Shown here: positions 1 through 64,000 of the stretch, one piece after another | Position numbering within the stretch: the first letter of the stretch is position 1 | Layout: every line of letters starts with the position of its first letter | Assembly: GCF_023347235.1 (NCBI RefSeq) | Contig: NZ_CP094467.1 | Location: forward strand, 2,232,001 to 2,296,000 | Source: Faecalibacterium sp. I4-1-79 | GTDB lineage: Bacteria; Bacillota; Clostridia; Oscillospirales; Ruminococcaceae | Length of the DNA: 64,000 bases | Direction of reading: 5' to 3' | Notes under the pieces: generated by a model | What the model was told of the DNA's origin: nothing | Seen by the model: only the letters and a program-made list of their open reading frames with translations | Database searches by the model: none | Translations under genes and position numbers: made by a program

Positions 1-587
1 TGCAGCAGCTCGATGCGGTCTGCATTCACCTGCCGCCACTCTGCCTGTAACTCCGGGTATTGCTGCACCGCCGGTTCCTCCGGGTCCCACAGACGGGTCA
101 GGAAGAGGATGCGTGGCTTTTTGCGCACCCGGGTCAGCCGGGCTTCAAAGTCCTGCGGGTAGCAGCGGGTGGAAAGCGCCCACTGCTTCAGGCGGCTCTT
201 TGCGTTGCGCTCCGCTTCCAGCGGCGAGCCCGGACAGGTAACGTAGTAGTTCAGCCCCAATGGCCGCAGCTTTGCGGAGATATCGCCCGGGAACTGCCGG
301 TTCTTCTCCGCCGAAAAGCTGCGCTTGAACACCACATCCGCCCGGTGGAACAGCGCCAGCACCGCCGCTGGGTCGTTATAAAAGTAGCCGTCCATCAGGT
401 CAAATACCACCGTGCGGCCGTCAATTTCCGTTTCCAGCAGCGCCTCCCGGGCAATGGGACTGCCCCGCCGCTCGTCCTGTACCCGCAAAGTCAGTTCCCC
501 GCGCTTTGCCAGCAGGATAAAGCCCGCCAGAATGCCGCTGATGTGCGCCGCGCCCTCCCGGGTGGCAAGTTTTACCGTAACTTCCAT
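1..587 (-). CDS. Hypothetical protein, possibly glycosyltransferase-like (C-terminus off the window)
   Basis: An open frame of about 195 codons runs from an ATG at 585-587 to the window edge without a stop, so the C-terminus is missing. The start sits 11 bp after the stop of the upstream phosphoesterase gene, with GGAGG just before it, so the two genes probably form one transcript. The protein starts MEVTVKLATREG and contains a central part with conserved aromatic and charged residues (FYNDPAAVLALFHRADVVFKR) and a basic RVRKKPRILFLTRLWDP stretch, which recalls sugar-transferase folds. I do not recognise the family with confidence. No signal peptide or membrane segment is visible. Confidence 0.6.
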   Translation of the reverse strand, partial: MEVTVKLATREGAAHISGILAGFILLAKRGELTLRVQDERRGSPIAREALLETEIDGRTVVFDLMDGYFYNDPAAVLALFHRADVVFKRSFSAEKNRQFPGDISAKLRPLGLNYYVTCPGSPLEAERNAKSRLKQWALSTRCYPQDFEARLTRVRKKPRILFLTRLWDPEEPAVQQYPELQAEWRQVNADRIELL

Positions 588-598
588 ATTCCCTCCCG

Positions 599-1288
599 TC
601 AGCGGAACAGCCCGGTGCGTCGCTCGCCCATGGGGATGAGGTCACAGAACACACACCGGCTCTTGGTGGAAAGCTGCACATCCTTGTGATAGCAGCCGAA
701 AAACCATTTTTCGTAGGTCAGTTTGAGCAAGATCTCGTCCAGAAACAGGTGCAGACGGTTGCTCTCGCCAAGGGCAAGGGCGGTAAAATCCAAAAATCTG
801 CTTGGTGCATCGTGGGTCAGCACATAATCTACCTTGTAGTCTACTTTCTCTAAGTTGCGGCGGCAGGTGTCGTACTCCTCGTCACTGGGCATCTCCTGCT
901 TCCACCAGTTCACGCCCGGCTCCCGGTCGTCCTTATCCTGACTTTCCGCGCCGCCGAAGCAGAGATAGGTCTTGCCCTCCAGCTCCAGCACGCTGCCCCG
1001 GCACACATGGTACACGTTGCCGCCAAGGCTCTGCACCCTGCCGCCGAACAGCTCCGTCTCCGGGTACTGTGCCAGCAGGTCATAGTTTTCGTGGCTGCCG
1101 TCCAGAAACAGAATCGTGTAGGGGCGCTTGCGCAGCCAGTCCAGCCGCTTGCGCTCTGCGGCGCTGCCGTCCCACACAAAGCCGAAATCTCCCAGCACCA
1201 CCACGGTGTCCTTCTTGCCCAGCCAGCGCAGCTTGCCCTGCTTGAAGCGCTGGATATCGCCGTGGGTATCCCCTGTAAGATATACCAT
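599..1288 (-). CDS. Calcineurin-like metallophosphoesterase
   Basis: A 229-residue cytosolic phosphoesterase. The start at 1288 is chosen because MVYLTGDTHGD is the usual N-terminus of this family and GGGAGGACAGG precedes it; the frame upstream is open but not conserved-looking. Metal-binding motifs are visible: GDTHGD near residue 6, GDFGF (GD) near 38, GSHEN (GNHE type) near 67 and THDAPS near 160. Such enzymes hydrolyse phosphomonoesters or diesters with a two-metal centre; the substrate cannot be told. The 3' neighbour is only 11 bp away, which suggests an operon. Confidence 0.85.
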   Translation of the reverse strand: MVYLTGDTHGDIQRFKQGKLRWLGKKDTVVVLGDFGFVWDGSAAERKRLDWLRKRPYTILFLDGSHENYDLLAQYPETELFGGRVQSLGGNVYHVCRGSVLELEGKTYLCFGGAESQDKDDREPGVNWWKQEMPSDEEYDTCRRNLEKVDYKVDYVLTHDAPSRFLDFTALALGESNRLHLFLDEILLKLTYEKWFFGCYHKDVQLSTKSRCVFCDLIPMGERRTGLFR

Positions 1289-1468
1289 TCCTGTCCTCCC
1301 TGCCGGAGCGAAAGAACGGTGTAAAACACCGCAAGGCTCTTGTAACACCCCGGCAAACCTGTTATTATTATAGAACACAGCACACTTGCTGCATAATTGA
1401 TCTTCCGGCGCGCCGCACAGCGCAGCCTTATCTCGTATATTTTATCGCTTTTTAAAGGAATTGTCCAC

Positions 1469-2812
1469 ATGAAACGTATTTTTGCACTGGTTCTTTCATT
1501 TGTATTTCTGCTCAGCTGCCTTGTGCTGCCCGCCGGGGCCATGTTCGACCCCAGTCCGGTATATCAGGTGCAGGCTGCAAGCGCCTATATCGTGAACACC
1601 GATACCAACATCATCGTCTATGATAAGGACAGCACAAAGCAGGTGTCTGCCGGCGGTCTGACCAAATATATGACCCTTGCCGTGCTGCTGACCAACTACG
1701 CCGACCAGCTGGACAGCACCTTCCAGATGCCCTTTGCCATCTCGGACTATGTTTATAACACCAATAACGCAGATATGCGCTCCAACGAGACTTTCACCTA
1801 CCGGGAAGCCATGTACGCCATGCTTACCCGCAACGCCAACGAGGCAGCCATGGGTGTGGCGTACACCCTTGCCGGCGGCGATCTGGACGGCTGGGTGGCG
1901 CAGATGAACACCCTGTCCCAGCGCATCGGCACCACCGCCAGCAGCTGGACGGACGCCTGCGGCATCGACAGCGGCAACACCACCTGCGCCGTGGATATGT
2001 ACCTGATCCTGCGCTACCTGATGAGCTTTGACGCCTTTGTGGAGGTGTCCGGCGCGCCCAGCTTTACCATGCCTGCCAAGGAGAAGCACCGCTCCTCCTC
2101 GGTGCTGGTCAGCCAGAACGCGGCGCTGAGCAAAGCCAGCGGCGGCAGCTACTACCGCAGCGCCATGCAGGGCGGCATGTGCAATGTGACCGCCTTTAAA
2201 AACGATACCGGCACCCAGAGTTATGTTTCGTGGGGCAACAAGGACGGTGCCACCTATATCTTCTGCGTGATGGACAGCCCCGACAGCTGCGATACCCTTG
2301 GCTACGCCAACCGCCGTCCTGCCCTGTTCGAGACGGTCAAACTGATGGACTGGGTGTTTGACAGCTTTTCCATTCAGGCTGCGCTGGACACCGACCTGAC
2401 CATTGCGGAGATCCCGGTAAAGTATTCCTCCGACACCGACACCTTGCAGCTGTACCCCAACGACAGCATGATGACCCTGCTGCCCTCCACCAGCGACGGC
2501 ACCGTCACTCAGAAATACTTCCACCTGCCGGACTACGTCTGCGCCCCCATCCAGCAGGGCGACGTGGTGGGCACGGTGGAGCTGAAGCTGGCAGGCGAGA
2601 CCATCGGCGTGGTGGATCTGATCGCCGGGCAGGACGTAGCCCGCAACCCGCTGCTGTTCGGGGTGGATAAGGTAAAGGAGTTTTTCACCAGCCTGTACCT
2701 GAAGGTGGTTCTGGTGCTCAGCCTGATCGCCGCCCTGATCTACGGGCTGTGGCTGCTGTGCTCCAACTGGAACCGCCGCAAGCCCACCAAAAAGATCCAC
2801 CGCCGCTATTGA
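1469..2812 (+). CDS. Membrane-anchored D-Ala-D-Ala carboxypeptidase homologue, catalytically degenerate
   Basis: A 447-residue peptidase S11 (DacA/DacF-like) fold. The start at 1469 follows AAAGGAA and gives a clear signal peptide ending near PAGA. In active S11 enzymes the first motif is SxxK within a PASLTKxMT context; here residues 60-69 read SAGGLTKYMT, so Gly63 stands in place of the nucleophile. The SxN motif region reads TRNANEAA, with the serine also replaced, and no KTG motif is visible where GYT would follow (MQGGM instead). A C-terminal hydrophobic segment (about residues 408-430) and a basic tail anchor it outside the cell. It may bind peptidoglycan without cleaving it. It is transcribed away from the phosphoesterase. 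Confidence 0.82.
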   Translation: MKRIFALVLSFVFLLSCLVLPAGAMFDPSPVYQVQAASAYIVNTDTNIIVYDKDSTKQVSAGGLTKYMTLAVLLTNYADQLDSTFQMPFAISDYVYNTNNADMRSNETFTYREAMYAMLTRNANEAAMGVAYTLAGGDLDGWVAQMNTLSQRIGTTASSWTDACGIDSGNTTCAVDMYLILRYLMSFDAFVEVSGAPSFTMPAKEKHRSSSVLVSQNAALSKASGGSYYRSAMQGGMCNVTAFKNDTGTQSYVSWGNKDGATYIFCVMDSPDSCDTLGYANRRPALFETVKLMDWVFDSFSIQAALDTDLTIAEIPVKYSSDTDTLQLYPNDSMMTLLPSTSDGTVTQKYFHLPDYVCAPIQQGDVVGTVELKLAGETIGVVDLIAGQDVARNPLLFGVDKVKEFFTSLYLKVVLVLSLIAALIYGLWLLCSNWNRRKPTKKIHRRY

Positions 2813-2820
2813 GCAAAACA

Positions 2821-2900
2821 AAGCCCCGCATCGGACACCGCCGTGCTCTGACCGTTCTGGTCAAAGACACAAAGCGCCTGTCCGATGCGGGGCTTTTTTC
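2821..2900. terminator. Bidirectional terminator between convergent genes
   Basis: Seventeen-base arms at 2821-2837 and 2879-2895 are perfect inverted copies, followed by a T run on the plus strand and an A run before the first arm. An inner GACC/GGTC hairpin lies in the loop. The element separates two convergent genes and can serve both. Confidence 0.85.
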
Positions 2901-2914
2901 TGTATTGCAGCGCT

Positions 2915-3952
2915 TCAGGCGCGGTTTTTTAAAAGTTCCGTCAGGCTGCGGAAGGTTTGGCCGTGGTTGCCGGTAACGGTCTCGGCGTGGAGCATGCTGC
3001 TGAGAACGCTTTCCTCCACGCACTCTGCCACCGCCCGGAACAGGGGGTTGATGGCATCATCGTGGAGCAGAGTCATGGGCAGCAGAGCTTTCTCCGAATA
3101 GTGCGGCACCCGGTTGGCGGTGGTGAAGGCGATGACGATCTCGCCGCTGCCGTTGCCGCAGTAAGAGCCGGTACGGGAAAGCCCCACCAGCGCCCGGCGG
3201 CACAGCCGCCGCAGCTGCCGCTCGCTCAGGGGGATATCCGTAGCCAGCACCGTGATGATGGAGCCTTTATCCTCGTGGGGCGGGATGCTGTCGCCCAGCA
3301 GGGTGTGGATAGGCGTGCCCGCCACGATGAGGTCATCGAACAGCGCATGGTTGGAGAGTACCAGTGCGCCCATGGTGTAGGGTTTTCCGTCCAGTTCCAC
3401 CACCCGGGAGGCGGAACCGATGCCGCCTTTCAGCCCGTGGCAGCGCATTCCCCGCCCGGCACCTACGGCACCCTCGGCAAAATCTGCCTTGCAGTCTGCC
3501 AGCGCGGCAAAAACGTGCTGCTCGGTCACATGAAGCCCCCGGATATCGTTCAGGCCGCAGTCGTTGCACTCGCAGACCACCGGGTTCACGCTGCCGGTGG
3601 TCTCGCAGATGTCGGGGTTTTTCTCCAGCATATACTTTACCAGCGCGGTCTGTGCCGTACCCACGCTGAGGGTGTTGGTAAACAGGATGGGCGTTTCCAG
3701 CGTGCCCAGTTCGTCGATCTGCACAAGGCCTGTGGTCTTGCCAAAGCCGTTGATGACATAGCTGGCCGCCAGCACCTTTTCGTGGAAAACATCCCCTTGG
3801 TGCGGCAGCAGTGCCGTTACGCCCGTCTGCACCACGCCGTCTGCCAAGGTGCAGTGCCCTACCGTCACCCCCGGCACATCGCTGATCTTATCCCGTGCAC
3901 CTTTGGGCAGCGTGCCCACCTGAAACCCCCATTCGTTCCCTGCAATGCCCAT
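2915..3952 (-). CDS. P1 family peptidase (DmpA/BapA-type aminopeptidase)
   Basis: A 345-residue member of the DmpA N-terminal-nucleophile aminopeptidase family. The start at 3952 is set by AAGGAGGAGCTACA before ATG and by the family N-terminus with DVPGVTVGH. Motifs seen are ISDVPGVTVGHCT near residue 25, NGFGKTTGL near 70, GAGRGM near 165 and the autoprocessing region GNGSGEIVIAF near 275, where the Gly-Ser bond is cleaved in DmpA to free the catalytic serine. Known members remove N-terminal D- or beta-amino acids from short peptides. No signal peptide is seen. It is monocistronic, with a terminator behind it. Confidence 0.88.
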   Translation of the reverse strand: MGIAGNEWGFQVGTLPKGARDKISDVPGVTVGHCTLADGVVQTGVTALLPHQGDVFHEKVLAASYVINGFGKTTGLVQIDELGTLETPILFTNTLSVGTAQTALVKYMLEKNPDICETTGSVNPVVCECNDCGLNDIRGLHVTEQHVFAALADCKADFAEGAVGAGRGMRCHGLKGGIGSASRVVELDGKPYTMGALVLSNHALFDDLIVAGTPIHTLLGDSIPPHEDKGSIITVLATDIPLSERQLRRLCRRALVGLSRTGSYCGNGSGEIVIAFTTANRVPHYSEKALLPMTLLHDDAINPLFRAVAECVEESVLSSMLHAETVTGNHGQTFRSLTELLKNRA

Positions 3953-4065
3953 TGTAGCTCCTCCTTGCCTTTTTCTATGGATATCATAGCATTTCCGCTG
4001 CCAAAAGTAAACCGCTGTAACAGGCCCGGGCGGGCGCAGAAAAAAGGCTGCCGCGCTGCACAAAA

Positions 4066-5409
4066 TCATTGAGGTGCCGCTGCATTTTCCGTCGGCCACG
4101 ATCTTCTGAGCGCCGCATAGGAGACCAGAAAGTTTGCAAGCCACCCTGCCGGGACGGCAAGCCAGACAAAGGCAATGCCAAAGCGCGGTGCACAGAGCAG
4201 GGCAACGGACAGGCGAATGGCAAGATTTACCATATTGGCAATGAGGAACGGGCGCATGATGCCAAGCCCGCGCAGCACGCCATCGGTCGCCATCTTGATG
4301 CCCATGAAGATGAAGAAGTAACCCAGCCACCGCATATAATCACCGGACACCTGATAGGCCAGCGCCGTTCCGTCCTTGCCCAGAAACAGCGAGGAGATCT
4401 GGGTGTGCAGGGTTTCAATGACCGCAAAGGCAATGACCGCAAAGCACAGGTCCAGCACCAGCGCAGCGTGGTAGCCTTTTTTGAGGCGGTCGATCTTCTT
4501 TGCACCAAAATTCTGGGAGATATAGGGCGAGACTGCATTGCCGATGGAGACAAAGATCAGCGAGAAAACATTTTCTACCCGCATCGTTGCTGCATATCCG
4601 GCAAGCGCCTGTGTGCCAAAGGGGTTTACCACCGCCTGTACGATCATCATGCCGATGGACACGGTGGACTGCTGCAAGACCGACGGCACTGCAATGCGGA
4701 GCATGGAAGCCAGCTCCTGCCGGTCGAACCTTTTAAAGGGGCTTTTATACTGCCGCATCCGGTACAGGAAGATCAAAAACGAAAACACCGCAGAAATGCC
4801 CTGTGCGATCAACGTGGCAAGGGCTGCGCCAAACACGCCCAAGCCAAGCCCCGCCACCATCCAGAGGTCCATAAAAATATTCAGGATGGAGGAAAAGATC
4901 AGCAGACCCAGCGGGATCCTGGACTCCCCAATGGAGGTGAACATGGTGGAAAGAATGTTGTACATAAACAAAAACGGGAAGCCTACAAAATAGACCCGCA
5001 GATACAGCACCGCGTCCTCCAGAATGTCGGCGGGGGTCTGTAAGCCGCTCATCATAGCACGGGAAAAGCTAAAGCCAAAAACGCCAAGGACAACGCTCAA
5101 AACCAGAAAGCTGACTAGGGACGTTGACACGATGGTTTTCATTTTGCCATAGTTTTTAGCGCCAAAATAGCGGCTTACCAGCACACCGGCACCCACACCG
5201 GCACCCAGCGCCACACAGATAAAAACATTGGTCAGCGCAGCACAGGCACCGACAGCCGCCAGTGCCGAGGAGCCGACAAACTGACCGACTATGATGGAAT
5301 CTGCCATGTTATAGACCTGCTGAAAAAAGCTGCCAAGGATCATTGGCATTGCAAAAACCGTCAGCGCTTTCAGCGGCGCATCTGTGATCAGATATTCATC
5401 TTTCGACAT
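4066..5409 (-). CDS. MATE family efflux transporter
   Basis: A 447-residue polytopic protein with about twelve hydrophobic segments. The N-terminal motif around FAMPMILGSFFQQVYNM (residues 18-34) and the repeat of this half near residue 235 (RIAVPSVLQQSTVSIG) are typical of multidrug and toxin extrusion transporters, which use a Na+ or H+ gradient to expel cationic compounds. The length matches the family. A TATACT -10 box for this strand lies at 5466-5471, and the gene diverges from the AI-2E-type gene. The substrate is unknown. Confidence 0.9.
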   Translation of the reverse strand: MSKDEYLITDAPLKALTVFAMPMILGSFFQQVYNMADSIIVGQFVGSSALAAVGACAALTNVFICVALGAGVGAGVLVSRYFGAKNYGKMKTIVSTSLVSFLVLSVVLGVFGFSFSRAMMSGLQTPADILEDAVLYLRVYFVGFPFLFMYNILSTMFTSIGESRIPLGLLIFSSILNIFMDLWMVAGLGLGVFGAALATLIAQGISAVFSFLIFLYRMRQYKSPFKRFDRQELASMLRIAVPSVLQQSTVSIGMMIVQAVVNPFGTQALAGYAATMRVENVFSLIFVSIGNAVSPYISQNFGAKKIDRLKKGYHAALVLDLCFAVIAFAVIETLHTQISSLFLGKDGTALAYQVSGDYMRWLGYFFIFMGIKMATDGVLRGLGIMRPFLIANMVNLAIRLSVALLCAPRFGIAFVWLAVPAGWLANFLVSYAALRRSWPTENAAAPQ

Positions 5410-5650
5410 GATCTATTTCCTTTCAAGCTGTGTTTCTCTCAATTTCTTTAAATTTGCTCTGGCCAAGTATACCACGGTTTTCCCTTGCTGAAAAGCTTCC
5501 GCCTACATTCTCGCAAACTGCTTTTATAAAGTTCCGTTTCCCTTTCCCCTCGTCTTGACAAGCCCTTTTCTTCCGATTACAATACCAAAAAGAGCCCGCA
5601 GACGGTTTTTTTGCTGCCTGCTGCCACAACCTTCCGGGAAAGGATTTTTT

Positions 5651-6772
5651 ATGGAACCCAAAACAAAACAATCTCTGCTCGTTACCGTGGTAGGGGTAAC
5701 GCTTTTTGTAGCACTGCTGCGGCTTTCTGATGTTCTGGTCTTTGCCGCAAAGCTGATAGATCTGATACTGCCCATTCTGGCGGGCGGCATTCTGGCGCTT
5801 TTTATCAACGTACCCATGACCGGGCTGGAAAAGCGGCTGAACCGCCTGTTCGGCAAGGCCAAAAAGCAACCCTCGGCGAAAGTGATCCATCTTCTCAGCT
5901 TTTTCATCACCCTGCTGGGCGTTGTGCTGGTGCTGGTGCTGGCGCTGACTTTGCTGATCCCGGAGCTGGTGCAGTCTTTCCACAGCCTGTATGTGCAGAT
6001 CGAGGCCAATATCCCCCGCTGGACCGCCTATCTCAACGCACAGGATGCCGACATGAGCTGGCTGATGAGCTGGCTGGAGGGTATCAACTGGGAGCAGCTG
6101 CTGCACAAGGTCACTGCAAGCATCGATACAGTGCTGGTCAATGCGGTAGGGGCAGTCTCTGCCACGGTGAACATCGTAGTCACCGCCTCGTTTGCACTGA
6201 TCATCTCCGTCTATATGTCCCTTGGGACGGAGAGCCTCAGCCACCACGCCCGCACGCTGGTGTGCGCCTACCTGAAGCCCTCCCATGCCGCCGGGGTGCT
6301 GAAATTCTGCCGCTTGTTCCGGCAGTCCTTCGCAAACTTTTTAACGGGACAATGCAGCGAGGCGGTGATCCTTGGCGTTTTGATGGCTCTTGCGTTTTCC
6401 GTTTTCAAGATCCCCTACGGCAGTCTGGTCGGGGTGCTTACCGCCATCTGCGCCATCATCCCCTATGTGGGTGCGCTGATCTCCTGCGTGGTCAGCGTGT
6501 TCCTTGTGCTGTTGGTAGACCCTGTGCTGGCGGTGCGCTGCCTGATCGTGTACCTTGCCGTGCAGTTTGTTGAAAACCAGTTCATCTATCCCCGTGTGGT
6601 GGGCAAATCCGTGGGGCTTTCGCCGCTGTACACCCTTGTTGCCGCCATGATCGGCGGGAAGCTTTTCGGCATCATCGGCATTATTTTCTTCATCCCCCTG
6701 ACGGCGGTGGTCATCGAGCTTGTAAAAGAGGACGCCTGTCGGCGTCTGCGCGCAAAAGAGCCGTTGCAATAA
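5651..6772 (+). CDS. AI-2E family transporter
   Basis: A 373-residue integral membrane protein with the hydrophobicity pattern of the AI-2E (TqsA/YtvI/YdiK) family: about eight segments, a long extracytoplasmic stretch at residues 115-150, and the C-terminal FVENQFIYPRVVGKSVGLSPL signature near residue 295. The start at 5651 follows AAGGA with an 8-base gap. Family members export small molecules or ions; AI-2 export is shown only for a few, so the substrate here is open. A strong terminator follows. Confidence 0.85.
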   Translation: MEPKTKQSLLVTVVGVTLFVALLRLSDVLVFAAKLIDLILPILAGGILALFINVPMTGLEKRLNRLFGKAKKQPSAKVIHLLSFFITLLGVVLVLVLALTLLIPELVQSFHSLYVQIEANIPRWTAYLNAQDADMSWLMSWLEGINWEQLLHKVTASIDTVLVNAVGAVSATVNIVVTASFALIISVYMSLGTESLSHHARTLVCAYLKPSHAAGVLKFCRLFRQSFANFLTGQCSEAVILGVLMALAFSVFKIPYGSLVGVLTAICAIIPYVGALISCVVSVFLVLLVDPVLAVRCLIVYLAVQFVENQFIYPRVVGKSVGLSPLYTLVAAMIGGKLFGIIGIIFFIPLTAVVIELVKEDACRRLRAKEPLQ

Positions 6773-6798
6773 AGCAGCGTGCCCGGAAATACCACTTT

Positions 6799-6835
6799 CC
6801 CCTGATACCCTTTCCCCAGTATCAGGGGTATTTTT
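6799..6835 (+). terminator. Rho-independent terminator
   Basis: Ten-base arms CCCCTGATAC (6799-6808) and GTATCAGGGG (6819-6828) are perfect inverted copies followed by TATTTTTAT. It ends the AI-2E-type gene. Confidence 0.9.
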
Positions 6836-6901
6836 ATGCCGTGCGGCTGCAAAGCACGCGGTTGTTCGCCCTTTTCCATACAATATCCTTCAAAAAACAA
6901 C

Positions 6902-6930
6902 TTGAAACGCTTTTGTTACAATGATACAAT
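6902..6930 (+). promoter_or_regulatory. SigA-type promoter of the binding protein/kinase operon
   Basis: TTGAAA at 6902-6907 and TACAAT at 6925-6930 are separated by exactly 17 bases. Transcription would start near 6937, giving an untranslated leader of about 150 bases before the start codon at 7086. Confidence 0.65.
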
Positions 6931-7021
6931 ATGATTGTCATTTTATGGGAAAATCGGCGTATGCCCAGTGCGGACAGGCCGCGAGCGTGGGGGATCCTGT
7001 GGGGTGTGTAAAAATAGCTAC

Positions 7022-7059
7022 GGCAGCACTGCACCCCATTGGTTCTGTGCAGCACTGCC
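7022..7059 (+). promoter_or_regulatory. Strong hairpin in the 150-base leader
   Basis: Arms at 7022-7034 and 7047-7059 pair except for one internal two-base mismatch. No T run follows, so it is not a terminator. It lies 27 bases ahead of the start codon and could control RNA stability or translation. I do not recognise a known riboswitch class. Confidence 0.4.
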
Positions 7060-7085
7060 CTCCGAAATGTGAGGAAGGTATTTGT

Positions 7086-8873
7086 ATGATGAAGAAAATT
7101 TCCCGCCGCTCCTTTTTGCAGGCTTGCGGCGTTGCAGCTGCCACAGCAGCGCTGACCGCCTGCGGCAGCGGTAAGGCTGAAACAGATAAAAAAGACGATG
7201 CGCACGAAGCCGTCACCTTTATGGCACCCTATATGGAGGTAGAAGCCTTTATTGAGCAGGTGCATAGCGTTTACCCGGAAGTAAATGTTGAGAGCGTGCC
7301 GTACAGCGGCGATAACACCACCATCTGCTTGCAGAATATGTTTGCGGCGGGCGACCTGCCGGATATTTGCACCCTTACGGTCTATAATCCCATGACCGAC
7401 CTTGTGTCCAACAAGCTGCTGGACCTTTCCGGCTATGATTTTACCGACAACTATGTAGAATCCCGCTTGCAGGATGTGTTCGATAACGGTGCCATCTATC
7501 TGCTGCCCTCGGTTTACACCTGCTACGGCATCACCTACAACAAGACCCTGCTGCGGGAACACGGCTGGAAACTGCCCAATTCTTTCGCTGAGCTGGAAGT
7601 GCTGGCTGCAAAAGCCAAGGAAGCCGGGGTCGATCTCTGCCTGCCGCAGATCCAGTACCCGGGCTACGGTTTCCAGTATCTGTGCAACATTGCAGATGCC
7701 GATTTCCTTGGCACACTGGACGGCAGACTGTGGCAGAAGGATTATCTGTCCGGCAAGGCAAACGTCAGCAACACCCCCGGCATGATGCAGGCAATGGCGT
7801 ATGTCAAAAAGTGGAAGGACATCGGGATGCTGAATGACACCGGCGATGCTCTTGACGACAACGTGACCCGGCAGAGGATGGCCGAGGGCAACACCCTGTT
7901 TTTGATGGGCGGCACCAATGGCATCGTGGAAGCAGACGGCAACGCCAATAAATTCGAGTTGATGCCCTATCTCTCGCAGGACGGCACCCAGAATGTTTTT
8001 GTGCTGAAGGTGAACCGCTTCTACGGTCTGAACAAAAAGCTGGAGCAGAACCCCCAGAAGCTGGAGGATGCGCTCAAGGTGATGCGCGTGCTTTCCACCG
8101 TTGCGGGCACCAGTGCCCTGCTTGCCGAAAGCTCGCGGAAAAACAGCCTGCTGCCCTTCAAGGACGCAAAGGCAGATGACACCTACTACGCCGATATTGC
8201 CAACGCCCTGAACGCGGGCAACACCGCGCCCTTTATCTATTCCGGCTGGGAAAACACCATCGTGACCACCGGCCTTAAAATGCTGGACTTTATCAAGGGC
8301 AATGCTACCATGGAAGATGTGATCCGTCAGCTGGACGAGGATCAGGATAGCGTGGTGAACAACACCCCGGATACCATCACCACCGTCACCGAGGAGCTTT
8401 CGCAGGAGGACTGCGCCATGCTGGTGGGGCGCTGCTTTGCACAGGCTACCGGCAGCGACCTTGCGCTGGTCTCGCTGAGCACATGGATCCCCGGCAACCC
8501 CAGCGAGCAGAACCACTACGGCGTAGCCGCCAAGCTGTACGCCAAGGGCATTACGGATTACGACCTTTCGGTCATCCTGCCCACCGGCTGGAACCGCACT
8601 ATCCAGACTGTTGCCCTGACCGGCCAGCAGATCAATGACCTGCTGGCTTCTGGTTACGATGCCTACGGCAACGGCAAGGGCTATCCCTATGTGCTGGTAA
8701 GCCCGGTGCAGCCGGAGGCGGGCAAGACCTATCAGGTTGCCATCTGCGGTGTGAGCGACCAGCTGGCTGCCGAAGCAACGGTGACAGACAGCGGCGTGGT
8801 GGGCATGGACGCCGCAAAGGCTTTCTTTGGCGGATACACCACCATCAGCCGGGCAGATACTGCATGGAATTAA
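7086..8873 (+). CDS. Tat/lipoprotein solute-binding protein fused to a 5'-nucleotidase C-terminal-like domain
   Basis: A 595-residue lipoprotein. Residues 1-30 carry a twin-arginine motif (SRRSFLQ) and a lipobox LTAC, so it should be exported and lipidated. Residues 35-400 resemble ABC extracellular solute-binding proteins (family 1 type), with conserved NKLLDLSGYD and GITYNKTLL regions. From about residue 435 a second domain follows: GSDLALVSLS, then YGVAAKLYAKGITDYDLSVILP, then LTGQQINDLLASG. That order matches the C-terminal, substrate-binding domain of UshA-type 5'-nucleotidases. No metallophosphatase domain is present. No ABC permease is adjacent; instead a hybrid kinase follows 25 bases later, so this protein may act as its periplasmic-face sensor. 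Confidence 0.8.
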   Translation: MMKKISRRSFLQACGVAAATAALTACGSGKAETDKKDDAHEAVTFMAPYMEVEAFIEQVHSVYPEVNVESVPYSGDNTTICLQNMFAAGDLPDICTLTVYNPMTDLVSNKLLDLSGYDFTDNYVESRLQDVFDNGAIYLLPSVYTCYGITYNKTLLREHGWKLPNSFAELEVLAAKAKEAGVDLCLPQIQYPGYGFQYLCNIADADFLGTLDGRLWQKDYLSGKANVSNTPGMMQAMAYVKKWKDIGMLNDTGDALDDNVTRQRMAEGNTLFLMGGTNGIVEADGNANKFELMPYLSQDGTQNVFVLKVNRFYGLNKKLEQNPQKLEDALKVMRVLSTVAGTSALLAESSRKNSLLPFKDAKADDTYYADIANALNAGNTAPFIYSGWENTIVTTGLKMLDFIKGNATMEDVIRQLDEDQDSVVNNTPDTITTVTEELSQEDCAMLVGRCFAQATGSDLALVSLSTWIPGNPSEQNHYGVAAKLYAKGITDYDLSVILPTGWNRTIQTVALTGQQINDLLASGYDAYGNGKGYPYVLVSPVQPEAGKTYQVAICGVSDQLAAEATVTDSGVVGMDAAKAFFGGYTTISRADTAWN

Positions 8874-8898
8874 ACAGAACAGACAGGAGATACTGGAT

Positions 8899-11211
8899 GT
8901 GAACAAGAAAAAATACCAAAAACTGCTTTGGGGCACCGGCTTTGTCATCATCGTGTTGATCCTGACCCTTTTTGTCATGAGCCAGACCTACATCCAGAAC
9001 CTTGTCTACCACGAGCGGCTGAGCCAGATGGAAGAGGTCACCCACCAGATGTTCCACAGTCTGGAGGATGTGATCGACACCCACTGGGACGAGGTGGATG
9101 TGCAGTGTAATTATTTGTACAACACCCCGCTGGAGACTGATACCGATCTCTACCGCTATCTGAAAAAGCTGTCGGAGCTTTCCAATTACCATGAAAAACA
9201 GATCGACCTGATCGCCGTGGACTCTGCCGGACATTATTATACCGCGCATGGCCGCACGGGTCTGCTGCGAGGAATAACCTATCTGGAAAGCGCACCGGAG
9301 CGGGTCAGCTATGTTTCCAACGCGCTGACCGAGGACGACTCCCGGATGGTGTTCCTGAAACAGCTCCCCACCCCCATCACACTGCAAAGCGAGACCGGCG
9401 AGATCACCCTGCGCTATTTTGGCATCTCCCAGTGCATGACCCAGCTGAACGATTATTTCCACTGCGACGCCTACGAAAATAACAACAGCGTCTATGTGCT
9501 GGACAACAACGGTTTCAAGCTGTTCAACGCCAATGACACTGAGCTGCTGAAGGGGCATAACGTATACACCGTGCTCTCCCAGATGTCCTATCTGCACGGT
9601 TCTTCCTTTGCGGTAGCAAAGGAGCGGCTTGCCCGCACAGGCTCCTGTTATTCCAACGCCGTGCTGGACGGGACCGAGTATTACTACGCCCTGAAGCAGA
9701 TGGAAAACGCCCAGTGGACGCTGGCGTTCCTTGTTCCGGCAGAATATGTGGCCGTGAATACGCAGAAACTGGTCAATATCGTCATGGTCGTTATTGTAGG
9801 CTTTGCAACGGTGTTTTCGATCATGGCAGTCATTGCTGGCTGGTTCCTCCTGCGGGAAAAGCAGCAGCAGGAGCTGCAGGCTGAAAAAAAGACGAACCTC
9901 CGTCTGGAGCAGTATAACATCCAGCTGACGCAGGCCAACGATGAGATGCGGCGGGCGCAGGATGCTGCCGCCGAGGCGCTGCAATCTGCCGAGCGTGCCA
10001 GCAAAGCCAAGACGGACTTCCTTTCCAACATGAGCCACGATATCCGCACCCCCATGAACGCCATTATCGGCATTACCACCCTGATGAAAAACGAGCTGCA
10101 CGAGCCGGAAAAGCTTGCCGAGCATCTGGGCAAGCTGGAAAGCTCCGGGCAGCTGCTGCTGGGCATCATCAACAATATTCTGGATATGAGCCGCATCGAG
10201 AGCGGCAAGACCACCCTGAATGTGGAAAAGATGAACCTGCCCCAGCAGATCAGCCAGCTGGACAGCATCATCCGCCAGCAGGCAGGTCAGCGCAGTCAGA
10301 CCTTTACGGTAAGCACCAATCTGCAGCACGAAAACGTGCTGGCCGACCCCAACCGTTTGAATCAGGTGCTGATGAACATCCTCTCCAACGCGGTCAAGTA
10401 TACGCCCACCGGCGGACACATCCGTTTGGAGGTGGAAGAGCTGCCCCGGAACGAGCACTACGCCCGGTACCGCTTTGTGGTGCAGGATGACGGCATCGGC
10501 ATGAGCGCGGACTACCAAAAGACCCTTTTCGACCCCTTTACCCGTGAGGAGCGCTCCGGCACCAACAAGGTGCAGGGCACGGGTCTGGGTATGGCTATTA
10601 CCAAAAGCGTCATAGACCTGATGGGCGGCTCCATCAGCGTGGAGAGCGCCACCGGTAAGGGCACCCGCTTTGAGGTGGTGCTGGAATTTCCCATTGACAC
10701 TGAAGCGGACACGGTGCAAAAGGCGCAGGCGCTCCCGGAGGAAGAAGAGACCACTTCTCCCCTGTCCGGCATGAAGTTTCTCTGTGCCGAGGATAACGCC
10801 ATCAACGCCGAGATTCTGCAAATGCTGCTGGAAACAAAAGGAGCAAGCTGTACCATCTGCCCCAACGGTCAGGAGATCGTGGATGCCTTTGCCAGCGTAA
10901 AGCCCGGCGACTATGACATGATCCTGATGGATATACAGATGCCGGTGATGGATGGCTTGGAAGCCACCCGCCGCATCCGCAGCGGCGAAAACCCGCTGGG
11001 ACGCACCATCCCCATCCTTGCCATGACCGCCAACGCCTTCCTTGAGGATATGCAAAAGAGCAAGGAGGCCGGCATGGACGAGCATCTGTCCAAGCCTGTG
11101 GACATCAGCGCACTGGAACAGGTGGTAAAGCGCTTCCGCGTTACCCCCCCCCCGAAAATAAATAGCGGTATACAGCGCTTTTGCCGCAAAACACCGCATA
11201 ACCTTGCATAA
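8899..11211 (+). CDS. Hybrid sensor histidine kinase/response regulator
   Basis: A 770-residue membrane kinase. The start is taken as GTG at 8899 because AGGAGA stands 8 bases before it and the protein then begins with a basic stretch and a membrane segment (residues 9-31). A long outer sensor region (about 32-285, Cache-like by length) is followed by a second membrane segment (about 290-315), a coiled coil, and the phosphoacceptor SHDIRTP near residue 380. ATP-binding boxes are NILSNAVKYTP, DDGIGM and GTGLGMA. A receiver domain has its Asp in ILMDIQMPVMDG near residue 677 and Lys in SKPVD. It shares a transcript with the binding protein. No separate DNA-binding partner is adjacent. Confidence 0.92.
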   Translation: MNKKKYQKLLWGTGFVIIVLILTLFVMSQTYIQNLVYHERLSQMEEVTHQMFHSLEDVIDTHWDEVDVQCNYLYNTPLETDTDLYRYLKKLSELSNYHEKQIDLIAVDSAGHYYTAHGRTGLLRGITYLESAPERVSYVSNALTEDDSRMVFLKQLPTPITLQSETGEITLRYFGISQCMTQLNDYFHCDAYENNNSVYVLDNNGFKLFNANDTELLKGHNVYTVLSQMSYLHGSSFAVAKERLARTGSCYSNAVLDGTEYYYALKQMENAQWTLAFLVPAEYVAVNTQKLVNIVMVVIVGFATVFSIMAVIAGWFLLREKQQQELQAEKKTNLRLEQYNIQLTQANDEMRRAQDAAAEALQSAERASKAKTDFLSNMSHDIRTPMNAIIGITTLMKNELHEPEKLAEHLGKLESSGQLLLGIINNILDMSRIESGKTTLNVEKMNLPQQISQLDSIIRQQAGQRSQTFTVSTNLQHENVLADPNRLNQVLMNILSNAVKYTPTGGHIRLEVEELPRNEHYARYRFVVQDDGIGMSADYQKTLFDPFTREERSGTNKVQGTGLGMAITKSVIDLMGGSISVESATGKGTRFEVVLEFPIDTEADTVQKAQALPEEEETTSPLSGMKFLCAEDNAINAEILQMLLETKGASCTICPNGQEIVDAFASVKPGDYDMILMDIQMPVMDGLEATRRIRSGENPLGRTIPILAMTANAFLEDMQKSKEAGMDEHLSKPVDISALEQVVKRFRVTPPPKINSGIQRFCRKTPHNLA
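11144..11153 (+). repeat. C10 homopolymer inside the kinase C-terminus
   Basis: Ten consecutive C residues code for Pro-Pro-Pro just after the receiver domain. Loss or gain of one C would move the reading frame to an early stop a few codons later, changing only the last ~20 residues. Confidence 0.9.
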
Positions 11212-11216
11212 AAAAT

Positions 11217-11271
11217 CTGCTGCCCCTTTGCCCGGACGCTTTGGCATCCGGTATGGGGCAGCAGTTTTTTT
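11217..11271. terminator. Bidirectional terminator
   Basis: CTGCTGCCCC (11217-11226) and GGGGCAGCAG (11255-11264) pair perfectly; a T run follows on plus and an A run precedes on the other side. It serves the kinase gene and the convergent secreted-protein gene. Confidence 0.85.
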
Positions 11272-11294
11272 GCGTTATAGAAGGAGCATTCCCC

Positions 11295-11765
11295 TCAGAT
11301 GGGCATGGTCTGGTAGAACCAGTCCGAAATGGCCTTGCGGGTGTCGGCGAAGAACTTTTTCACCGGGCAGGCGGCATCCCGTGCTTCCTGTTCCAGATCC
11401 GTGCCTGCGGGGAAGTTGCGGATGACGGTATACGCCACCGACTGCGGCGGCAGCGACATCATCACAGCCGGGTCGTGCACCACGCAGATCTGTTCGCCTA
11501 CCGCAAGGGTAGCGGGGTCGGAGGTGGTTTTTTCGTCATGGTCCTGCCAGACGGTGCTGTCGGTGATGATCATCTCATAGCTTTCCTGCTCTTCCGCAGA
11601 AACCACAATGGACTCCACCTTGCCCTCCACGGTGCGGCTGACGCCCTCTACTACACCATAATAGTAGAGCTTCTTGGAAAACAGCGCCGAAGCAGAGGGC
11701 AGCGCGCTGACGCTGAGCAGCAGCACCGCAAGCAGGCAAAAGAGCGAGCGATAGGTCTTTTTCAT
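11295..11765 (-). CDS. Small secreted protein of unknown function
   Basis: A 156-residue protein with a clear signal peptide (residues 1-26, cut near ASA). The start at 11765 follows GGAGG with a 7-base gap. The mature part has an alternating strand pattern with VEGKVESIVVSAEEQ, consistent with a small beta-sheet (OB-like) domain, and ends in a short amphipathic helix. I do not recognise the family. It stands alone between two terminators. Confidence 0.7.
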   Translation of the reverse strand: MKKTYRSLFCLLAVLLLSVSALPSASALFSKKLYYYGVVEGVSRTVEGKVESIVVSAEEQESYEMIITDSTVWQDHDEKTTSDPATLAVGEQICVVHDPAVMMSLPPQSVAYTVIRNFPAGTDLEQEARDAACPVKKFFADTRKAISDWFYQTMPI

Positions 11766-11889
11766 AGAAAACCTCCATTTTTGATGTTGCAACGGAGCGC
11801 CCGGCGCTCCCGGTTGCCTTATTTTACCACAACTACTGTCGGATTTCTATATCCGGGCTTAACCAGCCACGGAAAATCAGCTTTTACGC

Positions 11890-11931
11890 AAAAAGGACTG
11901 CCATGCAAAACAGCGCACAGCAGTCCTTTTT
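11890..11931. terminator. Bidirectional terminator behind the M18 aminopeptidase
   Basis: AAAAAGGACTGC (11890-11901) and GCAGTCCTTTTT (11920-11931) are perfect inverted copies with A and T runs on either side. Confidence 0.85.
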
Positions 11932-11945
11932 ATGCTTTTATCCGT

Positions 11946-13262
11946 TTACTTGCTGATGGAAAGGGTGCCGAATGCAGTCTCTTCAAAGTGGCTGCTGTAC
12001 AGCTCCTGCATCAGTTTGATGAGCGAGAGGGTATCCTCTGCGCCGGCGGTCTCGTAGCAGGAGTGCATCGCCAGCTGCGGCAGGCCGATATCCACACAGT
12101 TCATGGACACCTGTGCCATGGCCAGATTGCCCAGCGTGCTGCCGCCCACCTTATCAGAGCGGTTTGCAAAGTATTGCAGCGGCACACCGGCGCGGGCAGC
12201 CAGCTCCCGGGCGGCGGCAACGCTCATGCCGTCGCTGGTGTACTTCTGACCTGCGTGGGTCTTGATGACCACGCCCTTGTTCATGTAGGTGCAGTTGTTC
12301 ACATCGGTGTGCTCCGGGTGGTTGGGGTGCACGGCGTGGGCGTTGTCGGCGCTGACCATAAAGCTGGAAGCCACCGCACGGTGGAAGTCCTCGTCGTTGC
12401 CGCCAAGGCTCTGGACAATGCGGTGCAGCACATCGTACAGGAAGGTGGAAGCTGCGCCCTGCTTGGTGCCGGAGCCGACCTCCTCGTTATCAAAGAAGGC
12501 CGCCACGCCGATGGAGCGGGCGTTCTTTGCGGTCAGCAGACCTTTCAGGATGCCGTAGACGCACTGCTGGTCGTCCAGACGGCCGCAGGAGATGAACTCC
12601 TCGTTGCAGCCCCAGACGGTGGCCTTTTCCCGCACATAGAGGAACAAATCGCTGCCAAGGATCTGCTCCTCGGACACCTGCAGCTCCTCTGCGATCAGCT
12701 TTTTCAGCGCGCCCTCCTCGCAGGCACCGCCCAGCACGGGCAGCATATCCACCTGCTTGTTGAAGGAAGCCTTATCGTTGACCTCGCGGTTCATGTGGAT
12801 GGCTACGCTGGGGATTATCAGCAGGTCGCGGTCCAGTGCCACCAGACGGGATACGATAGCGCCGTTCTCCTGCACCAGCACACGACCCGCCACAGACAGC
12901 GGACGATCCATCCATGTGGCGCAGATCATACCGCCGTAGCCCTCGGTGTTCAGCTTGGTGTAGTTCTGCCCCATGTGGATCTCGGCGTTCTCCTTGATGC
13001 GGAAGCAGGGAGAATCCGTATGGGCGGCGGCAACGTTGAAGCTGTAATTTTCCAGCTGGTCGCCCATGCGGAAGGCGATGATGCTGGAACCGTTGCGGCA
13101 GACAAAATAGTCCTTGCCGGGTTCCAGCGCCCACTTGCGGCTTTCCAGCAGCTCGGCAAAGCCTGCTTTCAACAGGATATCCCGCACAGCGGCGGTAGTG
13201 TGGTATGCGGTGGGGTTGCCGTCGATGAAGGACAGCATTTCACGGACTTCGGATGCGATCAT
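11946..13262 (-). CDS. apeB: M18 family aspartyl aminopeptidase
   Basis: A 438-residue cytosolic zinc aminopeptidase. The start at 13262 follows AAGGAGG; the open frame upstream reads through a terminator and is not used. Family residues are visible: AAAHTDSPCF (metal His) near residue 80, CGRLDDQQ (bridging Asp) near 223, FFDNEEVGSGT (catalytic and metal Glu) near 255, the C-terminal SDKVGGSTLG near 385 and the metal His in MAMHSCYE near 405. M18 enzymes remove N-terminal acidic residues in peptide turnover. Length is normal. The gene upstream on this strand is an amino-acid permease separated by a terminator. Confidence 0.93.
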   Translation of the reverse strand: MIASEVREMLSFIDGNPTAYHTTAAVRDILLKAGFAELLESRKWALEPGKDYFVCRNGSSIIAFRMGDQLENYSFNVAAAHTDSPCFRIKENAEIHMGQNYTKLNTEGYGGMICATWMDRPLSVAGRVLVQENGAIVSRLVALDRDLLIIPSVAIHMNREVNDKASFNKQVDMLPVLGGACEEGALKKLIAEELQVSEEQILGSDLFLYVREKATVWGCNEEFISCGRLDDQQCVYGILKGLLTAKNARSIGVAAFFDNEEVGSGTKQGAASTFLYDVLHRIVQSLGGNDEDFHRAVASSFMVSADNAHAVHPNHPEHTDVNNCTYMNKGVVIKTHAGQKYTSDGMSVAAARELAARAGVPLQYFANRSDKVGGSTLGNLAMAQVSMNCVDIGLPQLAMHSCYETAGAEDTLSLIKLMQELYSSHFEETAFGTLSISK

Positions 13263-13286
13263 AAAAATAAACCTCCTTGGGTGTAT

Positions 13287-13315
13287 CTGAAAAGAGCCGG
13301 TCAGTGCTGACCGGC
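13287..13315 (-). terminator. Terminator of the permease gene
   Basis: GCCGGTCAG (13296-13304) and CTGACCGGC (13307-13315) form a tight hairpin; on the minus strand it is followed by TCTTTTC. It lies between the permease stop and the aminopeptidase start. Confidence 0.8.
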
Positions 13316-13335
13316 CCTTTTTAAGCATATTCAGG

Positions 13336-14778
13336 TTACTTTTTGGCAGCAGTCTGCTCGCGCTTTGCTAGGGCGGGCAGAATGAAACCCAGCACGGTCA
13401 GCACCACGGGGGTGATAACGTTCAGTGCAAAGGTGAAGGGGTCCTTATCATACATACCCAGCACGCAGCACACGGCGGTAACGGCAAAGCACCAGCCGCC
13501 GAAGAACTTGGCCACGGCCTGATTCTTGACAAAGCGGTACTCGGCAGGGATGGTGTCGTAGGCGTTGCGCAGGGCGATGTAGGCGGCAAACACCCACAGA
13601 TAACGCATGGGCATGCACACAGAGTTCAGCTTGGTCAGCTGGCGCAGAACAGCAGCCGCACCGGGCACGAAGGACTGTGCCAGAATGATGGAGCCGGACA
13701 GCACAGCCACCATCTTGATGCCGTTGCTGTGCACGCCGTGGGCGTTGACCTTGTGCAGAGCCCGCGGGATGAACTGCTTGGTGTGCTCGTTATCCAGCAG
13801 CATACGCAGCGGTGCGTCGATGCTCAAAATCAGCACGGCGAGCTGGCTGATGACGTTGCACAGCGCGTAGATGATCATGAACAGATCGCCCACATGGTAG
13901 TACTGACCCAGCTTCTGGAAAGCCCAGTAGGAACTGTTGGCGACATAGGCGTTGAAGCTCTCTGCGCTGGCGTTGATGACGGCGGGGTCGAACATACGGC
14001 TCATGGCCAGCGTGCCCAGAATGGCGCAGGTGACCACCATGACGGCCAGCGCGATCATGCCGCGGGGGAAGCCCTTGCTGGGGTTCTCGACCTTATTGAC
14101 GTAGGGAGAGATCTTCTCGCAGCCGCCCACAGCGAACACCAGAATGGACAGAGACGTGAAGTAGGTGACGTTGAAGTTGGGGATGAGGCTGCTGAAGCTC
14201 AGGTTGGCGTGGACGTACTCTGCCGTGGGGTTGATGGCCGGGGCAGCAAACATCATCACAATGTACAGCAGGGACATGACGAAGGTGCAGGTGCCTGCGG
14301 CAGTCAGCAGCTTTTTCAGGGGGTTCAGACCCAAGCTTGCAATGTAGCAGCCCAGCAGCAGGATGCAGAAGGTAGCCAGCTGGATGTAGCGGGTGGGGAA
14401 GGAATCGTAGGTCTCCGCGTTGCGGAAAACCGCCCAGCTCAGCGCCTTCAAAAAGCCGCTGCCCTTGCTGGCAATGTAGGTGATGTGGCAGGCCCAGTAG
14501 GTCCAGCCGGCGTAGTAGGCCAGCTTGGCGTTGGTGGTCTGGTGCAGCCAGGAGCTGACACCGCCGCCCTCGTTCTTAAAGGCAGAGCCCAGTTCACCCA
14601 CCATCAGCGCATAGGGGATGAAGTACAGGACAAACATGAAGATCCAGCTGAAGATGACCTGCGGACCGTTAAAGTACACAAAGCCGTTGGTAATGTTGCC
14701 GAAGCCCCAGACCGTAGAAAAGGCCATGAAGGCAAGGGTAAGCCACGAGATCTTTGTGGCTTTTTCTTTGTTAGACAT
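13336..14778 (-). CDS. APC family amino-acid permease
   Basis: A 480-residue polytopic protein with about twelve membrane segments. The first segment region FSTVWGFGNITNG (residues 20-32) and GELGSAFKNEGGG near 62 match the helix-1 and loop motifs of the APC superfamily (GadC/YjeM group), which import amino acids or exchange them for amines. The gene has its own promoter with a large palindrome at its -35 box, next to an FCD-type GntR gene on the same strand, so local control by that regulator is likely. The substrate is not known. Confidence 0.88.
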   Translation of the reverse strand: MSNKEKATKISWLTLAFMAFSTVWGFGNITNGFVYFNGPQVIFSWIFMFVLYFIPYALMVGELGSAFKNEGGGVSSWLHQTTNAKLAYYAGWTYWACHITYIASKGSGFLKALSWAVFRNAETYDSFPTRYIQLATFCILLLGCYIASLGLNPLKKLLTAAGTCTFVMSLLYIVMMFAAPAINPTAEYVHANLSFSSLIPNFNVTYFTSLSILVFAVGGCEKISPYVNKVENPSKGFPRGMIALAVMVVTCAILGTLAMSRMFDPAVINASAESFNAYVANSSYWAFQKLGQYYHVGDLFMIIYALCNVISQLAVLILSIDAPLRMLLDNEHTKQFIPRALHKVNAHGVHSNGIKMVAVLSGSIILAQSFVPGAAAVLRQLTKLNSVCMPMRYLWVFAAYIALRNAYDTIPAEYRFVKNQAVAKFFGGWCFAVTAVCCVLGMYDKDPFTFALNVITPVVLTVLGFILPALAKREQTAAKK

Positions 14779-14883
14779 GCGGACAATTCCTCTCTTTCTT
14801 TTCTACACAGGGCGGAAGTTCCTGTAAGAAGGCCGATGTTCCGCATACATTTTGCAATTTTTACCAAAAATACAGCAGTACTC

Positions 14884-14955
14884 GACCAATCGCTTTGATA
14901 GTATAGCATAATTGCAGATTGTAGACAATCTGCAATTTCCATAAAATGATTGGTC
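14884..14955 (-). promoter_or_regulatory. Permease promoter with palindromic GntR-type operator
   Basis: On the minus strand TTGTCT (14923-14928) and TATACT (14900-14905) are 17 bases apart. The -35 box lies inside a perfect dyad, ATTGCAGATTGT-AG-ACAATCTGCAAT (14911-14936), and the region is flanked by inverted GACCAATC (14884-14891) and GATTGGTC (14948-14955). Binding here by the neighbouring FCD regulator would block the promoter. Confidence 0.75.
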
Positions 14956-14983
14956 AAAATTTAGACGTTCAGCCAAATTCCCC

Positions 14984-15661
14984 TTATTTTGCCATGCCGT
15001 CTGTTGCCTGTCCAGCGCTGTTCGCGCTGCGCATCCGCTCCATAGGCTCCATGTAGTGAGCGTAGACAGCGCGGCAGGCAGCCTCGGTGTCGCCGCTTGC
15101 CAGCGCCTCGTACAGCTTGGTGTGGATGCCGTTCTGCCGCTGCGCCAGCGTCTCGTGGTTAGAGCCGCTGTTCGCCCCAACAAGCAGGTTGCCGTAATTC
15201 AGGTCGTCCCAGAATTTCAGCAGTCTGGGCAGCCCTGCCCGCTGCACGATGACCGCATGGAAGCGGTTGTCGTTCTCCACGATCTGCGAAAGATCCCCCG
15301 GCCGGACGCTGCGCATCTCCTCTAAGATGCCGCGCATGGTGTGCAGATCCTCCTCCGGGAATTTGCAGTCAAAATAGCGCAGCGCCGTCATTTCCAGATT
15401 TGCCCGCAGCAGATAGATCTCGTAGGCGTCCTCCGGCTTTACCCGGCGCACCGAGCAGCCCACATTGCGCGAATACTCGACCATACCCTCCTGTTCCAGC
15501 TGCCGCAGCGCCTCCCGGATGGGTGCCCGACTGGAGCCGAACTCTTCGGCCAGCCGCTGCTCAGCCAGCTTTGCACCCGGCTGCAGCTCCCCGGTAAGGA
15601 TCTTGCTTCTGATGGCAGAGGTGATACTTTCCCGTAAAGTCTGAAAGGCAAATTCGCCCAT
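14984..15661 (-). CDS. GntR family regulator, FCD subfamily
   Basis: A 225-residue regulator. Residues 10-75 form the winged helix with RSKILTGELQPGAKLAEQRLA and the recognition part SSRAPIREALRQLEQEG. Residues 80-215 form the all-helical FCD ligand domain with metal/ligand residues in ENDNRFH and NHETL. FCD regulators sense organic acids or amino acids and repress nearby transport genes. Transcription runs toward the permease promoter 205 bases downstream, where a perfect operator-like dyad is found. Confidence 0.92.
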   Translation of the reverse strand: MGEFAFQTLRESITSAIRSKILTGELQPGAKLAEQRLAEEFGSSRAPIREALRQLEQEGMVEYSRNVGCSVRRVKPEDAYEIYLLRANLEMTALRYFDCKFPEEDLHTMRGILEEMRSVRPGDLSQIVENDNRFHAVIVQRAGLPRLLKFWDDLNYGNLLVGANSGSNHETLAQRQNGIHTKLYEALASGDTEAACRAVYAHYMEPMERMRSANSAGQATDGMAK

Positions 15662-15874
15662 GACTTTTATCCCCCTTTTTCCTTCTATACGTTCTTTTTT
15701 GCCGCACGCAGTCCGCAGCTGCTGCCAGTGCAGCCGCAGGCCTGTAATGCGTGCGCCTTATAAGGATACCACGAAACGGTGGAAAAATAAAGTTTTTCGA
15801 GGAAAACAGACGTGTGCGCGCAAGGATGCTCTTTTCCGTCATTGCCTACGGCGTTGGCATCTCTAGGAAGAAAG

Positions 15875-16005
15875 CCCTCTCAGTCCGCTCCCGTTGGTCG
15901 CGTCCAGCTCCCCCGAAGGGGGAGCTTTTCGGCATCTACCGGTAAGCAGAGCAAAAACCTCCCCCCATCGGGGGAGGTGGCATCGCGCAGCGATGACAGA
16001 GAGGG
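15875..16005. repeat. Intergenic repeat element with terminal inverted repeats
   Basis: The 131-base element begins CCCTCTCAGTC and ends GACAGAGAGGG, which are inverted copies with one mismatch. Inside are two GC hairpins (CTCCCCCGAAGGGGGAG and CCTCCCCCCATCGGGGGAGG). It has no coding capacity. A degenerate relative is seen near 58107-58157, so it is a dispersed family, probably a MITE or REP-like sequence. Confidence 0.7.
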
Positions 16006-16044
16006 TTCAGTTCTCCCCTCTCCGTCAGCAGAAACCTACGCACA

Positions 16045-16088
16045 CAAAAAATGCCCCCGGAGGGCTTGTTGCAGCTCTCCGGGGGCAT
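16045..16088 (-). terminator. Terminator of the Hsp20 gene
   Basis: ATGCCCCCGGAG (16051-16062) and CTCCGGGGGCAT (16077-16088) pair perfectly and are followed on the minus strand by a run of T. Confidence 0.85.
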
Positions 16089-16125
16089 CCTATATACGTT
16101 ATGCCTTGGCGCACACGGTCGGCAT

Positions 16126-16590
16126 TTACTCGATCTCGATCAGATTCGGGTTCTCAGGCAGAGCCTTTGTCTGCTGAGGAGCGGGCAGCTCGATGTGCAG
16201 GACACCATCCTCGAACTTTGCGTGGATGTCCTCCTTCTTCACTTCGCCCACATAGAAGCTGCGGGCGCAGCTGCCGGAGAAGGTCTCGCGCCGCACGTAG
16301 CGGCCCTTGTTGTCCTTTTCGTCATTGCTGTGGCTGCGCACTGCCTGAATGGTCAGGTAGCCGTCGTTCAGATCCATCTGAACGTCTTCCTTCTTGCAGC
16401 CCGGCAGATCAACGTCCACTTCGTAGCCGTTGTCCGTCTGCTTGACATCGGTCTTCATCATGTTTGCACCGCGCTTACCAAAGGTGTCGCGGGCTTCGCG
16501 GTTCATCGCACGCTCCAGCGCACCCTCGTTCCAGAACGGATCAAAGAGATCATCGAACAGGTTCTCATGAAAAACAGTCGGCATAAACAT
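16126..16590 (-). CDS. Hsp20/alpha-crystallin small heat-shock protein
   Basis: A 154-residue ATP-independent holdase chaperone. The start at 16590 follows GGAGGT at a 7-base gap; a second ATG two codons later is possible. The alpha-crystallin domain covers about residues 40-135 (MKTDVKQTDNGYEVDVDLPG to AKFEDGVLHIELP), with the A-x-x-x-n-GvL motif present. The C-terminal tail has the I-x-I-like ending LIEIE. A CIRCE operator overlaps its promoter, so HrcA repression and heat induction are expected. Confidence 0.95.
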   Translation of the reverse strand: MFMPTVFHENLFDDLFDPFWNEGALERAMNREARDTFGKRGANMMKTDVKQTDNGYEVDVDLPGCKKEDVQMDLNDGYLTIQAVRSHSNDEKDNKGRYVRRETFSGSCARSFYVGEVKKEDIHAKFEDGVLHIELPAPQQTKALPENPNLIEIE

Positions 16591-16709
16591 AAAACATACC
16601 TCCAATCCCGGCGTTCGGGTCGGGGCAAAAACTTTGAAGCGTCCATTCGGAAAGGCTTTCCGGGGAGCCTTGCGGCTCTCCTTTTGCCCTTCCTCCTGAG
16701 CACGCCTCT

Positions 16710-16752
16710 GTTATAGCACGATTTTTTAGCACTGTCAAGCGCAGAGTGCTAA
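16710..16752 (-). promoter_or_regulatory. CIRCE operator overlapping a SigA promoter
   Basis: TTAGCACTG (16726-16734), nine bases, then GAGTGCTAA (16744-16752) match the HrcA operator TTAGCACTC-N9-GAGTGCTAA with one mismatch. On the minus strand TTGACA lies inside it (16733-16738) and TATAAC follows 17 bases later (16710-16715). Bound HrcA would cover the -35 box of the Hsp20 promoter. Confidence 0.9.
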
Positions 16753-16825
16753 AATTCACAAAAGAATAATACTTTTGTCACAGCTTCTGCGATTTCTTCA
16801 AAAATGCCGCGTATCAACGCGTTTG

Positions 16826-17125
16826 TTATATTGCAAGCGGAACAAGCATCCCTTGGATATACCCCGCAAAATACGCAATGCCTGTGCTTACAGCAATGCA
16901 GACGCCCCACAAGACCCATGCGGCAAGCTTTTTGCCGGTCAGCCTGTAAATGGCGTTCCAATACTCCATATTGCACCATACAAGCGCCGCCGAGAACAAG
17001 ACCGAAAACCACTGCGCACGGAAGGACAGTTCCATGCTGATAAGCAGATAATTCGTCAGCGTATAAAACAGGCTTCTGCCCACGATCTCCGGCACGCTTG
17101 AATGCTTTTGCTGCATATCAGTCAC
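16826..17125 (-). CDS. Small membrane protein of unknown function
   Basis: A 99-residue protein with two or three hydrophobic segments (about residues 38-55, 65-82 and 84-98). The GTG start at 17125 overlaps the TGA of the upstream gene as GTGA, so translation is probably coupled. It is the last gene of a three-gene unit with the DUF2500 protein and the 115-residue protein. I do not recognise the family. Confidence 0.65.
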   Translation of the reverse strand: MTDMQQKHSSVPEIVGRSLFYTLTNYLLISMELSFRAQWFSVLFSAALVWCNMEYWNAIYRLTGKKLAAWVLWGVCIAVSTGIAYFAGYIQGMLVPLAI

Positions 17126-17487
17126 CCGTCTTTCCGTTCAAACCCCAGATAACGCGTGCCCTGAAAGCTCAGCTTTCCGGTATCGCCCTCGACAAGCATT
17201 CCGTAATCCGAACCACCTACTTCAAGTTCCATGCGGTCGCCGCTTTCCACCTGAAAGGTCACATAATAGGTGGTGAACGTATGCGCCATCGCATTGTCCG
17301 TATGATGGCGGGAAACGTTCATCCGCTTGGCCACCACAGTGGCCGGGACGGTAAGGCGCGGGGACGCATTATTTTTGCTCCATCTGCACAGGTTGCTCAC
17401 CACGGTAAACAGAATCATGCCCAGCACCACCAGAAACACCAGCGGAAACAGGATGCTGAACAGCGCGTCAACCCCACTATAAAACAT
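17122..17487 (-). CDS. DUF2500-like membrane protein
   Basis: A 121-residue protein with one N-terminal membrane segment (about residues 8-32) and a soluble domain containing VPATVVAKRMNVSRH, TTYYVTFQVESGDRMELEV and GDTGKLSFQGTRYLGFER. That arrangement matches the DUF2500 family, whose role is unknown. It starts one base after the stop of the gene upstream and overlaps the next gene by four bases. Confidence 0.75.
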   Translation of the reverse strand: MFYSGVDALFSILFPLVFLVVLGMILFTVVSNLCRWSKNNASPRLTVPATVVAKRMNVSRHHTDNAMAHTFTTYYVTFQVESGDRMELEVGGSDYGMLVEGDTGKLSFQGTRYLGFERKDG

Positions 17488-17488
17488 A

Positions 17489-17836
17489 TTAGTCCTCCAA
17501 AATTTCTTCCAGCAGCTGCTTTACGTCCTCCAGAAAAGCGTCCTCGCCGAGGGTGTTCATTTTAAAGAACACCGCCTGACTGCCGCCCGCCGCAATGGCC
17601 GACAGCCGGATAGGCGTGTCCCCGTTCTGGAACAAGGTCAGCGTCAGGCTGAGACGGTTGCCGCCCACCATGCTGTACCGCTCAAACACCCGCACGCTGC
17701 ACCGGGCGCTGCCCTCCTTGAAATCGCTGCCGGCTTCCAGCTCTGCCGACCAGCTGCTGTCCGGTATGGCGTGTTCCAGCTTGCGGAGCAGGGTATCGAA
17801 GTTCTGGTTGCGGATGGTCTTTTCAAAAATAGCCAT
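17489..17836 (-). CDS. Conserved small protein (DUF6054-like)
   Basis: A 115-residue soluble protein. The start at 17836 follows AAAAGGAGG. It has an alpha-beta pattern with FDTLLRKLEHAIPDSS, GSARCSVRVFERYS and a C-terminal acidic helix DVKQLLEEILED. The assignment to DUF6054 rests on overall pattern only. First gene of the small operon. Confidence 0.6.
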   Translation of the reverse strand: MAIFEKTIRNQNFDTLLRKLEHAIPDSSWSAELEAGSDFKEGSARCSVRVFERYSMVGGNRLSLTLTLFQNGDTPIRLSAIAAGGSQAVFFKMNTLGEDAFLEDVKQLLEEILED

Positions 17837-17927
17837 AGCTGCCTCCTTTTGCAAAATGCAGTCCCTTCATCCTGAATACGAATAAAAGCAGGCAACTATT
17901 GCAGCGCCCGCCCTTATTTTGCTGCGG

Positions 17928-18305
17928 TCAAGCTTTCTTTTTTCGCAGCTTGGGTGCGGTGGCGTTGTAGCTCATGTCCAGCACCAGACGGAGCTTATCC
18001 TCCGGGGCGCTGCCGTCCAATGCGGCGGTGATCCAGTTTTCCTTGTTCATGTGGTAGGCAGGGTAAAAGCCCGGTTCTGCCCGCAGGGAGCCGATGAGGA
18101 TGGGGTCACATTTCAGGTTCACGATATCCACCGGCTGCTGCCCGGGCAGCCCCAGCTTGCTTTTGGGCACGGTGGTGACCAGCGCAAACCACTTGCGGTT
18201 TGCTGCATGGCGGAACACCGCCGACTCCGGGGTGTCCATCCACGGATAGTCCGGCTCTACGCTGTAAGTATCAAAAATGAGCTGTTCCAAGCCCTTGCGG
18301 TTCAT
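17928..18305 (-). CDS. MmcQ/YjbR family protein
   Basis: A 125-residue protein of the YjbR fold (CyaY-like double wing). Family marks are PDYPWMDTPESAVFRH near residue 18, RKWFALV near 36, the LKCDP motif near 65 and YHMNKENWITAAL near 83. YjbR proteins are often called DNA-binding, but the biochemical role is not settled. The start at 18305 is 13 bases after the HAD gene stop, with GGGGGCG before it, so the two genes are probably co-transcribed. Confidence 0.85.
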   Translation of the reverse strand: MNRKGLEQLIFDTYSVEPDYPWMDTPESAVFRHAANRKWFALVTTVPKSKLGLPGQQPVDIVNLKCDPILIGSLRAEPGFYPAYHMNKENWITAALDGSAPEDKLRLVLDMSYNATAPKLRKKKA

Positions 18306-18318
18306 TGGCTCGCCCCCT

Positions 18319-19098
18319 TTACGGCTGCTGTGCCAGCAGCTGCGCCAGCACATCCTCCGGGCGGGGGGTGTGGTTTTGGTATTTTGCCCGCAGCGGAGCG
18401 GCGGCGTTATCCATAATGTAGGGCACGCCCACCACGTCCAGCATGGTCTCGTCGTTGTAGTTATCGCCAAAGGCCATCACCTGTACAGGGTCGATGCCAA
18501 GGGTGCGGCACACGCACTGCACCCCGATGCCCTTGTTGGCAAAGGTGGTGTCGATCCAGTACGGGCCCGCCACGGCGCAGTTGGCCTGCTTCCAGCGGGG
18601 CACAAAGCGCTCTACATAGTTTTCCACGCCCTCGTGCAGGTACACCGACACCTTGGTGATGTCCTCCGGCACCTCGGCGGGGCTGTGGATGATCTGGTAG
18701 TGGTTGCCCACGAACTGCACCCGCTGCAGCATCCCAAGGCCGCGCTCCATCAGGTAGGCGGTGTTCTGGCCGGAGAGCATCACCTCGCCCTGCCCCTCGC
18801 TGCGTGTCCACATATCGTTGGCGATCTCCTCTGCCAGCGCCCGCGGCATGGGATTTTTGGCGATGCACTGTTCTTCCTTAAAAATCGTGCCGCCGTTTTC
18901 ACAAATAAACACGCAGCAGTCTGCCACCGGTGCAAAGAGTTTGCGCAGGCTGGTATACTGCCGCCCGGAGGCCGGGCAGAACCAGATGCCCCGCTGATGC
19001 AGCGCCCGGATCTGATCAAATATCTCGCCCTCCAGCTCCTTTTTGCCGTATTGCAGCAGCGTACCGTCAATATCGCTGCAAACCAGTCTGATGTCCAT
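18319..19098 (-). CDS. Cof-type HAD hydrolase
   Basis: A 259-residue phosphatase of the HAD superfamily with a C2-type cap. Motif I is SDIDGTLL (residues 8-15), motif II is the S/T in CPASGRQY near 43, the Lys of motif III is in the FANKGIGV region near 190, and motif IV is GDNYNDETML near 212. These enzymes dephosphorylate sugar phosphates or cofactors in the cytosol. The exact substrate cannot be read from sequence. Confidence 0.9.
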   Translation of the reverse strand: MDIRLVCSDIDGTLLQYGKKELEGEIFDQIRALHQRGIWFCPASGRQYTSLRKLFAPVADCCVFICENGGTIFKEEQCIAKNPMPRALAEEIANDMWTRSEGQGEVMLSGQNTAYLMERGLGMLQRVQFVGNHYQIIHSPAEVPEDITKVSVYLHEGVENYVERFVPRWKQANCAVAGPYWIDTTFANKGIGVQCVCRTLGIDPVQVMAFGDNYNDETMLDVVGVPYIMDNAAAPLRAKYQNHTPRPEDVLAQLLAQQP

Positions 19099-19193
19099 GG
19101 CTGTTATTCCCTTTCTGTTTTTTCTTATTTTACCACGGTTTTCCGCTGCGGAAAAGCCCCGAGCACGGCTTTTGCACCCTTTCTCTGCGTCGC

Positions 19194-20051
19194 TCAGCGC
19201 TTGGGCTGATAGTGCATACTGGATACATTATAAATCGTGACAAAGGCCTTGGGGTCCTCGCGGTTGATGAAGTTCATCAGCTTCTGATACTCGCTTTTGT
19301 CCACGATGGTAATGATCTCGTTGTGCTTTTCAAAGTTGTATGCACCGATAGCCTCGTACATGGTGGCACCGCTGTGCAGATCGTTGATGATGAACTGCCG
19401 CAGCGTCTCCTCCTTCTCGGTAATAATACACACCCGGCGCTTGATGCTGTTGTCGAAGATGAAATGATCCAGCACGATGCCGTTGAAGTAAGTACCAAGA
19501 ATGCTCAACACCACCGTCTTTTTATCGTAGACAAGGGCGGCAGAGAGCGCCACGCACATGCCCGAAAGAGACATGGCCTTGCCCAACTCCATGTGCAGGT
19601 ACTTGTTCATGATCTTTGCCACGATATCCAGCCCGCCGGAGGATGCGTTGCGGTTGAACAGGATGCTCAGACCCACGCTGACCACCAGAATATAGCACAG
19701 CACATCCAGTTCCTGACTATCGGTCATGGAGCCAAAATCCGGGAACAAACGCTCGAAAAGCCCCAGAAATACCGGCAGCATCACGCTGGTATACACGGTT
19801 TTTGCGCCGAACTCCCTGCCGCAGGTGAAAAACCCGATGATGAGCAGCACGGTATTCAGCACCATAGTAATAGCCGAAAGCGGCAGCGGCACAAAATTAG
19901 AAAGCACGATGCCAAGGCCGGAAATACTGCTGACGGATGTATGGCTGGGCGCCAGAAAAAAATAGACCGCCGCCGCAATAATAGCAACGGCCCCGGTCAG
20001 GATGGCCGTCTCCTTGGCAATTGCAGGGTAGTTCAGCTTCTTGTTTGTCAT
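19194..20051 (-). CDS. YitT family membrane protein
   Basis: A 285-residue protein with five or six membrane segments in the first 190 residues and a C-terminal DUF2179 domain (about 215-280, containing GATMYEAIGAYNFE and FVTIYNVSSMHYQ). This is the standard YitT layout. The start at 20051 follows GGAGGAGCAACA; the long frame upstream belongs to an overlapping shadow. Function is unknown; some members are linked to metal or small-molecule transport. Confidence 0.88.
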   Translation of the reverse strand: MTNKKLNYPAIAKETAILTGAVAIIAAAVYFFLAPSHTSVSSISGLGIVLSNFVPLPLSAITMVLNTVLLIIGFFTCGREFGAKTVYTSVMLPVFLGLFERLFPDFGSMTDSQELDVLCYILVVSVGLSILFNRNASSGGLDIVAKIMNKYLHMELGKAMSLSGMCVALSAALVYDKKTVVLSILGTYFNGIVLDHFIFDNSIKRRVCIITEKEETLRQFIINDLHSGATMYEAIGAYNFEKHNEIITIVDKSEYQKLMNFINREDPKAFVTIYNVSSMHYQPKR

Positions 20052-20130
20052 TGTTGCTCCTCCAAGCTTTTGTTTTCCGCCTTTCAGTATACCATGCTTT
20101 GCGCTTGCAGGAAAGCACCGGGCGCAAAAT

Positions 20131-20165
20131 AACAAAGCCGCCGCACAAAACACTGTGCAGCGGCC
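20131..20165 (-). terminator. Terminator of the ATPase-domain gene
   Basis: A GC-rich hairpin (20137-20146 with 20155-20165, one bulge) is followed on the minus strand by TTTGTTATTTT. Confidence 0.7.
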
Positions 20166-20176
20166 TTGCCACCTTA

Positions 20177-21016
20177 TTAAAGCTCTTCGTCCGGGTCGCC
20201 ACGCTCCGGCATGGTGCGCATCTCCCGCACCAGCATGGCGCGCAGATGATACTTGCGCTGCTCCCGCTCGGTCTCCGAGTCGGTGCGCAGCTCCACCGTG
20301 CCATCGGGGCGGCTTTCGCCCGCGTACAGCGGAATGCTTACCACAGCCTTTGTGCCCTTTGCGGGGGCAGGCTCCAGCTGTAAGCTCCAGTCCATCCGGC
20401 GGCAGCACTCCCGGCAGAGCAGCAGCCCCAGCTGTGCCCCGCCCAGAAAACTGCGGCGGTTTTCCAGCGCTGCCTGTACATCCTCGCCGGGCAGCCCGCA
20501 GCCATCGTCTGTGACCGTCAGCTGCCAGCCGCTTTCGGTGCGGCGCAGCGCAATGCAGACGCAGCCACCCTCCCGGCTGGCGCGCAGGGCATTGGAGAGC
20601 AGATGCAGGCACAGCAGCTCCGCATCTCTGCGGTCTGCCATTACGCAGCAGGCGGTACACCCACCGTAGTCCAGACGGATGTCCACCCCAAGCTGCGCCC
20701 GGATCATATCAGACTGCGCCGACACCTGCTGCAAAAGCTCACACAGATCAATGGGGTACAGCTGCGGTTTTGTCTCCTCGTGCAGAAATTCCAGCAGGGT
20801 GATTGCCTCGCTGAGGGTGCGGTCCAGCTGCATGGCAGCGGTGTTGATATCCGCCACCGCCTGCCAAGTAGACTCGTCTGCACCGGTGCGGTCAAAATGC
20901 TGCTCCAGATATTCACAGTTGCGCCCGATCAGCGCCAGCGAACGGAAGCAGACCTCCTCGACCCGCTTCTGCTGCTCTGCGGTGATAGACCGCATTTCTG
21001 TCCTTTGCTGCTCCAT
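20177..21016 (-). CDS. Histidine-kinase-like ATPase without a clear phosphoacceptor
   Basis: A 279-residue soluble protein. Residues 130-255 form an HATPase fold with N-box LLSNALRAS, G1-box DDGCGLP and a G2-like AQLGLLLCRECC. The N-terminal 110 residues are helical (LDRTLSEAITLLEFLHEE) as in dimerisation domains, but no H-E/D-x-x-P motif is seen where the phosphorylated His should be. It follows a Spo0A-like gene by 77 bases on the same strand. It could be an anti-regulator or a diverged kinase. Confidence 0.75.
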   Translation of the reverse strand: MEQQRTEMRSITAEQQKRVEEVCFRSLALIGRNCEYLEQHFDRTGADESTWQAVADINTAAMQLDRTLSEAITLLEFLHEETKPQLYPIDLCELLQQVSAQSDMIRAQLGVDIRLDYGGCTACCVMADRRDAELLCLHLLSNALRASREGGCVCIALRRTESGWQLTVTDDGCGLPGEDVQAALENRRSFLGGAQLGLLLCRECCRRMDWSLQLEPAPAKGTKAVVSIPLYAGESRPDGTVELRTDSETEREQRKYHLRAMLVREMRTMPERGDPDEEL

Positions 21017-21093
21017 TGCTCTGCCTCCCCGGGCGATGCCATTTTTTCAACGGAACACCGCAGTGTTCCAACTGCCGCAACCGTGTGCAAGCC

Positions 21094-21843
21094 TTACGGG
21101 CGGGTGGGCGGTGCAGCCTTGGACTTTTGCCGCAGCACAACATCCCTGACCGCGTAGATCAGCTTGCCGGTGGTGGGCTTGCCGCTGCCCAGCCTTGTGT
21201 CGGCCTTAAACGCCAGCCACGCAGGGGTCGGTATTTCCTCCAGCTGATCCACCATCCGGCGGATGCCGCTTTCCACGGCAGCGACCGATGTATCAAACTG
21301 CTCGCTCACCGCCTGCAAGATCTCTTTGCGGATCGCCAGCTTCTGGCTGGTGCTGCATGCGATGCCGACCGCGCAGGATAGATATCCGGCGTTGACATCC
21401 CCCTGCGGGATGCCCCACGCCGCATACAGCTGGCTGCATCGCTGCTCCAGCTGCCGGTTCTGCCGCCCGGGCATCCGGTAAAGCTGCCACAGCAGCCTTT
21501 TCAGCTCGGTGCCCTCTACGCAGTAGCACCCCTCGCGGAGCTTTTGCAACGCCGTGCCGCTGCTGCGGCCATGGCTCTGTATGAGCAGCGTCGGCCGCTC
21601 CTTCAACTGGTACAGCTGCCGGACAAATTGCTCTGCAGACAAGTCCGTCAGCTCGCTGCAAAGCACCACGGCATCGTAACGGACACCCTGCCGCAGCTGT
21701 GCCAGCAGCTTTTCGCCGCTGCAAAAGCAGGTGCATACAATGGCGGTTCCCTGCTCCTGCAAATAACGCTTCTGGACACGCAGCTCCCTCAGGTCATAGC
21801 TTGCAAGGGCGACTTGCAGTTGGGCTGTTCGCTCACTGTTCAC
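21094..21843 (-). CDS. Spo0A-like DNA-binding protein with a degenerate receiver
   Basis: A 249-residue protein. Residues 145-240 match the Spo0A C-terminal effector domain: YAAWGIPQGDVNAGYLSCAV aligns with the IPAHIKGYxYLxxAI region and TSVAAVESGIRRMV with the recognition helix. Residues 8-115 keep a receiver-like strand and helix order, but the phosphorylated Asp is replaced (YDAVVLCSEL, Cys at the site) and the Lys of the last strand is missing. Phosphorylation is therefore unlikely. The start overlaps the upstream gene by 11 bases. It is probably the regulator of its own three-gene unit. Confidence 0.8.
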   Translation of the reverse strand: MNSERTAQLQVALASYDLRELRVQKRYLQEQGTAIVCTCFCSGEKLLAQLRQGVRYDAVVLCSELTDLSAEQFVRQLYQLKERPTLLIQSHGRSSGTALQKLREGCYCVEGTELKRLLWQLYRMPGRQNRQLEQRCSQLYAAWGIPQGDVNAGYLSCAVGIACSTSQKLAIRKEILQAVSEQFDTSVAAVESGIRRMVDQLEEIPTPAWLAFKADTRLGSGKPTTGKLIYAVRDVVLRQKSKAAPPTRP

Positions 21844-22138
21844 GCCATGCGCCGCCTTTCTCGCCTACCAGCCCGGCAGCTGTCAGGTCTGTGACCGCAT
21901 CCCGCCAGAGCTCCGGCTGAACTCCATTTTCACACAAGTAGCGCAGGAGCCGGTAACAGAACTCCGGCGCTGCCGCAACATGCTGACTGACGATCTGCTG
22001 TCGGCTGCCGATCCGGCACAGGGACAGCCGACAGCCTTGTGTGCCCTCTACCTCCATGGCATACACCAGCGTATACTCCTGCTGCAAACCATCAATGGCA
22101 GAATACTGCCGGATCATGGGTGAAAATGTATGTTCCAT
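21833..22138 (-). CDS. Small protein preceding the Spo0A-like gene (possibly DUF6514)
   Basis: A 101-residue soluble protein with an antiparallel strand pattern (EYTLVYAMEVEG, CRLSLCRIGSRQQIV) and a C-terminal helical part FCYRLLRYLCENGVQPELWRDAVTD. AGGAGG precedes the ATG at 22138. The family guess rests on length and layout. The stop overlaps the next start by 11 bases, so the three genes 22138-20177 form one transcript. Confidence 0.6.
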   Translation of the reverse strand: MEHTFSPMIRQYSAIDGLQQEYTLVYAMEVEGTQGCRLSLCRIGSRQQIVSQHVAAAPEFCYRLLRYLCENGVQPELWRDAVTDLTAAGLVGEKGGAWREQ

Positions 22139-22543
22139 TTCAGTTCCTCCTTACTACAAGGGCCAATTTTTTTCTGCCTTGTTTATATAAAGTATATTTT
22201 ATAAGGTAGGAGAAACCGTTACAATCCTAAAGAAGTGTCTGAACAGAGCATTTTCGGGCATTTTGCCTCCGGCATGCTCTACGCGCCGCTGTCAGCTTTA
22301 GAATAGCACGTTCCGTCTGCAAATTCAACCGGTATCTTTTTCCGCTTTTCTTTTTTGCCCCGTCCTTCCCGGCTAGATCGCTGCTCGGGCGCAAAAGTGC
22401 CGCAGCTTCAGCATTCCCAGGAATAATTTCACGTTTTTTTCACATTTTTTTGCTAAACTTAATAAGATATTGTCTGCAAACATTTCCGAATTTCAAACCA
22501 CAGGCAGCAGCGCCCGGCGGCGCAGTACCGGAAAGGCACATTT
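22139..22543. other. Intergenic region between divergent operons
   Basis: The 405 bases hold an AT-rich stretch near 22180-22215 with TATACT for the minus operon and a second AT-rich stretch near 22430-22480 ahead of the ABC gene. No RNA gene, repeat or terminator is evident. Confidence 0.5.
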
Positions 22544-25500
22544 ATGCTCAAGCTCAAACAGATCAACAAAGAATATAAGACCGGCGAGCTGGTGCAGCAC
22601 GCACTGAACAACGTCAGTCTGAACCTGCGGGACAACGAATTCGTGGCCATTCTGGGCCCCAGCGGCTCCGGCAAGACCACCCTGCTGAACATCATCGGCG
22701 GTCTGGATCGCTACGACAGCGGCGATCTGATCATCAACGGCATCTCCACCAAAAAATACACCGACCGCGACTGGGACTCCTACCGGAACCACACCATCGG
22801 TTTTGTGTTCCAGAGCTATAACCTGATCCCCCACCAGACCGTGCTGGGCAACGTGGAACTGGCACTGACCATCTCGGGCGTATCCAAGGCCGAGCGCCGC
22901 CGCCGTGCCGCCGCTGCGCTGGAACAGGTGGGGCTGGGCAACCAGCTGCACAAGCACCCCGGCGAGATGTCCGGCGGGCAGATGCAGCGCGTAGCCATTG
23001 CCCGTGCGCTGGTGAACAATCCCGACATCCTGCTGGCAGACGAGCCCACCGGCGCGCTGGACAGCGAGACCAGCATTCAGGTGATGGAACTGCTCAAAGA
23101 AGTGGCGCGGGACCGGCTGGTGGTCATGGTCACCCACAACCCGGAGCTGGCCGAGCGCTACGCCACCCGCATCGTGAATCTGAAGGACGGCGTGATCCGC
23201 TCCGACACCATGCCCTACGAGCCCGAGGATGAGGCTGCCGCCGCAGCCCCCGTGCACCGGAACATGGGGCATTCCTCCATGTCCCTGCTCACCTCCCTCT
23301 CCCTCAGCTTCAACAATCTGCTCACCAAAAAGGCGCGCACCCTGCTCACCGCCTTTGCCGGGTCTATCGGCATCATCGGCATTGCGCTGATCCTTTCCCT
23401 TTCCAACGGTGTGAGCCGCTATATCAGCAACATGGAAAAATCCACGCTGGCGGCCTACCCGCTGCAGATCAGCAGCACCGGCGTGGATCTGACCAGCATG
23501 ATGGACCCAGACACCTACACCAGTGTTGCGTCCAGCGCTGCCCCTGCGCCGGATGGCATGGTCACAGTAAGCCAGCTGCTAGCTCAGCTGAACATCGGTG
23601 CCACCAGCAATGATCTGCGCTCGCTGAAGGAATATCTGGACAGTGACGCCTGCACTATCCGGGACAACGCCACGGTGGAATACGCCTATTCCGCTTCTCC
23701 GCTGATCTACCGCCAGAACCCGGACGGCACCGTGCAGAAGCTGAACCCGGACACCACCTTCTCCGATATTGCCAATGAGAACACCTCTGTGACCAGCATC
23801 ATGACCTCCATGTCCAGCCCCTATGTGTTCTGCGAAATGGCCGAGACCCCCGCCCTGTACGAGGATCAGTATGATATCAAGGCCGGTCGCTGGCCGGAAA
23901 AGTACAACGAGCTGGTGCTGACCCTGAACGCGGACGGCAGTATCTCAGACTACACGCTGTACGCCATGGGTCTGCGGGATCAGGCCGAGCTGGACAAAAT
24001 TTTACAGCAGTATGCGCAAAACCAGAAGATCGATTTGCCCACGGACTACGGCACCTATACCTATGACGATTTTCTTGGCATGACCTTCAAACTTGTCAAC
24101 AAGGCCGACTGCTATGTCTACGACACCGAGCACAAGGTCTGGCTGAGCAAGCTGAACGATGAAGCCTATATGCAGCAGCTGGTGGCCGACAGCGAGGAGC
24201 TGACCATCGTAGGCATCGTGCAGCCCAAGGCAGACGCCACCTCTGCCATCCTGCACAGCGGTCTGGACTACCTGCACGAGCTGACCTATCATGTCATCGA
24301 CCAGGCCGCCAACAGCGAGATCGTGCGCCAGCAGCTGGCAGACCCGGACATCAACGTGCTGACCGGCGAGCCCTTCGATGCTGCCGGCAACAGCATGCTG
24401 GATATCGCCTCCCTGTTCTCGGTGGACACGGATGCCCTCAAGGACGCTTTCCAGTTCGACACCAGCGCCCTGCACTTTGATCTGGATGGCGCATTTGACC
24501 TGACCGATGGCTCCTTTGACCTTGCCACCCTCATCGATCCTTCCAGCTTCAAGCTGGATCTCAGCGGGCTGCCGCTGCCGGACATGGAGATGGACATGAG
24601 CGAGCTGTTCGACGGCGTAGAGCTGAACATCTCTCAGGACGGCTTACAGGCACTGATGAAAAAGATCCTGAACGGCTACAAGCGCTATATCATCAGCAAC
24701 GGCCTGTTGAATCTGGACAAGATCGGTTTTTCCTCCTATATGAAAACCGAGGCCTTCCAGACGCTGCTGAACGAATCCATGGGCGACCTGCTGGACACCT
24801 CCGGGCTGGAGGAGCAGTTTGCTGATACGCTCCAGCAGAATTTACAGACCGTGATGGAGAGCTACTCCGTCCAGCTGAGCGAAGCGCTGCAAGTCCAGCT
24901 CACCGCTGCTCTGCAGGAGCAGATGGGCCCCGCCATCCAGAAGCTGGCCGGACAGTTGGAGCAGAAGATCGCGCAGGCGATCCAGAGCAACATTGCGCAG
25001 CTGAGTACACAGGTGGAAAGCGCGCTCAAGATCGACCCCGCCGCGTTCCAGCAGGCCATCCAGATCAACATGACCGGCTCCGACCTGACTGAGATGATCA
25101 AAAACACCCTGCTCTCCTCCGCTTCCAGCTACGAAAAGATTCTGAGCGACATCGGCTATGTGGACTACGCAAAGCCTGATGGCATCTATATCTATCCCAA
25201 CAGCTTTGACACCAAAGCACAGGTGGTAAGCGAGCTGGACGCCTACAACGCCGCCATGCGGCAGCAGGGCGAGGACGACAAGGTGATTCACTACACCGAC
25301 ATGGTGGGCACCCTGATGAACTCGGTCACCGAGATCGTGGGCATGGTCAGCAATGTGCTGGTGGCCTTTGTGGCCATCTCGCTGGTGGTGTCCTCCATCA
25401 TGATCGGTGTCATCACCTATATCAGCGTGCTGGAGCGCCGCAAGGAGATCGGCATTCTGCGTGCCATCGGTGCCTCCAAGCACAACGTCTCACAGGTGTT

Positions 25501-25750
25501 CAATGCCGAGACCTTTATCATCGGCCTGTGCTCCGGCGTGATGGGCGTGGTGCTCTGCCTGCTGCTGCTCGTCCCCGGCAATATGCTCATCCACCACATC
25601 GCGGGCGATGTCAGCGTATCGGCCTCGCTGCCGCCGCAGGCTGCACTGATTTTGATCGTTCTGGCCACCCTGCTTACCATGCTGGGTGGTGTGATCCCCG
25701 CCCGCAGCGCCGCAAAAAGCAACCCCGTCAAGGCGCTGCGCTCTGAATAA
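22544..25750 (+). CDS. MacB-like ABC transporter, ATPase and FtsX permease in one chain
   Basis: A 1068-residue protein. Residues 1-225 are a LolD/MacB-type ATPase: Walker A GPSGSGKTT near 39, signature MSGGQMQRVAIARAL near 145 and Walker B ILLADEPTGALD near 165. A membrane segment at about 272-292 opens the permease. A very large outer domain follows (about 300-920, with acidic Asp/Leu-rich stretches near 645-690 and long helical Gln-rich stretches near 760-850). The FtsX core with three segments lies at 930-1065 (ERRKEIGILRAIGAS). This type works by mechanotransmission rather than classic transport. GGAAAGG precedes the ATG. No partner gene is adjacent. Confidence 0.92.
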   Translation: MLKLKQINKEYKTGELVQHALNNVSLNLRDNEFVAILGPSGSGKTTLLNIIGGLDRYDSGDLIINGISTKKYTDRDWDSYRNHTIGFVFQSYNLIPHQTVLGNVELALTISGVSKAERRRRAAAALEQVGLGNQLHKHPGEMSGGQMQRVAIARALVNNPDILLADEPTGALDSETSIQVMELLKEVARDRLVVMVTHNPELAERYATRIVNLKDGVIRSDTMPYEPEDEAAAAAPVHRNMGHSSMSLLTSLSLSFNNLLTKKARTLLTAFAGSIGIIGIALILSLSNGVSRYISNMEKSTLAAYPLQISSTGVDLTSMMDPDTYTSVASSAAPAPDGMVTVSQLLAQLNIGATSNDLRSLKEYLDSDACTIRDNATVEYAYSASPLIYRQNPDGTVQKLNPDTTFSDIANENTSVTSIMTSMSSPYVFCEMAETPALYEDQYDIKAGRWPEKYNELVLTLNADGSISDYTLYAMGLRDQAELDKILQQYAQNQKIDLPTDYGTYTYDDFLGMTFKLVNKADCYVYDTEHKVWLSKLNDEAYMQQLVADSEELTIVGIVQPKADATSAILHSGLDYLHELTYHVIDQAANSEIVRQQLADPDINVLTGEPFDAAGNSMLDIASLFSVDTDALKDAFQFDTSALHFDLDGAFDLTDGSFDLATLIDPSSFKLDLSGLPLPDMEMDMSELFDGVELNISQDGLQALMKKILNGYKRYIISNGLLNLDKIGFSSYMKTEAFQTLLNESMGDLLDTSGLEEQFADTLQQNLQTVMESYSVQLSEALQVQLTAALQEQMGPAIQKLAGQLEQKIAQAIQSNIAQLSTQVESALKIDPAAFQQAIQINMTGSDLTEMIKNTLLSSASSYEKILSDIGYVDYAKPDGIYIYPNSFDTKAQVVSELDAYNAAMRQQGEDDKVIHYTDMVGTLMNSVTEIVGMVSNVLVAFVAISLVVSSIMIGVITYISVLERRKEIGILRAIGASKHNVSQVFNAETFIIGLCSGVMGVVLCLLLLVPGNMLIHHIAGDVSVSASLPPQAALILIVLATLLTMLGGVIPARSAAKSNPVKALRSE

Positions 25751-25761
25751 GTATTGCTTTC

Positions 25762-25799
25762 AAATCCCTGCTGTGCTCTGTGTGCAGCAGGGATTTTGC
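25762..25799 (+). terminator. Rho-independent terminator
   Basis: AAATCCCTGCTG (25762-25773) and CAGCAGGGATTT (25785-25796) pair perfectly with a trailing T run. Ends the ABC gene. Confidence 0.88.
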
Positions 25800-25855
25800 A
25801 TTTTGTCCCGGCTTGTGCTACAATAGAAAAAACTTCATTTCAAAGGAGCGTTCCC

Positions 25856-26683
25856 ATGCCTGTCATTCACGAGATCACCGACCTTACCGCCCCGGAGCTG
25901 GACGTCTACGCCCGGCTCACGCAGGCGCAGCTGCGCAACCGGCTGGAGCCGGAAAAGGGTATTTTTATCGCCGAAAGCCCCAAGGTGATTGCCCGGGCGC
26001 TGGATGCCGGATACCAGCCCCTTTCCCTGCTGATGGAGCGCAAGCAGATCACCGGCCCGGCACAGGAGATCTTGACCCGCTGCGGCGATGTGCCGGTGTA
26101 TACCGCTGACCGGGAGCTGCTGGCACAGCTCACCGGCTTTGCACTGACCCGTGGCGTGCTGTGTGCCTTCCGCCGCCCTGCGCCCCGCACGGTGGAGCAG
26201 GTGTGCGCCCACGCCCGCCGGGTGGCTGTGCTGGAGGGCATCGTAGATTCCACCAACGTGGGCGCTATCTTCCGCAGCGCTGCCGCGCTGAACATGGATG
26301 CCGTACTCATTACCCCCTCCTGCTGCGACCCGCTGTGCCGCCGCGCGGTGCGGGTAAGCATGGGCACCGTGTTTCAGGTGCCGTGGGCGCAGATCGGCTC
26401 CTGCCCTGCCGACTGGCCGGAAAACGGCAGCGCCCAGCTCCATGCACTGGGCTTCAAGACTGCTGCCATGGCGCTGAGCGACCGCTCGGTCAGCATTGAC
26501 GATGCCGCCCTTGCCGCCGAGCCAAAGCTTGCCATCGTGCTGGGCACCGAGGGCGATGGGCTGGCCAATAATACCATCGCCGCCTGCGACTACACCGTAA
26601 AGATCCCCATGTCCCATGGGGTGGATTCCCTCAACGTAGCCGCAGCCAGTGCCGTAGCTTTCTGGCAGCTCGGCCGCTTGTAA
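25856..26683 (+). CDS. TrmH/SpoU family RNA methyltransferase
   Basis: A 275-residue SAM-dependent 2'-O-ribose methyltransferase of the SPOUT class. Residues 20-95 form the substrate-binding N-domain with FIAESPKVIARALD. Motif 1 is STNVGAIFRSA near 130, motif 2 LGTEGDGL near 230 and motif 3 IPMSHGVDSLNVAAA near 253, which form the knot. The start at 25856 follows AAAGGAG. A promoter TTGCAT-17-TACAAT ends about 35 bases before the start. The rRNA or tRNA target is not known. Confidence 0.92.
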   Translation: MPVIHEITDLTAPELDVYARLTQAQLRNRLEPEKGIFIAESPKVIARALDAGYQPLSLLMERKQITGPAQEILTRCGDVPVYTADRELLAQLTGFALTRGVLCAFRRPAPRTVEQVCAHARRVAVLEGIVDSTNVGAIFRSAAALNMDAVLITPSCCDPLCRRAVRVSMGTVFQVPWAQIGSCPADWPENGSAQLHALGFKTAAMALSDRSVSIDDAALAAEPKLAIVLGTEGDGLANNTIAACDYTVKIPMSHGVDSLNVAAASAVAFWQLGRL

Positions 26684-26711
26684 GTTTCCCGCTTGTGCTC
26701 TCCGAAATTGC

Positions 26712-26740
26712 TTGACAAACGCCCCGAAACGCGGTACACT
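26712..26740 (+). promoter_or_regulatory. tRNA-type SigA promoter driving the fragment array
   Basis: TTGACA (26712-26717) and TACACT (26735-26740) are 17 bases apart. Transcription would begin about 10 bases before the first tRNA-like GGGCCTATAG at 26757. The only intact tRNA lies 809 bases further on. Confidence 0.85.
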
Positions 26741-26756
26741 ATCAGCGTTACATCAT

Positions 26757-27565
26757 GGGCCTATAGCTCAGTTGGGAGTGCAAGCGTATCGCTTTTGTGC
26801 CCCACGGAGTTGTGGGCATTCAAATGGGGAGTATGTCGGTTGGTCGCCCAACCGAGTCACGCCCCTAAATATGGGCCTATAGCTCAGCTGGGAGTGCAAG
26901 CGTATCGCTTTTGTGCCCCACAGAGTTGTGGGCTTTAGAATGGGGAGTATGTCGGTTGGTCGCCCAACCGTGTCACGCCCCTAAATATGGGCCTATAGCT
27001 CAGCTGGGAGTGCAAGCGTTGCATTCCCGATCTGGTGTTATAGCTCATTTGTGCCCATTCGAAATTGGGTGCTTTTTCGTGGGCTCGTAGCTCAGTTGGG
27101 AGTGCAAGCGTTGTATTCCCGATCTGGTGTTATAGCTCATTTGCCCCCATTAGAAATTGGGTGCTTTTTTGTGGGCTCGTAGCTCAGTTGGGAGTGCAAG
27201 CGTTGTATTCCCGATCTGGTGTTATAGCTCATTTGCCCCCATTCGAAATTGGGTGCTTTTTTGTGGGCTCGTAGCTCAGTTGGGAGCCCATGCGGTCCTT
27301 AAACAATCTGGAGTTATATACCACGCGCCCCCAAGCGGTTTTTGGGGGCTTAAATATGGGCTCGTAGCTCAGTTGGGAGAGCAAGCGTTGCATTTCCGAT
27401 CTGGTGTTATAGCTCATTTGCCCCCATTAGAAATTGGGTGCTTTTTTGTGGGCTCGTAGCTCAGTTGGGAGTGCAAGCGTATCGCTTTTGTGCCCCACGG
27501 AGTTGTGGGCATTCAAATGGGGAGTATGTCGGTTGGTCGCCCAACCGTGTCACGCCCCTAAATAT
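26757..27565 (+). repeat. Array of eight truncated tRNA 5' halves joined to foreign sequence
   Basis: Eight tandem units start at 26757, 26873, 26989, 27081, 27173, 27265, 27358 and 27450, with lengths of 116, 116, 92, 92, 92, 93, 92 and 116. Each begins with a tRNA acceptor strand and D-arm, either GGGCCTATAGCTCAG (units 1-3) or GGGCTCGTAGCTCAG (units 4-8), and all leave tRNA sequence at the same point, GGGAG in the D loop. Three kinds of continuation are seen: a 116-base hairpin-rich type (units 1, 2, 8), a 92-base type ending in a T-rich stretch (units 3, 4, 5, 7), and a single CCCATGCGG type (unit 6). No unit has an anticodon arm, T arm or CCA. Origin by repeated site-specific integration is inferred. 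Confidence 0.85.
27265..27303 (+). other. Candidate attL of the serine-recombinase element (unit 6)
   Basis: tRNA sequence up to GGGAG (27282-27286) is followed by CCCATGCGGTCCTTAAA (27287-27303). That arm is the inverted copy, 16 of 17 bases, of TTTAAGGTCCGCATGGG at 48952-48968, the sequence that leads into the second tRNA 3' half. Joined, the two arms form a near-perfect palindrome centred on AG, as expected for a large serine recombinase attP. Confidence 0.65.
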
Positions 27566-27641
27566 GGGCCTATAGCTCAGCTGGGAGAGCGTTCGGTTCG
27601 CATCCGAGAGGTCAAGGGTTCGAATCCCTCTAGGTCCACCA
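27566..27641 (+). tRNA. tRNA-Ala(CGC)
   Basis: A complete 76-base cloverleaf with encoded CCA. The acceptor stem pairs GGGCCTA with TAGGTCC and includes G3-U70, the alanine identity pair. The D arm is GCTC/GAGC, the anticodon stem TTCGG/CCGAG has loop TTCGCAT (anticodon CGC), and the T loop is TTCGAAT. The first T-stem pair is an A-C mismatch. It has no promoter of its own directly upstream; the nearest lies before the fragment array. Confidence 0.93.
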
Positions 27642-27645
27642 ATTT

Positions 27646-27677
27646 GCCGCATTGTTTTGTACGATGCGGCGTTTTTT
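27646..27677 (+). terminator. tRNA terminator
   Basis: GCCGCAT (27646-27652) and ATGCGGC (27664-27670) form a hairpin followed by six T, starting five bases after the CCA end. Confidence 0.85.
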
Positions 27678-27829
27678 ATGCCTAAAAAACTTTGGCAGAC
27701 CGTGCCGGGCTCCGAACCCTGAAGTCGGATGCGAACCGGGCGGGGTCATCCATGTACTTTTTGAAAATCCATCGGTTTCACGCTTCTTTCTTTGCATTTT
27801 GCAGAGTTCTGCGGGCAAGTGCATCGCTT

Positions 27830-29443
27830 TTATGCCCCCTTCTCGGAAATTCCTTCAAAAATTTCCGCACCATCGTAGGTTGACACAGCCTTGAGCTGCT
27901 CCACTTGATTGAAGCTGGCGTTCAGTGTAATCGAGATCTCATAGTCTTTTCGGACGCGAATCTCCTTAATGAACTGCTGCAAAATGGCGCGGCGTTCATC
28001 GTGGTTGGCGGTGTCGTAAACATCCGCCCATGTAAACAGCTCGTTGCAGATGTAGTTGCTGCGCTTTGCTGTTTTGGTGGCTTCTTCGTATTCTTCCTGT
28101 GCCTGCACAAGCTGCTTTTCCAGCGTTTCCAGTGCGTCTTTTGCTTCGGCCACCAGTGTACCGAGCAGTTCTTTGTCCAAGGCACTTACGCCCCGAATGA
28201 CGAGGATGGTTTCGGCTTTCAGGTCGTCCAGCTCTTTCTGCTTGGCTTCCAAGTCTTTCTGGATTTTCTTGATTTTCTTCTGGATGCGGGCGGCATCGTT
28301 GGTCTTGACCGATTCCAGCAGCTTCTTCCGGGAAACTTCCCGGAACTGTGCGAAGATCTGCCGGACAACTTCTTCTACGATGGAATCCAGCTTAGAAACA
28401 CCATAGCCGGACTGCCCATCGCAGTTACCCGGATGCCGAATCTTATAAAAGCAGCTGTACCGGGGCCGGACTTCTTTCACCGTATGCCCATCGGCGTAGG
28501 TGTGTGTCCGTCCGCTGCTGGTCAGGCTCAAGCGGTTGCCGCAGTGACCGCAGTAAACCAACCCGGTCAAAAGGGCTTTGGAGCTGGTGCCCAGTGAAGT
28601 ACCGCCACGCTCACAAGTGCGTGCCTGCCGCAGTTCCTGTGCCTGCTCGAACAGCTCTGGTTCGATGATGCGGAGCTGTGGGTACTCGGTTTCCACCGCA
28701 CCATTGATGAGGTATCCCGTGTATCCTTTGTTCTTGATCATCCGAACGATGCTAGTGTTGGGAATGTTTTTGTTGTTCCGTCCTACGACTCCCTGTTCAT
28801 AAAGATAGTGGCTCAACTTCTGTGCGCCGTAGCCCTCGTAAACGTACTTGTGGAAAATCAGCCGGACGATCTCAGCTTCCGCTTCATCAATCACAAGGTC
28901 GCAGACTTCCTGATTCTTCTTGTTCACCCGACCAAGGCGGACACGCTTGTAGCCAAAAGGCACGGTGCCGCCTGTATAGTGGCCTTCCCCGGTGAGCTGT
29001 TCCAGCCTTGTCCGGGTACGGACAGAGGTTTTCAGACTTTCGCCGGATGCCTGCCAGTAGCGGATGTAGTTCATCAGCTTGTCCACATGGGTGTCAAATC
29101 GCTGCTGTCCCTCGTTCACGCTCCAGACTTCGATGCCCTGCTTCGTGAACCATTCCACGATAAAGGGCGTTTCATCATCACGGCGACCGAGACGGTCAAA
29201 CATGAACACCAGCAGGATGTCAAACTTGCCCTCCATCGCGGCCTGTTGAATTTTCTGGAGTTCGTCACGCTCTTTGGCAGATTTTTTGAAGCCGGAAACG
29301 CCTTTTTCGGAAAATTCCTTGACGATCTCCCAGCCCTGACTTTCTGCAAAGTTGCGGCAGGCTTCTTTCTGCATGGGGATGTCGTCTTTCTCGACCTGTC
29401 CCTTTGTCGAAACACGGTATAAGGTATAGACACGTTTTTTCAT
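27830..29443 (-). CDS. Large serine recombinase (integrase)
   Basis: A 537-residue site-specific recombinase. The N-terminal resolvase domain (1-150) has the catalytic Ser in YRVSTKGQ (Ser12) and MFDRLGRRDDE with the conserved Arg residues. A recombinase domain follows (165-275, with GYKRVRLG and GRNNKNIPNTSIVRMIKNKGYTG in sequence). The zinc ribbon is CGHCGN near 310, and a coiled coil at 385-460 matches the motif that controls directionality. The start at 29443 follows AGAGAG; the codons before it are not conserved in the second copy. It lies directly behind tRNA-Ala, whose D loop carries the inferred attachment core. An N-terminally deleted copy is at 49213-50425. Confidence 0.93.
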   Translation of the reverse strand: MKKRVYTLYRVSTKGQVEKDDIPMQKEACRNFAESQGWEIVKEFSEKGVSGFKKSAKERDELQKIQQAAMEGKFDILLVFMFDRLGRRDDETPFIVEWFTKQGIEVWSVNEGQQRFDTHVDKLMNYIRYWQASGESLKTSVRTRTRLEQLTGEGHYTGGTVPFGYKRVRLGRVNKKNQEVCDLVIDEAEAEIVRLIFHKYVYEGYGAQKLSHYLYEQGVVGRNNKNIPNTSIVRMIKNKGYTGYLINGAVETEYPQLRIIEPELFEQAQELRQARTCERGGTSLGTSSKALLTGLVYCGHCGNRLSLTSSGRTHTYADGHTVKEVRPRYSCFYKIRHPGNCDGQSGYGVSKLDSIVEEVVRQIFAQFREVSRKKLLESVKTNDAARIQKKIKKIQKDLEAKQKELDDLKAETILVIRGVSALDKELLGTLVAEAKDALETLEKQLVQAQEEYEEATKTAKRSNYICNELFTWADVYDTANHDERRAILQQFIKEIRVRKDYEISITLNASFNQVEQLKAVSTYDGAEIFEGISEKGA

Positions 29444-29560
29444 TTCAATCTCTCTTTCTTTGAGTGAGAAAGGAAAAATCAAACGTGTTTCGTCCATATT
29501 TTGTTTTCAAGGTTCAGTTCGATTTTATCTTATCTCACGCATTCAAGGAGCACAAGGATG

Positions 29561-29722
29561 TCAGGCAGCGGTGTGCCCTGCCGTGCGCAGGATGGTGGTC
29601 TGCAATAGTTTCTGGATGGCATCCAGACAGTCCGTATCCGCAGGCGCATAGGTGATCTTGACTTTGCAGCCTTTGACGGAAAGGGTTTCAGATTTAGCGG
29701 TGGTATCGCAGATAGCGTTCAT
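29561..29722 (-). CDS. Small element protein, unknown function
   Basis: A 53-residue protein beginning MNAICDTTAKSETLS, with GGAGG four bases before the ATG. It has strand-like KVKITYAPADTD and a helix LDAIQKLLQTTIL, resembling the short TnpW-type proteins of gut transposons, but this is only a likeness. Its start overlaps the end of the MazF-like gene by 29 bases, so it could also be that toxin's partner. Confidence 0.5.
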   Translation of the reverse strand: MNAICDTTAKSETLSVKGCKVKITYAPADTDCLDAIQKLLQTTILRTAGHTAA

Positions 29723-30110
29723 AGGCCTCCTTTCTCCATACCCATTCGTTGAGATTGAGCTGATAGAGCAGCGCATAATTGAGCCGAATGAGTTCCGGGA
29801 TGCTCAACCGCCCCATCGGGCGGATCAGCCGTCCCTTGCTGATGGTCTGGACAGATTCTGCCAAGATCATAGAGGGCTGCAAAAAAGCCCGATTACTGTC
29901 CACAAGAACGTGGGCTTGGTGATCGGGCTTCTTTGCAGTATTGGATGTAACAGGCGCAACAATGAGGTTGGGCGAATAGCAGTTTGCGGTGTTGTTCTGC
30001 ACCACGACCACAGGGCGGATACCGCCCTGCTCGGAGCCAAGGTGCGGCTCCAGATTGGCGTAGTAAATATCACCGCGCAGAAACTTTCGGTTGACTGGGA
30101 TCATGCTCAT
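29694..30110 (-). CDS. PemK/MazF family toxin
   Basis: A 138-residue MazF-fold protein. The family core is plain: RGDIYYANLEPHLGSEQGG near residue 12, RPVVVVQNN near 32, APVTSNTAKKP near 52 and ILAESVQTISKGRL near 83 (conserved Gln-Thr/Lys-Arg region). Active members cut mRNA at short sites. The ATG at 30110 shares one base with the TGA of the gene upstream (TGATG), so it is translated together with a ParB-like protein. No MazE-like antitoxin is next to it. Confidence 0.88.
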   Translation of the reverse strand: MSMIPVNRKFLRGDIYYANLEPHLGSEQGGIRPVVVVQNNTANCYSPNLIVAPVTSNTAKKPDHQAHVLVDSNRAFLQPSMILAESVQTISKGRLIRPMGRLSIPELIRLNYALLYQLNLNEWVWRKEAYERYLRYHR

Positions 30111-30907
30111 CACCGCTTGCAAGGCAGACTGTGGGCACGGCCAGCACCGTTGTAGATGGACAGGATCTGTTTCATGTGGCGGTCTGCCACATTGCCAGTG
30201 TCGTTTTGTGCCAACCGGGTGATGGTCTTGGGATGCACTGTGCGCAGCCGGAGAATCAGCCGCTCCCGGCTGTATTCGCCCTGATACAGAGCCAGAAAAC
30301 GAGCCATGCCATGCAGGATGCCCGACAGGAACGAATCCGAATCGCCACCCCAAGCGTCTACGAGAACGCTCAGCATTTCACGGTAAAGTGATGCACCGTA
30401 GCTCTTGTAGATGTAGTAAGCCGAGCGGATGCAGTAGATTTTCCACGGGGCACGAATCCCATCCAGTGCAAACCGAACGCCTGTGCCCTCCGTTACCGAA
30501 ACAAAATCGCAGGCGTTTTCTTCGTGTGCCACCAGTTTGGCACGAAGCTGTTCACCAGCGGTCAGTTCGCTGGAAATGCCTGTCTGCACAGCAAACAGCA
30601 GAGCTTCATGCTCTTTAGAAAGGCCGTAGAAGACCTTGCAGCGAATCGGGAGGTCACGCCCACCGTTGCACGTTTTCCGTGCCTCAATGGTGTTCTGGCC
30701 ATCAAAGACGAAGTAGCGGCCATCCCGGTAGCTGACCTTCGGCTCATTGGCGATGTACTCCGAAAAGTTTGCTGCGATTCGTGCAACCTTGCCCATGCGG
30801 AGCAGCCGCTGATATTCGGCGCAGGGGTTCAGCAGAACGCTGTCAACGTAGCGCACCTCGAAGTTGCACTCCGGCAGGCTGGAAAGGTTCAGGTTAGAAA
30901 GCATCAT
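30110..30907 (-). CDS. ParB-like protein (DUF6551 type)
   Basis: A 265-residue protein with a ParB/sulfiredoxin-like N-terminal domain: VDSVLLNPCAEYQR near residue 21, then FVFDGQNTIEARKTC near 67 in place of the usual GxHR-type loop. The rest is helical. Family relatives lie in integrative elements near ParA and regulate partition or copy number. The ATG overlaps the stop of the upstream ParB gene (ATGA) and its own stop overlaps the toxin start, so three genes are coupled. Confidence 0.7.
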   Translation of the reverse strand: MMLSNLNLSSLPECNFEVRYVDSVLLNPCAEYQRLLRMGKVARIAANFSEYIANEPKVSYRDGRYFVFDGQNTIEARKTCNGGRDLPIRCKVFYGLSKEHEALLFAVQTGISSELTAGEQLRAKLVAHEENACDFVSVTEGTGVRFALDGIRAPWKIYCIRSAYYIYKSYGASLYREMLSVLVDAWGGDSDSFLSGILHGMARFLALYQGEYSRERLILRLRTVHPKTITRLAQNDTGNVADRHMKQILSIYNGAGRAHSLPCKR

Positions 30908-31893
30908 AGCGTCTTCTCCTTTATTTTCAGAAGATACTGTACGGCATCTTCGGTCAAGTCATAAATGATCTTGCGGCAGTCCGAATCTTCAAAAACATCC
31001 GGGTATTCTTTGAAAATGCTATTCCAGCGGCGAATGAAGTCCTCTTTTGCACCCTGTACCTCGCACATCATCAGGGAACCGTTTGCAACGGCTCGTTCCT
31101 GATAGCGGTTGTCAATGGATGCTTTCAGAAAGGTTCTTTCTTCGGTAGTAAGCTGGCGTTGATGCCCTTGGATGCTTTTGCAGATTTCAGAAAGCGTTTG
31201 TTTTGAAGAAGTTGTTTCAGCTTTTCGGGGCTGACGTTCCTGCTTTGGCTTCCGTAATTCTGCAAGAGCAGCAGGAATTTCTGCTTTTGGCGTTTTTGCC
31301 AAGGCGGTGATTTCTGCATCCGTTGCCTTGATGCGCCCGGTCAGGATTTCCTCTCTTGCACCGGGGACTGCATCTTCCGCAGCGTCCACGCCTTTGGCAT
31401 ACTTTTCCGCTCGCTTTACGGTAGCCGCCCCAACGCCGTTTTGTGCGGCAATGCGCTCACAGGTGGAGAGCTGCTTTGCCCTCAATGGATCATTTTGAAC
31501 CATTGAGGTGAACCGTCCGTTCTCATCGTGTGCCCGCTCTTTGGAGCCGCCCCGTGCCAGCTTTTCGGATTCATACAGCTTGCCCATCAGAAACTTCTTT
31601 CGTTCCGGGTCAAGATTTCTGCGTCCAAGCTGGTTCTGGCAGATCCATGAAAGAGCCGCATAACGGTTATCCAGTTCGATCTCCTGTATCTGGTAGGCGA
31701 TGAACGGATGCTTCCGCAGGATGCGGTAGCGGGTATGCCCGTCCAGAATAAAGCCATTCCAGATGATAATGGGATTCAGCAGCCGCCCTTCGTGGAGAAT
31801 GTTCTGCTCAAGCTGTTGTTCTTCTTCAAAATTCAGGGGCGGGATCTTGCCCTGAAACTCCGGGTCGATTTTAAGTGCATTCAGATTCATCAT
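30904..31893 (-). CDS. ParB/Srx-domain DNA-binding protein
   Basis: A 329-residue protein. The ParB N-domain is at residues 1-75 (IPPLNFEEEQQLEQNILHEG, then GFILDGHTRYRI). A KorB-like helix-turn-helix region follows (about 115-165, with GVGAATVKRAEKYAKGV), then a low-complexity basic linker and a helical C-terminus. It probably binds a centromere-like site of the element together with ParA at 40245-41036, although the two genes are now 9 kb apart. Confidence 0.82.
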   Translation of the reverse strand: MMNLNALKIDPEFQGKIPPLNFEEEQQLEQNILHEGRLLNPIIIWNGFILDGHTRYRILRKHPFIAYQIQEIELDNRYAALSWICQNQLGRRNLDPERKKFLMGKLYESEKLARGGSKERAHDENGRFTSMVQNDPLRAKQLSTCERIAAQNGVGAATVKRAEKYAKGVDAAEDAVPGAREEILTGRIKATDAEITALAKTPKAEIPAALAELRKPKQERQPRKAETTSSKQTLSEICKSIQGHQRQLTTEERTFLKASIDNRYQERAVANGSLMMCEVQGAKEDFIRRWNSIFKEYPDVFEDSDCRKIIYDLTEDAVQYLLKIKEKTL

Positions 31894-32116
31894 CGAAATG
31901 GCCTCGCTTCACATACTGCCCAGCGTTCTTATCGGGCTGTACATAATAATCGAAACCATAGCGAATCTGGCAGTAGGTGCAGACATCCTTGATCTTCTGC
32001 TTAGGGTCTGCGCGCCGGACGCGAACGCCCTTTGCCCCCTGAAAGGAATCCAGACAAATCGGGCAGAGGGTAGTCAAGCTGGCTTCGTCTACGCAGTTGT
32101 TATAAAATCGACTCAT
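31871..32116 (-). CDS. Small zinc-ribbon protein
   Basis: An 81-residue protein with two Cys pairs, CPICLD near residue 18 and CTYC near 46, fit to bind one zinc. The start at 32116 follows GGAGGAAAT. The stop overlaps the ParB start by 23 bases. It is the first gene of the element operon 32116-29561; its role is unknown. Confidence 0.65.
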   Translation of the reverse strand: MSRFYNNCVDEASLTTLCPICLDSFQGAKGVRVRRADPKQKIKDVCTYCQIRYGFDYYVQPDKNAGQYVKRGHFDDESECT

Positions 32117-32529
32117 ATAGATTTCCTCCATATCGGTATTTTGATGGGAAATGTAAAACCACCAGCCGAGAAATCCTCAACTGGTGGTTTGAAAAGTACT
32201 GTTTTTCTCCTATTTGTCCTCGACACCCCGGAGGTGGGAACTTTTCGGCGGCGGATTTGCACCGCTCCATTGGCATCTCAGCCACCCCGTCTGCTTTCTG
32301 ACCGGGCCGCGAATTACGGAAGTATCATTGTCTGGAAGTACCGAAAAGCTGCTTCTTCAATTTTCAAGGTACACGGTACAGTTTCGGGCTTGTCGGCCCC
32401 TGTCAGGGGGGCTGCCCTTGCTGTGACCATAGTGTACTTGAAAACCAAAGTTCTCGTTAGGAACCAGTAGTTCCGGTTTTTCGATTTTAGCCGGAACCAA
32501 TCGTTCCGGTTCAGAACAATAAAGTGATT
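32117..32529 (-). promoter_or_regulatory. Leader and control region of the element operon
   Basis: Two operator-like dyads, GGAAC-N5-GTTCC (32460-32474) and CCGGAAC-N5-GTTCCGG (32491-32509), have centres 33 bases apart. A TACACT -10 box for the minus strand lies at 32431-32436 without a good -35, as in activated promoters. The ~310-base leader then ends in a hairpin (32156-32165 with 32181-32190) followed by TTTTACATTT, 40 bases before the first gene; this could attenuate. A 61-codon frame (32285-32100) overlaps the leader but I cannot support it as a gene. Confidence 0.55.
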
Positions 32530-32856
32530 TTAAGCAGATTCGCCCAGCATTTCCAGCATAGCAAGAATCCACCGCTGCATTTCTTTCAGTTCTTTGCGGA
32601 GCATTTGCAGCTGATCTTGCAGTTCCTGCTCCCGCTGGGACGCAGACACACCTAAGACGATGTAGTCCAGCGAGGAGCCAAATCGCTCCCGCAGCTCCAC
32701 AAAGAGGTCGACAGACGGAACTTTCTCACCCTTCTCCAGATTTCTCATGTAGCGGTCACTGATGTTCAGGTCGATGGCAAGCTGTTCTTGTGTCACTTCA
32801 CGGTCTTTTCGGAGGTTTTGGATTCGTTCACCCGTTGCAGCAGGATCATAATACAT
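32530..32856 (-). CDS. XRE family regulator
   Basis: A 108-residue protein with a helix-turn-helix at residues 8-62 (IQNLRKDREVTQEQLAIDLN, then SDRYMRNLEKGEKVPS) and a C-terminal coiled coil (75-105, rich in Gln, Glu and Leu). The start at 32856 follows GGAGGGAGTG. The paired dyads just behind its stop suggest it controls the operon downstream. Confidence 0.85.
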   Translation of the reverse strand: MYYDPAATGERIQNLRKDREVTQEQLAIDLNISDRYMRNLEKGEKVPSVDLFVELRERFGSSLDYIVLGVSASQREQELQDQLQMLRKELKEMQRWILAMLEMLGESA

Positions 32857-33070
32857 CACTCCCTCCGTTTCTTCCGCCGGGAGTGGGCGGAGCTTCATCT
32901 CCCATGCCGGATACGGCCAGCACATGATTTTTCACCAACATGAAAATACGGTCGGCATCAGCACTATGATTTTTGGTGCGCTTTTTGACGTTGGAAACTT
33001 CCAGCAATCGAGACAGTCGGAAGTACCATGTGGCCATCTTGAACCACGGAAGCAAATAGGTCGATTTCAT
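32846..33070 (-). CDS. Small hypothetical protein
   Basis: A 74-residue frame beginning MKSTYLLPWFKMATWYFR, with GGAGGATT before the ATG. It overlaps the XRE start by 11 bases, which suggests coupling. The C-terminus is Pro/Gly-rich. No domain is recognised. Confidence 0.5.
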   Translation of the reverse strand: MKSTYLLPWFKMATWYFRLSRLLEVSNVKKRTKNHSADADRIFMLVKNHVLAVSGMGDEAPPTPGGRNGGSDVL

Positions 33071-33493
33071 TATCAATAATCCTCCAGTTATTTTACGGAA
33101 TGTGAGCATTCGGACAAAAAGGATCGTGGTGGCCCACGACACCTTGCCCTTAAAAGCGCAAAAACGCCAGCCTCCCATTGAGGGAAGCTGGCGCAGCACA
33201 GCATATCGGCACGATTGTGGATGGCAAAGCGGAACGATTGTGCCTGTTTCGGAGCGGTCTGGTCTACGGCAGCAGACAGACTTTTTTTGATGCGTTACCC
33301 CAATAAAAAATCACAGTTACCTCCACAAACGGCAACTGTGATCGAATAGCGCGTGAAATCGCCCGGACGAGTTACCGTTTTTTTATAACTCGACCGGGAA
33401 ACGCAAAAATCGGCATTATACTTCCTACTCACAGGAAATACAAGGTTATACCGCGTCATTCACCAGAACGATACAATACTATTGAGGTGAACG
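33071..33493. other. Intergenic region with three hairpins
   Basis: Hairpins lie at 33165-33193 (GCCAGC arms), 33312-33341 (CACAGTT arms) and 33362-33398 (13-base arms with one mismatch, T-rich loop). A TACAAT box before 33494 probably drives the next gene. No coding frame is convincing. Confidence 0.5.
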
Positions 33494-33853
33494 ATGATGC
33501 CGAATTCTGACTTGAAAGTACTTGGAGAAAAGGTTCGCAAGGAGCGCAAGCTGGCAGGTTTAACACAAGAACAACTTGCTGAACGCTGCCATGTTTCAAC
33601 GAAGCATATCGCCAACATTGAAAAAGGCAGCATGAATCCATCTTACGAAATTCTTTTGGCGATTGCTCGTGTTTTGCCGGTTTCGCTTGATGCGCTGATT
33701 ACTCCGGGGATGGGTAAAACGGAAATAGAGTTAAAAGAGTTCAATCGAATCTATCTTTCCTGTCCAGAAGCGGTGCGAGAAACCTTAATGGACTCGACCC
33801 GCACACTGGCAAAGCATCTGACAGAGTTTTACAGTAAGATTGAAAATCCCTGA
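33494..33853 (+). CDS. XRE family regulator
   Basis: A 119-residue protein. Residues 8-65 form a helix-turn-helix (KVRKERKLAGLTQEQLAERC, then STKHIANIEKGSMNPS). The C-terminal half is helical and without a known ligand domain. GAGGTGAACG precedes ATGATG. It is the only plus-strand gene in this part of the element and may be the element's repressor. Confidence 0.85.
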   Translation: MMPNSDLKVLGEKVRKERKLAGLTQEQLAERCHVSTKHIANIEKGSMNPSYEILLAIARVLPVSLDALITPGMGKTEIELKEFNRIYLSCPEAVRETLMDSTRTLAKHLTEFYSKIENP

Positions 33854-33940
33854 AAATGTTTTGCTTGTGGTACAGTATAGCATATTTTTCAAAGTCACTA
33901 TACCAAAACGAACCCAAAAGCAAACCAATTTTATACCAAT

Positions 33941-34159
33941 TCAGTCGATTCCCAAGCTAACCTGAATCTCTGTTTCCAAATCATTTGCCAATGCCGTATA
34001 TAGTTCTTGTGGTGTGCGGCAAAGAATTGCATTGAAATTGATAGGGTCGCCCTCATTGAAAAGCCTTACATATCCCCAGCGGCATGGAACAACGTCCAAA
34101 TAGGTCGCAGACTCTAAAAAGCTATGGAAGTGGGTCAATACTTCTTCAAATGTTTGCAT
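33941..34159 (-). CDS. Small hypothetical protein
   Basis: A 72-residue protein with AGGAGGTCAAACC before its ATG. It begins MQTFEEVLTHFHSFLES and has a strand pattern in the middle (WGYVRLFNEGDPINFNAILC). Coding potential is supported by the strong ribosome site. The family is not recognised. Confidence 0.6.
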   Translation of the reverse strand: MQTFEEVLTHFHSFLESATYLDVVPCRWGYVRLFNEGDPINFNAILCRTPQELYTALANDLETEIQVSLGID

Positions 34160-34250
34160 GGTTTGACCTCCTGAATTAAGTCATCTCTATTTTAGAATAT
34201 TCTTGGTCATCTATGCAAGGATGCCGATTTTGTACAGCACAGAAAACGAT

Positions 34251-34297
34251 AAAAGCCATACCGAAGAATCCTACTAGGATCTCACGGTATGGCTTTT
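34251..34297. terminator. Terminator of the winged-helix gene
   Basis: AAAAGCCATACCG (34251-34263) and CGGTATGGCTTTT (34285-34297) pair perfectly, with T runs on both sides. Confidence 0.88.
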
Positions 34298-34298
34298 A

Positions 34299-34730
34299 TT
34301 ACAGATTGCGATTCAATCGCACCGATTCCGATGATGGGACAAATTGATATCCAATGTTGGAAACCGTTTTAATATAACGGGGGTGATCTTTGTCATCCTC
34401 TATTTTCTGGCGGATTCGACCGATCGTGCTGGTGACGGCTCTCAAATAGCTTTCGCTGTCCTTATGCCAGACTGCTTCAAAGATCTGCTCCTTTGTAAAC
34501 AGTTTGCCCGGATGCTGTGCCATCAAACTCAAAACACCGTATTCGTAACGACTCATGTACACCTCTGTTCCGTGTTTGAAAACACGGTGGTGTTCCAAGT
34601 TGATTTCCAGACCGGGATAATTCAAGGTGTCTGGCGCAGCACGGTTCGTTTCAATCCACTCAAAAATCGTCTGCTCTTGGGGAGGGCAGTGGTCCTTCGT
34701 GATACGAACAATAACTTCAATTTTTTGCAT
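34299..34730 (-). CDS. OmpR/PhoB-type winged-helix protein without receiver
   Basis: A 143-residue protein. Residues 40-135 are a complete OmpR-type DNA-binding domain (MSRYEYGVLSLMAQHPGKLF, EAVWHKDSESYLRAVTSTIG, then RYIKTVSNIGYQF). The first 35 residues are short and contain no receiver domain. Such orphan winged-helix proteins occur beside ABC exporter genes in integrative elements. The ABC operon lies upstream on the same strand. Confidence 0.82.
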   Translation of the reverse strand: MQKIEVIVRITKDHCPPQEQTIFEWIETNRAAPDTLNYPGLEINLEHHRVFKHGTEVYMSRYEYGVLSLMAQHPGKLFTKEQIFEAVWHKDSESYLRAVTSTIGRIRQKIEDDKDHPRYIKTVSNIGYQFVPSSESVRLNRNL

Positions 34731-34805
34731 AGAATTCTTCTAGAATCTTTGGTGAACAACTTCTCACAGACATTTAATGCTCCGCATCGCATACGCTGAA
34801 TTTTG

Positions 34806-35084
34806 TTAAGCAAGGCTCCATCCAGCCGCATTCTTTCGGATGTTGACAAACTCCTGATAAATGCCGGGCTGCTTCAAAAGTTCTTCGTGCGTGCCCTGCT
34901 GTGCAATCTGGCCGTTGTCAATAGTGAGAAAGCCGCCGTCCCGCAAGGTAGCCACTGCATGTCACACGCTGGGTTTTGACACCTCCATGTGCCGGGCTAC
35001 ATCTACGGAGCGCACCATACCGAGTTTCTTTTGGAGAACAAGGATGGTTTCCATGTAGTCCTCCCCGGACGCATGAAGTTTCAT
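34806..35084 (-). pseudogene. Chimeric remnant: DtxR/MntR regulator N-terminus joined to an ABC ATPase C-terminus
   Basis: The 93-codon frame starts with AAAGGAGGCTCAG-ATG. Codons 1-40 (MKLHASGEDYMETILVLQ, then RSVDVARHMEVSKPSV) match the N-terminal helix-turn-helix of DtxR/MntR regulators. TGA at 34964-34962 interrupts where Ser is usual. The next codons (HAVATLRDGGFLT) continue DtxR, then switch in frame to DNGQIAQQGTHEELLKQPG, the end of an ABC exporter ATPase like the gene 11 bases upstream. This is best explained by deletion between two genes plus a nonsense change. Confidence 0.85.
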
Positions 35085-35095
35085 CTGAGCCTCCT

Positions 35096-36832
35096 TTACT
35101 GAGCCAGCTTCCAGCCGATGGCCTCCTGTCTGGCCGATACAAAATCGGCATACAGGCCCTTTTGCTGGATCAGCTCCGCATGAGTGCCGCGCTGGACGAT
35201 ATGAGCGTTGTCCAGTACAAGGATCTGATCGGCGTTGCGGACGGTTTTCAGACGGTGGGCAATCATGATGATGGTCTTGTCATGGGTCAATGCCTCGATA
35301 GCCCGCTGCAATTCATCCTCATTCTCCGGGTCAACGCTGCTTGTTGCCTCGTCCAAAATGATGATGGGTGCGTCCTTCAGCATGGCGCGGGCGATGGAAA
35401 TCCGCTGTTTCTCGCCACCGGACAAAGTACCGCCTCCCTCGCCAATCACGGTGTCATAGCCATCCGGCAGGGCAGAAATAAAGTTATGGCAGCAAGCCTT
35501 TTTCGCCGCTTCAACCACTTGTTCATGGGTAGCATCCGGGCAGCCAAACTTGATATTGTTCTCAATCGTATCTGCAAATAGGTACACGCTCTGGAACACC
35601 ATCGAGATATTCTTCATCAGGCTGTCCAGCTTGAAATCCCGTACATCCGTACCGCCTATGGTAATCTTCCCGGCATTCACATCCCAAAAACGGGCAATCA
35701 GGTTGCACATCGTTGTCTTTCCTGCCCCGGAAGGACCGACAATGGCCGTAGTCGTTTTTTCGGGAATGGTAAAGCTGACCTGATCTAATATCTTACGGTC
35801 TGCGTAGGAAAAATCCACCTTGTCAAACACGATCTCGCTGGACTCCGGCGTAATGTCAACGCCTTTTTCATCCATTACCGGCGTGTCATCAATGGAGTTT
35901 GCCGTATCCATCGAGGCCGCCAGCATTTGTAGCAGAGAGGCCATATTCCCGGCGTTCTCCAAATCGTTGAACACCATGAAAGAAGCAATCACCAAAATCA
36001 AGCCATAGGCCAGCGACAGGGAGCCGTCCAGCCAGAACCAGACCGAAGCCAAAAGCAACAGGACGCTAAACACCCGGACAACAGCCTGTTTGATGGCATC
36101 ATAGGGAACACTGGCCTTTGTCAGTTTCAGGTTGTCCCGGCAGCTCGCCTTAATTGCACTGCCGATAGACTGCGTGCTGTCCCGTTCCAGTCCAAATGCT
36201 TTGACAATCCCCATGCCCTGAATGTACTCCAACACAGACTCCACAAGGGACTCCTGTGTGTGCTGGCGTACCCCGCTGAGCGCGGCAGATTTGCGAAGCG
36301 CCAGTTCCGCCGCCGCAAGGTAAATCAGGACACCGGCAGCGGCCACAAGACCGATCCGCCAGTCAAATACCAACAGGACGATGACGAGGGCAACCGAGTT
36401 GAAAAAACCGCCCAGCACTGACACCAGAACACGGGCTGCTGAGTTCTCTACATCACCCAAAGTTGTTGTGACAATGGCGGTAATATTCCCGATACTATTC
36501 TTGTTGAAGTAGCCCATCGGGATGTAGCGCAGCCGATCTCCGATGCGGATACGCTTTTCCGCCACCATGCAATAGCCGGTTTCCGTCTGCTCCATCGTGG
36601 AGAAATAGGTCGTAATAATACGCCCAATGAGGGAAACGGCCATAATCCCCAGCGAAAGCCAGATAAACTTTCCGTCCCGGTTGTCAGATACCAGCGCGCC
36701 GATCACTACAAAGAGGGCGGCAAACTGCATGGCTGAAAACAGCCCGGACAGGAATGAGAATGACAGGGATTTTTTTAGAAGCCCCTTTTTGCTGCCTGCA
36801 AAAGCAAAGATTTTTTTCAATGTTCCATACAT
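35096..36832 (-). CDS. ABC exporter half-transporter (ATPase and membrane domain), subunit A
   Basis: A 578-residue half-transporter. Residues 15-305 hold six membrane segments. The ATPase has Walker A GPSGAGKTT near 372, signature TLSGGEKQRISIARAML near 473, Walker B IIILDEATSSVDPE near 494 and an H-loop in IAHRLKTV. The start at 36832 (MYGTLKK) is preferred over longer frames. It follows subunit B by 14 bases, so they form a heterodimer of the type seen in siderophore or drug export (YbtPQ/IrtAB-like by layout). The DtxR remnant downstream suggests a former metal-linked role. Confidence 0.9.
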   Translation of the reverse strand: MYGTLKKIFAFAGSKKGLLKKSLSFSFLSGLFSAMQFAALFVVIGALVSDNRDGKFIWLSLGIMAVSLIGRIITTYFSTMEQTETGYCMVAEKRIRIGDRLRYIPMGYFNKNSIGNITAIVTTTLGDVENSAARVLVSVLGGFFNSVALVIVLLVFDWRIGLVAAAGVLIYLAAAELALRKSAALSGVRQHTQESLVESVLEYIQGMGIVKAFGLERDSTQSIGSAIKASCRDNLKLTKASVPYDAIKQAVVRVFSVLLLLASVWFWLDGSLSLAYGLILVIASFMVFNDLENAGNMASLLQMLAASMDTANSIDDTPVMDEKGVDITPESSEIVFDKVDFSYADRKILDQVSFTIPEKTTTAIVGPSGAGKTTMCNLIARFWDVNAGKITIGGTDVRDFKLDSLMKNISMVFQSVYLFADTIENNIKFGCPDATHEQVVEAAKKACCHNFISALPDGYDTVIGEGGGTLSGGEKQRISIARAMLKDAPIIILDEATSSVDPENEDELQRAIEALTHDKTIIMIAHRLKTVRNADQILVLDNAHIVQRGTHAELIQQKGLYADFVSARQEAIGWKLAQ

Positions 36833-36846
36833 CTGACAACACCCCC

Positions 36847-38592
36847 TTACATCTGGTCTTTCGCGCCGATGTGCGCCTGCCACATATCCCGGTAGAGGGG
36901 GCAGGTTTCCAGCAGCTTCTCATGCGTACCCTGTGCGTGGATGGTTCCATCCTTCACCACAACGATGTTATCTGCGCCAACAATGGTAGACAGCCGGTGT
37001 GCGATCACAATCAGGGTCTTGCCGACAGTTAAAGTGGAAATGGCTTTCTGCACCAGCGCCTCATTCTCTGGGTCGATATAGGCAGTTGCCTCGTCCAAAA
37101 TGACAACCGGCGCATTTTTCAGCATGGCGCGGGCGATGGCAATCCGCTGGCGTTCACCGCCGGAAAGATGGGAACCGGCGCTGCCGACAACCGTATCATA
37201 GCCATTATCCAGCTTGCGGATAAAGGCGTCACAGCCGCTTTGTTTGGCTGCCTGCTCCACCTCTGCGTCCGTGGCACTGGGTCTTCCCATGCGGATATTA
37301 TCCCGGATACTGCGGTTAAACAGGTAGTTGTCCTGAGATACATAGGAAATCTGGTCTGCAATTTCAGACAGCGGCATATCCTTCAGCTCATGGCCGCCGA
37401 GGGTAATGCTGCCGGATGTAACATCCCAATACCCGGCAATCAGCTTCGCCACCGTAGACTTGCCGGAGCCGGACGGCCCTACAAGAGCGGTCATGGTTCC
37501 GGGGTGGATGGCGAGATTCACATCATGCAAAACCTCTGTTGTCCCGTCATAGGAAAACGACACAGACCTAAGAGAAATGCCGGTATTTTCCAGCTTGATC
37601 GGCGTTTCTTTATGGTTCAGTTCTTCGGCGTTCAGAAGCTGGCTGATTTCTTCCACATTTGTCCCCAGTACAGCCAAATCGTCCGTAAAGGTAAAGGCCG
37701 CAATAATCGGCCCAATCAGCCCCAGCGAGAAAATCACAATGGACAGGAAGGTGGAAAGTTCCAGACTGCCGGAGAGCCAGAATGCAAAACCGCAGGGCAG
37801 CACGCAAATCAGCACTGAGGGCAGGATGGCGTTGTAGGCGCTCATGGTTTTCTGGTTTTCCCGCATCCAGTCCACATAGTAGTTGGCGTTATAATTCACC
37901 GCGTCAGAATATTTTTTGTAGGAACCGGCGGATTGGCTGAACGCCTTTACCACCTCAATCCCGCCGATGTACTCTACAATGGCATTTGCCATCTGCTTGC
38001 CTGCCTTGACAGCACCCTCCCATTTGACGGGATAATTCTTCATACCGGCGGACATGACAGCAAGGCCCACCACCAGCGTAACAAGGGACAGGAGCGCCAT
38101 ACGCCAGTCCAAAAGGAACAGGTACACGGCGATTACAAGCGGCACCAGCACATTTGCGGTCATTTCCGGGATCAGGTGCGCAAAGGTCGATTCCATGCCT
38201 TCAACCCGGTCAACAATCGTCGTTTTGTACTGGCCGGACGGAGTATCTAAAATCGTCCCCATCGGGACGCGGGCCAGCTTTGCGGTGATATTCTCCCGCA
38301 GATCACGCAGCGTGTAATAGGTCGCTGTGTGGGAAATCGTTGTAGAAAGACAGGAAAACAGCACCTTCCCAAAGTAGCCGCACAATGCAATAATACCAGC
38401 GGTCACATAGCGGGAAAAATTCTGTTCCCCAGACAACATCATTGTGACAATATGCGCCACGCAGAAATAGGGCACCATCTGGCAGGCCACGCCTAATACC
38501 GCAAGGATAATACTGCCGATGAATTTTCCATGATAAGCTTTGCCCCATCCCCATAAGACGCTTATGGGCGACTCTTTCTTTTCCTCCTTCAT
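36847..38592 (-). CDS. ABC exporter half-transporter, subunit B
   Basis: A 581-residue half-transporter with six membrane segments (residues 20-300) and a full ATPase: Walker A GPSGSGKST near 373, signature LSGGERQRIAIARAML near 474, Walker B VVILDEATAYIDPE near 495 and IAHRLST. The start at 38592 follows GGAGGTGTCCACAG. First gene of the exporter operon. Both ATPase sites look intact in A and B, so no degenerate site is seen. Confidence 0.9.
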   Translation of the reverse strand: MKEEKKESPISVLWGWGKAYHGKFIGSIILAVLGVACQMVPYFCVAHIVTMMLSGEQNFSRYVTAGIIALCGYFGKVLFSCLSTTISHTATYYTLRDLRENITAKLARVPMGTILDTPSGQYKTTIVDRVEGMESTFAHLIPEMTANVLVPLVIAVYLFLLDWRMALLSLVTLVVGLAVMSAGMKNYPVKWEGAVKAGKQMANAIVEYIGGIEVVKAFSQSAGSYKKYSDAVNYNANYYVDWMRENQKTMSAYNAILPSVLICVLPCGFAFWLSGSLELSTFLSIVIFSLGLIGPIIAAFTFTDDLAVLGTNVEEISQLLNAEELNHKETPIKLENTGISLRSVSFSYDGTTEVLHDVNLAIHPGTMTALVGPSGSGKSTVAKLIAGYWDVTSGSITLGGHELKDMPLSEIADQISYVSQDNYLFNRSIRDNIRMGRPSATDAEVEQAAKQSGCDAFIRKLDNGYDTVVGSAGSHLSGGERQRIAIARAMLKNAPVVILDEATAYIDPENEALVQKAISTLTVGKTLIVIAHRLSTIVGADNIVVVKDGTIHAQGTHEKLLETCPLYRDMWQAHIGAKDQM

Positions 38593-38849
38593 TCTGTGGA
38601 CACCTCCTCGTATTATAAAAGAGTAGTATTTATAGACCGCTCTCCAGCGGTATGCTACACTGTATGGGATGCTGTGGATTGGTGAACACCTCCTACCGCA
38701 AAGACGGTTTGACGAAGGCTCCAACCACAGCTTCTTTGTTGAAATGTTAATCAGTTAGATACCGCCAGACGGTTTATTTAGAACGAGGTTACAAGAGCAA
38801 AGAAGTCTGTGGTCCTAAGCAGCATTGAATAATATAACGGAGGTATAAA
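38593..38849. other. Region between the ABC operon and IS110 copy 1, including the IS left end
   Basis: A hairpin pairs GCTGTGG-ATTGG (from 38671) with CCAACCACAGC (ending near 38740). GGAGG precedes the transposase. The left edge of the IS cannot be fixed, because IS110 elements lack clear inverted ends and target duplications. Confidence 0.4.
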
Positions 38850-40025
38850 ATGGTCTGTGTCGGAATTGATGTTGCCAAAGATAAGCATGACTGTTGCATT
38901 CTCGATTCGGAAGGAACGACCCTTGTCGATTGCTTTACCATTCCCAACAACATGGATGGTTTCAAAAGTCTGCTACAAACAATCCAAGACTGTTCTCAAA
39001 AATCAGACAAAATAAAAGTAGGGCTTGAGGCTACCGGACATTATAGCTACAACATCCGTGGGTTTCTTCTTGACAATGATCTGCCCGTCTATGTCATGAA
39101 TCCCTTGCATACCAACCTGTATCGAAAGAGCCTCAGTCTTCGCAAAACTAAAACCGATCGTGTGGATGCAAAAACGATTGCAACTATGCTGTTGTCCGAT
39201 GTAGACCTCAAGTCCTACACAGATACAGCATATCACAACGAAGAACTAAAGTCACTCACGAGATACCGATTTGATAAAGTTCAGGAACGCGCTAAACTAA
39301 AGCAGTCGGTGTCCAGATTGGTTACAATCCTGTTTCCGGAATTGGAACAGCTTGTTTCGTCTATCCATGGCACTTCAATCTACGCACTTCTCAGTGAGTA
39401 TCCCGGTGCAAAGCAGATTTCAGAAGCTCATCTGACCAGATTAGCTAATATTCTCGTGAAAACATCCAGAGGCCATTACCGAAAAGATAAAGCTACTCAT
39501 ATCCGAGATGCAGCCAGAACATCCATTGGTTCTGTTATGCCTGCTAAGTCTTTGGAATTAAAGCACACCATTAAGCTCATTCAAGAACTTACCTCCGAAA
39601 TCAATGAAATTGAAGATGCCATTCGGAAAATCATGGATGAATTGAAACCGCCGATCCTTTCGATTCCCGGAATGGGATTTCATTCTGCTGCGATGATTCT
39701 TGCAGAGGTAGGGGATTTTTCGAATTTTAACTCTCCTGACAAAGTTTTGGCTTATGCTGGATGTTCTCCCTCCACATACCAGTCAGGAAAACTCACAAAC
39801 TGCTATGCACACATGGAAAAGCGTGGCTCTCGTTATCTTCGATACGCTCTTTACACTGCAACCAAATACGTCTGCTACTGGAATCCTGTTTTTACTGAAT
39901 ACCTTACCAAAAAGCAAGCTGAAGGCAAGCACTACAATGTTGCCCTATCTCATGCCACAAAGAAACTCGTACGACTGATTTACGCTTTGCAGAAGTCCGG
40001 TAAAGCATATCTTGCCGTCACTTGA
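38850..40025 (+). CDS. tnpA: IS110 family transposase
   Basis: A 391-residue DEDD recombinase. The RuvC-like N-domain starts GIDVAKDKHD (first Asp), with GLEATGHYS (Glu) near 58 and KTDRVDAKTIA (Asp pair) near 103. The C-terminal Tnp20 domain has SIPGMGFHSAAMILAEVGD near 275 and AYAGCSPSTYQSG near 302 with the catalytic Ser. IS110 enzymes use a bridge (seek) RNA from a non-coding end. GGAGG lies 8 bases before ATG. Confidence 0.94.
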   Translation: MVCVGIDVAKDKHDCCILDSEGTTLVDCFTIPNNMDGFKSLLQTIQDCSQKSDKIKVGLEATGHYSYNIRGFLLDNDLPVYVMNPLHTNLYRKSLSLRKTKTDRVDAKTIATMLLSDVDLKSYTDTAYHNEELKSLTRYRFDKVQERAKLKQSVSRLVTILFPELEQLVSSIHGTSIYALLSEYPGAKQISEAHLTRLANILVKTSRGHYRKDKATHIRDAARTSIGSVMPAKSLELKHTIKLIQELTSEINEIEDAIRKIMDELKPPILSIPGMGFHSAAMILAEVGDFSNFNSPDKVLAYAGCSPSTYQSGKLTNCYAHMEKRGSRYLRYALYTATKYVCYWNPVFTEYLTKKQAEGKHYNVALSHATKKLVRLIYALQKSGKAYLAVT

Positions 40026-40034
40026 TTTTCTCCA

Positions 40035-40247
40035 GAGCCTGAGTTAAACCTAAGAACAACTTAGCTGGCGCAGCGAACCCTTGACAAACCGAAGCATTCA
40101 AATGCTATTCTGTTTTTGCGAGGGTTGGCTGGGCTTGCTTTGCTGTTCTCTCCGTCACCCTCGCTACTCCAAGGCCAGCATTTGAATGATGTTTGTCATG
40201 GGCAGCGGATGGTTGGCGGATTTTTTCATTTTAGGGCTTGACTTTTA
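40035..40247 (+). ncRNA. Candidate bridge RNA region of IS110 copy 1
   Basis: Three nested stems are visible: GACAAAC (40083) with GTTTGTC (40191), ATTCAAATGCT (ends 40106) with AGCATTTGAAT (40177), and GCGAGGG (40118) with CCCTCGC (40158). The same three stems with identical spacing occur behind IS110 copy 2. A bridge RNA in the right end fits the IS1111-like branch; expression is not shown. Confidence 0.6.
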
Positions 40248-41036
40248 ATAGTTAGTCTTCGTCAGAGAGCGGTAGGCTTCTGCCACCTTGCCTTTGGGGT
40301 CATGCTGGAAAATGCTTTTACCCACAGCACTGATCTCCGCAGCACGGACAGACCGGGGAATGGTCTGGTCAAACACTTTGATCTTGCTGCCGTAAGCACC
40401 CCGAATCAAATTGTCGATCTGCTGTCCATAGTTGGTGCGGCTGTCGGTCATGGTCAGCAGGATGCCCTCAATTTTCAATTTCGGGTTGATCTGCCGACGG
40501 ACTTTCTGCACAGTCTGCAAAAGCTGTTCCAAACCTTTTGCGGACAGATACTGCGCCTGTACAGGGATCAGCGTAGTATCCGCTGCGGCTAATGCGTTGA
40601 CGGTCAACATCCCAAGGGAGGGGGTGCAGTCCAACAGGATAAAGTCGTATTCTCGCTTTGCACCGTCCAACACCTGCTTGAGCATTTTTTCCCGGTTCAT
40701 GCAGTTCACAAGGGAAACTTCCATCCCTGCCAGTTCGATGTTTGCCGGAATCAGGTCAACACCTTCTGCATGGTGCAGAACACCCTCGCCGGGTGGAATG
40801 CTCTGGTCGTTCATGGCTTTTGCTATCAGGGTGGAAAGGGTCGTGGGCAGTTCATCGGGCTGCTGCCAGCCCATGCTGATGGTCAAGCTGCCCTGCGGGT
40901 CAGCGTCCACCAACAGGACTTTTTTACCTTCCATCGCCAGCCCGATGCCTAGATTTTCACAGGTGGTGGTCTTGCCAGTGCCGCCTTTCTGGTTGACGAT
41001 GGCAATTGTGGTTGCTTTCTTTGAAATTTTTATCAC
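40245..41036 (-). CDS. parA: ParA partition ATPase, last residues replaced by IS sequence
   Basis: A 263-residue Walker-type ATPase. The deviant Walker A is QKGGTGKTTTCENLG near residue 17, A' is LLVDADPQGS near 41, and Walker B is FILLDCTPSLG near 134. It segregates element or plasmid DNA with ParB. The start overlaps the RepA C-terminal part (ATGA). Homologues end with a longer basic tail after AEAYRSLTK; here TNY and a stop follow at the edge of IS110 copy 1, so a short truncation by the insertion is inferred. Confidence 0.92.
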   Translation of the reverse strand: MIKISKKATTIAIVNQKGGTGKTTTCENLGIGLAMEGKKVLLVDADPQGSLTISMGWQQPDELPTTLSTLIAKAMNDQSIPPGEGVLHHAEGVDLIPANIELAGMEVSLVNCMNREKMLKQVLDGAKREYDFILLDCTPSLGMLTVNALAAADTTLIPVQAQYLSAKGLEQLLQTVQKVRRQINPKLKIEGILLTMTDSRTNYGQQIDNLIRGAYGSKIKVFDQTIPRSVRAAEISAVGKSIFQHDPKGKVAEAYRSLTKTNY

Positions 41037-41470
41037 CCCCGCATCGCTAAGTCGTGATTAGTTTGGTTTTGATAGGAAAGCTGCATCGTGGTGGGTGCGT
41101 TGTACAGAGAAGCGAGCAGGTATTGTTTCATGTTTCGGATCGGGCTGCTGTTCTCTGCAAGGCACTTCAGCACAAAGCGGATATGGTCAGCGTTCAGCTT
41201 CATAAAGCGACTGCGTACCACCTCGGCGGGCTTATCGTCCCCGGCAATGCGCAGCAGCTTGCGGTTGGTAGCGCAGGTGTCCACCAGCAAATTCACGATT
41301 TGGTAGAGGGTATCTTCATCATCCGGGCAGAGCCGGAGCAGGAGTTCCACCTCCAAAGACTGAGAAAAATATTCTTCCAGTTGGGTGCGTTTGCTCATCC
41401 CATCCGCTTCTTCAGAATAGAATGGATCAGTCTCACTCATTTCAGTATCATTCTCTATTACAATAAACAT
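41033..41470 (-). pseudogene. repA: RepA C-terminal part, cut off by IS110 copy 2
   Basis: A 145-codon frame with ENDTEMSETDPFYSEE, then LYQIVNLLVDTC, GDDKPAEVVRSRFMKLN and MKQYLLASLYNAPTTM. This is the C-terminal domain (DUF6017-like) of RepA_N replication initiators from Tn1549-type elements. The matching N-terminal part lies at 43149-43652 on the same strand, with IS110 copy 2 between. ParA starts within its last codon. The piece could still be translated from ATG 41470, but it would lack the DNA-binding part. Confidence 0.85.
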
Positions 41471-41728
41471 GGAACCGGATATGGCAGCCAGCCATATTCC
41501 ATTCCAACTCGTACCTAAGCTACAATAAGAGAGTAATCGGCTAACGCATCATTCTCTGGGCTTCTACGCCCGTTCTAAAGACAGTTGACCATCTCTCTTG
41601 TTGTAGCATTCGTTTTAAGCAGGTTGAGCCACCCGCCAAGCGGAGCGTTCGTGTCACCCAATAGATTGAATCGGCAACGAGTAAAAGATGGATTCCGGTT
41701 GCAAATACAAAGTAATGGAGGAACCGTT

Positions 41729-42934
41729 ATGAACGCTGTAGGCATTGACGTTTCCAAAGGAAAGAGCATGGTTTGCGTCATGCGCCCCTTTGGAGAAGTA
41801 GTACTCGAACCCTTTGAAGTTTTACACACCGCCCAAAGCCTGAACGATCTGGCTGGGAAGCTCAAAGCTTTGGACGGAGAGACCCGTGTCGTCATGGAAG
41901 CCACCGGGAATTACCACAAACCAGTTGCTTTCGTTTTACACGATGCGGGCTTATTCGTTTCCGTAGTCAATCCTGTTCTGATTCATGACTATGACAACAA
42001 CAGTTTAAGACGTGTCAAAACGGATAGAAAAGACGCTGTTAAAATCGCCAACTATACGCTCGACAAGTGGACACGGCTACGACAGTATCTTCCCGAAGAT
42101 GATACCCGGCTGGCTTTGAAGAATTGTTATCGTCAGTACCAGCAAGCCGTGGCAGTTCGTACTATGCTGAAGAATAATCTGATCTCATCTCTTGACCTGA
42201 CCTTTCCAGATGCAAACAAGCTATTTTCAAGCCCCGCAAAGAGCAACGGGTGCGAAAAATGGGTCGATTTCATTGGAGACTTCTGGCACAGTGAGTGTGT
42301 TTCAAGCCTTTCCTCTGATGCCTTTGCTAAAAAGTATTTAAAGTGGTGTCAGAAGCACGGATATAATTTCACTCGCTCAAAATCGGATACGATCTATGCC
42401 TGTGCAGTCAATGCTGCTTCTCTTCCAAAATCCCCAACCTCAAAACTCCTTATTCAGCAACAGGTCGCTCAGCTGAAAGCCGTATCTCAGTCCGTGGCTG
42501 CATTCCAGCAGGAGATGCTTCGCCTTTCTCAACAGCTTCCGGAATTTGATACTGTGATGGAAATGTACGGCGTCGGCCCTTCTCTCGGTCCTCAACTGAT
42601 GGCTGAGATCGGAGATGTCCGTCGTTTCTCATCCAAGAAATCACTCATTGCATTTGCAGGAATTGAACCGCAGCCAAATGATTCTGGCAAGATTGTGGGC
42701 AACGATAGCGGAATTAGTAAAGTGGGTTCGGCTGTTCTACGTAGGACGCTCTTTCTGATTATGACTGTCATCTTGAAGACACAACCTCAGGATGAGCCGG
42801 TTTTTCAATTCATGAACAAAAAGCGCTCTGAGGGAAAACCCTACAAAGTTTACATGATGGCTTCAGCCAACAAGTTCTTGCGAATCTATTATGCTAGAGT
42901 GAAAGCTGTAATGGACTCCAAACACTCAAAATAA
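41729..42934 (+). CDS. tnpA: IS110 family transposase, second type
   Basis: A 401-residue DEDD transposase. It starts GIDVSKGKSM, has MEATGNYHKP near 54 and KTDRKDAVKIANY near 97, and the Tnp20 domain with YGVGPSLGPQLMAEIGD near 283 and AFAGIEPQPNDSGK near 310. The start at 41729 follows ATGGAGGAACC. Only motif residues are shared with the first copy; overall they look below about 30 percent identical, so they are different IS types. Confidence 0.94.
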   Translation: MNAVGIDVSKGKSMVCVMRPFGEVVLEPFEVLHTAQSLNDLAGKLKALDGETRVVMEATGNYHKPVAFVLHDAGLFVSVVNPVLIHDYDNNSLRRVKTDRKDAVKIANYTLDKWTRLRQYLPEDDTRLALKNCYRQYQQAVAVRTMLKNNLISSLDLTFPDANKLFSSPAKSNGCEKWVDFIGDFWHSECVSSLSSDAFAKKYLKWCQKHGYNFTRSKSDTIYACAVNAASLPKSPTSKLLIQQQVAQLKAVSQSVAAFQQEMLRLSQQLPEFDTVMEMYGVGPSLGPQLMAEIGDVRRFSSKKSLIAFAGIEPQPNDSGKIVGNDSGISKVGSAVLRRTLFLIMTVILKTQPQDEPVFQFMNKKRSEGKPYKVYMMASANKFLRIYYARVKAVMDSKHSK

Positions 42935-42969
42935 GCATGGATATTTGTTTTTGGTCGTAATTTCCTCTT

Positions 42970-43182
42970 GAGCCTGAGCTGAATTCAAAGAACCGCTTAG
43001 CTGGCGCAGCGAACCCTTGACAAACCGAAGCATTCAAATGCTATCCTGATTTTGCGAGGGCTGGCTGGGCTTGCTTTGCTATCCCCTCCGTCGCCCTCGC
43101 TGTGTTTTGACCAGCATTTGAATACTGTTTGTCATGGGCAGCGGTCGGTTAGCGAATTTTCTTGTTTTGGGACTTGACTTTT
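42970..43182 (+). ncRNA. Candidate bridge RNA region of IS110 copy 2
   Basis: The 213-base end repeats the architecture of copy 1: GACAAAC (43019) with GTTTGTC (43127), ATTCAAATGCT with AGCATTTGAAT (43113), and GCGAGGG (43054) with CCCTCGC (43094). The distance between the outer arms is 108 bases in both copies. Differences cluster in loops. Confidence 0.6.
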
Positions 43183-43652
43183 ATTAGCAGGTCTTTAGTC
43201 TTATTACATCGTGATTTTGAAGGGTCTTGACTTGCGTTTTTGAAGCCTCCAGAATCGTGAAAATCACGATTCTGGAATATTGATTTTGACGATTCTGCTG
43301 AAAAGTTCTTCACATACACCAAACTTGGCTTTCCCAGACCTCTGCGTTTTCGTTCAATCAGACCAAACTTTTCGAGTTCCCGGAGCAGCTTGGTCGCTTT
43401 GTTGTCTGCGCAACACAACGCCCTCTTGACATCCTCTATCGTGAAGATAATGAACACCCGGTTCTGCTCGTCCAGCCAGCCGTTTTTCACAGACAGGCTC
43501 ATGCGGTCAAGCAGGATGCCGTACAGGATTTTTGCATCGGTGGACAGACTCTGGAACCGTGGCTCCTGAAAAAGAGCCTTGGGAATGCGGTAGAACGAAA
43601 ACAGTTCTCCGGTTTTCCCGTAGAAATAATCAAGGATCATGCTGTTTTTCAA
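43149..43652 (-). pseudogene. repA: RepA N-terminal part (RepA_N initiator), truncated by IS110 copy 2
   Basis: A 167-codon frame starting at TTG 43652 or ATG 43640. FSFYRIPKALFQEPRFQSLS, KILYGILLDRMSLSVKNGW and NRVFIIFTIEDVKRALCC are the RepA_N domain that binds the replication origin. Coding similarity stops after SKSRCNKT; the last 18 codons come from the IS right end. Together with 41033-41470 this makes one initiator gene of about 300 codons. Confidence 0.87.
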
Positions 43653-43722
43653 CCGTCTGTCCTAAAACGAACGTGATTCTTCGTGCGTAGGAAGATGTTT
43701 TTGCAACATAAATAACAGGCAT
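43630..43722 (-). CDS. Leader ORF overlapping the repA start
   Basis: A 30-codon frame (MPVIYVAKTSSYARR, then GQTVEKQHDP) begins after GGAGGTGAG and ends 10-22 bases inside repA. An identical frame is kept before the second repA copy at 48386-48478. Overlap with repA, whose own ribosome site is poor, suggests translational coupling, as in other plasmid initiators. Confidence 0.5.
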   Translation of the reverse strand: MPVIYVAKTSSYARRITFVLGQTVEKQHDP

Positions 43723-43912
43723 TTTGAAAACTCACCTCCAGTCTTCCAGTTGGGATATGTACAAAAAATTAACGCTATACCGTATATGTTTTGCGGTGCG
43801 TATACCGATCGCTATATTTTGTATAGAGTAAGGCAATATTTGATAGCTTTTTTAGGCATTTTCATCTTTGTTGGGTGCGTAGCTGTCGGCGCTGTTTTTG
43901 CCGATTTGTGCA
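43723..43912 (-). promoter_or_regulatory. repA upstream region
   Basis: The region holds an AT-rich palindromic stretch, CTATACCGTATA to CTATATTTTGTATAG (about 43779-43826). It is about 90 percent identical to 48479-48665. Similarity between the copies stops at 43912, where the IS200-type end begins. The repA promoter and perhaps its operator are expected here. Confidence 0.5.
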
Positions 43913-43919
43913 GTCAAAA

Positions 43920-44045
43920 CCACCGGCTGAGCCGGTGGCTTGAGTAAGCCCTAGAAAGGCATAATACTAGTAAAGCCCCTTAAGGGGCCACGAATGGGTC
44001 TGTCAACTGCATTCCTGTCTCGTGGCAGGCCCCTCAAGGGGCCTT
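43920..44045. repeat. Hairpin-rich end of an IS200/IS605-type element
   Basis: CCACCGGC (43920-43927) with GCCGGTGG (43931-43938), the palindrome GCCCCTTAAGGGGC (43975-43988), and GGCCCCTCAAGGGGCC (44029-44044) followed by TTTT. Single-strand hairpins at the ends are what HUH transposases recognise. Adjacent to the transposase stop. Confidence 0.6.
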
Positions 44046-44049
44046 TTAT

Positions 44050-44652
44050 TTACGCCTTGGTTCCCTTGCTACCCGTAAACGGGTCCGTGAATTCCTTAAG
44101 GCTTAACTGGTCTGCAATTTGGTCTTGTTCTAGCTGTCTCTTGATATACTCCTGGATTCTCTGCTTGTTTTTTCCAACAGTATCCACAAAATATCCTCTG
44201 GCCCAGAAATGCCGATTTCCATACTTGTACTTTAAATTCGCGTGTCTGTCGAAAATCATGAGGCTGCTCTTTCCCTTGAGATATCCCATAACGTAAGAAA
44301 TGCTATACTTCGGCGAAAAACTTATCAGCATATGGATATGGTCCGGGCAGGCTTCTGCTTCAATTATTTCAATATCCTTTTGCTCGCATAGTTTGCGAAG
44401 TATCTGACCAATATCTTTTTTGATTTGGCCATAAATCACCATTCTCCGATATTTCGCTGCAAACACTACACTACACTGCGGCAAATCAGCAAACGTAACC
44501 CATTGCTGTTGCTTAGTGCGCGGTTCCCAACCAGTAGGAATGTCTACTGGGGATGCTGCCGCTAATGCCGTGTCCCAACAGGCGTTTTGCTTTTTTGTGA
44601 GCCTGAGGATGGTCGTTCCGCTCGACGCAGGGCTGATGAAGGCCTGCTGCAT
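44050..44652 (-). CDS. tnpA: IS200/IS605-type HUH transposase, N-terminus doubtful
   Basis: The frame has 200 codons; the domain starts only near codon 68 (VVFAAKYRRMVIYG). The HUH motif is CPDHIHMLISF and the catalytic Tyr is in QEYIKRQ, with the family marks GYLKGKSSLMIFDRH and GNRHFWARGYFVDTVG. Normal family members are about 140-150 residues and begin with a conserved KYHIVF strand. Here that stretch reads FADLPQCSVVF, so the N-terminus is altered and activity is uncertain. Confidence 0.75.
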   Translation of the reverse strand: MQQAFISPASSGTTILRLTKKQNACWDTALAAASPVDIPTGWEPRTKQQQWVTFADLPQCSVVFAAKYRRMVIYGQIKKDIGQILRKLCEQKDIEIIEAEACPDHIHMLISFSPKYSISYVMGYLKGKSSLMIFDRHANLKYKYGNRHFWARGYFVDTVGKNKQRIQEYIKRQLEQDQIADQLSLKEFTDPFTGSKGTKA

Positions 44653-44818
44653 TCGGTTTGGGCAGATCTGTCCACGGAATCCCTCGTCAATATACCCTAT
44701 TCAATGTAGAAAATTTGTACATTACCATGATTTTGCTCCGAGGACCTTGCTTTTCCATGCCGGGTCATTTATGATGGCAGTGTTCGAATGTCCGGCAAGG
44801 AGAAGGGAAATCGAAGGT

Positions 44819-45826
44819 ATGAGCAGGTTTGAATACACCATAGAAAACGTTTTGGATATCCCTCTCTGGGAAAAAATGCAGGACCGGTTGGCGGAGCTGA
44901 CCGGTACCGCCATCGTCTGCATCGACATCAAGGGGAAGCCTGTCACGAAACACAGTGGCCGTACCGCGTTCTGCAGCATCGTGCGAGAGAATCCCGTTTC
45001 TCGCAAGCGTTGCTTCCGCTGCGATGCGCTGGCAGGAGTGGAGGCAGTGCGCCGGGGCCGCCCCTACATCTACCTGTGCCACTGCGGCATCGTGGACGTA
45101 GCGGTCCCCGTCATGGTGGGGGATATCTACCTTGGTGCCGTGATGTTCGGGCAGGTGCGTCTGCGGCACAAGGACCGGGAAAAGGCGGAGCGTCTGGTAA
45201 ACGAGATCAGTTCCATCCTTCCGCAAGAGGACGCTGCACAACAGGAGATCCTGCGGAAATACGAGCTTCTGCCGGAAATGGATTACGACCGGATCGTTCA
45301 GGTCGCAGAATATATCAACGATATGGTGCATTATATTGTTGACCGTGCCGTAAAGAGCCACACCCGGGATGAGACCTATAAGTGGCTGATGAGTGCCAAT
45401 GCCGAACAGCCCAGCGAGGAGATCCAGATCCAGGAGCTCCTGCCGCAGGAGGAGCACAGACCGCAGCAGACCGGGGTGCTGCCGGTAAATCCCAGCAGCG
45501 TGGTCTACCCGGCGGTGGTCTACATCCGGGATCATCTGCAGCAGGAGATCACCATGATGGAGATGGCAGACCTGTGCCACCTCAGCCCCAGCTATTTTTC
45601 CCGGACCTTTAATAAGGAAACGGGAGAGAGCTTTGTGAACTACATCAGCAGCCGCCGGATCCAACTGGCAAAGGAGCTGCTGCTGGAGACTGGCAAAAGC
45701 ATCTCCCAGATCGCTGAAGAGGTAGGCTATGACAACATCAGCCACTTTACGGCGGTGTTCAAACGCACAGAGGGGATCACCCCCTCCGCCTACCGGTCGT
45801 CGAAAAAACGAAAAAAATTTTCATAA
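44819..45826 (+). CDS. PocR-domain AraC family regulator
   Basis: A 335-residue regulator. Residues 15-175 form a PocR sensor with a Cys cluster (CSIVRENPVSRKRCFRCDAL and YLCHCGIVDVAVPV) able to bind metal, a ligand or both. A linker rich in Gln and Glu follows. Residues 235-330 are the AraC double helix-turn-helix (MMEMADLCHLSPSYFSRTFN, IAEEVGYDNISHFTAVFKR). The start at 44819 is preferred; ATG 44771 is possible. It lies before a hydrolase gene with a perfect inverted repeat between them. Confidence 0.88.
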   Translation: MSRFEYTIENVLDIPLWEKMQDRLAELTGTAIVCIDIKGKPVTKHSGRTAFCSIVRENPVSRKRCFRCDALAGVEAVRRGRPYIYLCHCGIVDVAVPVMVGDIYLGAVMFGQVRLRHKDREKAERLVNEISSILPQEDAAQQEILRKYELLPEMDYDRIVQVAEYINDMVHYIVDRAVKSHTRDETYKWLMSANAEQPSEEIQIQELLPQEEHRPQQTGVLPVNPSSVVYPAVVYIRDHLQQEITMMEMADLCHLSPSYFSRTFNKETGESFVNYISSRRIQLAKELLLETGKSISQIAEEVGYDNISHFTAVFKRTEGITPSAYRSSKKRKKFS

Positions 45827-45862
45827 TAGCGGGCACTGCTTTCCAAAAAAAGCACCGGATCG

Positions 45863-45899
45863 GGGCTGCAGCACAAAATCACGTGCTGCAGCCCTTTGT
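45863..45899 (+). terminator. Terminator of the regulator gene
   Basis: GGGCTGCAGCAC (45863-45874) and GTGCTGCAGCCC (45883-45894) pair perfectly, with TTTGTT following. Confidence 0.85.
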
Positions 45900-46066
45900 T
45901 CAGTTCTTACAATTACAGCAGCTTTAATTTGTGGAAGTTATTTTGTATACAAACGGAAAAGACAAAAAACGAATAAATGACAAAAAACAGCAACAAAATC
46001 CATAAAAAGAGCAACAAACTTATTTATTGCATTTTTTGTGCATCTTTGATAAATTCTCATTAGGCA

Positions 46067-46092
46067 GTTGAGTGTGAAGTGTTACACTCAAC
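46067..46092 (+). promoter_or_regulatory. Inverted repeat ahead of the hydrolase gene
   Basis: GTTGAGTGT (46067-46075) and ACACTCAAC (46084-46092) are perfect inverted copies with an 8-base spacer, 35 bases before the start codon. It could be an operator, for example of the PocR regulator, or an RNA hairpin. Confidence 0.55.
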
Positions 46093-46126
46093 AAAAAGAA
46101 AAAAATCACAACAAGGAGGAAACAAA

Positions 46127-47959
46127 ATGAAAAAGCAAAAGAGCGCGAGCTTCTGGGTCGCGATCGCTCTGATCCTATGCCTTATAAGCTCTTTGGGCGC
46201 ATCCATGGTGCAGACAGGCGGCGGTGCGATCAAGTACCACGACATCACTATGGTCACCGACAGCGGTCACGAACTGGACGCCCTTCTGTTGGTGCCGAAA
46301 AACGCCACCAGAGAGAACCCCGCTCCGGCGATCGTCACCAGTCATGGCTGGTACAACAACCGTGAGATGCAGGACCTCAACTATGTTGAGTACGCTCGCA
46401 GAGGCTATGTGGTCATCTCCATCAGTATGTACGGTCACGGCGACTCTGAGGTCATCCCGGACGGAACCTGGTGGGATGCTGAGAACAATGCCAACGGTCT
46501 TTACGATGCCGTAAAGTACATTGCTCGCCTGCCCTACGTTGATGCAAGCCGCATCGGCGTTACCGGTCACTCCAACGGCGCACTTGCCAGCCGTGTGGCT
46601 GTGATGCAGGACGAGGAAGGGCTGATCGCCGCCGCACTGCTGGTGTCCAACGATGCCGTTTACAAGAAGGACGATCAGTGGGTCAACATCTTTGGCAGCC
46701 GTGATGCTGGTATCGTTGCTTGCCAGTACGACGAGTTCTTCCACCGGGTAAAGCAGGAAGACGGCACCAAGAGTGCTCCCCGGGATTACATCGACCAGAA
46801 TACTGCACAGTCCTTCCTGCACTTTGGCGTAGACCCCACCGGTCTGGACAAGCGCAGTGCCGATACCTACTACACCGAGCAGATCGACGGCAAGGAATCC
46901 ATCCGTGTCATCTTCAACCCGGCCATCACCCACCCTTGGGCACACTTCTCCAAGAATGTTGTTGCTGACAGCGTCACCTTCTTTGACAAGGCACTGGATG
47001 CTCCCATCAAGCTGGATGCCAACAACCAGACATGGCAGTGGAAGGCATTCTTCAATACGGTGGGCATCGCTGGCTTCTTTATGTTCGTCATCTACGCCGC
47101 CATCGCCCTTCTGGACGCTCGCTACTTTGCAGAGCTCAAGCCTGCTGCTGACGCACAGCCGCTCCCCGCTCCCAAGGGCAAGGGCAAGGGCTGGTACTGG
47201 GGCGGTCTTGCATTTGGTGCCATCATGGGCATGATCCTCTACCCCACCATCTATGCATGGTGCAGTAAGAACCGTCCGGCATTCTGGAATCAGGGTGCCA
47301 CCTGGTACATCGGTATGTGGACCTTCCTCTGTGGCGTGTTTACCATCCTGGTTATGGTGGTGACCTATAACTGCTATAGCAAGAAGAACGGCCTGGACCT
47401 GGCAGAGCGTGGCGTGAAGATCAGCGGTCGCAAGCTCTGGAAGACCATCGTTCTGTCCCTTATCGTGGTGGTCGCCGCCTATGCGCTGGTGTTCATTTCC
47501 GACTACCTGTTCCTCACCGACTTCCGCCTGTGGTGCTTCATCACCATCCGTGCATTTGCACCCATGCACTTTGCCACCATTGCAAAGTATCTGGTGTTCT
47601 GGCTGGTGTACTACATTGCCCTGTCTGTTGCCACCAACGGCTTCAACTTTGTACAGCTGGGTAAGTCCAAGTGGCTCAGCACTCTGGTGCAGATGTTCTT
47701 CGTCTTTATCGGACCCGAGATCATGATCGGCGTTCAGTACATCACCTTCTTCAACAAGGGTTTCCTGTGGTCCGAGCTTACTCACCTTGGCGGCTCCATT
47801 ACCGGCATCTGGCTCTACCCCATCGTTTTCATCCTGCCCCTTGCCGTCTTTGTGTGCAGCAAGATCTACAAGAAGTCCAAAAACCCCTACATCGGCGGCA
47901 TCATCATGGGCATTCTCGCCTGCGTGGTCTCCGTCACCAACACCCTCACCCTGGGCTAA
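46127..47959 (+). CDS. Membrane-embedded alpha/beta hydrolase
   Basis: A 610-residue protein. A signal anchor (8-28) is followed by an alpha/beta-hydrolase domain (about 40-300) with the nucleophile in GVTGHSNGAL near residue 145, an oxyanion-type TSHGWYNN near 70 and a likely catalytic His in ITHPWAH near 268. From residue 308 to the end there are seven or eight membrane segments. The catalytic domain should face outward. AAGGAGGAAACAAA precedes the ATG. Substrate unknown; the regulator next to it suggests induction by a small molecule. Confidence 0.85.
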   Translation: MKKQKSASFWVAIALILCLISSLGASMVQTGGGAIKYHDITMVTDSGHELDALLLVPKNATRENPAPAIVTSHGWYNNREMQDLNYVEYARRGYVVISISMYGHGDSEVIPDGTWWDAENNANGLYDAVKYIARLPYVDASRIGVTGHSNGALASRVAVMQDEEGLIAAALLVSNDAVYKKDDQWVNIFGSRDAGIVACQYDEFFHRVKQEDGTKSAPRDYIDQNTAQSFLHFGVDPTGLDKRSADTYYTEQIDGKESIRVIFNPAITHPWAHFSKNVVADSVTFFDKALDAPIKLDANNQTWQWKAFFNTVGIAGFFMFVIYAAIALLDARYFAELKPAADAQPLPAPKGKGKGWYWGGLAFGAIMGMILYPTIYAWCSKNRPAFWNQGATWYIGMWTFLCGVFTILVMVVTYNCYSKKNGLDLAERGVKISGRKLWKTIVLSLIVVVAAYALVFISDYLFLTDFRLWCFITIRAFAPMHFATIAKYLVFWLVYYIALSVATNGFNFVQLGKSKWLSTLVQMFFVFIGPEIMIGVQYITFFNKGFLWSELTHLGGSITGIWLYPIVFILPLAVFVCSKIYKKSKNPYIGGIIMGILACVVSVTNTLTLG

Positions 47960-48016
47960 GCACACCCACTCTGTTCCTCTGGATCAGAACTGCAGCGGTG
48001 TGACTGCGTTGTAGAA

Positions 48017-48061
48017 AAGCCGGGCTGCTCCACAGTTTCTGTGCAGCAGCCCGGCTTTGTG
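48017..48061 (+). terminator. Terminator of the hydrolase gene
   Basis: AAGCCGGGCTGCT (48017-48029) and AGCAGCCCGGCTT (48045-48057) are perfect inverted copies followed by TGTGTT. Confidence 0.85.
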
Positions 48062-48081
48062 TTATCTGGGCATTTTTAAGA

Positions 48082-48408
48082 TCAGCGGTTGGGTGCCATC
48101 CTTATTCCATCAAAAGCCATTGGGATGGCCGAGTATTTTATACCAACAGGTATGCGCTGTGGAGCTTTTATTCTGCGATGGGCATGGTCTGGTATCGTGA
48201 AGAGGATGAACACCCGGTTCTGCTCGTCCAGCCAGCCGTTTTTCACGGACAGGCTCATGCGGTCCAGCAGGATACCGTACAGGGTCTTGGCATCGGTTGA
48301 CAGGCTCTGGAACCGTGGCTCCTGAAACAGAGCCTTTGGAATGCGGTAGAACGAAAACAGCTCTCCGGCTTGCCCGTAGAAATAATCAAGGATCATGCTG
48401 TTTTTCAA
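48082..48408 (-). pseudogene. repA: Second repA fragment (5' end only)
   Basis: Codons 1-71 repeat the RepA_N domain of 43149-43652 nearly exactly (FSFYRIPKALFQEPRF, then NGWLDEQNRVFILFTI). Similarity ends near 48192; the following 37 codons come from unrelated sequence. It marks the remains of a second, related element or a rearrangement of the same one. Confidence 0.85.
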
Positions 48409-48478
48409 CCGTCTGTCCTAAAACGAACGTGATTCTTCGTGCGTAGGAAGATGTTTTTGCAACATAAATAACAGGCAT
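48386..48478 (-). CDS. Second copy of the repA leader ORF
   Basis: The same 30-codon frame as at 43630-43722, with the same GGAGG site and the same overlap with repA. Conservation in both copies is the main support for it. Confidence 0.4.
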   Translation of the reverse strand: MPVIYVAKTSSYARRITFVLGQTVEKQHDP

Positions 48479-48951
48479 TTTGAAAACTCACCTCCAGTCA
48501 TTCAGTTGAGATATGTACAAAAATTGACGTTATACCGTATATGCTTTATGGTGCGTATACCGCTTGCTATATTTTGTATAAAGTAAGGCAATATTTGATG
48601 GCTTTTTTGGGCATTTGCATCTTCGTTGGGTGCGTATCCATCGGCACTGTTTTCGCCGGATTTGTGCAATAAAAAAGAAACAGCCAGAAAAAATCTAACT
48701 GTTTCTCGTCAATTTTATCGCACAGGGGATATAATCCGAATCATCCCCATACGGTGTATGATCCGCAAGAAGTATTCAGATGGTCGCCCGTTCAAATCGC
48801 ATCTGAAGCGCATTTCTCCTGAAGTGTAACTTTTTTACATTGAAGCAAGAATGGCAATTTTTTCTCGAAAGCAATGCTCGTCCGAAAACCCGCATTACGC
48901 CTATGTTTTTTGCCATTTTTCAAAAGAAATGTTTTGTCCTTTGGGGGCTTC
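48479..48951. other. Right end of the integrative element
   Basis: 48479-48665 repeats the repA upstream region. Beyond it are a hairpin with GAAACAG/CTGTTTC arms (48677-48705) that could terminate transcription, and AT-rich non-coding sequence up to the attachment site. No coding frame is convincing. Confidence 0.5.
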
Positions 48952-48985
48952 TTTAAGGTCCGCATGGGAGAGCGTTCGGTTCGCA
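48952..48985 (+). other. Candidate attR of the serine-recombinase element
   Basis: TTTAAGGTCCGCATGGG (48952-48968) runs into AG and then tRNA-Ala sequence from the D loop onward. It pairs as the other half of the palindromic attP with the arm in array unit 6. Confidence 0.65.
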
Positions 48986-49024
48986 TCCGAGAGGTCAAGG
49001 GTTCGAATCCCTCTAGGTCCACCA
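48966..49024 (+). pseudogene. tRNA-Ala(CGC) 3' part without a 5' half
   Basis: The 59 bases from GGGAGAGCG to CCACCA are identical to 27583-27641. Acceptor 5' strand and most of the D arm are missing and replaced by element sequence, so this cannot fold as a tRNA. It is the displaced original 3' end of the target tRNA. Confidence 0.9.
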
Positions 49025-49028
49025 ATTT

Positions 49029-49060
49029 GCCGCATCGTTTTGTGCGATGCGGCGTTTTTT
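49029..49060 (+). terminator. Terminator behind the tRNA 3' remnant
   Basis: GCCGCAT (49029-49035) and ATGCGGC (49047-49053) form a hairpin followed by six T. It is equivalent to 27646-27677; one compensated base change in the stem flank keeps the pairing. Confidence 0.8.
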
Positions 49061-49212
49061 ATGTCCAAAAAACTTTGGCGGACCGTGCCGGGCTCCGAAC
49101 CCTGAAGTCGGATGCGAACCGGGCGGGGTCATCAATGTACTATTGGAAAATCCATCGGTTTCACGCTTCTTTCTTTGCATTTTGCAGAGTGCTACGGGCA
49201 AGTTCATCGCTT

Positions 49213-50425
49213 TTATGCCCCCTTCTCGGAAATTTCTTCAAAAATTTCCGCACCATCGTAGGTTGACACAGCCTTGAGCTGCTCCACTTGATTGAAGCTG
49301 GCGTTCAGCGTAATCAAGATCTCATAGTCTTTTCGGACGCGAATCTCCTTAATGAACTGCTGCAAAATGGCGCGGCGTTCATCGTGGTTGGCGGTGTCGT
49401 AAACATCCGCCCATGTAAACAGCTCGTTGCAGATGTAGTTACTGCGCTTTGCCGTTTTGGTGGCTTCTTCGTATTCTTCCTGCGCCTGAACAAGTTGCTT
49501 TTCCAGAGTTTCCAAAGCCTCTCTTGCCTCGGCTACCAGTGTACCCAGCAGTTCTTTGTCCAAGGCACTCACGCCCCGGATGACGAGGATGGTTTCGGCT
49601 TTCAGGTCGTCCAGCTCTTTCTGCTTGGCTTCCAAGTCTTTCTGGATTTTCTTGATTTTCTTCTGGATGCGGGCGGCATCGTTGTTTTTGACCGATTCCA
49701 GCAGCTTTTTCCGGGAAACCTCGCGGAACTGTGCGAAGATCTGCCGGACAACTTCTTCCACAATGGAATCCAGCTTAGAAACACCATAGCCGGACTGCCC
49801 ATCGCAGTCACCCGGATGCCGGATCTTATAAAAGCAGCTATACCGCGGCCGGACTTCTTTCACCGTATGCCCATCTGCGTAGGTATGTGTCCGTCCGCTG
49901 CTGGTCAGGCTCAAGCGGTTGCCACAGTGGGCACAGTAGACCAGCCCGGTCAACAGGGCTTTGGAGCTGGTACCCAGTGAAGTACCGCCACGCTCACAAG
50001 TGCGTGCCTGCCGCAGTTCCTGTGCCTGCTCGAACAGTTCTGGTTCGATGATGCGGAGCTGCGGACACTCCGTCTCCACCGCACCGTTGATGAGGTACCC
50101 CGTGTATCCTTTGTTCTTGATCATCCGAACGATGCTGGTGTTGGGGATATTTTTGTTGTTCCGTCCTACGACTCCCTGTTCATAAAGATAGTGGCTCAAC
50201 TTCTGTGCGCCGTAGCCCTCATAAACATACTTGTGAAAGATCAGCCGGACGATCTCAGCTTCCGCTTCATCAATCACAAGGTCGCAGACCTCTTGGTTTT
50301 TCTTGTTCACCCGACCAAGGCGGACACGCTTGTAGCCAAAAGCCACGGTGCCGCCTGTATAGTGGCCTTCCCCGGTGTGTCCCTTTGGTCGAAACACGGT
50401 ATAATGTATAAACGCGTTTTTTCAT
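49213..50425 (-). pseudogene. Serine recombinase remnant lacking the catalytic domain
   Basis: The first codons MKKRVYTLYRVSTKG match the intact gene, then about 401 bases are missing and the sequence resumes at TGEGHYTGGTV in another frame. The lost part holds residues 16-150, including the conserved arginines of the resolvase fold. From there to the C-terminus (zinc ribbon CAHCGN, coiled coil) the frame is open and about 97 percent identical to 27830-29443. A shortened DNA-binding protein could still be made, but not an active enzyme. Confidence 0.92.
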
Positions 50426-50521
50426 TGCATTCTCACTTTCTTTTGGCGAGAAAAGCAAAATCAAACGGATATTGTCCATATCAGGTTTTCAAGGTTCAGT
50501 TCGATTTTATCTTATCTCACA

Positions 50522-50971
50522 CAGTTAGCCTCCGCTCTGGGGTTGGATGAGGTTTACAGTGAACTGCTTCCTGCTGACAAGGTGGAGAAAGTGGAGCAGT
50601 TGATCCAAAACAAACCAGAGAAAGAAAAACTGGCTTTTGTGGGAGATGGCATCAACGACGCCCCGGTGCTTCGCCGGGCAGACATCGGCATTGCTATGGG
50701 CGCTATGGGTTCTGACGCTGCCATTGAAGCTGCGGATGTAGTACTGATGGATGATGACCCCTTGCAGATCTCCAAAGCAATCAAAATCTCCCGCAAGTGC
50801 CTTGGCATCGTCTATCAGAACATCGTGGTGGCCATCGGCGTAAAACTGGCCTGCCTCGTGCTGGTCGCTCTGGGCTTCGCCAATATGTGGCTGGCCGTGT
50901 TTGCGGATGTGGGCGTGATGATTATCGCCGTCCTCAATGCTATCCGGGCGCTGTTTGTGAAAAATCTTTAA
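50522..50971 (+). pseudogene. Metal P-type ATPase, C-terminal fragment
   Basis: About 149 codons: LASALGLDEVYSELLPADKV, the hinge FVGDGINDAPVL with catalytic Asp residues, GIAMGAMGSDAAIEAADVVL, and the last two membrane segments with WLAVFADVGVMIIAVLNAIRA. These are the end of a Zn/Cd-exporting CadA/ZntA-type ATPase. The N-terminal ~500 residues, including the phosphorylated DKTGT, are absent; the break is exactly at the edge of the recombinase repeat (50520), so element insertion or deletion removed them. Confidence 0.9.
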
Positions 50972-51055
50972 GGTTCAGAAATCCCCGCCGACCGGATGGG
51001 GCCGAGAGTGCGCTACAATCAAGCCATACAAGAGATACGAGGAAGTCAAGGAGCA

Positions 51056-51220
51056 ATGTACGATATCTGTCTTACCGTTTCAGCATGGTGCATCATCGGC
51101 CTATTAGGTGTTCTGTTTATAAGATCATTGGGATTCCGAGAGTTTCATCAAGAGAAAATTATCCCTTGGCTCGTGGGGATTGCTATGATTTTCTTCCTGA
51201 TAGAACTCATGTTTAACTAG
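51056..51220 (+). CDS. Small two-segment membrane protein
   Basis: A 54-residue frame, MYDICLTVSAWCIIG, with hydrophobic stretches at about 5-22 and 36-52 and a short charged loop (REFHQEK). AAGGAG lies close to the ATG. It follows the ATPase fragment by 84 bases. No family is recognised. Confidence 0.5.
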   Translation: MYDICLTVSAWCIIGLLGVLFIRSLGFREFHQEKIIPWLVGIAMIFFLIELMFN

Positions 51221-51369
51221 AACTGAAAGCAGTTGAATACGGACTGAAAGGTCGCATTGTTGTGGCAAGCAGTGCAGACGTATATACATCTGCTTATTTT
51301 GCGTTGCAAAACGCTTGTTGGGTAATGCCCCAAACCCCTTTGATCTGCATTTTTCCCAATGCAGGCTGC

Positions 51370-51391
51370 GCGTCCCGACGGGACGCTTTTT
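51370..51391 (+). terminator. Rho-independent terminator
   Basis: GCGTCCC (51370-51376) and GGGACGC (51380-51386) with a T run. The 150 bases before it contain no gene that I can support. Confidence 0.8.
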
Positions 51392-51800
51392 ACCCGGTGA
51401 TGCGCTCCGGGGCGTTAAGAACCTGCATGAGGTGAGAAGCGGCTTCTGCAAGAGAATCGTACTTCATCTGTTCAGGAACTGGTGTTTCCAGAAGAGAAAC
51501 GCCCCACACCTGCATACAGTCCGCAAGTTCTTTCTGCGCCTGCAATACCGCAGCCTTACGCACATCCGGGGTGGGTTCTGCATCCAGAACGTAGGCTGTG
51601 GAGTATTTTCAGTTGCAATCTTCTGTCAACTGCACCATGGAGTAGTGCTCATCCCAAAAGTGACAGAAGCAAACCCTGCCACCGATGTTCTCCATTTCGA
51701 TACACAGTTCTTCTTCGCCGCTCCATTGCGGAGTCTCAGACAAAATGCGATTCAGTTCCGAAAGAGCCTGCCGTTCTTCAGCCGATAACCTCCTAGACAT
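51390..51800 (-). pseudogene. Element-type hypothetical gene interrupted by TGA
   Basis: One frame of 137 codons from ATG 51800 to TAA 51390 carries a single TGA at 51611-51609. Both halves look coding: RQALSELNRILSETPQWSG before, and PTPDVRKAAVLQAQKELADC and EQMKYDSLAEAASHLMQVL after. The ATG lies inside a hairpin (51803-51830) and lacks a good ribosome site. It is either a nonsense-mutated gene or two adjoining small genes. Confidence 0.55.
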
Positions 51801-51892
51801 GAAAAGCCCCGGCCTTTTCTGGCCGAGGCTTGATGGTTGCGGAGCAGAATGTAATCTGTTCGCTTCCGCTGACAGGGAGGGCATTCCATAGT

Positions 51893-53974
51893 TTAGGGTT
51901 CCACCCGCACCGTCAGGCGGGAGGCGTGCAATCCACCGTGGTATACCCGGTTATGGGCCACCACGGTCCGGGCGGAAGCAAAACCTTCCCGGGTGTTGCT
52001 GTTGGGGAAGATGAAATTCTTGGCGCTAGAGGTGACAGTCACCCGGATGCGGTGGCCTTTCCGGAAGCAATTGGACAACTTGGTGGTGCGGATCTTCAGG
52101 CAGACGATCTCGCCTTCCTGCAAAAACTCCGACCGGGCAAAGCCATTACGGTATCGGGCGCTGAGCAGGCCATCCGCCAGTTTGATGGACCGGCCGTTCT
52201 CATCCACGTCGGTAACACGCACCACAAAGTCGGTATCCGGCGCGTCAGAAGAAATATACAACTCCGCCGTCATATCACCGGTCAGAACCAGGTTTTCCTT
52301 CAGCACAGGGGAGGTGTAGCACAGCAGGTCCTGACGCAGTTCCTCCCGGGTGTAGTCCTCTGGCACTTCGATCTCGTTCTCCGACATATCGATGATGTGC
52401 TGGGACGGATGTTCGGGGTCATAGGCGTAACCATCGCAGTTCTCCCGCTCCGGCTTGGCAAAAGTCAGCCGCCCGTCCCCGGCAGAGGTGTTGGCATGGC
52501 CGTCACTATCCAGATACAGGTGGGTGACCCGAGTCTCGGGCACCGGCCAGTTTTCAGCGGTCTTCCATACCTCCTGGCCCAGGGTGTAGTATTCTACCGG
52601 GGCAGTCTGGTCGATGCCGTTGTCCACTTCCTTGAGGTGATGCTCAAACCATCGGAAATACAGCCAGTCCAGATCAAAGCGCAGCGCCTGGCTGCCGAAG
52701 GATACCCCGTGCATGTCGTACTTACTGTTGCCGCTGTGCTGCCAGGGCCCCAGAATGACCTTGCGCATGCCCCGAGGGAAGTCGTGGACCAGTTCCAGGG
52801 CTTCGGTGGTACCCATGCCGTTGTCGTCAAACCAGCCGGACTGAATCAGCGCCGGGATCTGCGCCCCGACGGAGCGTTCCTGCCAGTTGGACATACGCCA
52901 GAAATCGTTGTAGTCACTGGGTTCCAGCCACCGTGTGATGAAGGGCACATCGTACCCCAGAGCCTTTTTCGGCAGGTCGGTCAGGGGGCGGATGTTCAGC
53001 ACTTTCTCCCAGTCATCGCGTTCCATCAGCTCAGGGTGGAAGGTTTTCTGAGACACCGCAAAGGCCCAGGCCAGCATGCCCGAGGTGAAAGACCCACCCC
53101 GGCGGGGCAGATCCACAAAGGAGCTGCCCGCGCAGACTACGCTGATCAGAGCTTTCAGGTGGGGGTTGCCGCTGGCAGCGGCCGCCCACTGTACGTAACC
53201 CAGGTAGGACCCGCCCACCATACCGATGCGTCCGCTGCACCATGGCTGGGCGGCGATCCAGTTCAGAGTATCGTCGCCGTCCTCCACCTCGTGGTAGTTG
53301 GGCAGCCATTCGCCTTCACTGGCGTTTCGGCCGCGCACATCCTGTACTACCACCGCGTAGCCGCGCTGAACGTAACGGTAGTATACCTCACAGCCGTCCT
53401 CTTTGCCGTATGGGGTGCGTACCAGCACTGCGGGCACCGGGGTACTGCAGTTTTTAGGCAGGTATACGTTGGTGGAAAGATGTACCCCGTCCCGCATGGG
53501 CACTGGGAAGGTCAGCGCATGTTCTACCGGGAACAACTGTTCCTCTGGCCAGGTCGAGCGCCACAGGCGCAGGATGGTCTCCTCCTCGGCACCGGGTTCC
53601 ACCAGCACCGTGACCATCTCCCGGGCAGGGCAGGTGACGGCGATCAGCCGCCCTTCTTTCATCTGTTTGTTGTTGGGGAATTTTACATCCCGCTGCAGGT
53701 AGCTGCAGCCGTCTTCGCTGGTGTAGCGCTCGCCGCACAGGGAAACTTCCCCGGTGCCATGCAGCCCCGACTCGTAATGGGACAGGTTCTGTCCCAGGGC
53801 GGCAAAGTCCATCTTCACAAAGAAACGGTAAAAATCCCGGTCCTGTTCAGTCAGGTCCTGCCAGTCCAGCAGCGCACCGGTATGCACGTCCAGTTTCTGG
53901 ATCTGGGATGTGCCGTCGCCCAGCCGCAGTCTGCCGTACAGGATGCCTGAAACATATAAGTCAAAATTACGCAT
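51893..53974 (-). CDS. CocE/NonD (S15-type) hydrolase
   Basis: A 693-residue protein of the X-Pro dipeptidyl-peptidase/cocaine esterase class. Residues 1-140 are an N-terminal extension. The alpha/beta-hydrolase core follows, with MRDGVHLSTNVYLPK near 160, VVQDVRGRNASEGEW near 205 and the nucleophile in GMVGGSYLGY near 247. A C-terminal jelly-roll domain begins near 470 (TGDMTAELYISSDAPDTDF). No signal peptide, so it acts in the cytosol, probably on peptides. Last gene of the epimerase/DUF819 operon, 22 bases after the previous stop. Confidence 0.88.
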   Translation of the reverse strand: MRNFDLYVSGILYGRLRLGDGTSQIQKLDVHTGALLDWQDLTEQDRDFYRFFVKMDFAALGQNLSHYESGLHGTGEVSLCGERYTSEDGCSYLQRDVKFPNNKQMKEGRLIAVTCPAREMVTVLVEPGAEEETILRLWRSTWPEEQLFPVEHALTFPVPMRDGVHLSTNVYLPKNCSTPVPAVLVRTPYGKEDGCEVYYRYVQRGYAVVVQDVRGRNASEGEWLPNYHEVEDGDDTLNWIAAQPWCSGRIGMVGGSYLGYVQWAAAASGNPHLKALISVVCAGSSFVDLPRRGGSFTSGMLAWAFAVSQKTFHPELMERDDWEKVLNIRPLTDLPKKALGYDVPFITRWLEPSDYNDFWRMSNWQERSVGAQIPALIQSGWFDDNGMGTTEALELVHDFPRGMRKVILGPWQHSGNSKYDMHGVSFGSQALRFDLDWLYFRWFEHHLKEVDNGIDQTAPVEYYTLGQEVWKTAENWPVPETRVTHLYLDSDGHANTSAGDGRLTFAKPERENCDGYAYDPEHPSQHIIDMSENEIEVPEDYTREELRQDLLCYTSPVLKENLVLTGDMTAELYISSDAPDTDFVVRVTDVDENGRSIKLADGLLSARYRNGFARSEFLQEGEIVCLKIRTTKLSNCFRKGHRIRVTVTSSAKNFIFPNSNTREGFASARTVVAHNRVYHGGLHASRLTVRVEP

Positions 53975-53996
53975 TTCCGTTTCTCCCGTTTTCCGT

Positions 53997-55166
53997 TCAG
54001 GCGCCGATGAAAGCACGGATGGCATAGGCTACACCGATGCCCACATAGTTGCCCAGGGCACCGGCCAGTACGCCCATGAGCAAGCCGATGTTGATAAGGG
54101 TCTTCCACTGGGCGCTGGAGGCGATGAGGGCGGCGGTGGGGCCATCTGAGATACAGCCTACGATGGACAGCAGCACATACTCAAAACGGACTTTCAGCAG
54201 CCGGGTGATGAGCAGGTGCAGCAAAATGGAACAGACGATGACACAGAAGCAGAACAGGGTGATGTAGAAGGTGGATCCGAAGAACTGCTTCAGGTCCACC
54301 GCAAAGCCGATGGTCACCAGGAACAGCAACGCTACGAAAAGGCCCAGGTCAAAGTTGCCGCGCAGCTTGCGGACGGCTGGCACCTGTGCCAGGATGATGG
54401 AGAAGGTGGTGATGAGCAGGATGCGGCCTGCACTGCGGAACCCTGCTCCGAATACCATCGAGGAGATGCTGGTGGCAGCCCACACGGTTCCAAAGCCGAT
54501 GGCCAGCAACCAGGCGATTTCCTGGATGGACCATTCCTTGGAAGTCATCAGTTCCTCGTGGTTGCCATCCCCCAGCAGTTCCGGCTCGCTCATTTCATAG
54601 GGCCACAGCTTTTTCAGCCATTTGGAACTCTTGTACAGGGCGGGGGTAGCAAACATCAGGATCAGCGTGGGGATGCCCACCACATAGTCGGCGGCATTGG
54701 CCGAGGCGATGGTGGTCTTGCTGGCATCCAGGCCTACAGCGATGGCGGTCAGGTTGGAACTGCCGCCGGTGTAGGTGCCCACGAACATACCGGCCACCTT
54801 CCAGCCCTCGTTGATTTTGTCGGCGAATAGTACGCCGAACACCAAAGCTGCCACGCAGACGCTGAATATGGCCGAGACCAACGCAATGACCGGTTCCTTG
54901 GATAATTTGCGCATCTGTTTCAGGTCCAGGCTCAGCAGGCAGATGGAAATGGACAACGGCACACAGTAGCTGCTGACGGCATCATAGGTAGCACTGGAGG
55001 TAGGCACGATCCGCAGGTTGGACAGCACGATACCCATGATGATAACCGTCAGGGCCGGACCCAGCGTTTTGAACGCCTTGAACCGCTGCAGCCAGAATCC
55101 CAGTGCGACCATGGCGACCATGATGAACAGGAGCGCGCCTTCGGAGGAAAAAATCGTATTCGGCAT
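53997..55166 (-). CDS. DUF819 family membrane protein
   Basis: A 389-residue protein with about eleven membrane segments. GMFVGTYTGGSSNLTAIAVGL near residue 120 and SDGPTAALIASSAQW near 350 are the paired GG/Asn motifs of the DUF819 (YjcL) family, inverted-repeat transporter-like proteins. The start at 55166 lies 25 bases after the epimerase stop. Genomic context suggests uptake of the dipeptides handled by its neighbours. Confidence 0.88.
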   Translation of the reverse strand: MPNTIFSSEGALLFIMVAMVALGFWLQRFKAFKTLGPALTVIIMGIVLSNLRIVPTSSATYDAVSSYCVPLSISICLLSLDLKQMRKLSKEPVIALVSAIFSVCVAALVFGVLFADKINEGWKVAGMFVGTYTGGSSNLTAIAVGLDASKTTIASANAADYVVGIPTLILMFATPALYKSSKWLKKLWPYEMSEPELLGDGNHEELMTSKEWSIQEIAWLLAIGFGTVWAATSISSMVFGAGFRSAGRILLITTFSIILAQVPAVRKLRGNFDLGLFVALLFLVTIGFAVDLKQFFGSTFYITLFCFCVIVCSILLHLLITRLLKVRFEYVLLSIVGCISDGPTAALIASSAQWKTLINIGLLMGVLAGALGNYVGIGVAYAIRAFIGA

Positions 55167-55191
55167 AATACACCTCTCTGCGGGATCCCGC

Positions 55192-56265
55192 TTAAAAATC
55201 AATATCGATGCCAAGGCCCGGTTTGTCGGACAGGGTGTAGACGCCGCCATTCACGGCAAAACCTCCGGGCATACCCATCTCGGGGTCCACGGCGTACATA
55301 AAGCTGTCGCAGTCCGCCTCGGTGATGTTCTGCTTGGCGGCAACCAGACTCACACCGGCAGCAATGGCCACCTTGGTCTCCAGCATGCAGCCCACCATGC
55401 ACTGCACATGGTTTGCCTCGGCAATGGCGTTGATCTTTTCCGCCGGGTACAGGCCGCCGCACTTCATCAGTTTGATGTTGATAATATCTGCAGCATCGAT
55501 CTTGCAGGCCTTTGCTGCATCGATGGGGGTGTGGACCGACTCATCCAGCATGACCTGCAAGTCCACCTTGGAACGCACAAAGCGCATACCGTCCAGATCC
55601 CAGCTAGGCAGGCACTGTTCCACCGCTTCCACGCCCAGCTTTTCAAAGGCTTTCAGGGTGCGCACCGCATCGCTGACAGTGTAACCCTGATTGGCGTCCA
55701 CACGCAGGCGGATGTTGGGGCCCACCGCCTGACGGATCAGGGTCAATGCCTGGATATCCTCGATCGGGTTGATGCCGGCCTTGATTTTCAGAATGGTGAA
55801 GCCATCCTTTTCCACCCGTTCCCGGGCTTCGGCGGCCATAGCTTCCGGTGTGTCAATGCCCACCGTCATGTCAGTGACGATCTGGTTCACGCTGCCACCC
55901 AGCACCTTGTACAGAGGCTGACCCATCAGTTTGCCCTTGATATCGTACAGGGCAATATCCACCGCGGCCTTTGCCGAGGTGTTGCCTGACAGCAGGCGGT
56001 CCATCATCCTGTGGATGCCCTCAATATCCAGCGGATCCATGCCGATCAATCCGGTGCGGAACAGTTTCAGCGCTTCCAGAACGGTGGCTGCGCTCTCGCC
56101 GGTCACCGGTTCAAAGGGCGCGGCCTCACCGATGCCCCACAGACCTTCGTCGGTGGAGATCTTCACCAGCACATTCAGCGAATGATCCTGTACCGCAAAA
56201 GCAATGCGGAAGGGCTTTTTCATGGGGATACGGATGGTTTCTACCTTTACATCTGTGATTTTCAT
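55192..56265 (-). CDS. Dipeptide epimerase (enolase superfamily)
   Basis: A 357-residue enzyme with an N-terminal capping domain (1-120) and a TIM barrel. The catalytic pair is LKIKAG (Lys near 159) and NIKLMKCGG (Lys near 263). Metal ligands are DANQG near 188, VEQCL near 214 and LDES near 239. The closing DxD reads GIDIDF. These features fit L-Ala-D/L-Glu-type epimerases that recycle murein or other dipeptides. GGAGG precedes ATG. First gene of the peptide operon. Confidence 0.9.
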   Translation of the reverse strand: MKITDVKVETIRIPMKKPFRIAFAVQDHSLNVLVKISTDEGLWGIGEAAPFEPVTGESAATVLEALKLFRTGLIGMDPLDIEGIHRMMDRLLSGNTSAKAAVDIALYDIKGKLMGQPLYKVLGGSVNQIVTDMTVGIDTPEAMAAEARERVEKDGFTILKIKAGINPIEDIQALTLIRQAVGPNIRLRVDANQGYTVSDAVRTLKAFEKLGVEAVEQCLPSWDLDGMRFVRSKVDLQVMLDESVHTPIDAAKACKIDAADIINIKLMKCGGLYPAEKINAIAEANHVQCMVGCMLETKVAIAAGVSLVAAKQNITEADCDSFMYAVDPEMGMPGGFAVNGGVYTLSDKPGLGIDIDF

Positions 56266-56518
56266 AGGGTTCCTCCTGCATAATAATTTTTATAAATTTT
56301 TTATGAATTTTTATAGAAATTTTACTATTTCTAAAATTTTTGTCAAGAGCTTTTCTATTTTTTTCACATTTTTCAGAGTATTTTATAGGATAAGCACGAA
56401 ATTATCTGATTTTCTTTGTAAAACTTTTATAAATATCGAATATTTTCTCACTTATTTACGTACAGGGCATTTTGTGATATACTGTAAATAAACTTTTTAC
56501 GAAAAAGCGGGAGGTCTT
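56266..56518. promoter_or_regulatory. Divergent promoter region with dyad
   Basis: The region is very AT-rich. TAGAAAT (56314-56320) and ATTTCTA (56327-56333) form a perfect dyad overlapping a possible minus-strand promoter (TTGACA near 56340, TAAAAT 16 bases on). For the regulator, TTTACG and TATACT are 17 bases apart (near 56456-56484). The dyad is the best candidate operator for the XRE-cupin protein. Confidence 0.55.
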
Positions 56519-57109
56519 ATGCTGGGCGAACACGTTCGAAATATTCGGAAAAAACGGGGAATCACCCTCAAAGAACTGGCCGAAAAGACTGGTTTGTCCA
56601 TCGGGTATATCTCCCAAATCGAGCGCAATCTCACCGACCCGTCCCTGTCCACCCTGCGCAAACTCAGCGCCGCTCTGGACATCCCCACCTATCTGTTTAT
56701 GGGAGGTGAGCACAGCACTGGCCTGACAACCCGTCAGGCGGATATGATGATCCTCTCCCAGCCCAATTCCAATATACGGTATCACCTGCTTACGCCTATG
56801 CCCAACGGAAATTTTGTACCTCAGTCGTTGGTCATACGCTTTGAGCTGGAACCCCACTGCAAGGACGGCGACCTGCCGGTGATCCATCCCAGTGAGGAAA
56901 TCCTGCTGCTGGAACAGGGGCAGCTGGATGTACTGGTGGAGTCCGAGACCATCCGCCTGAACGCCGGAGACACCACTGTGGTGCAGTCCAACCTGCCTCA
57001 CGTCGTTTCCAACCCCGGGGATACCACAGCGGTGGGGCTGGCTGTGTTTACCCCTGCCATTTGGTTTCCCAACAACCGGCGCAGTTTTAACCGCAGTGGC
57101 GAAACCTGA
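56519..57109 (+). CDS. XRE-cupin transcriptional regulator
   Basis: A 196-residue regulator. Residues 5-62 form a helix-turn-helix (VRNIRKKRGITLKELAEKTG, SIGYISQIERNLTDPS). Residues 110-180 form a cupin barrel (HPSEEILLLEQGQLDVLVES and LNAGDTTVVQSNLPHVV). Such regulators sense a small ligand in the cupin and control a neighbouring catabolic operon, here the divergent epimerase operon. GGGAGGTCTT precedes the ATG. Confidence 0.92.
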   Translation: MLGEHVRNIRKKRGITLKELAEKTGLSIGYISQIERNLTDPSLSTLRKLSAALDIPTYLFMGGEHSTGLTTRQADMMILSQPNSNIRYHLLTPMPNGNFVPQSLVIRFELEPHCKDGDLPVIHPSEEILLLEQGQLDVLVESETIRLNAGDTTVVQSNLPHVVSNPGDTTAVGLAVFTPAIWFPNNRRSFNRSGET

Positions 57110-57167
57110 ATCTTCTCATAAGAATACCAAAAAGAAGTACAGCCATTGCCTGTACTTCAGACTATTG

Positions 57168-57195
57168 AAAAAGGTCACCGGAAGGTGGCCTTTTT
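57168..57195 (+). terminator. Terminator of the regulator gene
   Basis: AAAAAGGTCACC (57168-57179) and GGTGGCCTTTTT (57184-57195); a second hairpin with AAGTACAG arms lies just before it at 57135-57157. Confidence 0.82.
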
Positions 57196-57300
57196 CTCGT
57201 AAATGGGAAGAAAACGAGATGCCTGTCGCAATTTTTGTTATACACAATCTATTTGTGTTCATTCAACGCCATTCGGGTAATTTCAAGGCGGAAAATTTTT

Positions 57301-58083
57301 GTGAGTATCTTTGGTCAAAAAGGCAATGGTCTTTTGGTGGCAGTCCGTGGTAAACAGAAGCAGGTTGATCATCTGCGTAATGAAGTTGAAGAACTAAAAC
57401 ATCAATTGGATGCGGAACGAGCAAAGAATGACACATTAAAAGCAAAAATCACGGCATATCAGAAAAATGATTTAAGTGCAGTAAAGAAAGCGGAAACACG
57501 TTATGAAGAACAACTAAGGATTCTTAACGAGCAAATTAGGGATTATGAACAAATGAAACCCGAACTCGAACGGCTGCGAAACTTTTTCTTTGAACAAAAT
57601 ATTGGCGCAGATGAATCTGATGTTCAGGCAGTAGAAAGTGGCAAACAAGAGGAGATTGCCAAGTACAAGATTATTACTGTTGGAGGACACGAGCAACTAA
57701 GAAAGAACATCAAAGATGCATATCCATCGATAATGGTACTAGATGGTACACCAAAAAGTCAAGATTTTCATCCTGTAGAAAATTCAGACTATGTATTTAT
57801 CCTTACGCAGCATATGAGCCATGGCCGTCGATGCCATCGTACTACGATTGTTTTTAAAAAATTCTGTATCACTACTCGCACCAGACAAGGAAGATCCAAA
57901 CCTTTTCTCGAAAGAGAAGGGTTCGGATTTTTTGTTTTTGGCGGCGTGCCCCGCCGCACAACAAAAGCATCCGCAGCGCATGGCCGGGCTGCTTCAGCTC
58001 AGGCGCAGTGCGCTGCGGATGCTTATTTTTTATGCCGCGCCCCCTCTCCTGATGGGAAAGTCAGGGCATCGGCTGCGTTTTGA
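57301..58083 (+). CDS. Coiled-coil DUF2325-like protein, C-terminus frameshifted
   Basis: The GTG at 57301 follows AAGGCGG and gives SIFGQKGNGLLVAVRG, then a coiled coil (residues 25-100), then KYKIITVGGHEQLRKNIKDA and YVFILTQHMSHGRR, the strand-loop pattern of DUF2325. After about residue 190 the frame runs through two strong terminators and into low-quality sequence, so the true end was probably near 57880 and a small indel removed the stop. Function unknown. Confidence 0.55.
   Translation: MSIFGQKGNGLLVAVRGKQKQVDHLRNEVEELKHQLDAERAKNDTLKAKITAYQKNDLSAVKKAETRYEEQLRILNEQIRDYEQMKPELERLRNFFFEQNIGADESDVQAVESGKQEEIAKYKIITVGGHEQLRKNIKDAYPSIMVLDGTPKSQDFHPVENSDYVFILTQHMSHGRRCHRTTIVFKKFCITTRTRQGRSKPFLEREGFGFFVFGGVPRRTTKASAAHGRAASAQAQCAADAYFLCRAPSPDGKVRASAAF
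57894..57933 (+). terminator. Terminator inside the 3' end of the DUF2325 frame
   Basis: ATCCAAACCTTTTCTC and GAGAAGGGTTCGGAT pair around GAAA with two mismatches, followed by six T. Confidence 0.8.
57965..58031 (+). terminator. Second terminator
   Basis: AAGCATCCGCAGCGCA (57965-57980) and TGCGCTGCGGATGCTT (58009-58024) are perfect inverted copies followed by ATTTTTT. Confidence 0.85.
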
Positions 58084-58106
58084 TGTCATTGGCCGGAACA
58101 CGCCCG

Positions 58107-58157
58107 CTTTCCTGGCTCTCCGGTCAGGGGAGCTGCCGGGCGAAGCGAGACTGAGAG
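58107..58157. repeat. Partial copy of the intergenic repeat family
   Basis: On the minus strand it reads CCTCTCAGTC, then CAGCTCCCCTGACCGGAGAG, resembling the first half of 15875-16005. The gap between the genes here is only 77 bases and holds nothing else. Confidence 0.5.
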
Positions 58158-58160
58158 GTT

Positions 58161-59678
58161 TTATCCTGCCAGCTTGCGGTAGGCGTTCAGCACCTGATAG
58201 GCCGGGATGCTGCTTCCCGGGGCAAATTTGCCGTTCAGGCGGCGCTTCATCAGCCCCTGCTCCACGCACCACTGGGCTGCCTTGGCGGTATCCGGGTCTG
58301 CCACGTCTGCAAAAGCCGGGGCCTCGGCAGGCTCGGGACGGCCTGCGGTGTTCCACAGCAACAGCGCGGTCTGGGCGCGGTTTTCGGGTGCAGCCACGCC
58401 TTCCGGCAGCAGGGCTTGCAGCTTGCGGCCGGAAACATAATTGTACACGCCATAGCCTACAACGCCAGCCGCCACTGCGCCTGCCGCTGCCACGATGACG
58501 ACCGCACCGCCGCCGTCACCGCCGCCGGTAGAGCCGCCGGGGGTGGTGCCGCCCGGGGTAGAGCCGCCCGGGGTCAGACTGCGGACATAGCCGCAGATGT
58601 TGCAGGTGGTATCCTTGTCGTTATCGTAGACATGGGCTTCGGTGTCCTGCACCGTATGGCAGATGGGACACTCCATCCAGTGACTGTGCTCGTCGTGGGT
58701 CATTTCCATCGTGTGGTCGTGCTCAAATCCGCCCGGATTCAGCGACACCGAATAATGCTTTATTGCGCAATATTCCGTATCATCGTTCTGGGTCCAGCTG
58801 AACTCTGTTTCCCGTCCGTTCACTGTACAGACGGTTTCCTCGCTAAACTTATATCTGGGTTTTGCGTACAGACCCACCTGAAGGGTGTACCGTTTGCCCG
58901 GCCTGAAGGAGCCGGTGATCGGCTTGCCGCCTACGCCGTCGCCCTCGACCCAGTAGATCTTGGCGTCACAGACGTCTGCTCCGTTGTCCAGAATAACAAC
59001 GGTCTCGTCCGGCATTTTGCCATTTTTGGGGGTGTTTACACGGAGATTCACCTGCTTGATTCTGGTAATGGTCAGCACCTGCAGACTGAATACGCTGGTC
59101 AGTCCATTGCCGCAATCGTAGGTGTAAGTTACCCGGTCTGCACCCGGGTTCACCTTCAGGGTGTTGCCCTCCACAGTGCCGCCAACCCATCCACTGGCCT
59201 TATTTACGTCAAATCCAGCAGGGAGGGTACTCAAGTCAAACGTACGTTCGGTCTCATCAATGGTAATGGGGTACTTGTTTCCAGAGCACTCGAAGTTTTC
59301 TGGCGTTAGCTTGGTGTTGTAGCTTAGGTTCAAAGATGTCAGCTGGTTATTGGAGCAATTCAGCTTCTTCAAGTTGCGAAAACACGTAATGCCCCACAGG
59401 CTGGTAATATTTTTGTTGCGGACATCGATCGTAGTGACAGCTCTCCATTCGCCTGGCTCCAGAATTCCATTCGGTTCTCCATCCTCCGATCCTCCTTTGT
59501 CAAACGTCGTTCTGATATATTCCAGGAACGTTTTGTCCGGAAAGTTTTCGCTGTGCAGGGGAACCCAGAAATCGACTTCATCGTCCGCAAAGGCGCTGAA
59601 GGGCAGGAAGGTGAATACCATAGCCAGCGTCAAAAGGGCACTGACAAGGCGCGTTCGTTTTGAGAATCGTTGTTTCAT
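58161..59678 (-). CDS. Leucine-rich surface protein with SLH-like C-terminus (short paralogue)
   Basis: A 505-residue exported protein. A signal peptide (1-31) shares its sequence with the neighbour gene. Two or three leucine-rich repeats of the LxxLxCSxNxL type lie at 90-125, then strand-rich modules (TFDLSTLPAGFDVNKASGWV). A Cys/His cluster (MECPICHTVQ and CNICGY) near 335-365 could bind zinc. A Gly/Pro linker leads to a membrane segment (395-417) and an 85-residue tail with FADVADPDTAKAAQWC and GKFAPGSSIPAYQVL, like one S-layer homology repeat. AAGGAGCACCCC precedes ATG. Confidence 0.82.
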   Translation of the reverse strand: MKQRFSKRTRLVSALLTLAMVFTFLPFSAFADDEVDFWVPLHSENFPDKTFLEYIRTTFDKGGSEDGEPNGILEPGEWRAVTTIDVRNKNITSLWGITCFRNLKKLNCSNNQLTSLNLSYNTKLTPENFECSGNKYPITIDETERTFDLSTLPAGFDVNKASGWVGGTVEGNTLKVNPGADRVTYTYDCGNGLTSVFSLQVLTITRIKQVNLRVNTPKNGKMPDETVVILDNGADVCDAKIYWVEGDGVGGKPITGSFRPGKRYTLQVGLYAKPRYKFSEETVCTVNGRETEFSWTQNDDTEYCAIKHYSVSLNPGGFEHDHTMEMTHDEHSHWMECPICHTVQDTEAHVYDNDKDTTCNICGYVRSLTPGGSTPGGTTPGGSTGGGDGGGAVVIVAAAGAVAAGVVGYGVYNYVSGRKLQALLPEGVAAPENRAQTALLLWNTAGRPEPAEAPAFADVADPDTAKAAQWCVEQGLMKRRLNGKFAPGSSIPAYQVLNAYRKLAG

Positions 59679-59720
59679 GGGGTGCTCCTTTCTGTGGTAA
59701 AATTTTTTTCAGGGCCCCAT

Positions 59721-59770
59721 TCGGGAGAAGCGTCAGCTTCTCCCGAAAAAAGGGTACCCTTTTTTAAAAA
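59721..59770. terminator. Inverted repeats between the two surface-protein genes
   Basis: TCGGGAGAAGC (59721-59731) with GCTTCTCCCGA (59736-59746), and next to it an AAAAAAGGG/CCCTTTTTT dyad that would end minus-strand transcripts with a T run. Confidence 0.6.
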
Positions 59771-59811
59771 GTGGTCATTGCCCGGCAGGGGGCAGAATGA
59801 TTCTTCGGTTG

Positions 59812-62331
59812 TCAGCCTCCTGCCAGCCTGCGGTAGGCGTTCAGCACCTGATAGGCCGGGATGCTGCTGCCCGGGGCAAATTTGCCGTTCAGGCGGCGCT
59901 TCATCAGGCCCTGCTCCACGCACCACTGGGCTGCCTTGGCGGTATCCGGGTCTGCCACGTCTGCAAAGGCCGGGGCGTCGGCAGGCTCGGGACGGCCTGC
60001 GGTGTTCCACAGCAGCAGCGCGGTCTGGGCGCGGTTCTCGGGTGCAGCCACGCCTTCCGGCAGCAGGGCTTGCAGCTTCTGGCCGGAAACATAGTTGTAC
60101 ACGCCGTAGCCCACAACGCCAGCCGCCACTGCGCCTACTGCCGCCACGATGACGACCGCACCGCCGCCGTCACCGCCGCCGGAGGGAGGCGTCACCGGGG
60201 GTTCCGAAGGCGTCACCGGGGGTTCCGGAGGCGTTACCGGGGGAACGGTGCCGCCGGTGCCAGTCACATCCAGCTTGAAACTTACTTCCAATATATCGCT
60301 TCTGCACTTATAAGCGTAGTACACTACGTTTGTGCCTTCATCGACTGTCAGAATGTTCCCATTGGCTTTGCCATGCTCCCATCCTGTAACCCGGCTTTTA
60401 TCAAAGTTCCCGGGCAGAGTGCTCAGGTCAAACGTACGGTCAGGGTTCAGGGTAACGGTGTAAACATTATCACCGCTGTAAATATCCGTAAGAGAGAAAT
60501 CGAGCTTCGGGTTGTTGTCCAGATTCAGGCTGGTGAGATGGTTATCCCCAAGCCACAATGTAGTCAATTTTGGACTATCGCTGACATCCAGCACGGTCAG
60601 CTGGTTGTTGAAACAGTTCAGATCCTTTAAGGAAATCATATTGTTCAAATTCAGCTGGGTCAACTGGTTATGGGCACAATTCAGTTTATTCAGCAGTTTA
60701 TTCTGGCCCAGAATCAGCGATGTCAGCTGGTTGTTTTGGCATTCTACCTTTTCCAGCTGGAACTTATGGGACACATCTGCGTCCAGCTCTGTCAACCGAT
60801 TCCAGGAACAGTAAAGTGCTCTCAGAAATTTACTATTTCTGACATCCAGTTGCTCCAGATCGTTGTGCGAGCAATCGAGAGTCACCAAATCTTTCAGATG
60901 CGATACATTCAGCTGTTCCAACTGGTTCTCGGAACAATTCAGATAGTCGATATCCGGGTTCTTGCTCAGGTCCAGCTGGGTCAGTTGATTCTTATTGCAT
61001 TTCAACGTTATCAGCATTGGATTCTGTCTCAGGTCTAATTTCTGGATAGAATTGTTTCCGCAATCCAATTCGGTCAGGTTAGGGAACGCCTCAATGCCTT
61101 TTAAGTCACTGATATCCTTTTTATTGATATTGATTATTTTGACTTTGCTTCGTTCTTCCACCGTGAGGACATCTCTGCCACCTGCTATGTTGCCCTTGAT
61201 GTACTTTCTAAAGTTAGCGTCGGGGAAATTTTTCTCATTGATGGGCAGACTGGTTTCAAAGATGAATGTGCGGTTTACTCCATCGCCGCAATTGTATTGG
61301 TAGCTCACCTCGTCTGCGCCCGCATTCACTCTTAGAGTTTTGTCGAAAACAGAGCCGCCGTTCCAGTCGGTGGCTTTGCTCACGTCAAAGCCGGGCAGGG
61401 TGTTCAGGTCAAACGTTCCGTCTGTACGGACAGCAATGGGACACCTGTTGCCATCAGCTATTATCGTGCCGCTGATTCCAGTAACGTCCAAACAAGCCAA
61501 CCGATTCTTTGCACAATTCAGATGACTCAAACTGAGATTTTGGCTCAGGTCCAGCGTTTTCAGCTGATTATCATTGCATATCAAAGATGTCAAGCCGCCA
61601 TTCTGTTTCACGTTCAGTTCCGTCAATTTATTTTTGCTACAATCCAGCTGTTTCAGCTGCGTCTGGCTACTGACATCCAACTCCATCAATTGATTTCCAG
61701 AGCAATTCAGTTCTTTCAGCTTGAAGCATTGGCTGACATCCAACGTCATCAGGTCGTTGTTGGAACAATCAAATTTGACCAGTTCCCCCACGCTATCCAT
61801 TACGATATTCCTTATTTCGTTATTGGAGCAATTCACCTCTTCAAGATTCAGCCCATAGAGACTGCCCAGATTCATGTAGGTCAGTTTATTATTGGAGCAA
61901 TTCAGTTTTTTCAGTCCGCTTGAAAGAATAGGATAAGACTCTTTCAGTTGATTATCGGAACAATCCAGCTCCTCCAGTTTGAAATTTTTGCCAACATTAA
62001 GTTCTGTCAAGCCAATACCGTGGCAATCCAGCTTTTCGAGATCTTCAAAGAACTCGATTCCCTTAAGCCTTTTGATTGCATAACTGGCTGGAATCGTCAT
62101 ACTCTTGATATCCACATCGAGCTTGCCATCGTTGTTTGTGTCACAATAATCTATGAGAAAGCTCCGAAATACCGCATCCGGGAACTTAAGTGCAAAATCC
62201 AGCGAATCAAAAGCAATTCCTGTGCTCGCCGTGTTTGCCGCAAAGGCGCTGAAGGGCAGGAAGGTGAATACCATGGCCAGCGTCAACAAGGCGCTGACAA
62301 GACGCGTTCGTTTTGAGAATCGCTGTTTCAT
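59812..62331 (-). CDS. Leucine-rich surface protein with SLH-like C-terminus (long paralogue)
   Basis: An 839-residue exported protein with the same signal peptide and C-terminal ~110 residues as the gene downstream. Two blocks of leucine-rich repeats (about 80-290 and 400-640) follow a ~21-residue period LxxLDCSxNxLxxLDVS, rich in Cys at one fixed place. Each block ends in a module with FDLNTLPGFDVSKATDW. A Pro-Pro-Val/Thr-Pro linker (about 705-730) precedes the membrane segment and the SLH-like tail. It probably binds host or bacterial ligands. Its start follows AAGGAGCACCCC. Confidence 0.88.
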   Translation of the reverse strand: MKQRFSKRTRLVSALLTLAMVFTFLPFSAFAANTASTGIAFDSLDFALKFPDAVFRSFLIDYCDTNNDGKLDVDIKSMTIPASYAIKRLKGIEFFEDLEKLDCHGIGLTELNVGKNFKLEELDCSDNQLKESYPILSSGLKKLNCSNNKLTYMNLGSLYGLNLEEVNCSNNEIRNIVMDSVGELVKFDCSNNDLMTLDVSQCFKLKELNCSGNQLMELDVSSQTQLKQLDCSKNKLTELNVKQNGGLTSLICNDNQLKTLDLSQNLSLSHLNCAKNRLACLDVTGISGTIIADGNRCPIAVRTDGTFDLNTLPGFDVSKATDWNGGSVFDKTLRVNAGADEVSYQYNCGDGVNRTFIFETSLPINEKNFPDANFRKYIKGNIAGGRDVLTVEERSKVKIININKKDISDLKGIEAFPNLTELDCGNNSIQKLDLRQNPMLITLKCNKNQLTQLDLSKNPDIDYLNCSENQLEQLNVSHLKDLVTLDCSHNDLEQLDVRNSKFLRALYCSWNRLTELDADVSHKFQLEKVECQNNQLTSLILGQNKLLNKLNCAHNQLTQLNLNNMISLKDLNCFNNQLTVLDVSDSPKLTTLWLGDNHLTSLNLDNNPKLDFSLTDIYSGDNVYTVTLNPDRTFDLSTLPGNFDKSRVTGWEHGKANGNILTVDEGTNVVYYAYKCRSDILEVSFKLDVTGTGGTVPPVTPPEPPVTPSEPPVTPPSGGGDGGGAVVIVAAVGAVAAGVVGYGVYNYVSGQKLQALLPEGVAAPENRAQTALLLWNTAGRPEPADAPAFADVADPDTAKAAQWCVEQGLMKRRLNGKFAPGSSIPAYQVLNAYRRLAGG

Positions 62332-62381
62332 GGGGTGCTCCTTTCGTTTTTCGTGTTGTTATTGCTGTGCGGTAAAGGGGT

Positions 62382-63875
62382 TCAGCCGGTCTGCGCGGTA
62401 GAGGGCAGGATGGTCATTCGTCCGTCCACCACCGCGTCCAGCATCTCGTGCTCCCGGAAATACTCCATCAGGATATCCTGACAGGAGGTTGCCACGCTGC
62501 GGGGCTTCTGGAGCTTGCAAAGGGTGTCGTAGGAGATGTTGAAAAAGCTTTCGATGTTTTTAAAGTGGTAGTTCTGCAAGCCCACGGTGAACAGGGCGTC
62601 ATCGCCGATCTCCTTGCCCACCTCCCTGCCGCAGTAGGTAAAGTAATCAAAATCGCCCTTGCGGCGGTCGTACCGCAGGCGCAGGGTGGAGGGCAGCTGG
62701 TAGAACTCCGTATGGCCGGTGTAGGCTTCCTCCCGCAGCATGTAATGGAGCATCTGGCGCAGCTGCTGGCCGGTCACCTTGAACATGAATACGCCGTCAT
62801 CGTAGGGGAAACCCTCGATAAGGTCGCCGTAGGTAACGATGGGGCCCAGCTTTTCGGCCCGGATGCTGCCGGAGCCGATCAGCATCACATCCACCCCAAG
62901 GCTGCGGGTAAAGATATCGGCAAACAGGTTGCCAAGCTCGGTCTCCTGCGTGCGCTGGGGGTGGGTAAGCTCCCGGCGGAAGCGCCCTACGATGTGGCTG
63001 TACTTTTCGTCCACCTGACTGGTAAAGCGGTGCAGCACCTGCTCCATGGCGGGGTTGCGGGGGCAGGTCTCGGCGCAGATGGGCACGGTGCGCCACGTGT
63101 AGGAATCGATGCAGTTGTTGTCCGTGTCCACGATGATGTCAAAGCGCCCGATCTGGTCGGTGCCGGTGCCCGCCTGCGCAATGACCACGCCGTTTTCCTC
63201 CACCGCGTGCTCCGGCAGGGTGTGGCTGTGCCCGCCGATGATCAGATCCACTCCCCACGCCGGGTCCAGCTGGCGCGCCAGATGGCGGTCCTCCTCAAAG
63301 CCGATGTGGGTCAGCAGCACGGTAAAATCAATATCGATGCTGTTGTGGGCGTTGCAGATCTTGCCCACCTCGGCGGCAGCGGCGGCGGTGTCCACAAAGG
63401 ACCCTACCAGAGATTCGGACTTGGTCTGGTTGATCACGTCCTGCGTGATGATGCCGATGAACAGGATGTTCATGCCGTCCATCCGCAGGATCTTGTAGGG
63501 GGTGAACAGCCGGGTGGGGGTGTTTTTGATGTAGAGGTTTGCGTTGATGATGGGAAAGCGCGCGCATTTCTCGATGAACAGCAGATGCGCGATGCCGTAA
63601 TCCACCTCGTGGTTGCCGATGGTGACTACGTCCGGGGCAAGGGCGTTCATGATCTCGATGGTGGAAAGCCCCTTGTATTCGGAATCAATGACCGAGCCCC
63701 GGAACATATCACCTGCAATGACGTAGATGGTGTTGGGCTGTTCTGCCCGCACCTTTTCGATGTAGCCGGACAGCATGGAAACGCCGCCCACCAGTTTTTC
63801 GTCCACCTGCTCTGCCAGAAAGTCTCCGTGCAGATCATTGGAGTGGAGGATGGTGATCGTTTTGGTTTGTTTCAT
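62382..63875 (-). CDS. Cytosolic 5'-nucleotidase/2',3'-cyclic phosphodiesterase family enzyme
   Basis: A 497-residue protein without signal peptide. The metallophosphatase domain (5-270) has SNDLHGD near 13, AGDMFRGS near 54, GNHEVDYG near 87, LTHIGFEED near 190 and GGHSHTLPEH near 215. The C-terminal 5'-nucleotidase domain (310-470) has ELGNLFADIF, GSGSIRAEKLGPIVTYGDL and KVTGQQLRQML. Lack of a signal suggests an intracellular YunD-like role in nucleotide or phosphoester turnover. AGGAATGC-type site precedes ATG. Confidence 0.9.
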   Translation of the reverse strand: MKQTKTITILHSNDLHGDFLAEQVDEKLVGGVSMLSGYIEKVRAEQPNTIYVIAGDMFRGSVIDSEYKGLSTIEIMNALAPDVVTIGNHEVDYGIAHLLFIEKCARFPIINANLYIKNTPTRLFTPYKILRMDGMNILFIGIITQDVINQTKSESLVGSFVDTAAAAAEVGKICNAHNSIDIDFTVLLTHIGFEEDRHLARQLDPAWGVDLIIGGHSHTLPEHAVEENGVVIAQAGTGTDQIGRFDIIVDTDNNCIDSYTWRTVPICAETCPRNPAMEQVLHRFTSQVDEKYSHIVGRFRRELTHPQRTQETELGNLFADIFTRSLGVDVMLIGSGSIRAEKLGPIVTYGDLIEGFPYDDGVFMFKVTGQQLRQMLHYMLREEAYTGHTEFYQLPSTLRLRYDRRKGDFDYFTYCGREVGKEIGDDALFTVGLQNYHFKNIESFFNISYDTLCKLQKPRSVATSCQDILMEYFREHEMLDAVVDGRMTILPSTAQTG

Positions 63876-63909
63876 GGTGCATTCCTCCCGGTGTTAGTGT
63901 GCGCGCCGG

Positions 63910-64000
63910 TCAGCCCATGGCCTCCTGCCGTGCAAAGTAGACCGTGTTGACAAGGCTCAGGTAGCTCTCCTGACCGTCCAGATAGACCTTCAGGGCAAGG
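63910..64000 (-). CDS. C-terminal end of an unidentified gene
   Basis: The last 29 codons (LALKVYLDGQESYLS, NTVYFARQEAMG, stop at 63912-63910) are read from the window edge. The gene is upstream of the 5'-nucleotidase gene by 34 bases on the same strand, so they may be co-transcribed. No family can be assigned. Confidence 0.5.
   Translation of the reverse strand, partial: LALKVYLDGQESYLSLVNTVYFARQEAMG

What the first reader, a model, noticed from the sequence alone, without database searches (positions are those of the whole stretch)
26757..27565. Tandem array of eight beheaded tRNAs between a tRNA promoter and its tRNA
Seen: eight units each start with an intact tRNA acceptor/D-arm 5' half and all switch to unrelated sequence at the same GGGAG in the D loop. 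Unit lengths are quantised (92-93 or 116). Two acceptor types alternate in blocks. Inference: each unit is a left junction (attL scar) of a past integration into the tRNA D loop, each newcomer bringing its own replacement tRNA, so the array is a fossil record of serial integrations. The alternative is that the structured units are expressed as tRNA-headed small RNAs. I know of no described family with this layout.
Basis: partly seen in the sequence, partly recalled or inferred. Interest (0 to 1): 0.85.

Follow-up and report, generated by a model that had tools for sequence, protein, structure and literature searches.

The report
Stacked integration scars splitting one tRNA
Mobile DNA elements have repeatedly inserted into the same spot inside one tRNA gene, each bringing a complete spare copy of that tRNA, and have left behind a ladder of eight orphaned tRNA front halves between the gene's promoter and the working tRNA.

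Summary
They are left junctions of integrative elements with a large serine recombinase (LSR) that target the tRNA D-loop. In 31 units from 17 Faecalibacterium loci the unit body predicts the NEXT head 31/31 times but not its own head, so the mobile package is body plus complete tRNA plus LSR. Displaced headless tRNA 3' halves, the predicted right junctions, occur in the window (48971) and in 10 other genomes. Right and left arms form inverted repeats centred on AG of GGGAG for most types. G001 (empty) and G005 (occupied) match at 516/522 columns, then switch after GGGAG. Of 80 LSR relatives 55 lie beside a tRNA-Ala, 46 with an upstream head. The new tRNA recreates the target, so elements stack. 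The array is an incomplete record: most right junctions are missing, and those of G028 and G018 do not fit their units. A new variant of tRNA-gene integration with tandem accretion; ten literature searches listed nothing matching.

The parts
26712..26740 (+). host tRNA promoter (TTGACA-17-TACACT), the only promoter-like site found before the tRNA
   Evidence: consensus scan
26757..26872 (+). unit 1, type A (116): head + A body
26873..26988 (+). unit 2, type A (116); body 2 differences from G015 and G029, 5 from unit 1
26989..27080 (+). unit 3, type B (92) variant, own head type A: by tail type the left partner of the right junction at 48971; also holds the only terminator-like hairpin found inside the array (27051-27072)
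27081..27172 (+). unit 4, type B (92)
27173..27264 (+). unit 5, type B (92); body 1 difference from unit 4
27265..27357 (+). unit 6, type B93; its attP right arm mirrors the type B left arm at 48949-48970
27358..27449 (+). unit 7, type B (92); body 2 differences from G009
27450..27565 (+). unit 8, type A (116), own head type B: left junction of the last element to arrive
27566..27641 (+). intact tRNA-Ala(CGC), element-borne; contains the regenerated target
27645..27671 (+). terminator-like hairpin after the tRNA (type A downstream sequence)
27830..29497 (-). large serine recombinase, 555 aa, uninterrupted frame, convergent with the tRNA
30110..48948 (.). element body: DUF6551, HTH regulator, response-regulator-like protein, ABC transporter pair, two IS110 transposases, ParA, DUF6017, RepA_N
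48949..48970 (+). type B left arm (X) of attP; inferred crossover AG at 48969-48970
48971..49024 (+). displaced headless tRNA-Ala 3' half (type A): right junction (attR)
49213..50479 (-). older type A LSR, broken: aa 169-555 (97.7% identical) and 1-33 (75.8%) remain, about aa 34-168 missing

Best explanation
A family of integrative elements (conjugative type in the one large body I sampled) encodes a large serine recombinase that recombines the element's attP with the D-loop of tRNA-Ala, crossover at AG of GGGAG. The half of attP that joins the host tRNA's 5' half lies in a body of 70-94 nt (window; longer and shorter in relatives), followed by a complete tRNA-Ala, its terminator, and the LSR gene pointing back at it. 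After integration the host promoter reads through the orphaned 5' half and the body into the imported tRNA; the host tRNA's 3' half is displaced to the far end. The imported tRNA again contains the target, so the next element inserts there. Orphan heads therefore build up between promoter and tRNA (oldest left, newest right) and element bodies stack downstream in mirror order. Bodies and right junctions decay or are deleted, perhaps by recombination between identical tRNA 3' halves, while the short head units survive. Shown by sequence: junctions, package boundary, regenerated target, displaced tails, inverted-repeat attP arms for most types, family-wide layout. Inferred: that the LSR catalyses it, that the host promoter drives the imported tRNA, and how bodies were lost.
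For: (1) Unit body predicts the next head in 31 of 31 units (shuffle mean 18.6; 0 of 20000 shuffles reach it) but the own head in only 16 of 31 (shuffle mean 16.1) (related species, so units are not fully independent). (2) Empty/occupied pair: G001 without unit and G005 with one agree at 516 of 522 aligned columns up to and including the native head, then G005 switches after GGGAG and carries a tRNA with a different head. (3) Displaced tRNA 3' halves without head, preceded by non-tRNA sequence ending in GGGAG (GCGAG in G007): window 48971 and G007, G008, G009, G013, G014, G015, G018, G028 (two), G029, G030. (4) In the window the right junction is type-B arm then tail A; only unit 3 has a B body on an A head, exactly the pair predicted. 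Downstream order near to far (A LSR, X_B|tail A, broken A LSR) mirrors the array from right to left (A, B..., A). (5) X and Y arms form inverted repeats with centre AG: A 17 and 18 of 24, B93 19 of 24, 0 of 20000 shuffles each; of 8 X arms run against all 44 Y arms, 6 (two of them A variants) find a mirror at 16-19 of 22 with 0 of 2000 shuffles as good. (6) 55 of 80 LSR relatives have a tRNA-Ala within 700 nt (53 CGC, 2 GGC), 46 of these 55 with an upstream head, in 44 of the 46 at unit-like spacing (171 nt or less). (7) Of 25 relatives without such a tRNA, 13 were checked for a headless tail and 4 have one (L144, L154, L173, L182). (8) Units 2, 3 and 7 are closer to units in other genomes than to any same-type unit of their own array.
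Against: Eight units but one right junction in the whole genome and two LSR genes, one broken, in the window plus the next 60 kb, so most events are inferred. Right junctions against the units present: fitting in the window (unit 3), G015, G009 and one of two in G029; not fitting in G018 (X_A on the native tail, where X_B is expected) and G028 (both: X_A on tail A and X_A on tail B, neither predicted by units A,B); unclear in G013, G014 and G007; G008 and G030 have a right junction but no headed unit. B92 arms do not form an inverted repeat (9 of 24; 1704 of 20000 shuffles as good); C104b is weak (12 of 24, 209 of 20000, with an equal score one base off), as are G007 (14 of 22, 7 of 2000) and L173 (13 of 22, 44 of 2000). 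In G018 the downstream type does not fit the last unit. Nine of 13 tRNA-less relatives checked showed no headless tail (three end within 260 nt of the LSR). The tRNA-Ala layout is clustered but not one clade in the quick LSR tree (11 changes; shuffled mean about 21.5). No recombination or transcription was measured.
Confidence: 0.9

Rival explanations
1. The units are expressed, tRNA-headed structured small RNAs maintained for an RNA function, and the array is a small-RNA operon.
For: Four whole window units fold better than shuffles (z -5.15, -5.13, -2.80, -3.50) while three bodies folded alone are weaker (z -2.72, -0.82, -0.70); in 11 of 44 distinct bodies the head pairs with the body better than in all but 15 or fewer of 300 shuffles, about 2 expected.
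Against: Over all 44 bodies the mean duplex z is only -0.47; RNAalifold on 14 units of the Oscillospirales type finds 5 pairs, none with compensatory changes. The next-head rule, displaced tails and attP repeats are explained by integration. Unit number runs from 0 to 8 within the genus.
Confidence: 0.05
2. The array grew mainly by local unequal crossing-over of a few integration scars, so eight units are not eight element arrivals.
For: Units 4 and 5 differ by 1 of 70, units 1 and 8 by 1 of 94, and the two G029 units are identical; remains of about three elements are seen downstream in the window. The units of G028 and G018 do not match their right junctions, which needs some rearrangement.
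Against: Units 1 and 2 differ by 5 of 94 while unit 2 is 2 from G015 and G029; unit 7 is nearest G009 (2) and unit 3 nearest G014 (3). The type order A,A,B,B,B,B93,B,A is not a simple repeat.
Confidence: 0.25
3. Several units arrived together in one circle: recombination of an inner right junction with an outer left junction would release an element carrying two or more units.
For: Nested sites make it possible (inference); transfer of whole composite elements is discussed for IMEs (PMC5704250, passages). It would also explain missing right junctions.
Against: No circle or multi-unit arrival was observed; the single-unit loci G015 and G009 need no such step.
Confidence: 0.3

Closest known systems
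tRNA-gene genomic islands and tandem accretion (Islander definition; ICE/CIME accretion)
   Same: Site-specific integration in a tRNA gene, gene restored by element sequence, displaced tRNA fragment marks the far end, tandem stacking at the regenerated site.
   Different: [quoted passage not shown] Here the enzyme is serine-type, the site is in the D-loop, a whole tRNA rather than a 3' end is supplied, and a head scar is left each time.
Dehalococcoides ssrA islands (DsiB, CcrB-like serine recombinase)
   Same: Serine recombinase, structured-RNA gene as target (tmRNA), multiple tandem islands downstream, recombinase at the target-proximal end (PMC3146451, abstract and passages).
   Different: Insertion in the T-loop near the 3' end; a 20-bp repeat of the 3' end is reused; no orphan-head array in the passages I read; tmRNA, not tRNA.
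tRNA-dependent lysogeny of mycobacteriophages
   Same: Integration disrupts a host tRNA and a complete element-borne tRNA of the same isotype replaces it (PMC10865867, abstract and passages).
   Different: Tyrosine integrase; the phage tRNA has its own demonstrated promoter; the tRNA is not rebuilt at the junction; no array in what I read.
CcrB-type recombinases of SCC elements
   Same: The LSR's best NCBIfam match is CcrB (114.6 bits).
   Different: Far below the curated cut-off of 900 bits; different target (SCC target rlmH recalled, not from a call).

Membership tests
Large serine recombinase (serine integrase) | Resolvase + Recombinase + zinc-ribbon domains | tested here: met
   PF00239 4.7e-25, PF07508 5.7e-16, PF13408 5.9e-09
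Large serine recombinase (serine integrase) | attP with inverted-repeat arms around a central dinucleotide | tested here: met
   A and B93 arms centred on AG, 0 of 20000 shuffles; B92 not met, C104b weak; 6 of 8 X arms
Large serine recombinase (serine integrase) | catalyses recombination of these sites | not testable with these tools
   needs a recombination assay
tRNA-gene genomic island (Islander definition) | intact tRNA at one end, displaced tRNA fragment at the other | tested here: met
   27566-27641 and 48971-49024; also G015, G029 and others
tRNA-gene genomic island (Islander definition) | tyrosine integrase | tested here: not met
   the integrase beside the tRNA is serine-type; other ORFs of the element were tested only in part
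Tandem accretion at an att site | regenerated attB receives further elements | tested here: met
   units of different types in one array; X_B|tail A with older LSR behind it in the window
Integrative and conjugative element | relaxase and conjugation genes in the element | tested here: inconclusive
   G015 79-kb element: relaxase PF03432, MobA/MobL, topoisomerase, NlpC/P60 among the ten ORFs tested, no T4SS ATPase among them. Window element: RepA_N and ParA, no relaxase among the ORFs tested
SCC cassette (Ccr) elements | CcrA/B/C equivalog score | tested here: not met
   CcrB 114.6 bits vs cut-off 900
tRNA-dependent lysogeny | element tRNA expressed from its own promoter | tested here: inconclusive
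   no promoter-like site found between 26741 and the tRNA, a consensus scan only
tRNA-dependent lysogeny | tyrosine integrase of a phage | tested here: not met
   serine-type; the 3 viral-contig and 3 phage hits are 37-49.5% identical

The most novel reading that the evidence does not exclude
The unit body is a built-in RNA insulator: in at least some element families it encodes an anti-head that folds onto the orphaned tRNA 5' half, so that the orphan heads transcribed ahead of the tRNA cannot mispair with its 3' half. This would let elements that carry a promoterless tRNA stack without limit behind one host promoter, giving a tRNA-headed, chronologically ordered integration record.
Probability: 0.2. 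Interest if true: 0.85.

Novelty: new variant of a known kind. Interest (0 to 1): 0.76.

Why it matters
It documents serine integrases that use tRNA genes as targets, which a reference database paper of 2014 states was unknown (PMC4383910, passages), and a way of doing so that differs from 3'-end replacement: insertion in the D-loop, a whole tRNA supplied without a recognisable promoter, the target recreated each time. The head ladder is an easily searched signature that marks left and right junctions and the central dinucleotide for dozens of LSRs of gut Clostridia, useful for finding integrases and for ordering element arrivals. It also raises a testable question: how a tRNA is made from a transcript that first contains up to eight copies of its own 5' half.

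Tried and rejected
RNA-family match: in 26000-30000 only the tRNA itself passes its Rfam gathering score. Covariation in 14 Oscillospirales-type units: none. A general head-sequestering hairpin: not general (11 of 44). 92 and 116 as fixed functional lengths: rejected, lengths run at least from 78 to 171 nt in relatives (the output of 34 was cut). First thought that the window's right junction belongs to the last A element, then to unit 6: its X arm is type B (shared with G009 and G014, which have B92 units) and its tail is type A, which fits unit 3. Phage origin: 3 viral-contig, 3 phage and 1 plasmid relatives, 37-49.5% identical. One clade of tRNA-Ala LSRs: not supported by the quick tree. 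Right boundary of the island in G000: no native tail found; flank homologous to the native right side of G018 starts at L124:18479, about 82.5 kb in window numbering. Family-level search with two B units: 26 of 197 genomes matched, outside G000 only over 22-41 nt of head, so not used.

Rows left out: one search used the 17 loci (16 genomes) with at least one clear unit among the genus hits; loci without units, a contig-end stub in G026, overlapping copies of one locus and the headless body in G030 (L020) were not counted; unit 3 formed its own class because of a sequence variant. In one search a head means at least 16 of 22 identities within 1.5 kb; L148 and L171 are counted although theirs lie 235 and 333 nt away. 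One search collapsed bodies more than 85% alike. Literature listings were capped at 12-20 rows per search.

Full report
What is there. Between a promoter-like site (26712-26740) and an intact tRNA-Ala(CGC) (27566-27641) lie eight units. Each opens with the first 22 nt of a tRNA-Ala and leaves it after GGGAG. On the other side of the tRNA, convergent with it, is a 555-aa large serine recombinase (27830-29497 minus; Resolvase, Recombinase and zinc-ribbon domains).

Same kind of locus elsewhere. Searching 31 genomes of the genus with the 116-nt unit gave matches in 23, many of them the tRNA head only. Sixteen of the 31 (17 loci) have one or more clear units: types 116 (A), 92/93 (B) and 104-106 (C), one or two units per locus outside the window (one G017 locus shows a further body upstream). 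The genus is Faecalibacterium: the named scan returned F. longum with a 97% identical LSR and F. prausnitzii and other Faecalibacterium with 64-68%, on contigs of the same lengths as those of G013, G009 and G014. Upstream flanks are homologous across arrays of different length: G000 (8 units), G018 (2), G014 (1) and G009 (1) are 90-93% identical over 300 bp; G028 and G029 are 99% identical with different arrays; G012 and the pair G028/G029 are 75-80% identical to the others.

What moves. If a unit were head plus body, body type should go with its own head. It does not: 16 of 31, shuffle mean 16.1. Body type goes with the next head in 31 of 31 (shuffle mean 18.6; 0 of 20000 shuffles). The sequence downstream of the tRNA also goes with the last unit: A downstream in 5 of 6 A-last loci (G018 is the exception), B in 4 of 4 B-last loci and, by eye, a GCCGCAGC-type sequence in 6 of 7 C-last loci (G005 differs). 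The package that arrives is therefore body, complete tRNA, terminator and LSR.

Before and after. G001 has the tRNA with no unit. G005 shares 516 of 522 aligned columns up to and including the native GGGCCCG head, then carries a unit body and a tRNA with a GGGCCTA head.

Right junctions. The model predicts that the host tRNA's 3' half is displaced to the far end behind the other attP arm. In the window this is at 48971, 21.4 kb from the tRNA: non-tRNA sequence ending CGCATGGGAG, then 54 nt identical to the tRNA 3' half and the type A downstream sequence with a second, broken LSR. Displaced tails also occur in G007, G008, G009, G013, G014, G015 (79 kb from its tRNA), G018 (80.6 kb), G028 (11.4 and 91.6 kb), G029 (16.2 kb) and G030. 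Each unit predicts its right junction: X arm of the body's type on the tail that belonged to the unit's own head. This fits in the window (B body on an A head only in unit 3; X_B on tail A found), in G015, in G009 and for one of the two units of G029. It does not fit in G018 (X_A on the native tail) nor in G028 (X_A on tail A and X_A on tail B, while its units predict X_A on the native tail and X_B on tail A). G013, G014 and G007 are unclear; G008 and G030 have a right junction but no headed unit. So junctions and units are also lost or recombined.

Crossover. Joining X and Y arms gives inverted repeats centred on AG of GGGAG: 17 and 18 of 24 for two A variants and 19 of 24 for B93, 0 of 20000 shuffles each, with no other centre above 10. 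B92 fails (9 of 24; 1704 of 20000) and C104b is weak (12 of 24; 209 of 20000; equal score one base away). Running 8 X arms against all 44 Y arms, 6 found a mirror of 16-19 of 22 with 0 of 2000 shuffles as good, the best partner coming from the same genome or genus-level kin; G007 reached 14 (7 of 2000) and L173 only 13 (44 of 2000).

Breadth. Of 80 LSR relatives in named genomes (the best 80 of 115), 55 have a tRNA-Ala within 700 nt of the LSR 3' end (53 anticodon CGC, 2 GGC), 46 of them with at least one upstream head, up to five (L180, Dysosmobacter). They include Oscillibacter, Flavonifractor, Caproicibacter and Gemmiger, a Peptococcaceae bacterium, and Actinomycetota (Gordonibacter and other Eggerthellaceae, a Coriobacteriales bacterium). 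The first head often differs from the imported tRNA's head (for example L140, L158, L199). Of the 25 without such a tRNA I checked 13: L144, L154, L173 and L182 have a headless tail, as expected of elements displaced by a newer one; the other 9 do not. A strict pattern for two or more units matched 5 of 394 genomes of the order; the window's array gave the most matches, and three of the five genomes involve tRNA-Ala(GGC). In the quick LSR tree the tRNA layout is clustered (11 changes, shuffled mean 21.5) but not one clade.

What the elements are. The window element keeps RepA_N, ParA, DUF6017, DUF6551, an ABC transporter pair and two IS110 transposases. The 79-kb G015 element has a relaxase, MobA/MobL, topoisomerase, NlpC/P60 and a second serine recombinase among ten ORFs tested, which suggests an integrative conjugative element; its tRNA-side LSR matches in two pieces in different frames. 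Phage, viral and plasmid relatives are few and distant. The genome also has tRNA-Ala(TGC) and tRNA-Ala(GGC) genes, so loss of CGC may be tolerated (inference).

Order of events in the window. Array, left to right: A,A,B,B,B,B93,B,A. Downstream, near to far: uninterrupted A LSR, X_B followed by tail A, broken A LSR. This mirrors new A (unit 8), first B (unit 3), old A (units 1-2). Right junctions of units 4-8 and 1-2 were not found in the genome. Within-array units are not simple copies: unit 2 is 2 differences from G015 and G029 but 5 from unit 1 and 4 from unit 8; unit 7 is 2 from G009; units 4 and 5, and 1 and 8, differ by 1. Both arrivals and local duplication are likely. How bodies vanished is inferred: tails and downstream sequences are long repeats between which deletion could occur.

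RNA reading. Window units fold well as wholes because the orphan head pairs with the body, but across 44 bodies only 11 beat 95% of shuffles and the mean z is -0.47; no covariation was found in one family. I keep it as a secondary idea, an insulating hairpin in some families. One terminator-like hairpin lies in unit 3, with 1.7 such sites expected by chance in the stretch.

Literature. Ten searches of the open-access library listed nothing that describes this layout; only the top 12-20 rows of each were shown. Closest: Islander (PMC4383910, passages), Dehalococcoides ssrA islands with a CcrB-like serine recombinase (PMC3146451, abstract and passages), tRNA-dependent lysogeny (PMC10865867, abstract and passages), IME accretion (PMC5704250, passages). 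Also looked at, passages only: PMC12884075, PMC12424338, PMC10083194. Subscription papers are mostly not held, so prior description cannot be excluded.

Change on checking. My odds for the main explanation went from 0.92 to 0.90 because the recount showed that the right junctions of G018 and G028 do not fit their units; on the other hand the window's right junction proved to fit unit 3.

Noticed in passing
L122 (G020), 18457-20000: Another, distant LSR (25% identity over 303 aa) sits after the same tRNA-Ala(CGC) with no head unit: possibly a second lineage that replaces only the tRNA 3' part.
   Followed up: no
27726 and 49109, minus strand: A 13-nt inverted copy of the tRNA anticodon arm, within a longer tRNA-like stretch, lies in the type A downstream sequence; the same block occurs in G016.
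   Followed up: no
alignment A2 (14 Oscillospirales-type units), roughly 30-65 nt after the crossover: A conserved tRNA/attB-like stretch (TAACTCACTTGG...CGGTTCACATCAC) inside unit bodies; function unknown.
   Followed up: partly
L286, L287, L288 (G379, G502, G390): The same array layout at tRNA-Ala(GGC); in L287 and L288 an intact tRNA-Ala(GGC) precedes the array. L288 has a convergent LSR of 39% identity.
   Followed up: partly
L020 and L241 (G030): A type A unit body without a tRNA head and a right junction in opposite orientation about 16 kb apart: inversion or secondary-site insertion.
   Followed up: no
L143 and L144 (Oscillibacter valericigenes AP012044.1): Matching Y and X arms lie megabases apart in one chromosome, suggesting a rearrangement.
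   Followed up: no
49213-50479: The older LSR has lost about aa 34-168, most of its Resolvase domain.
   Followed up: yes
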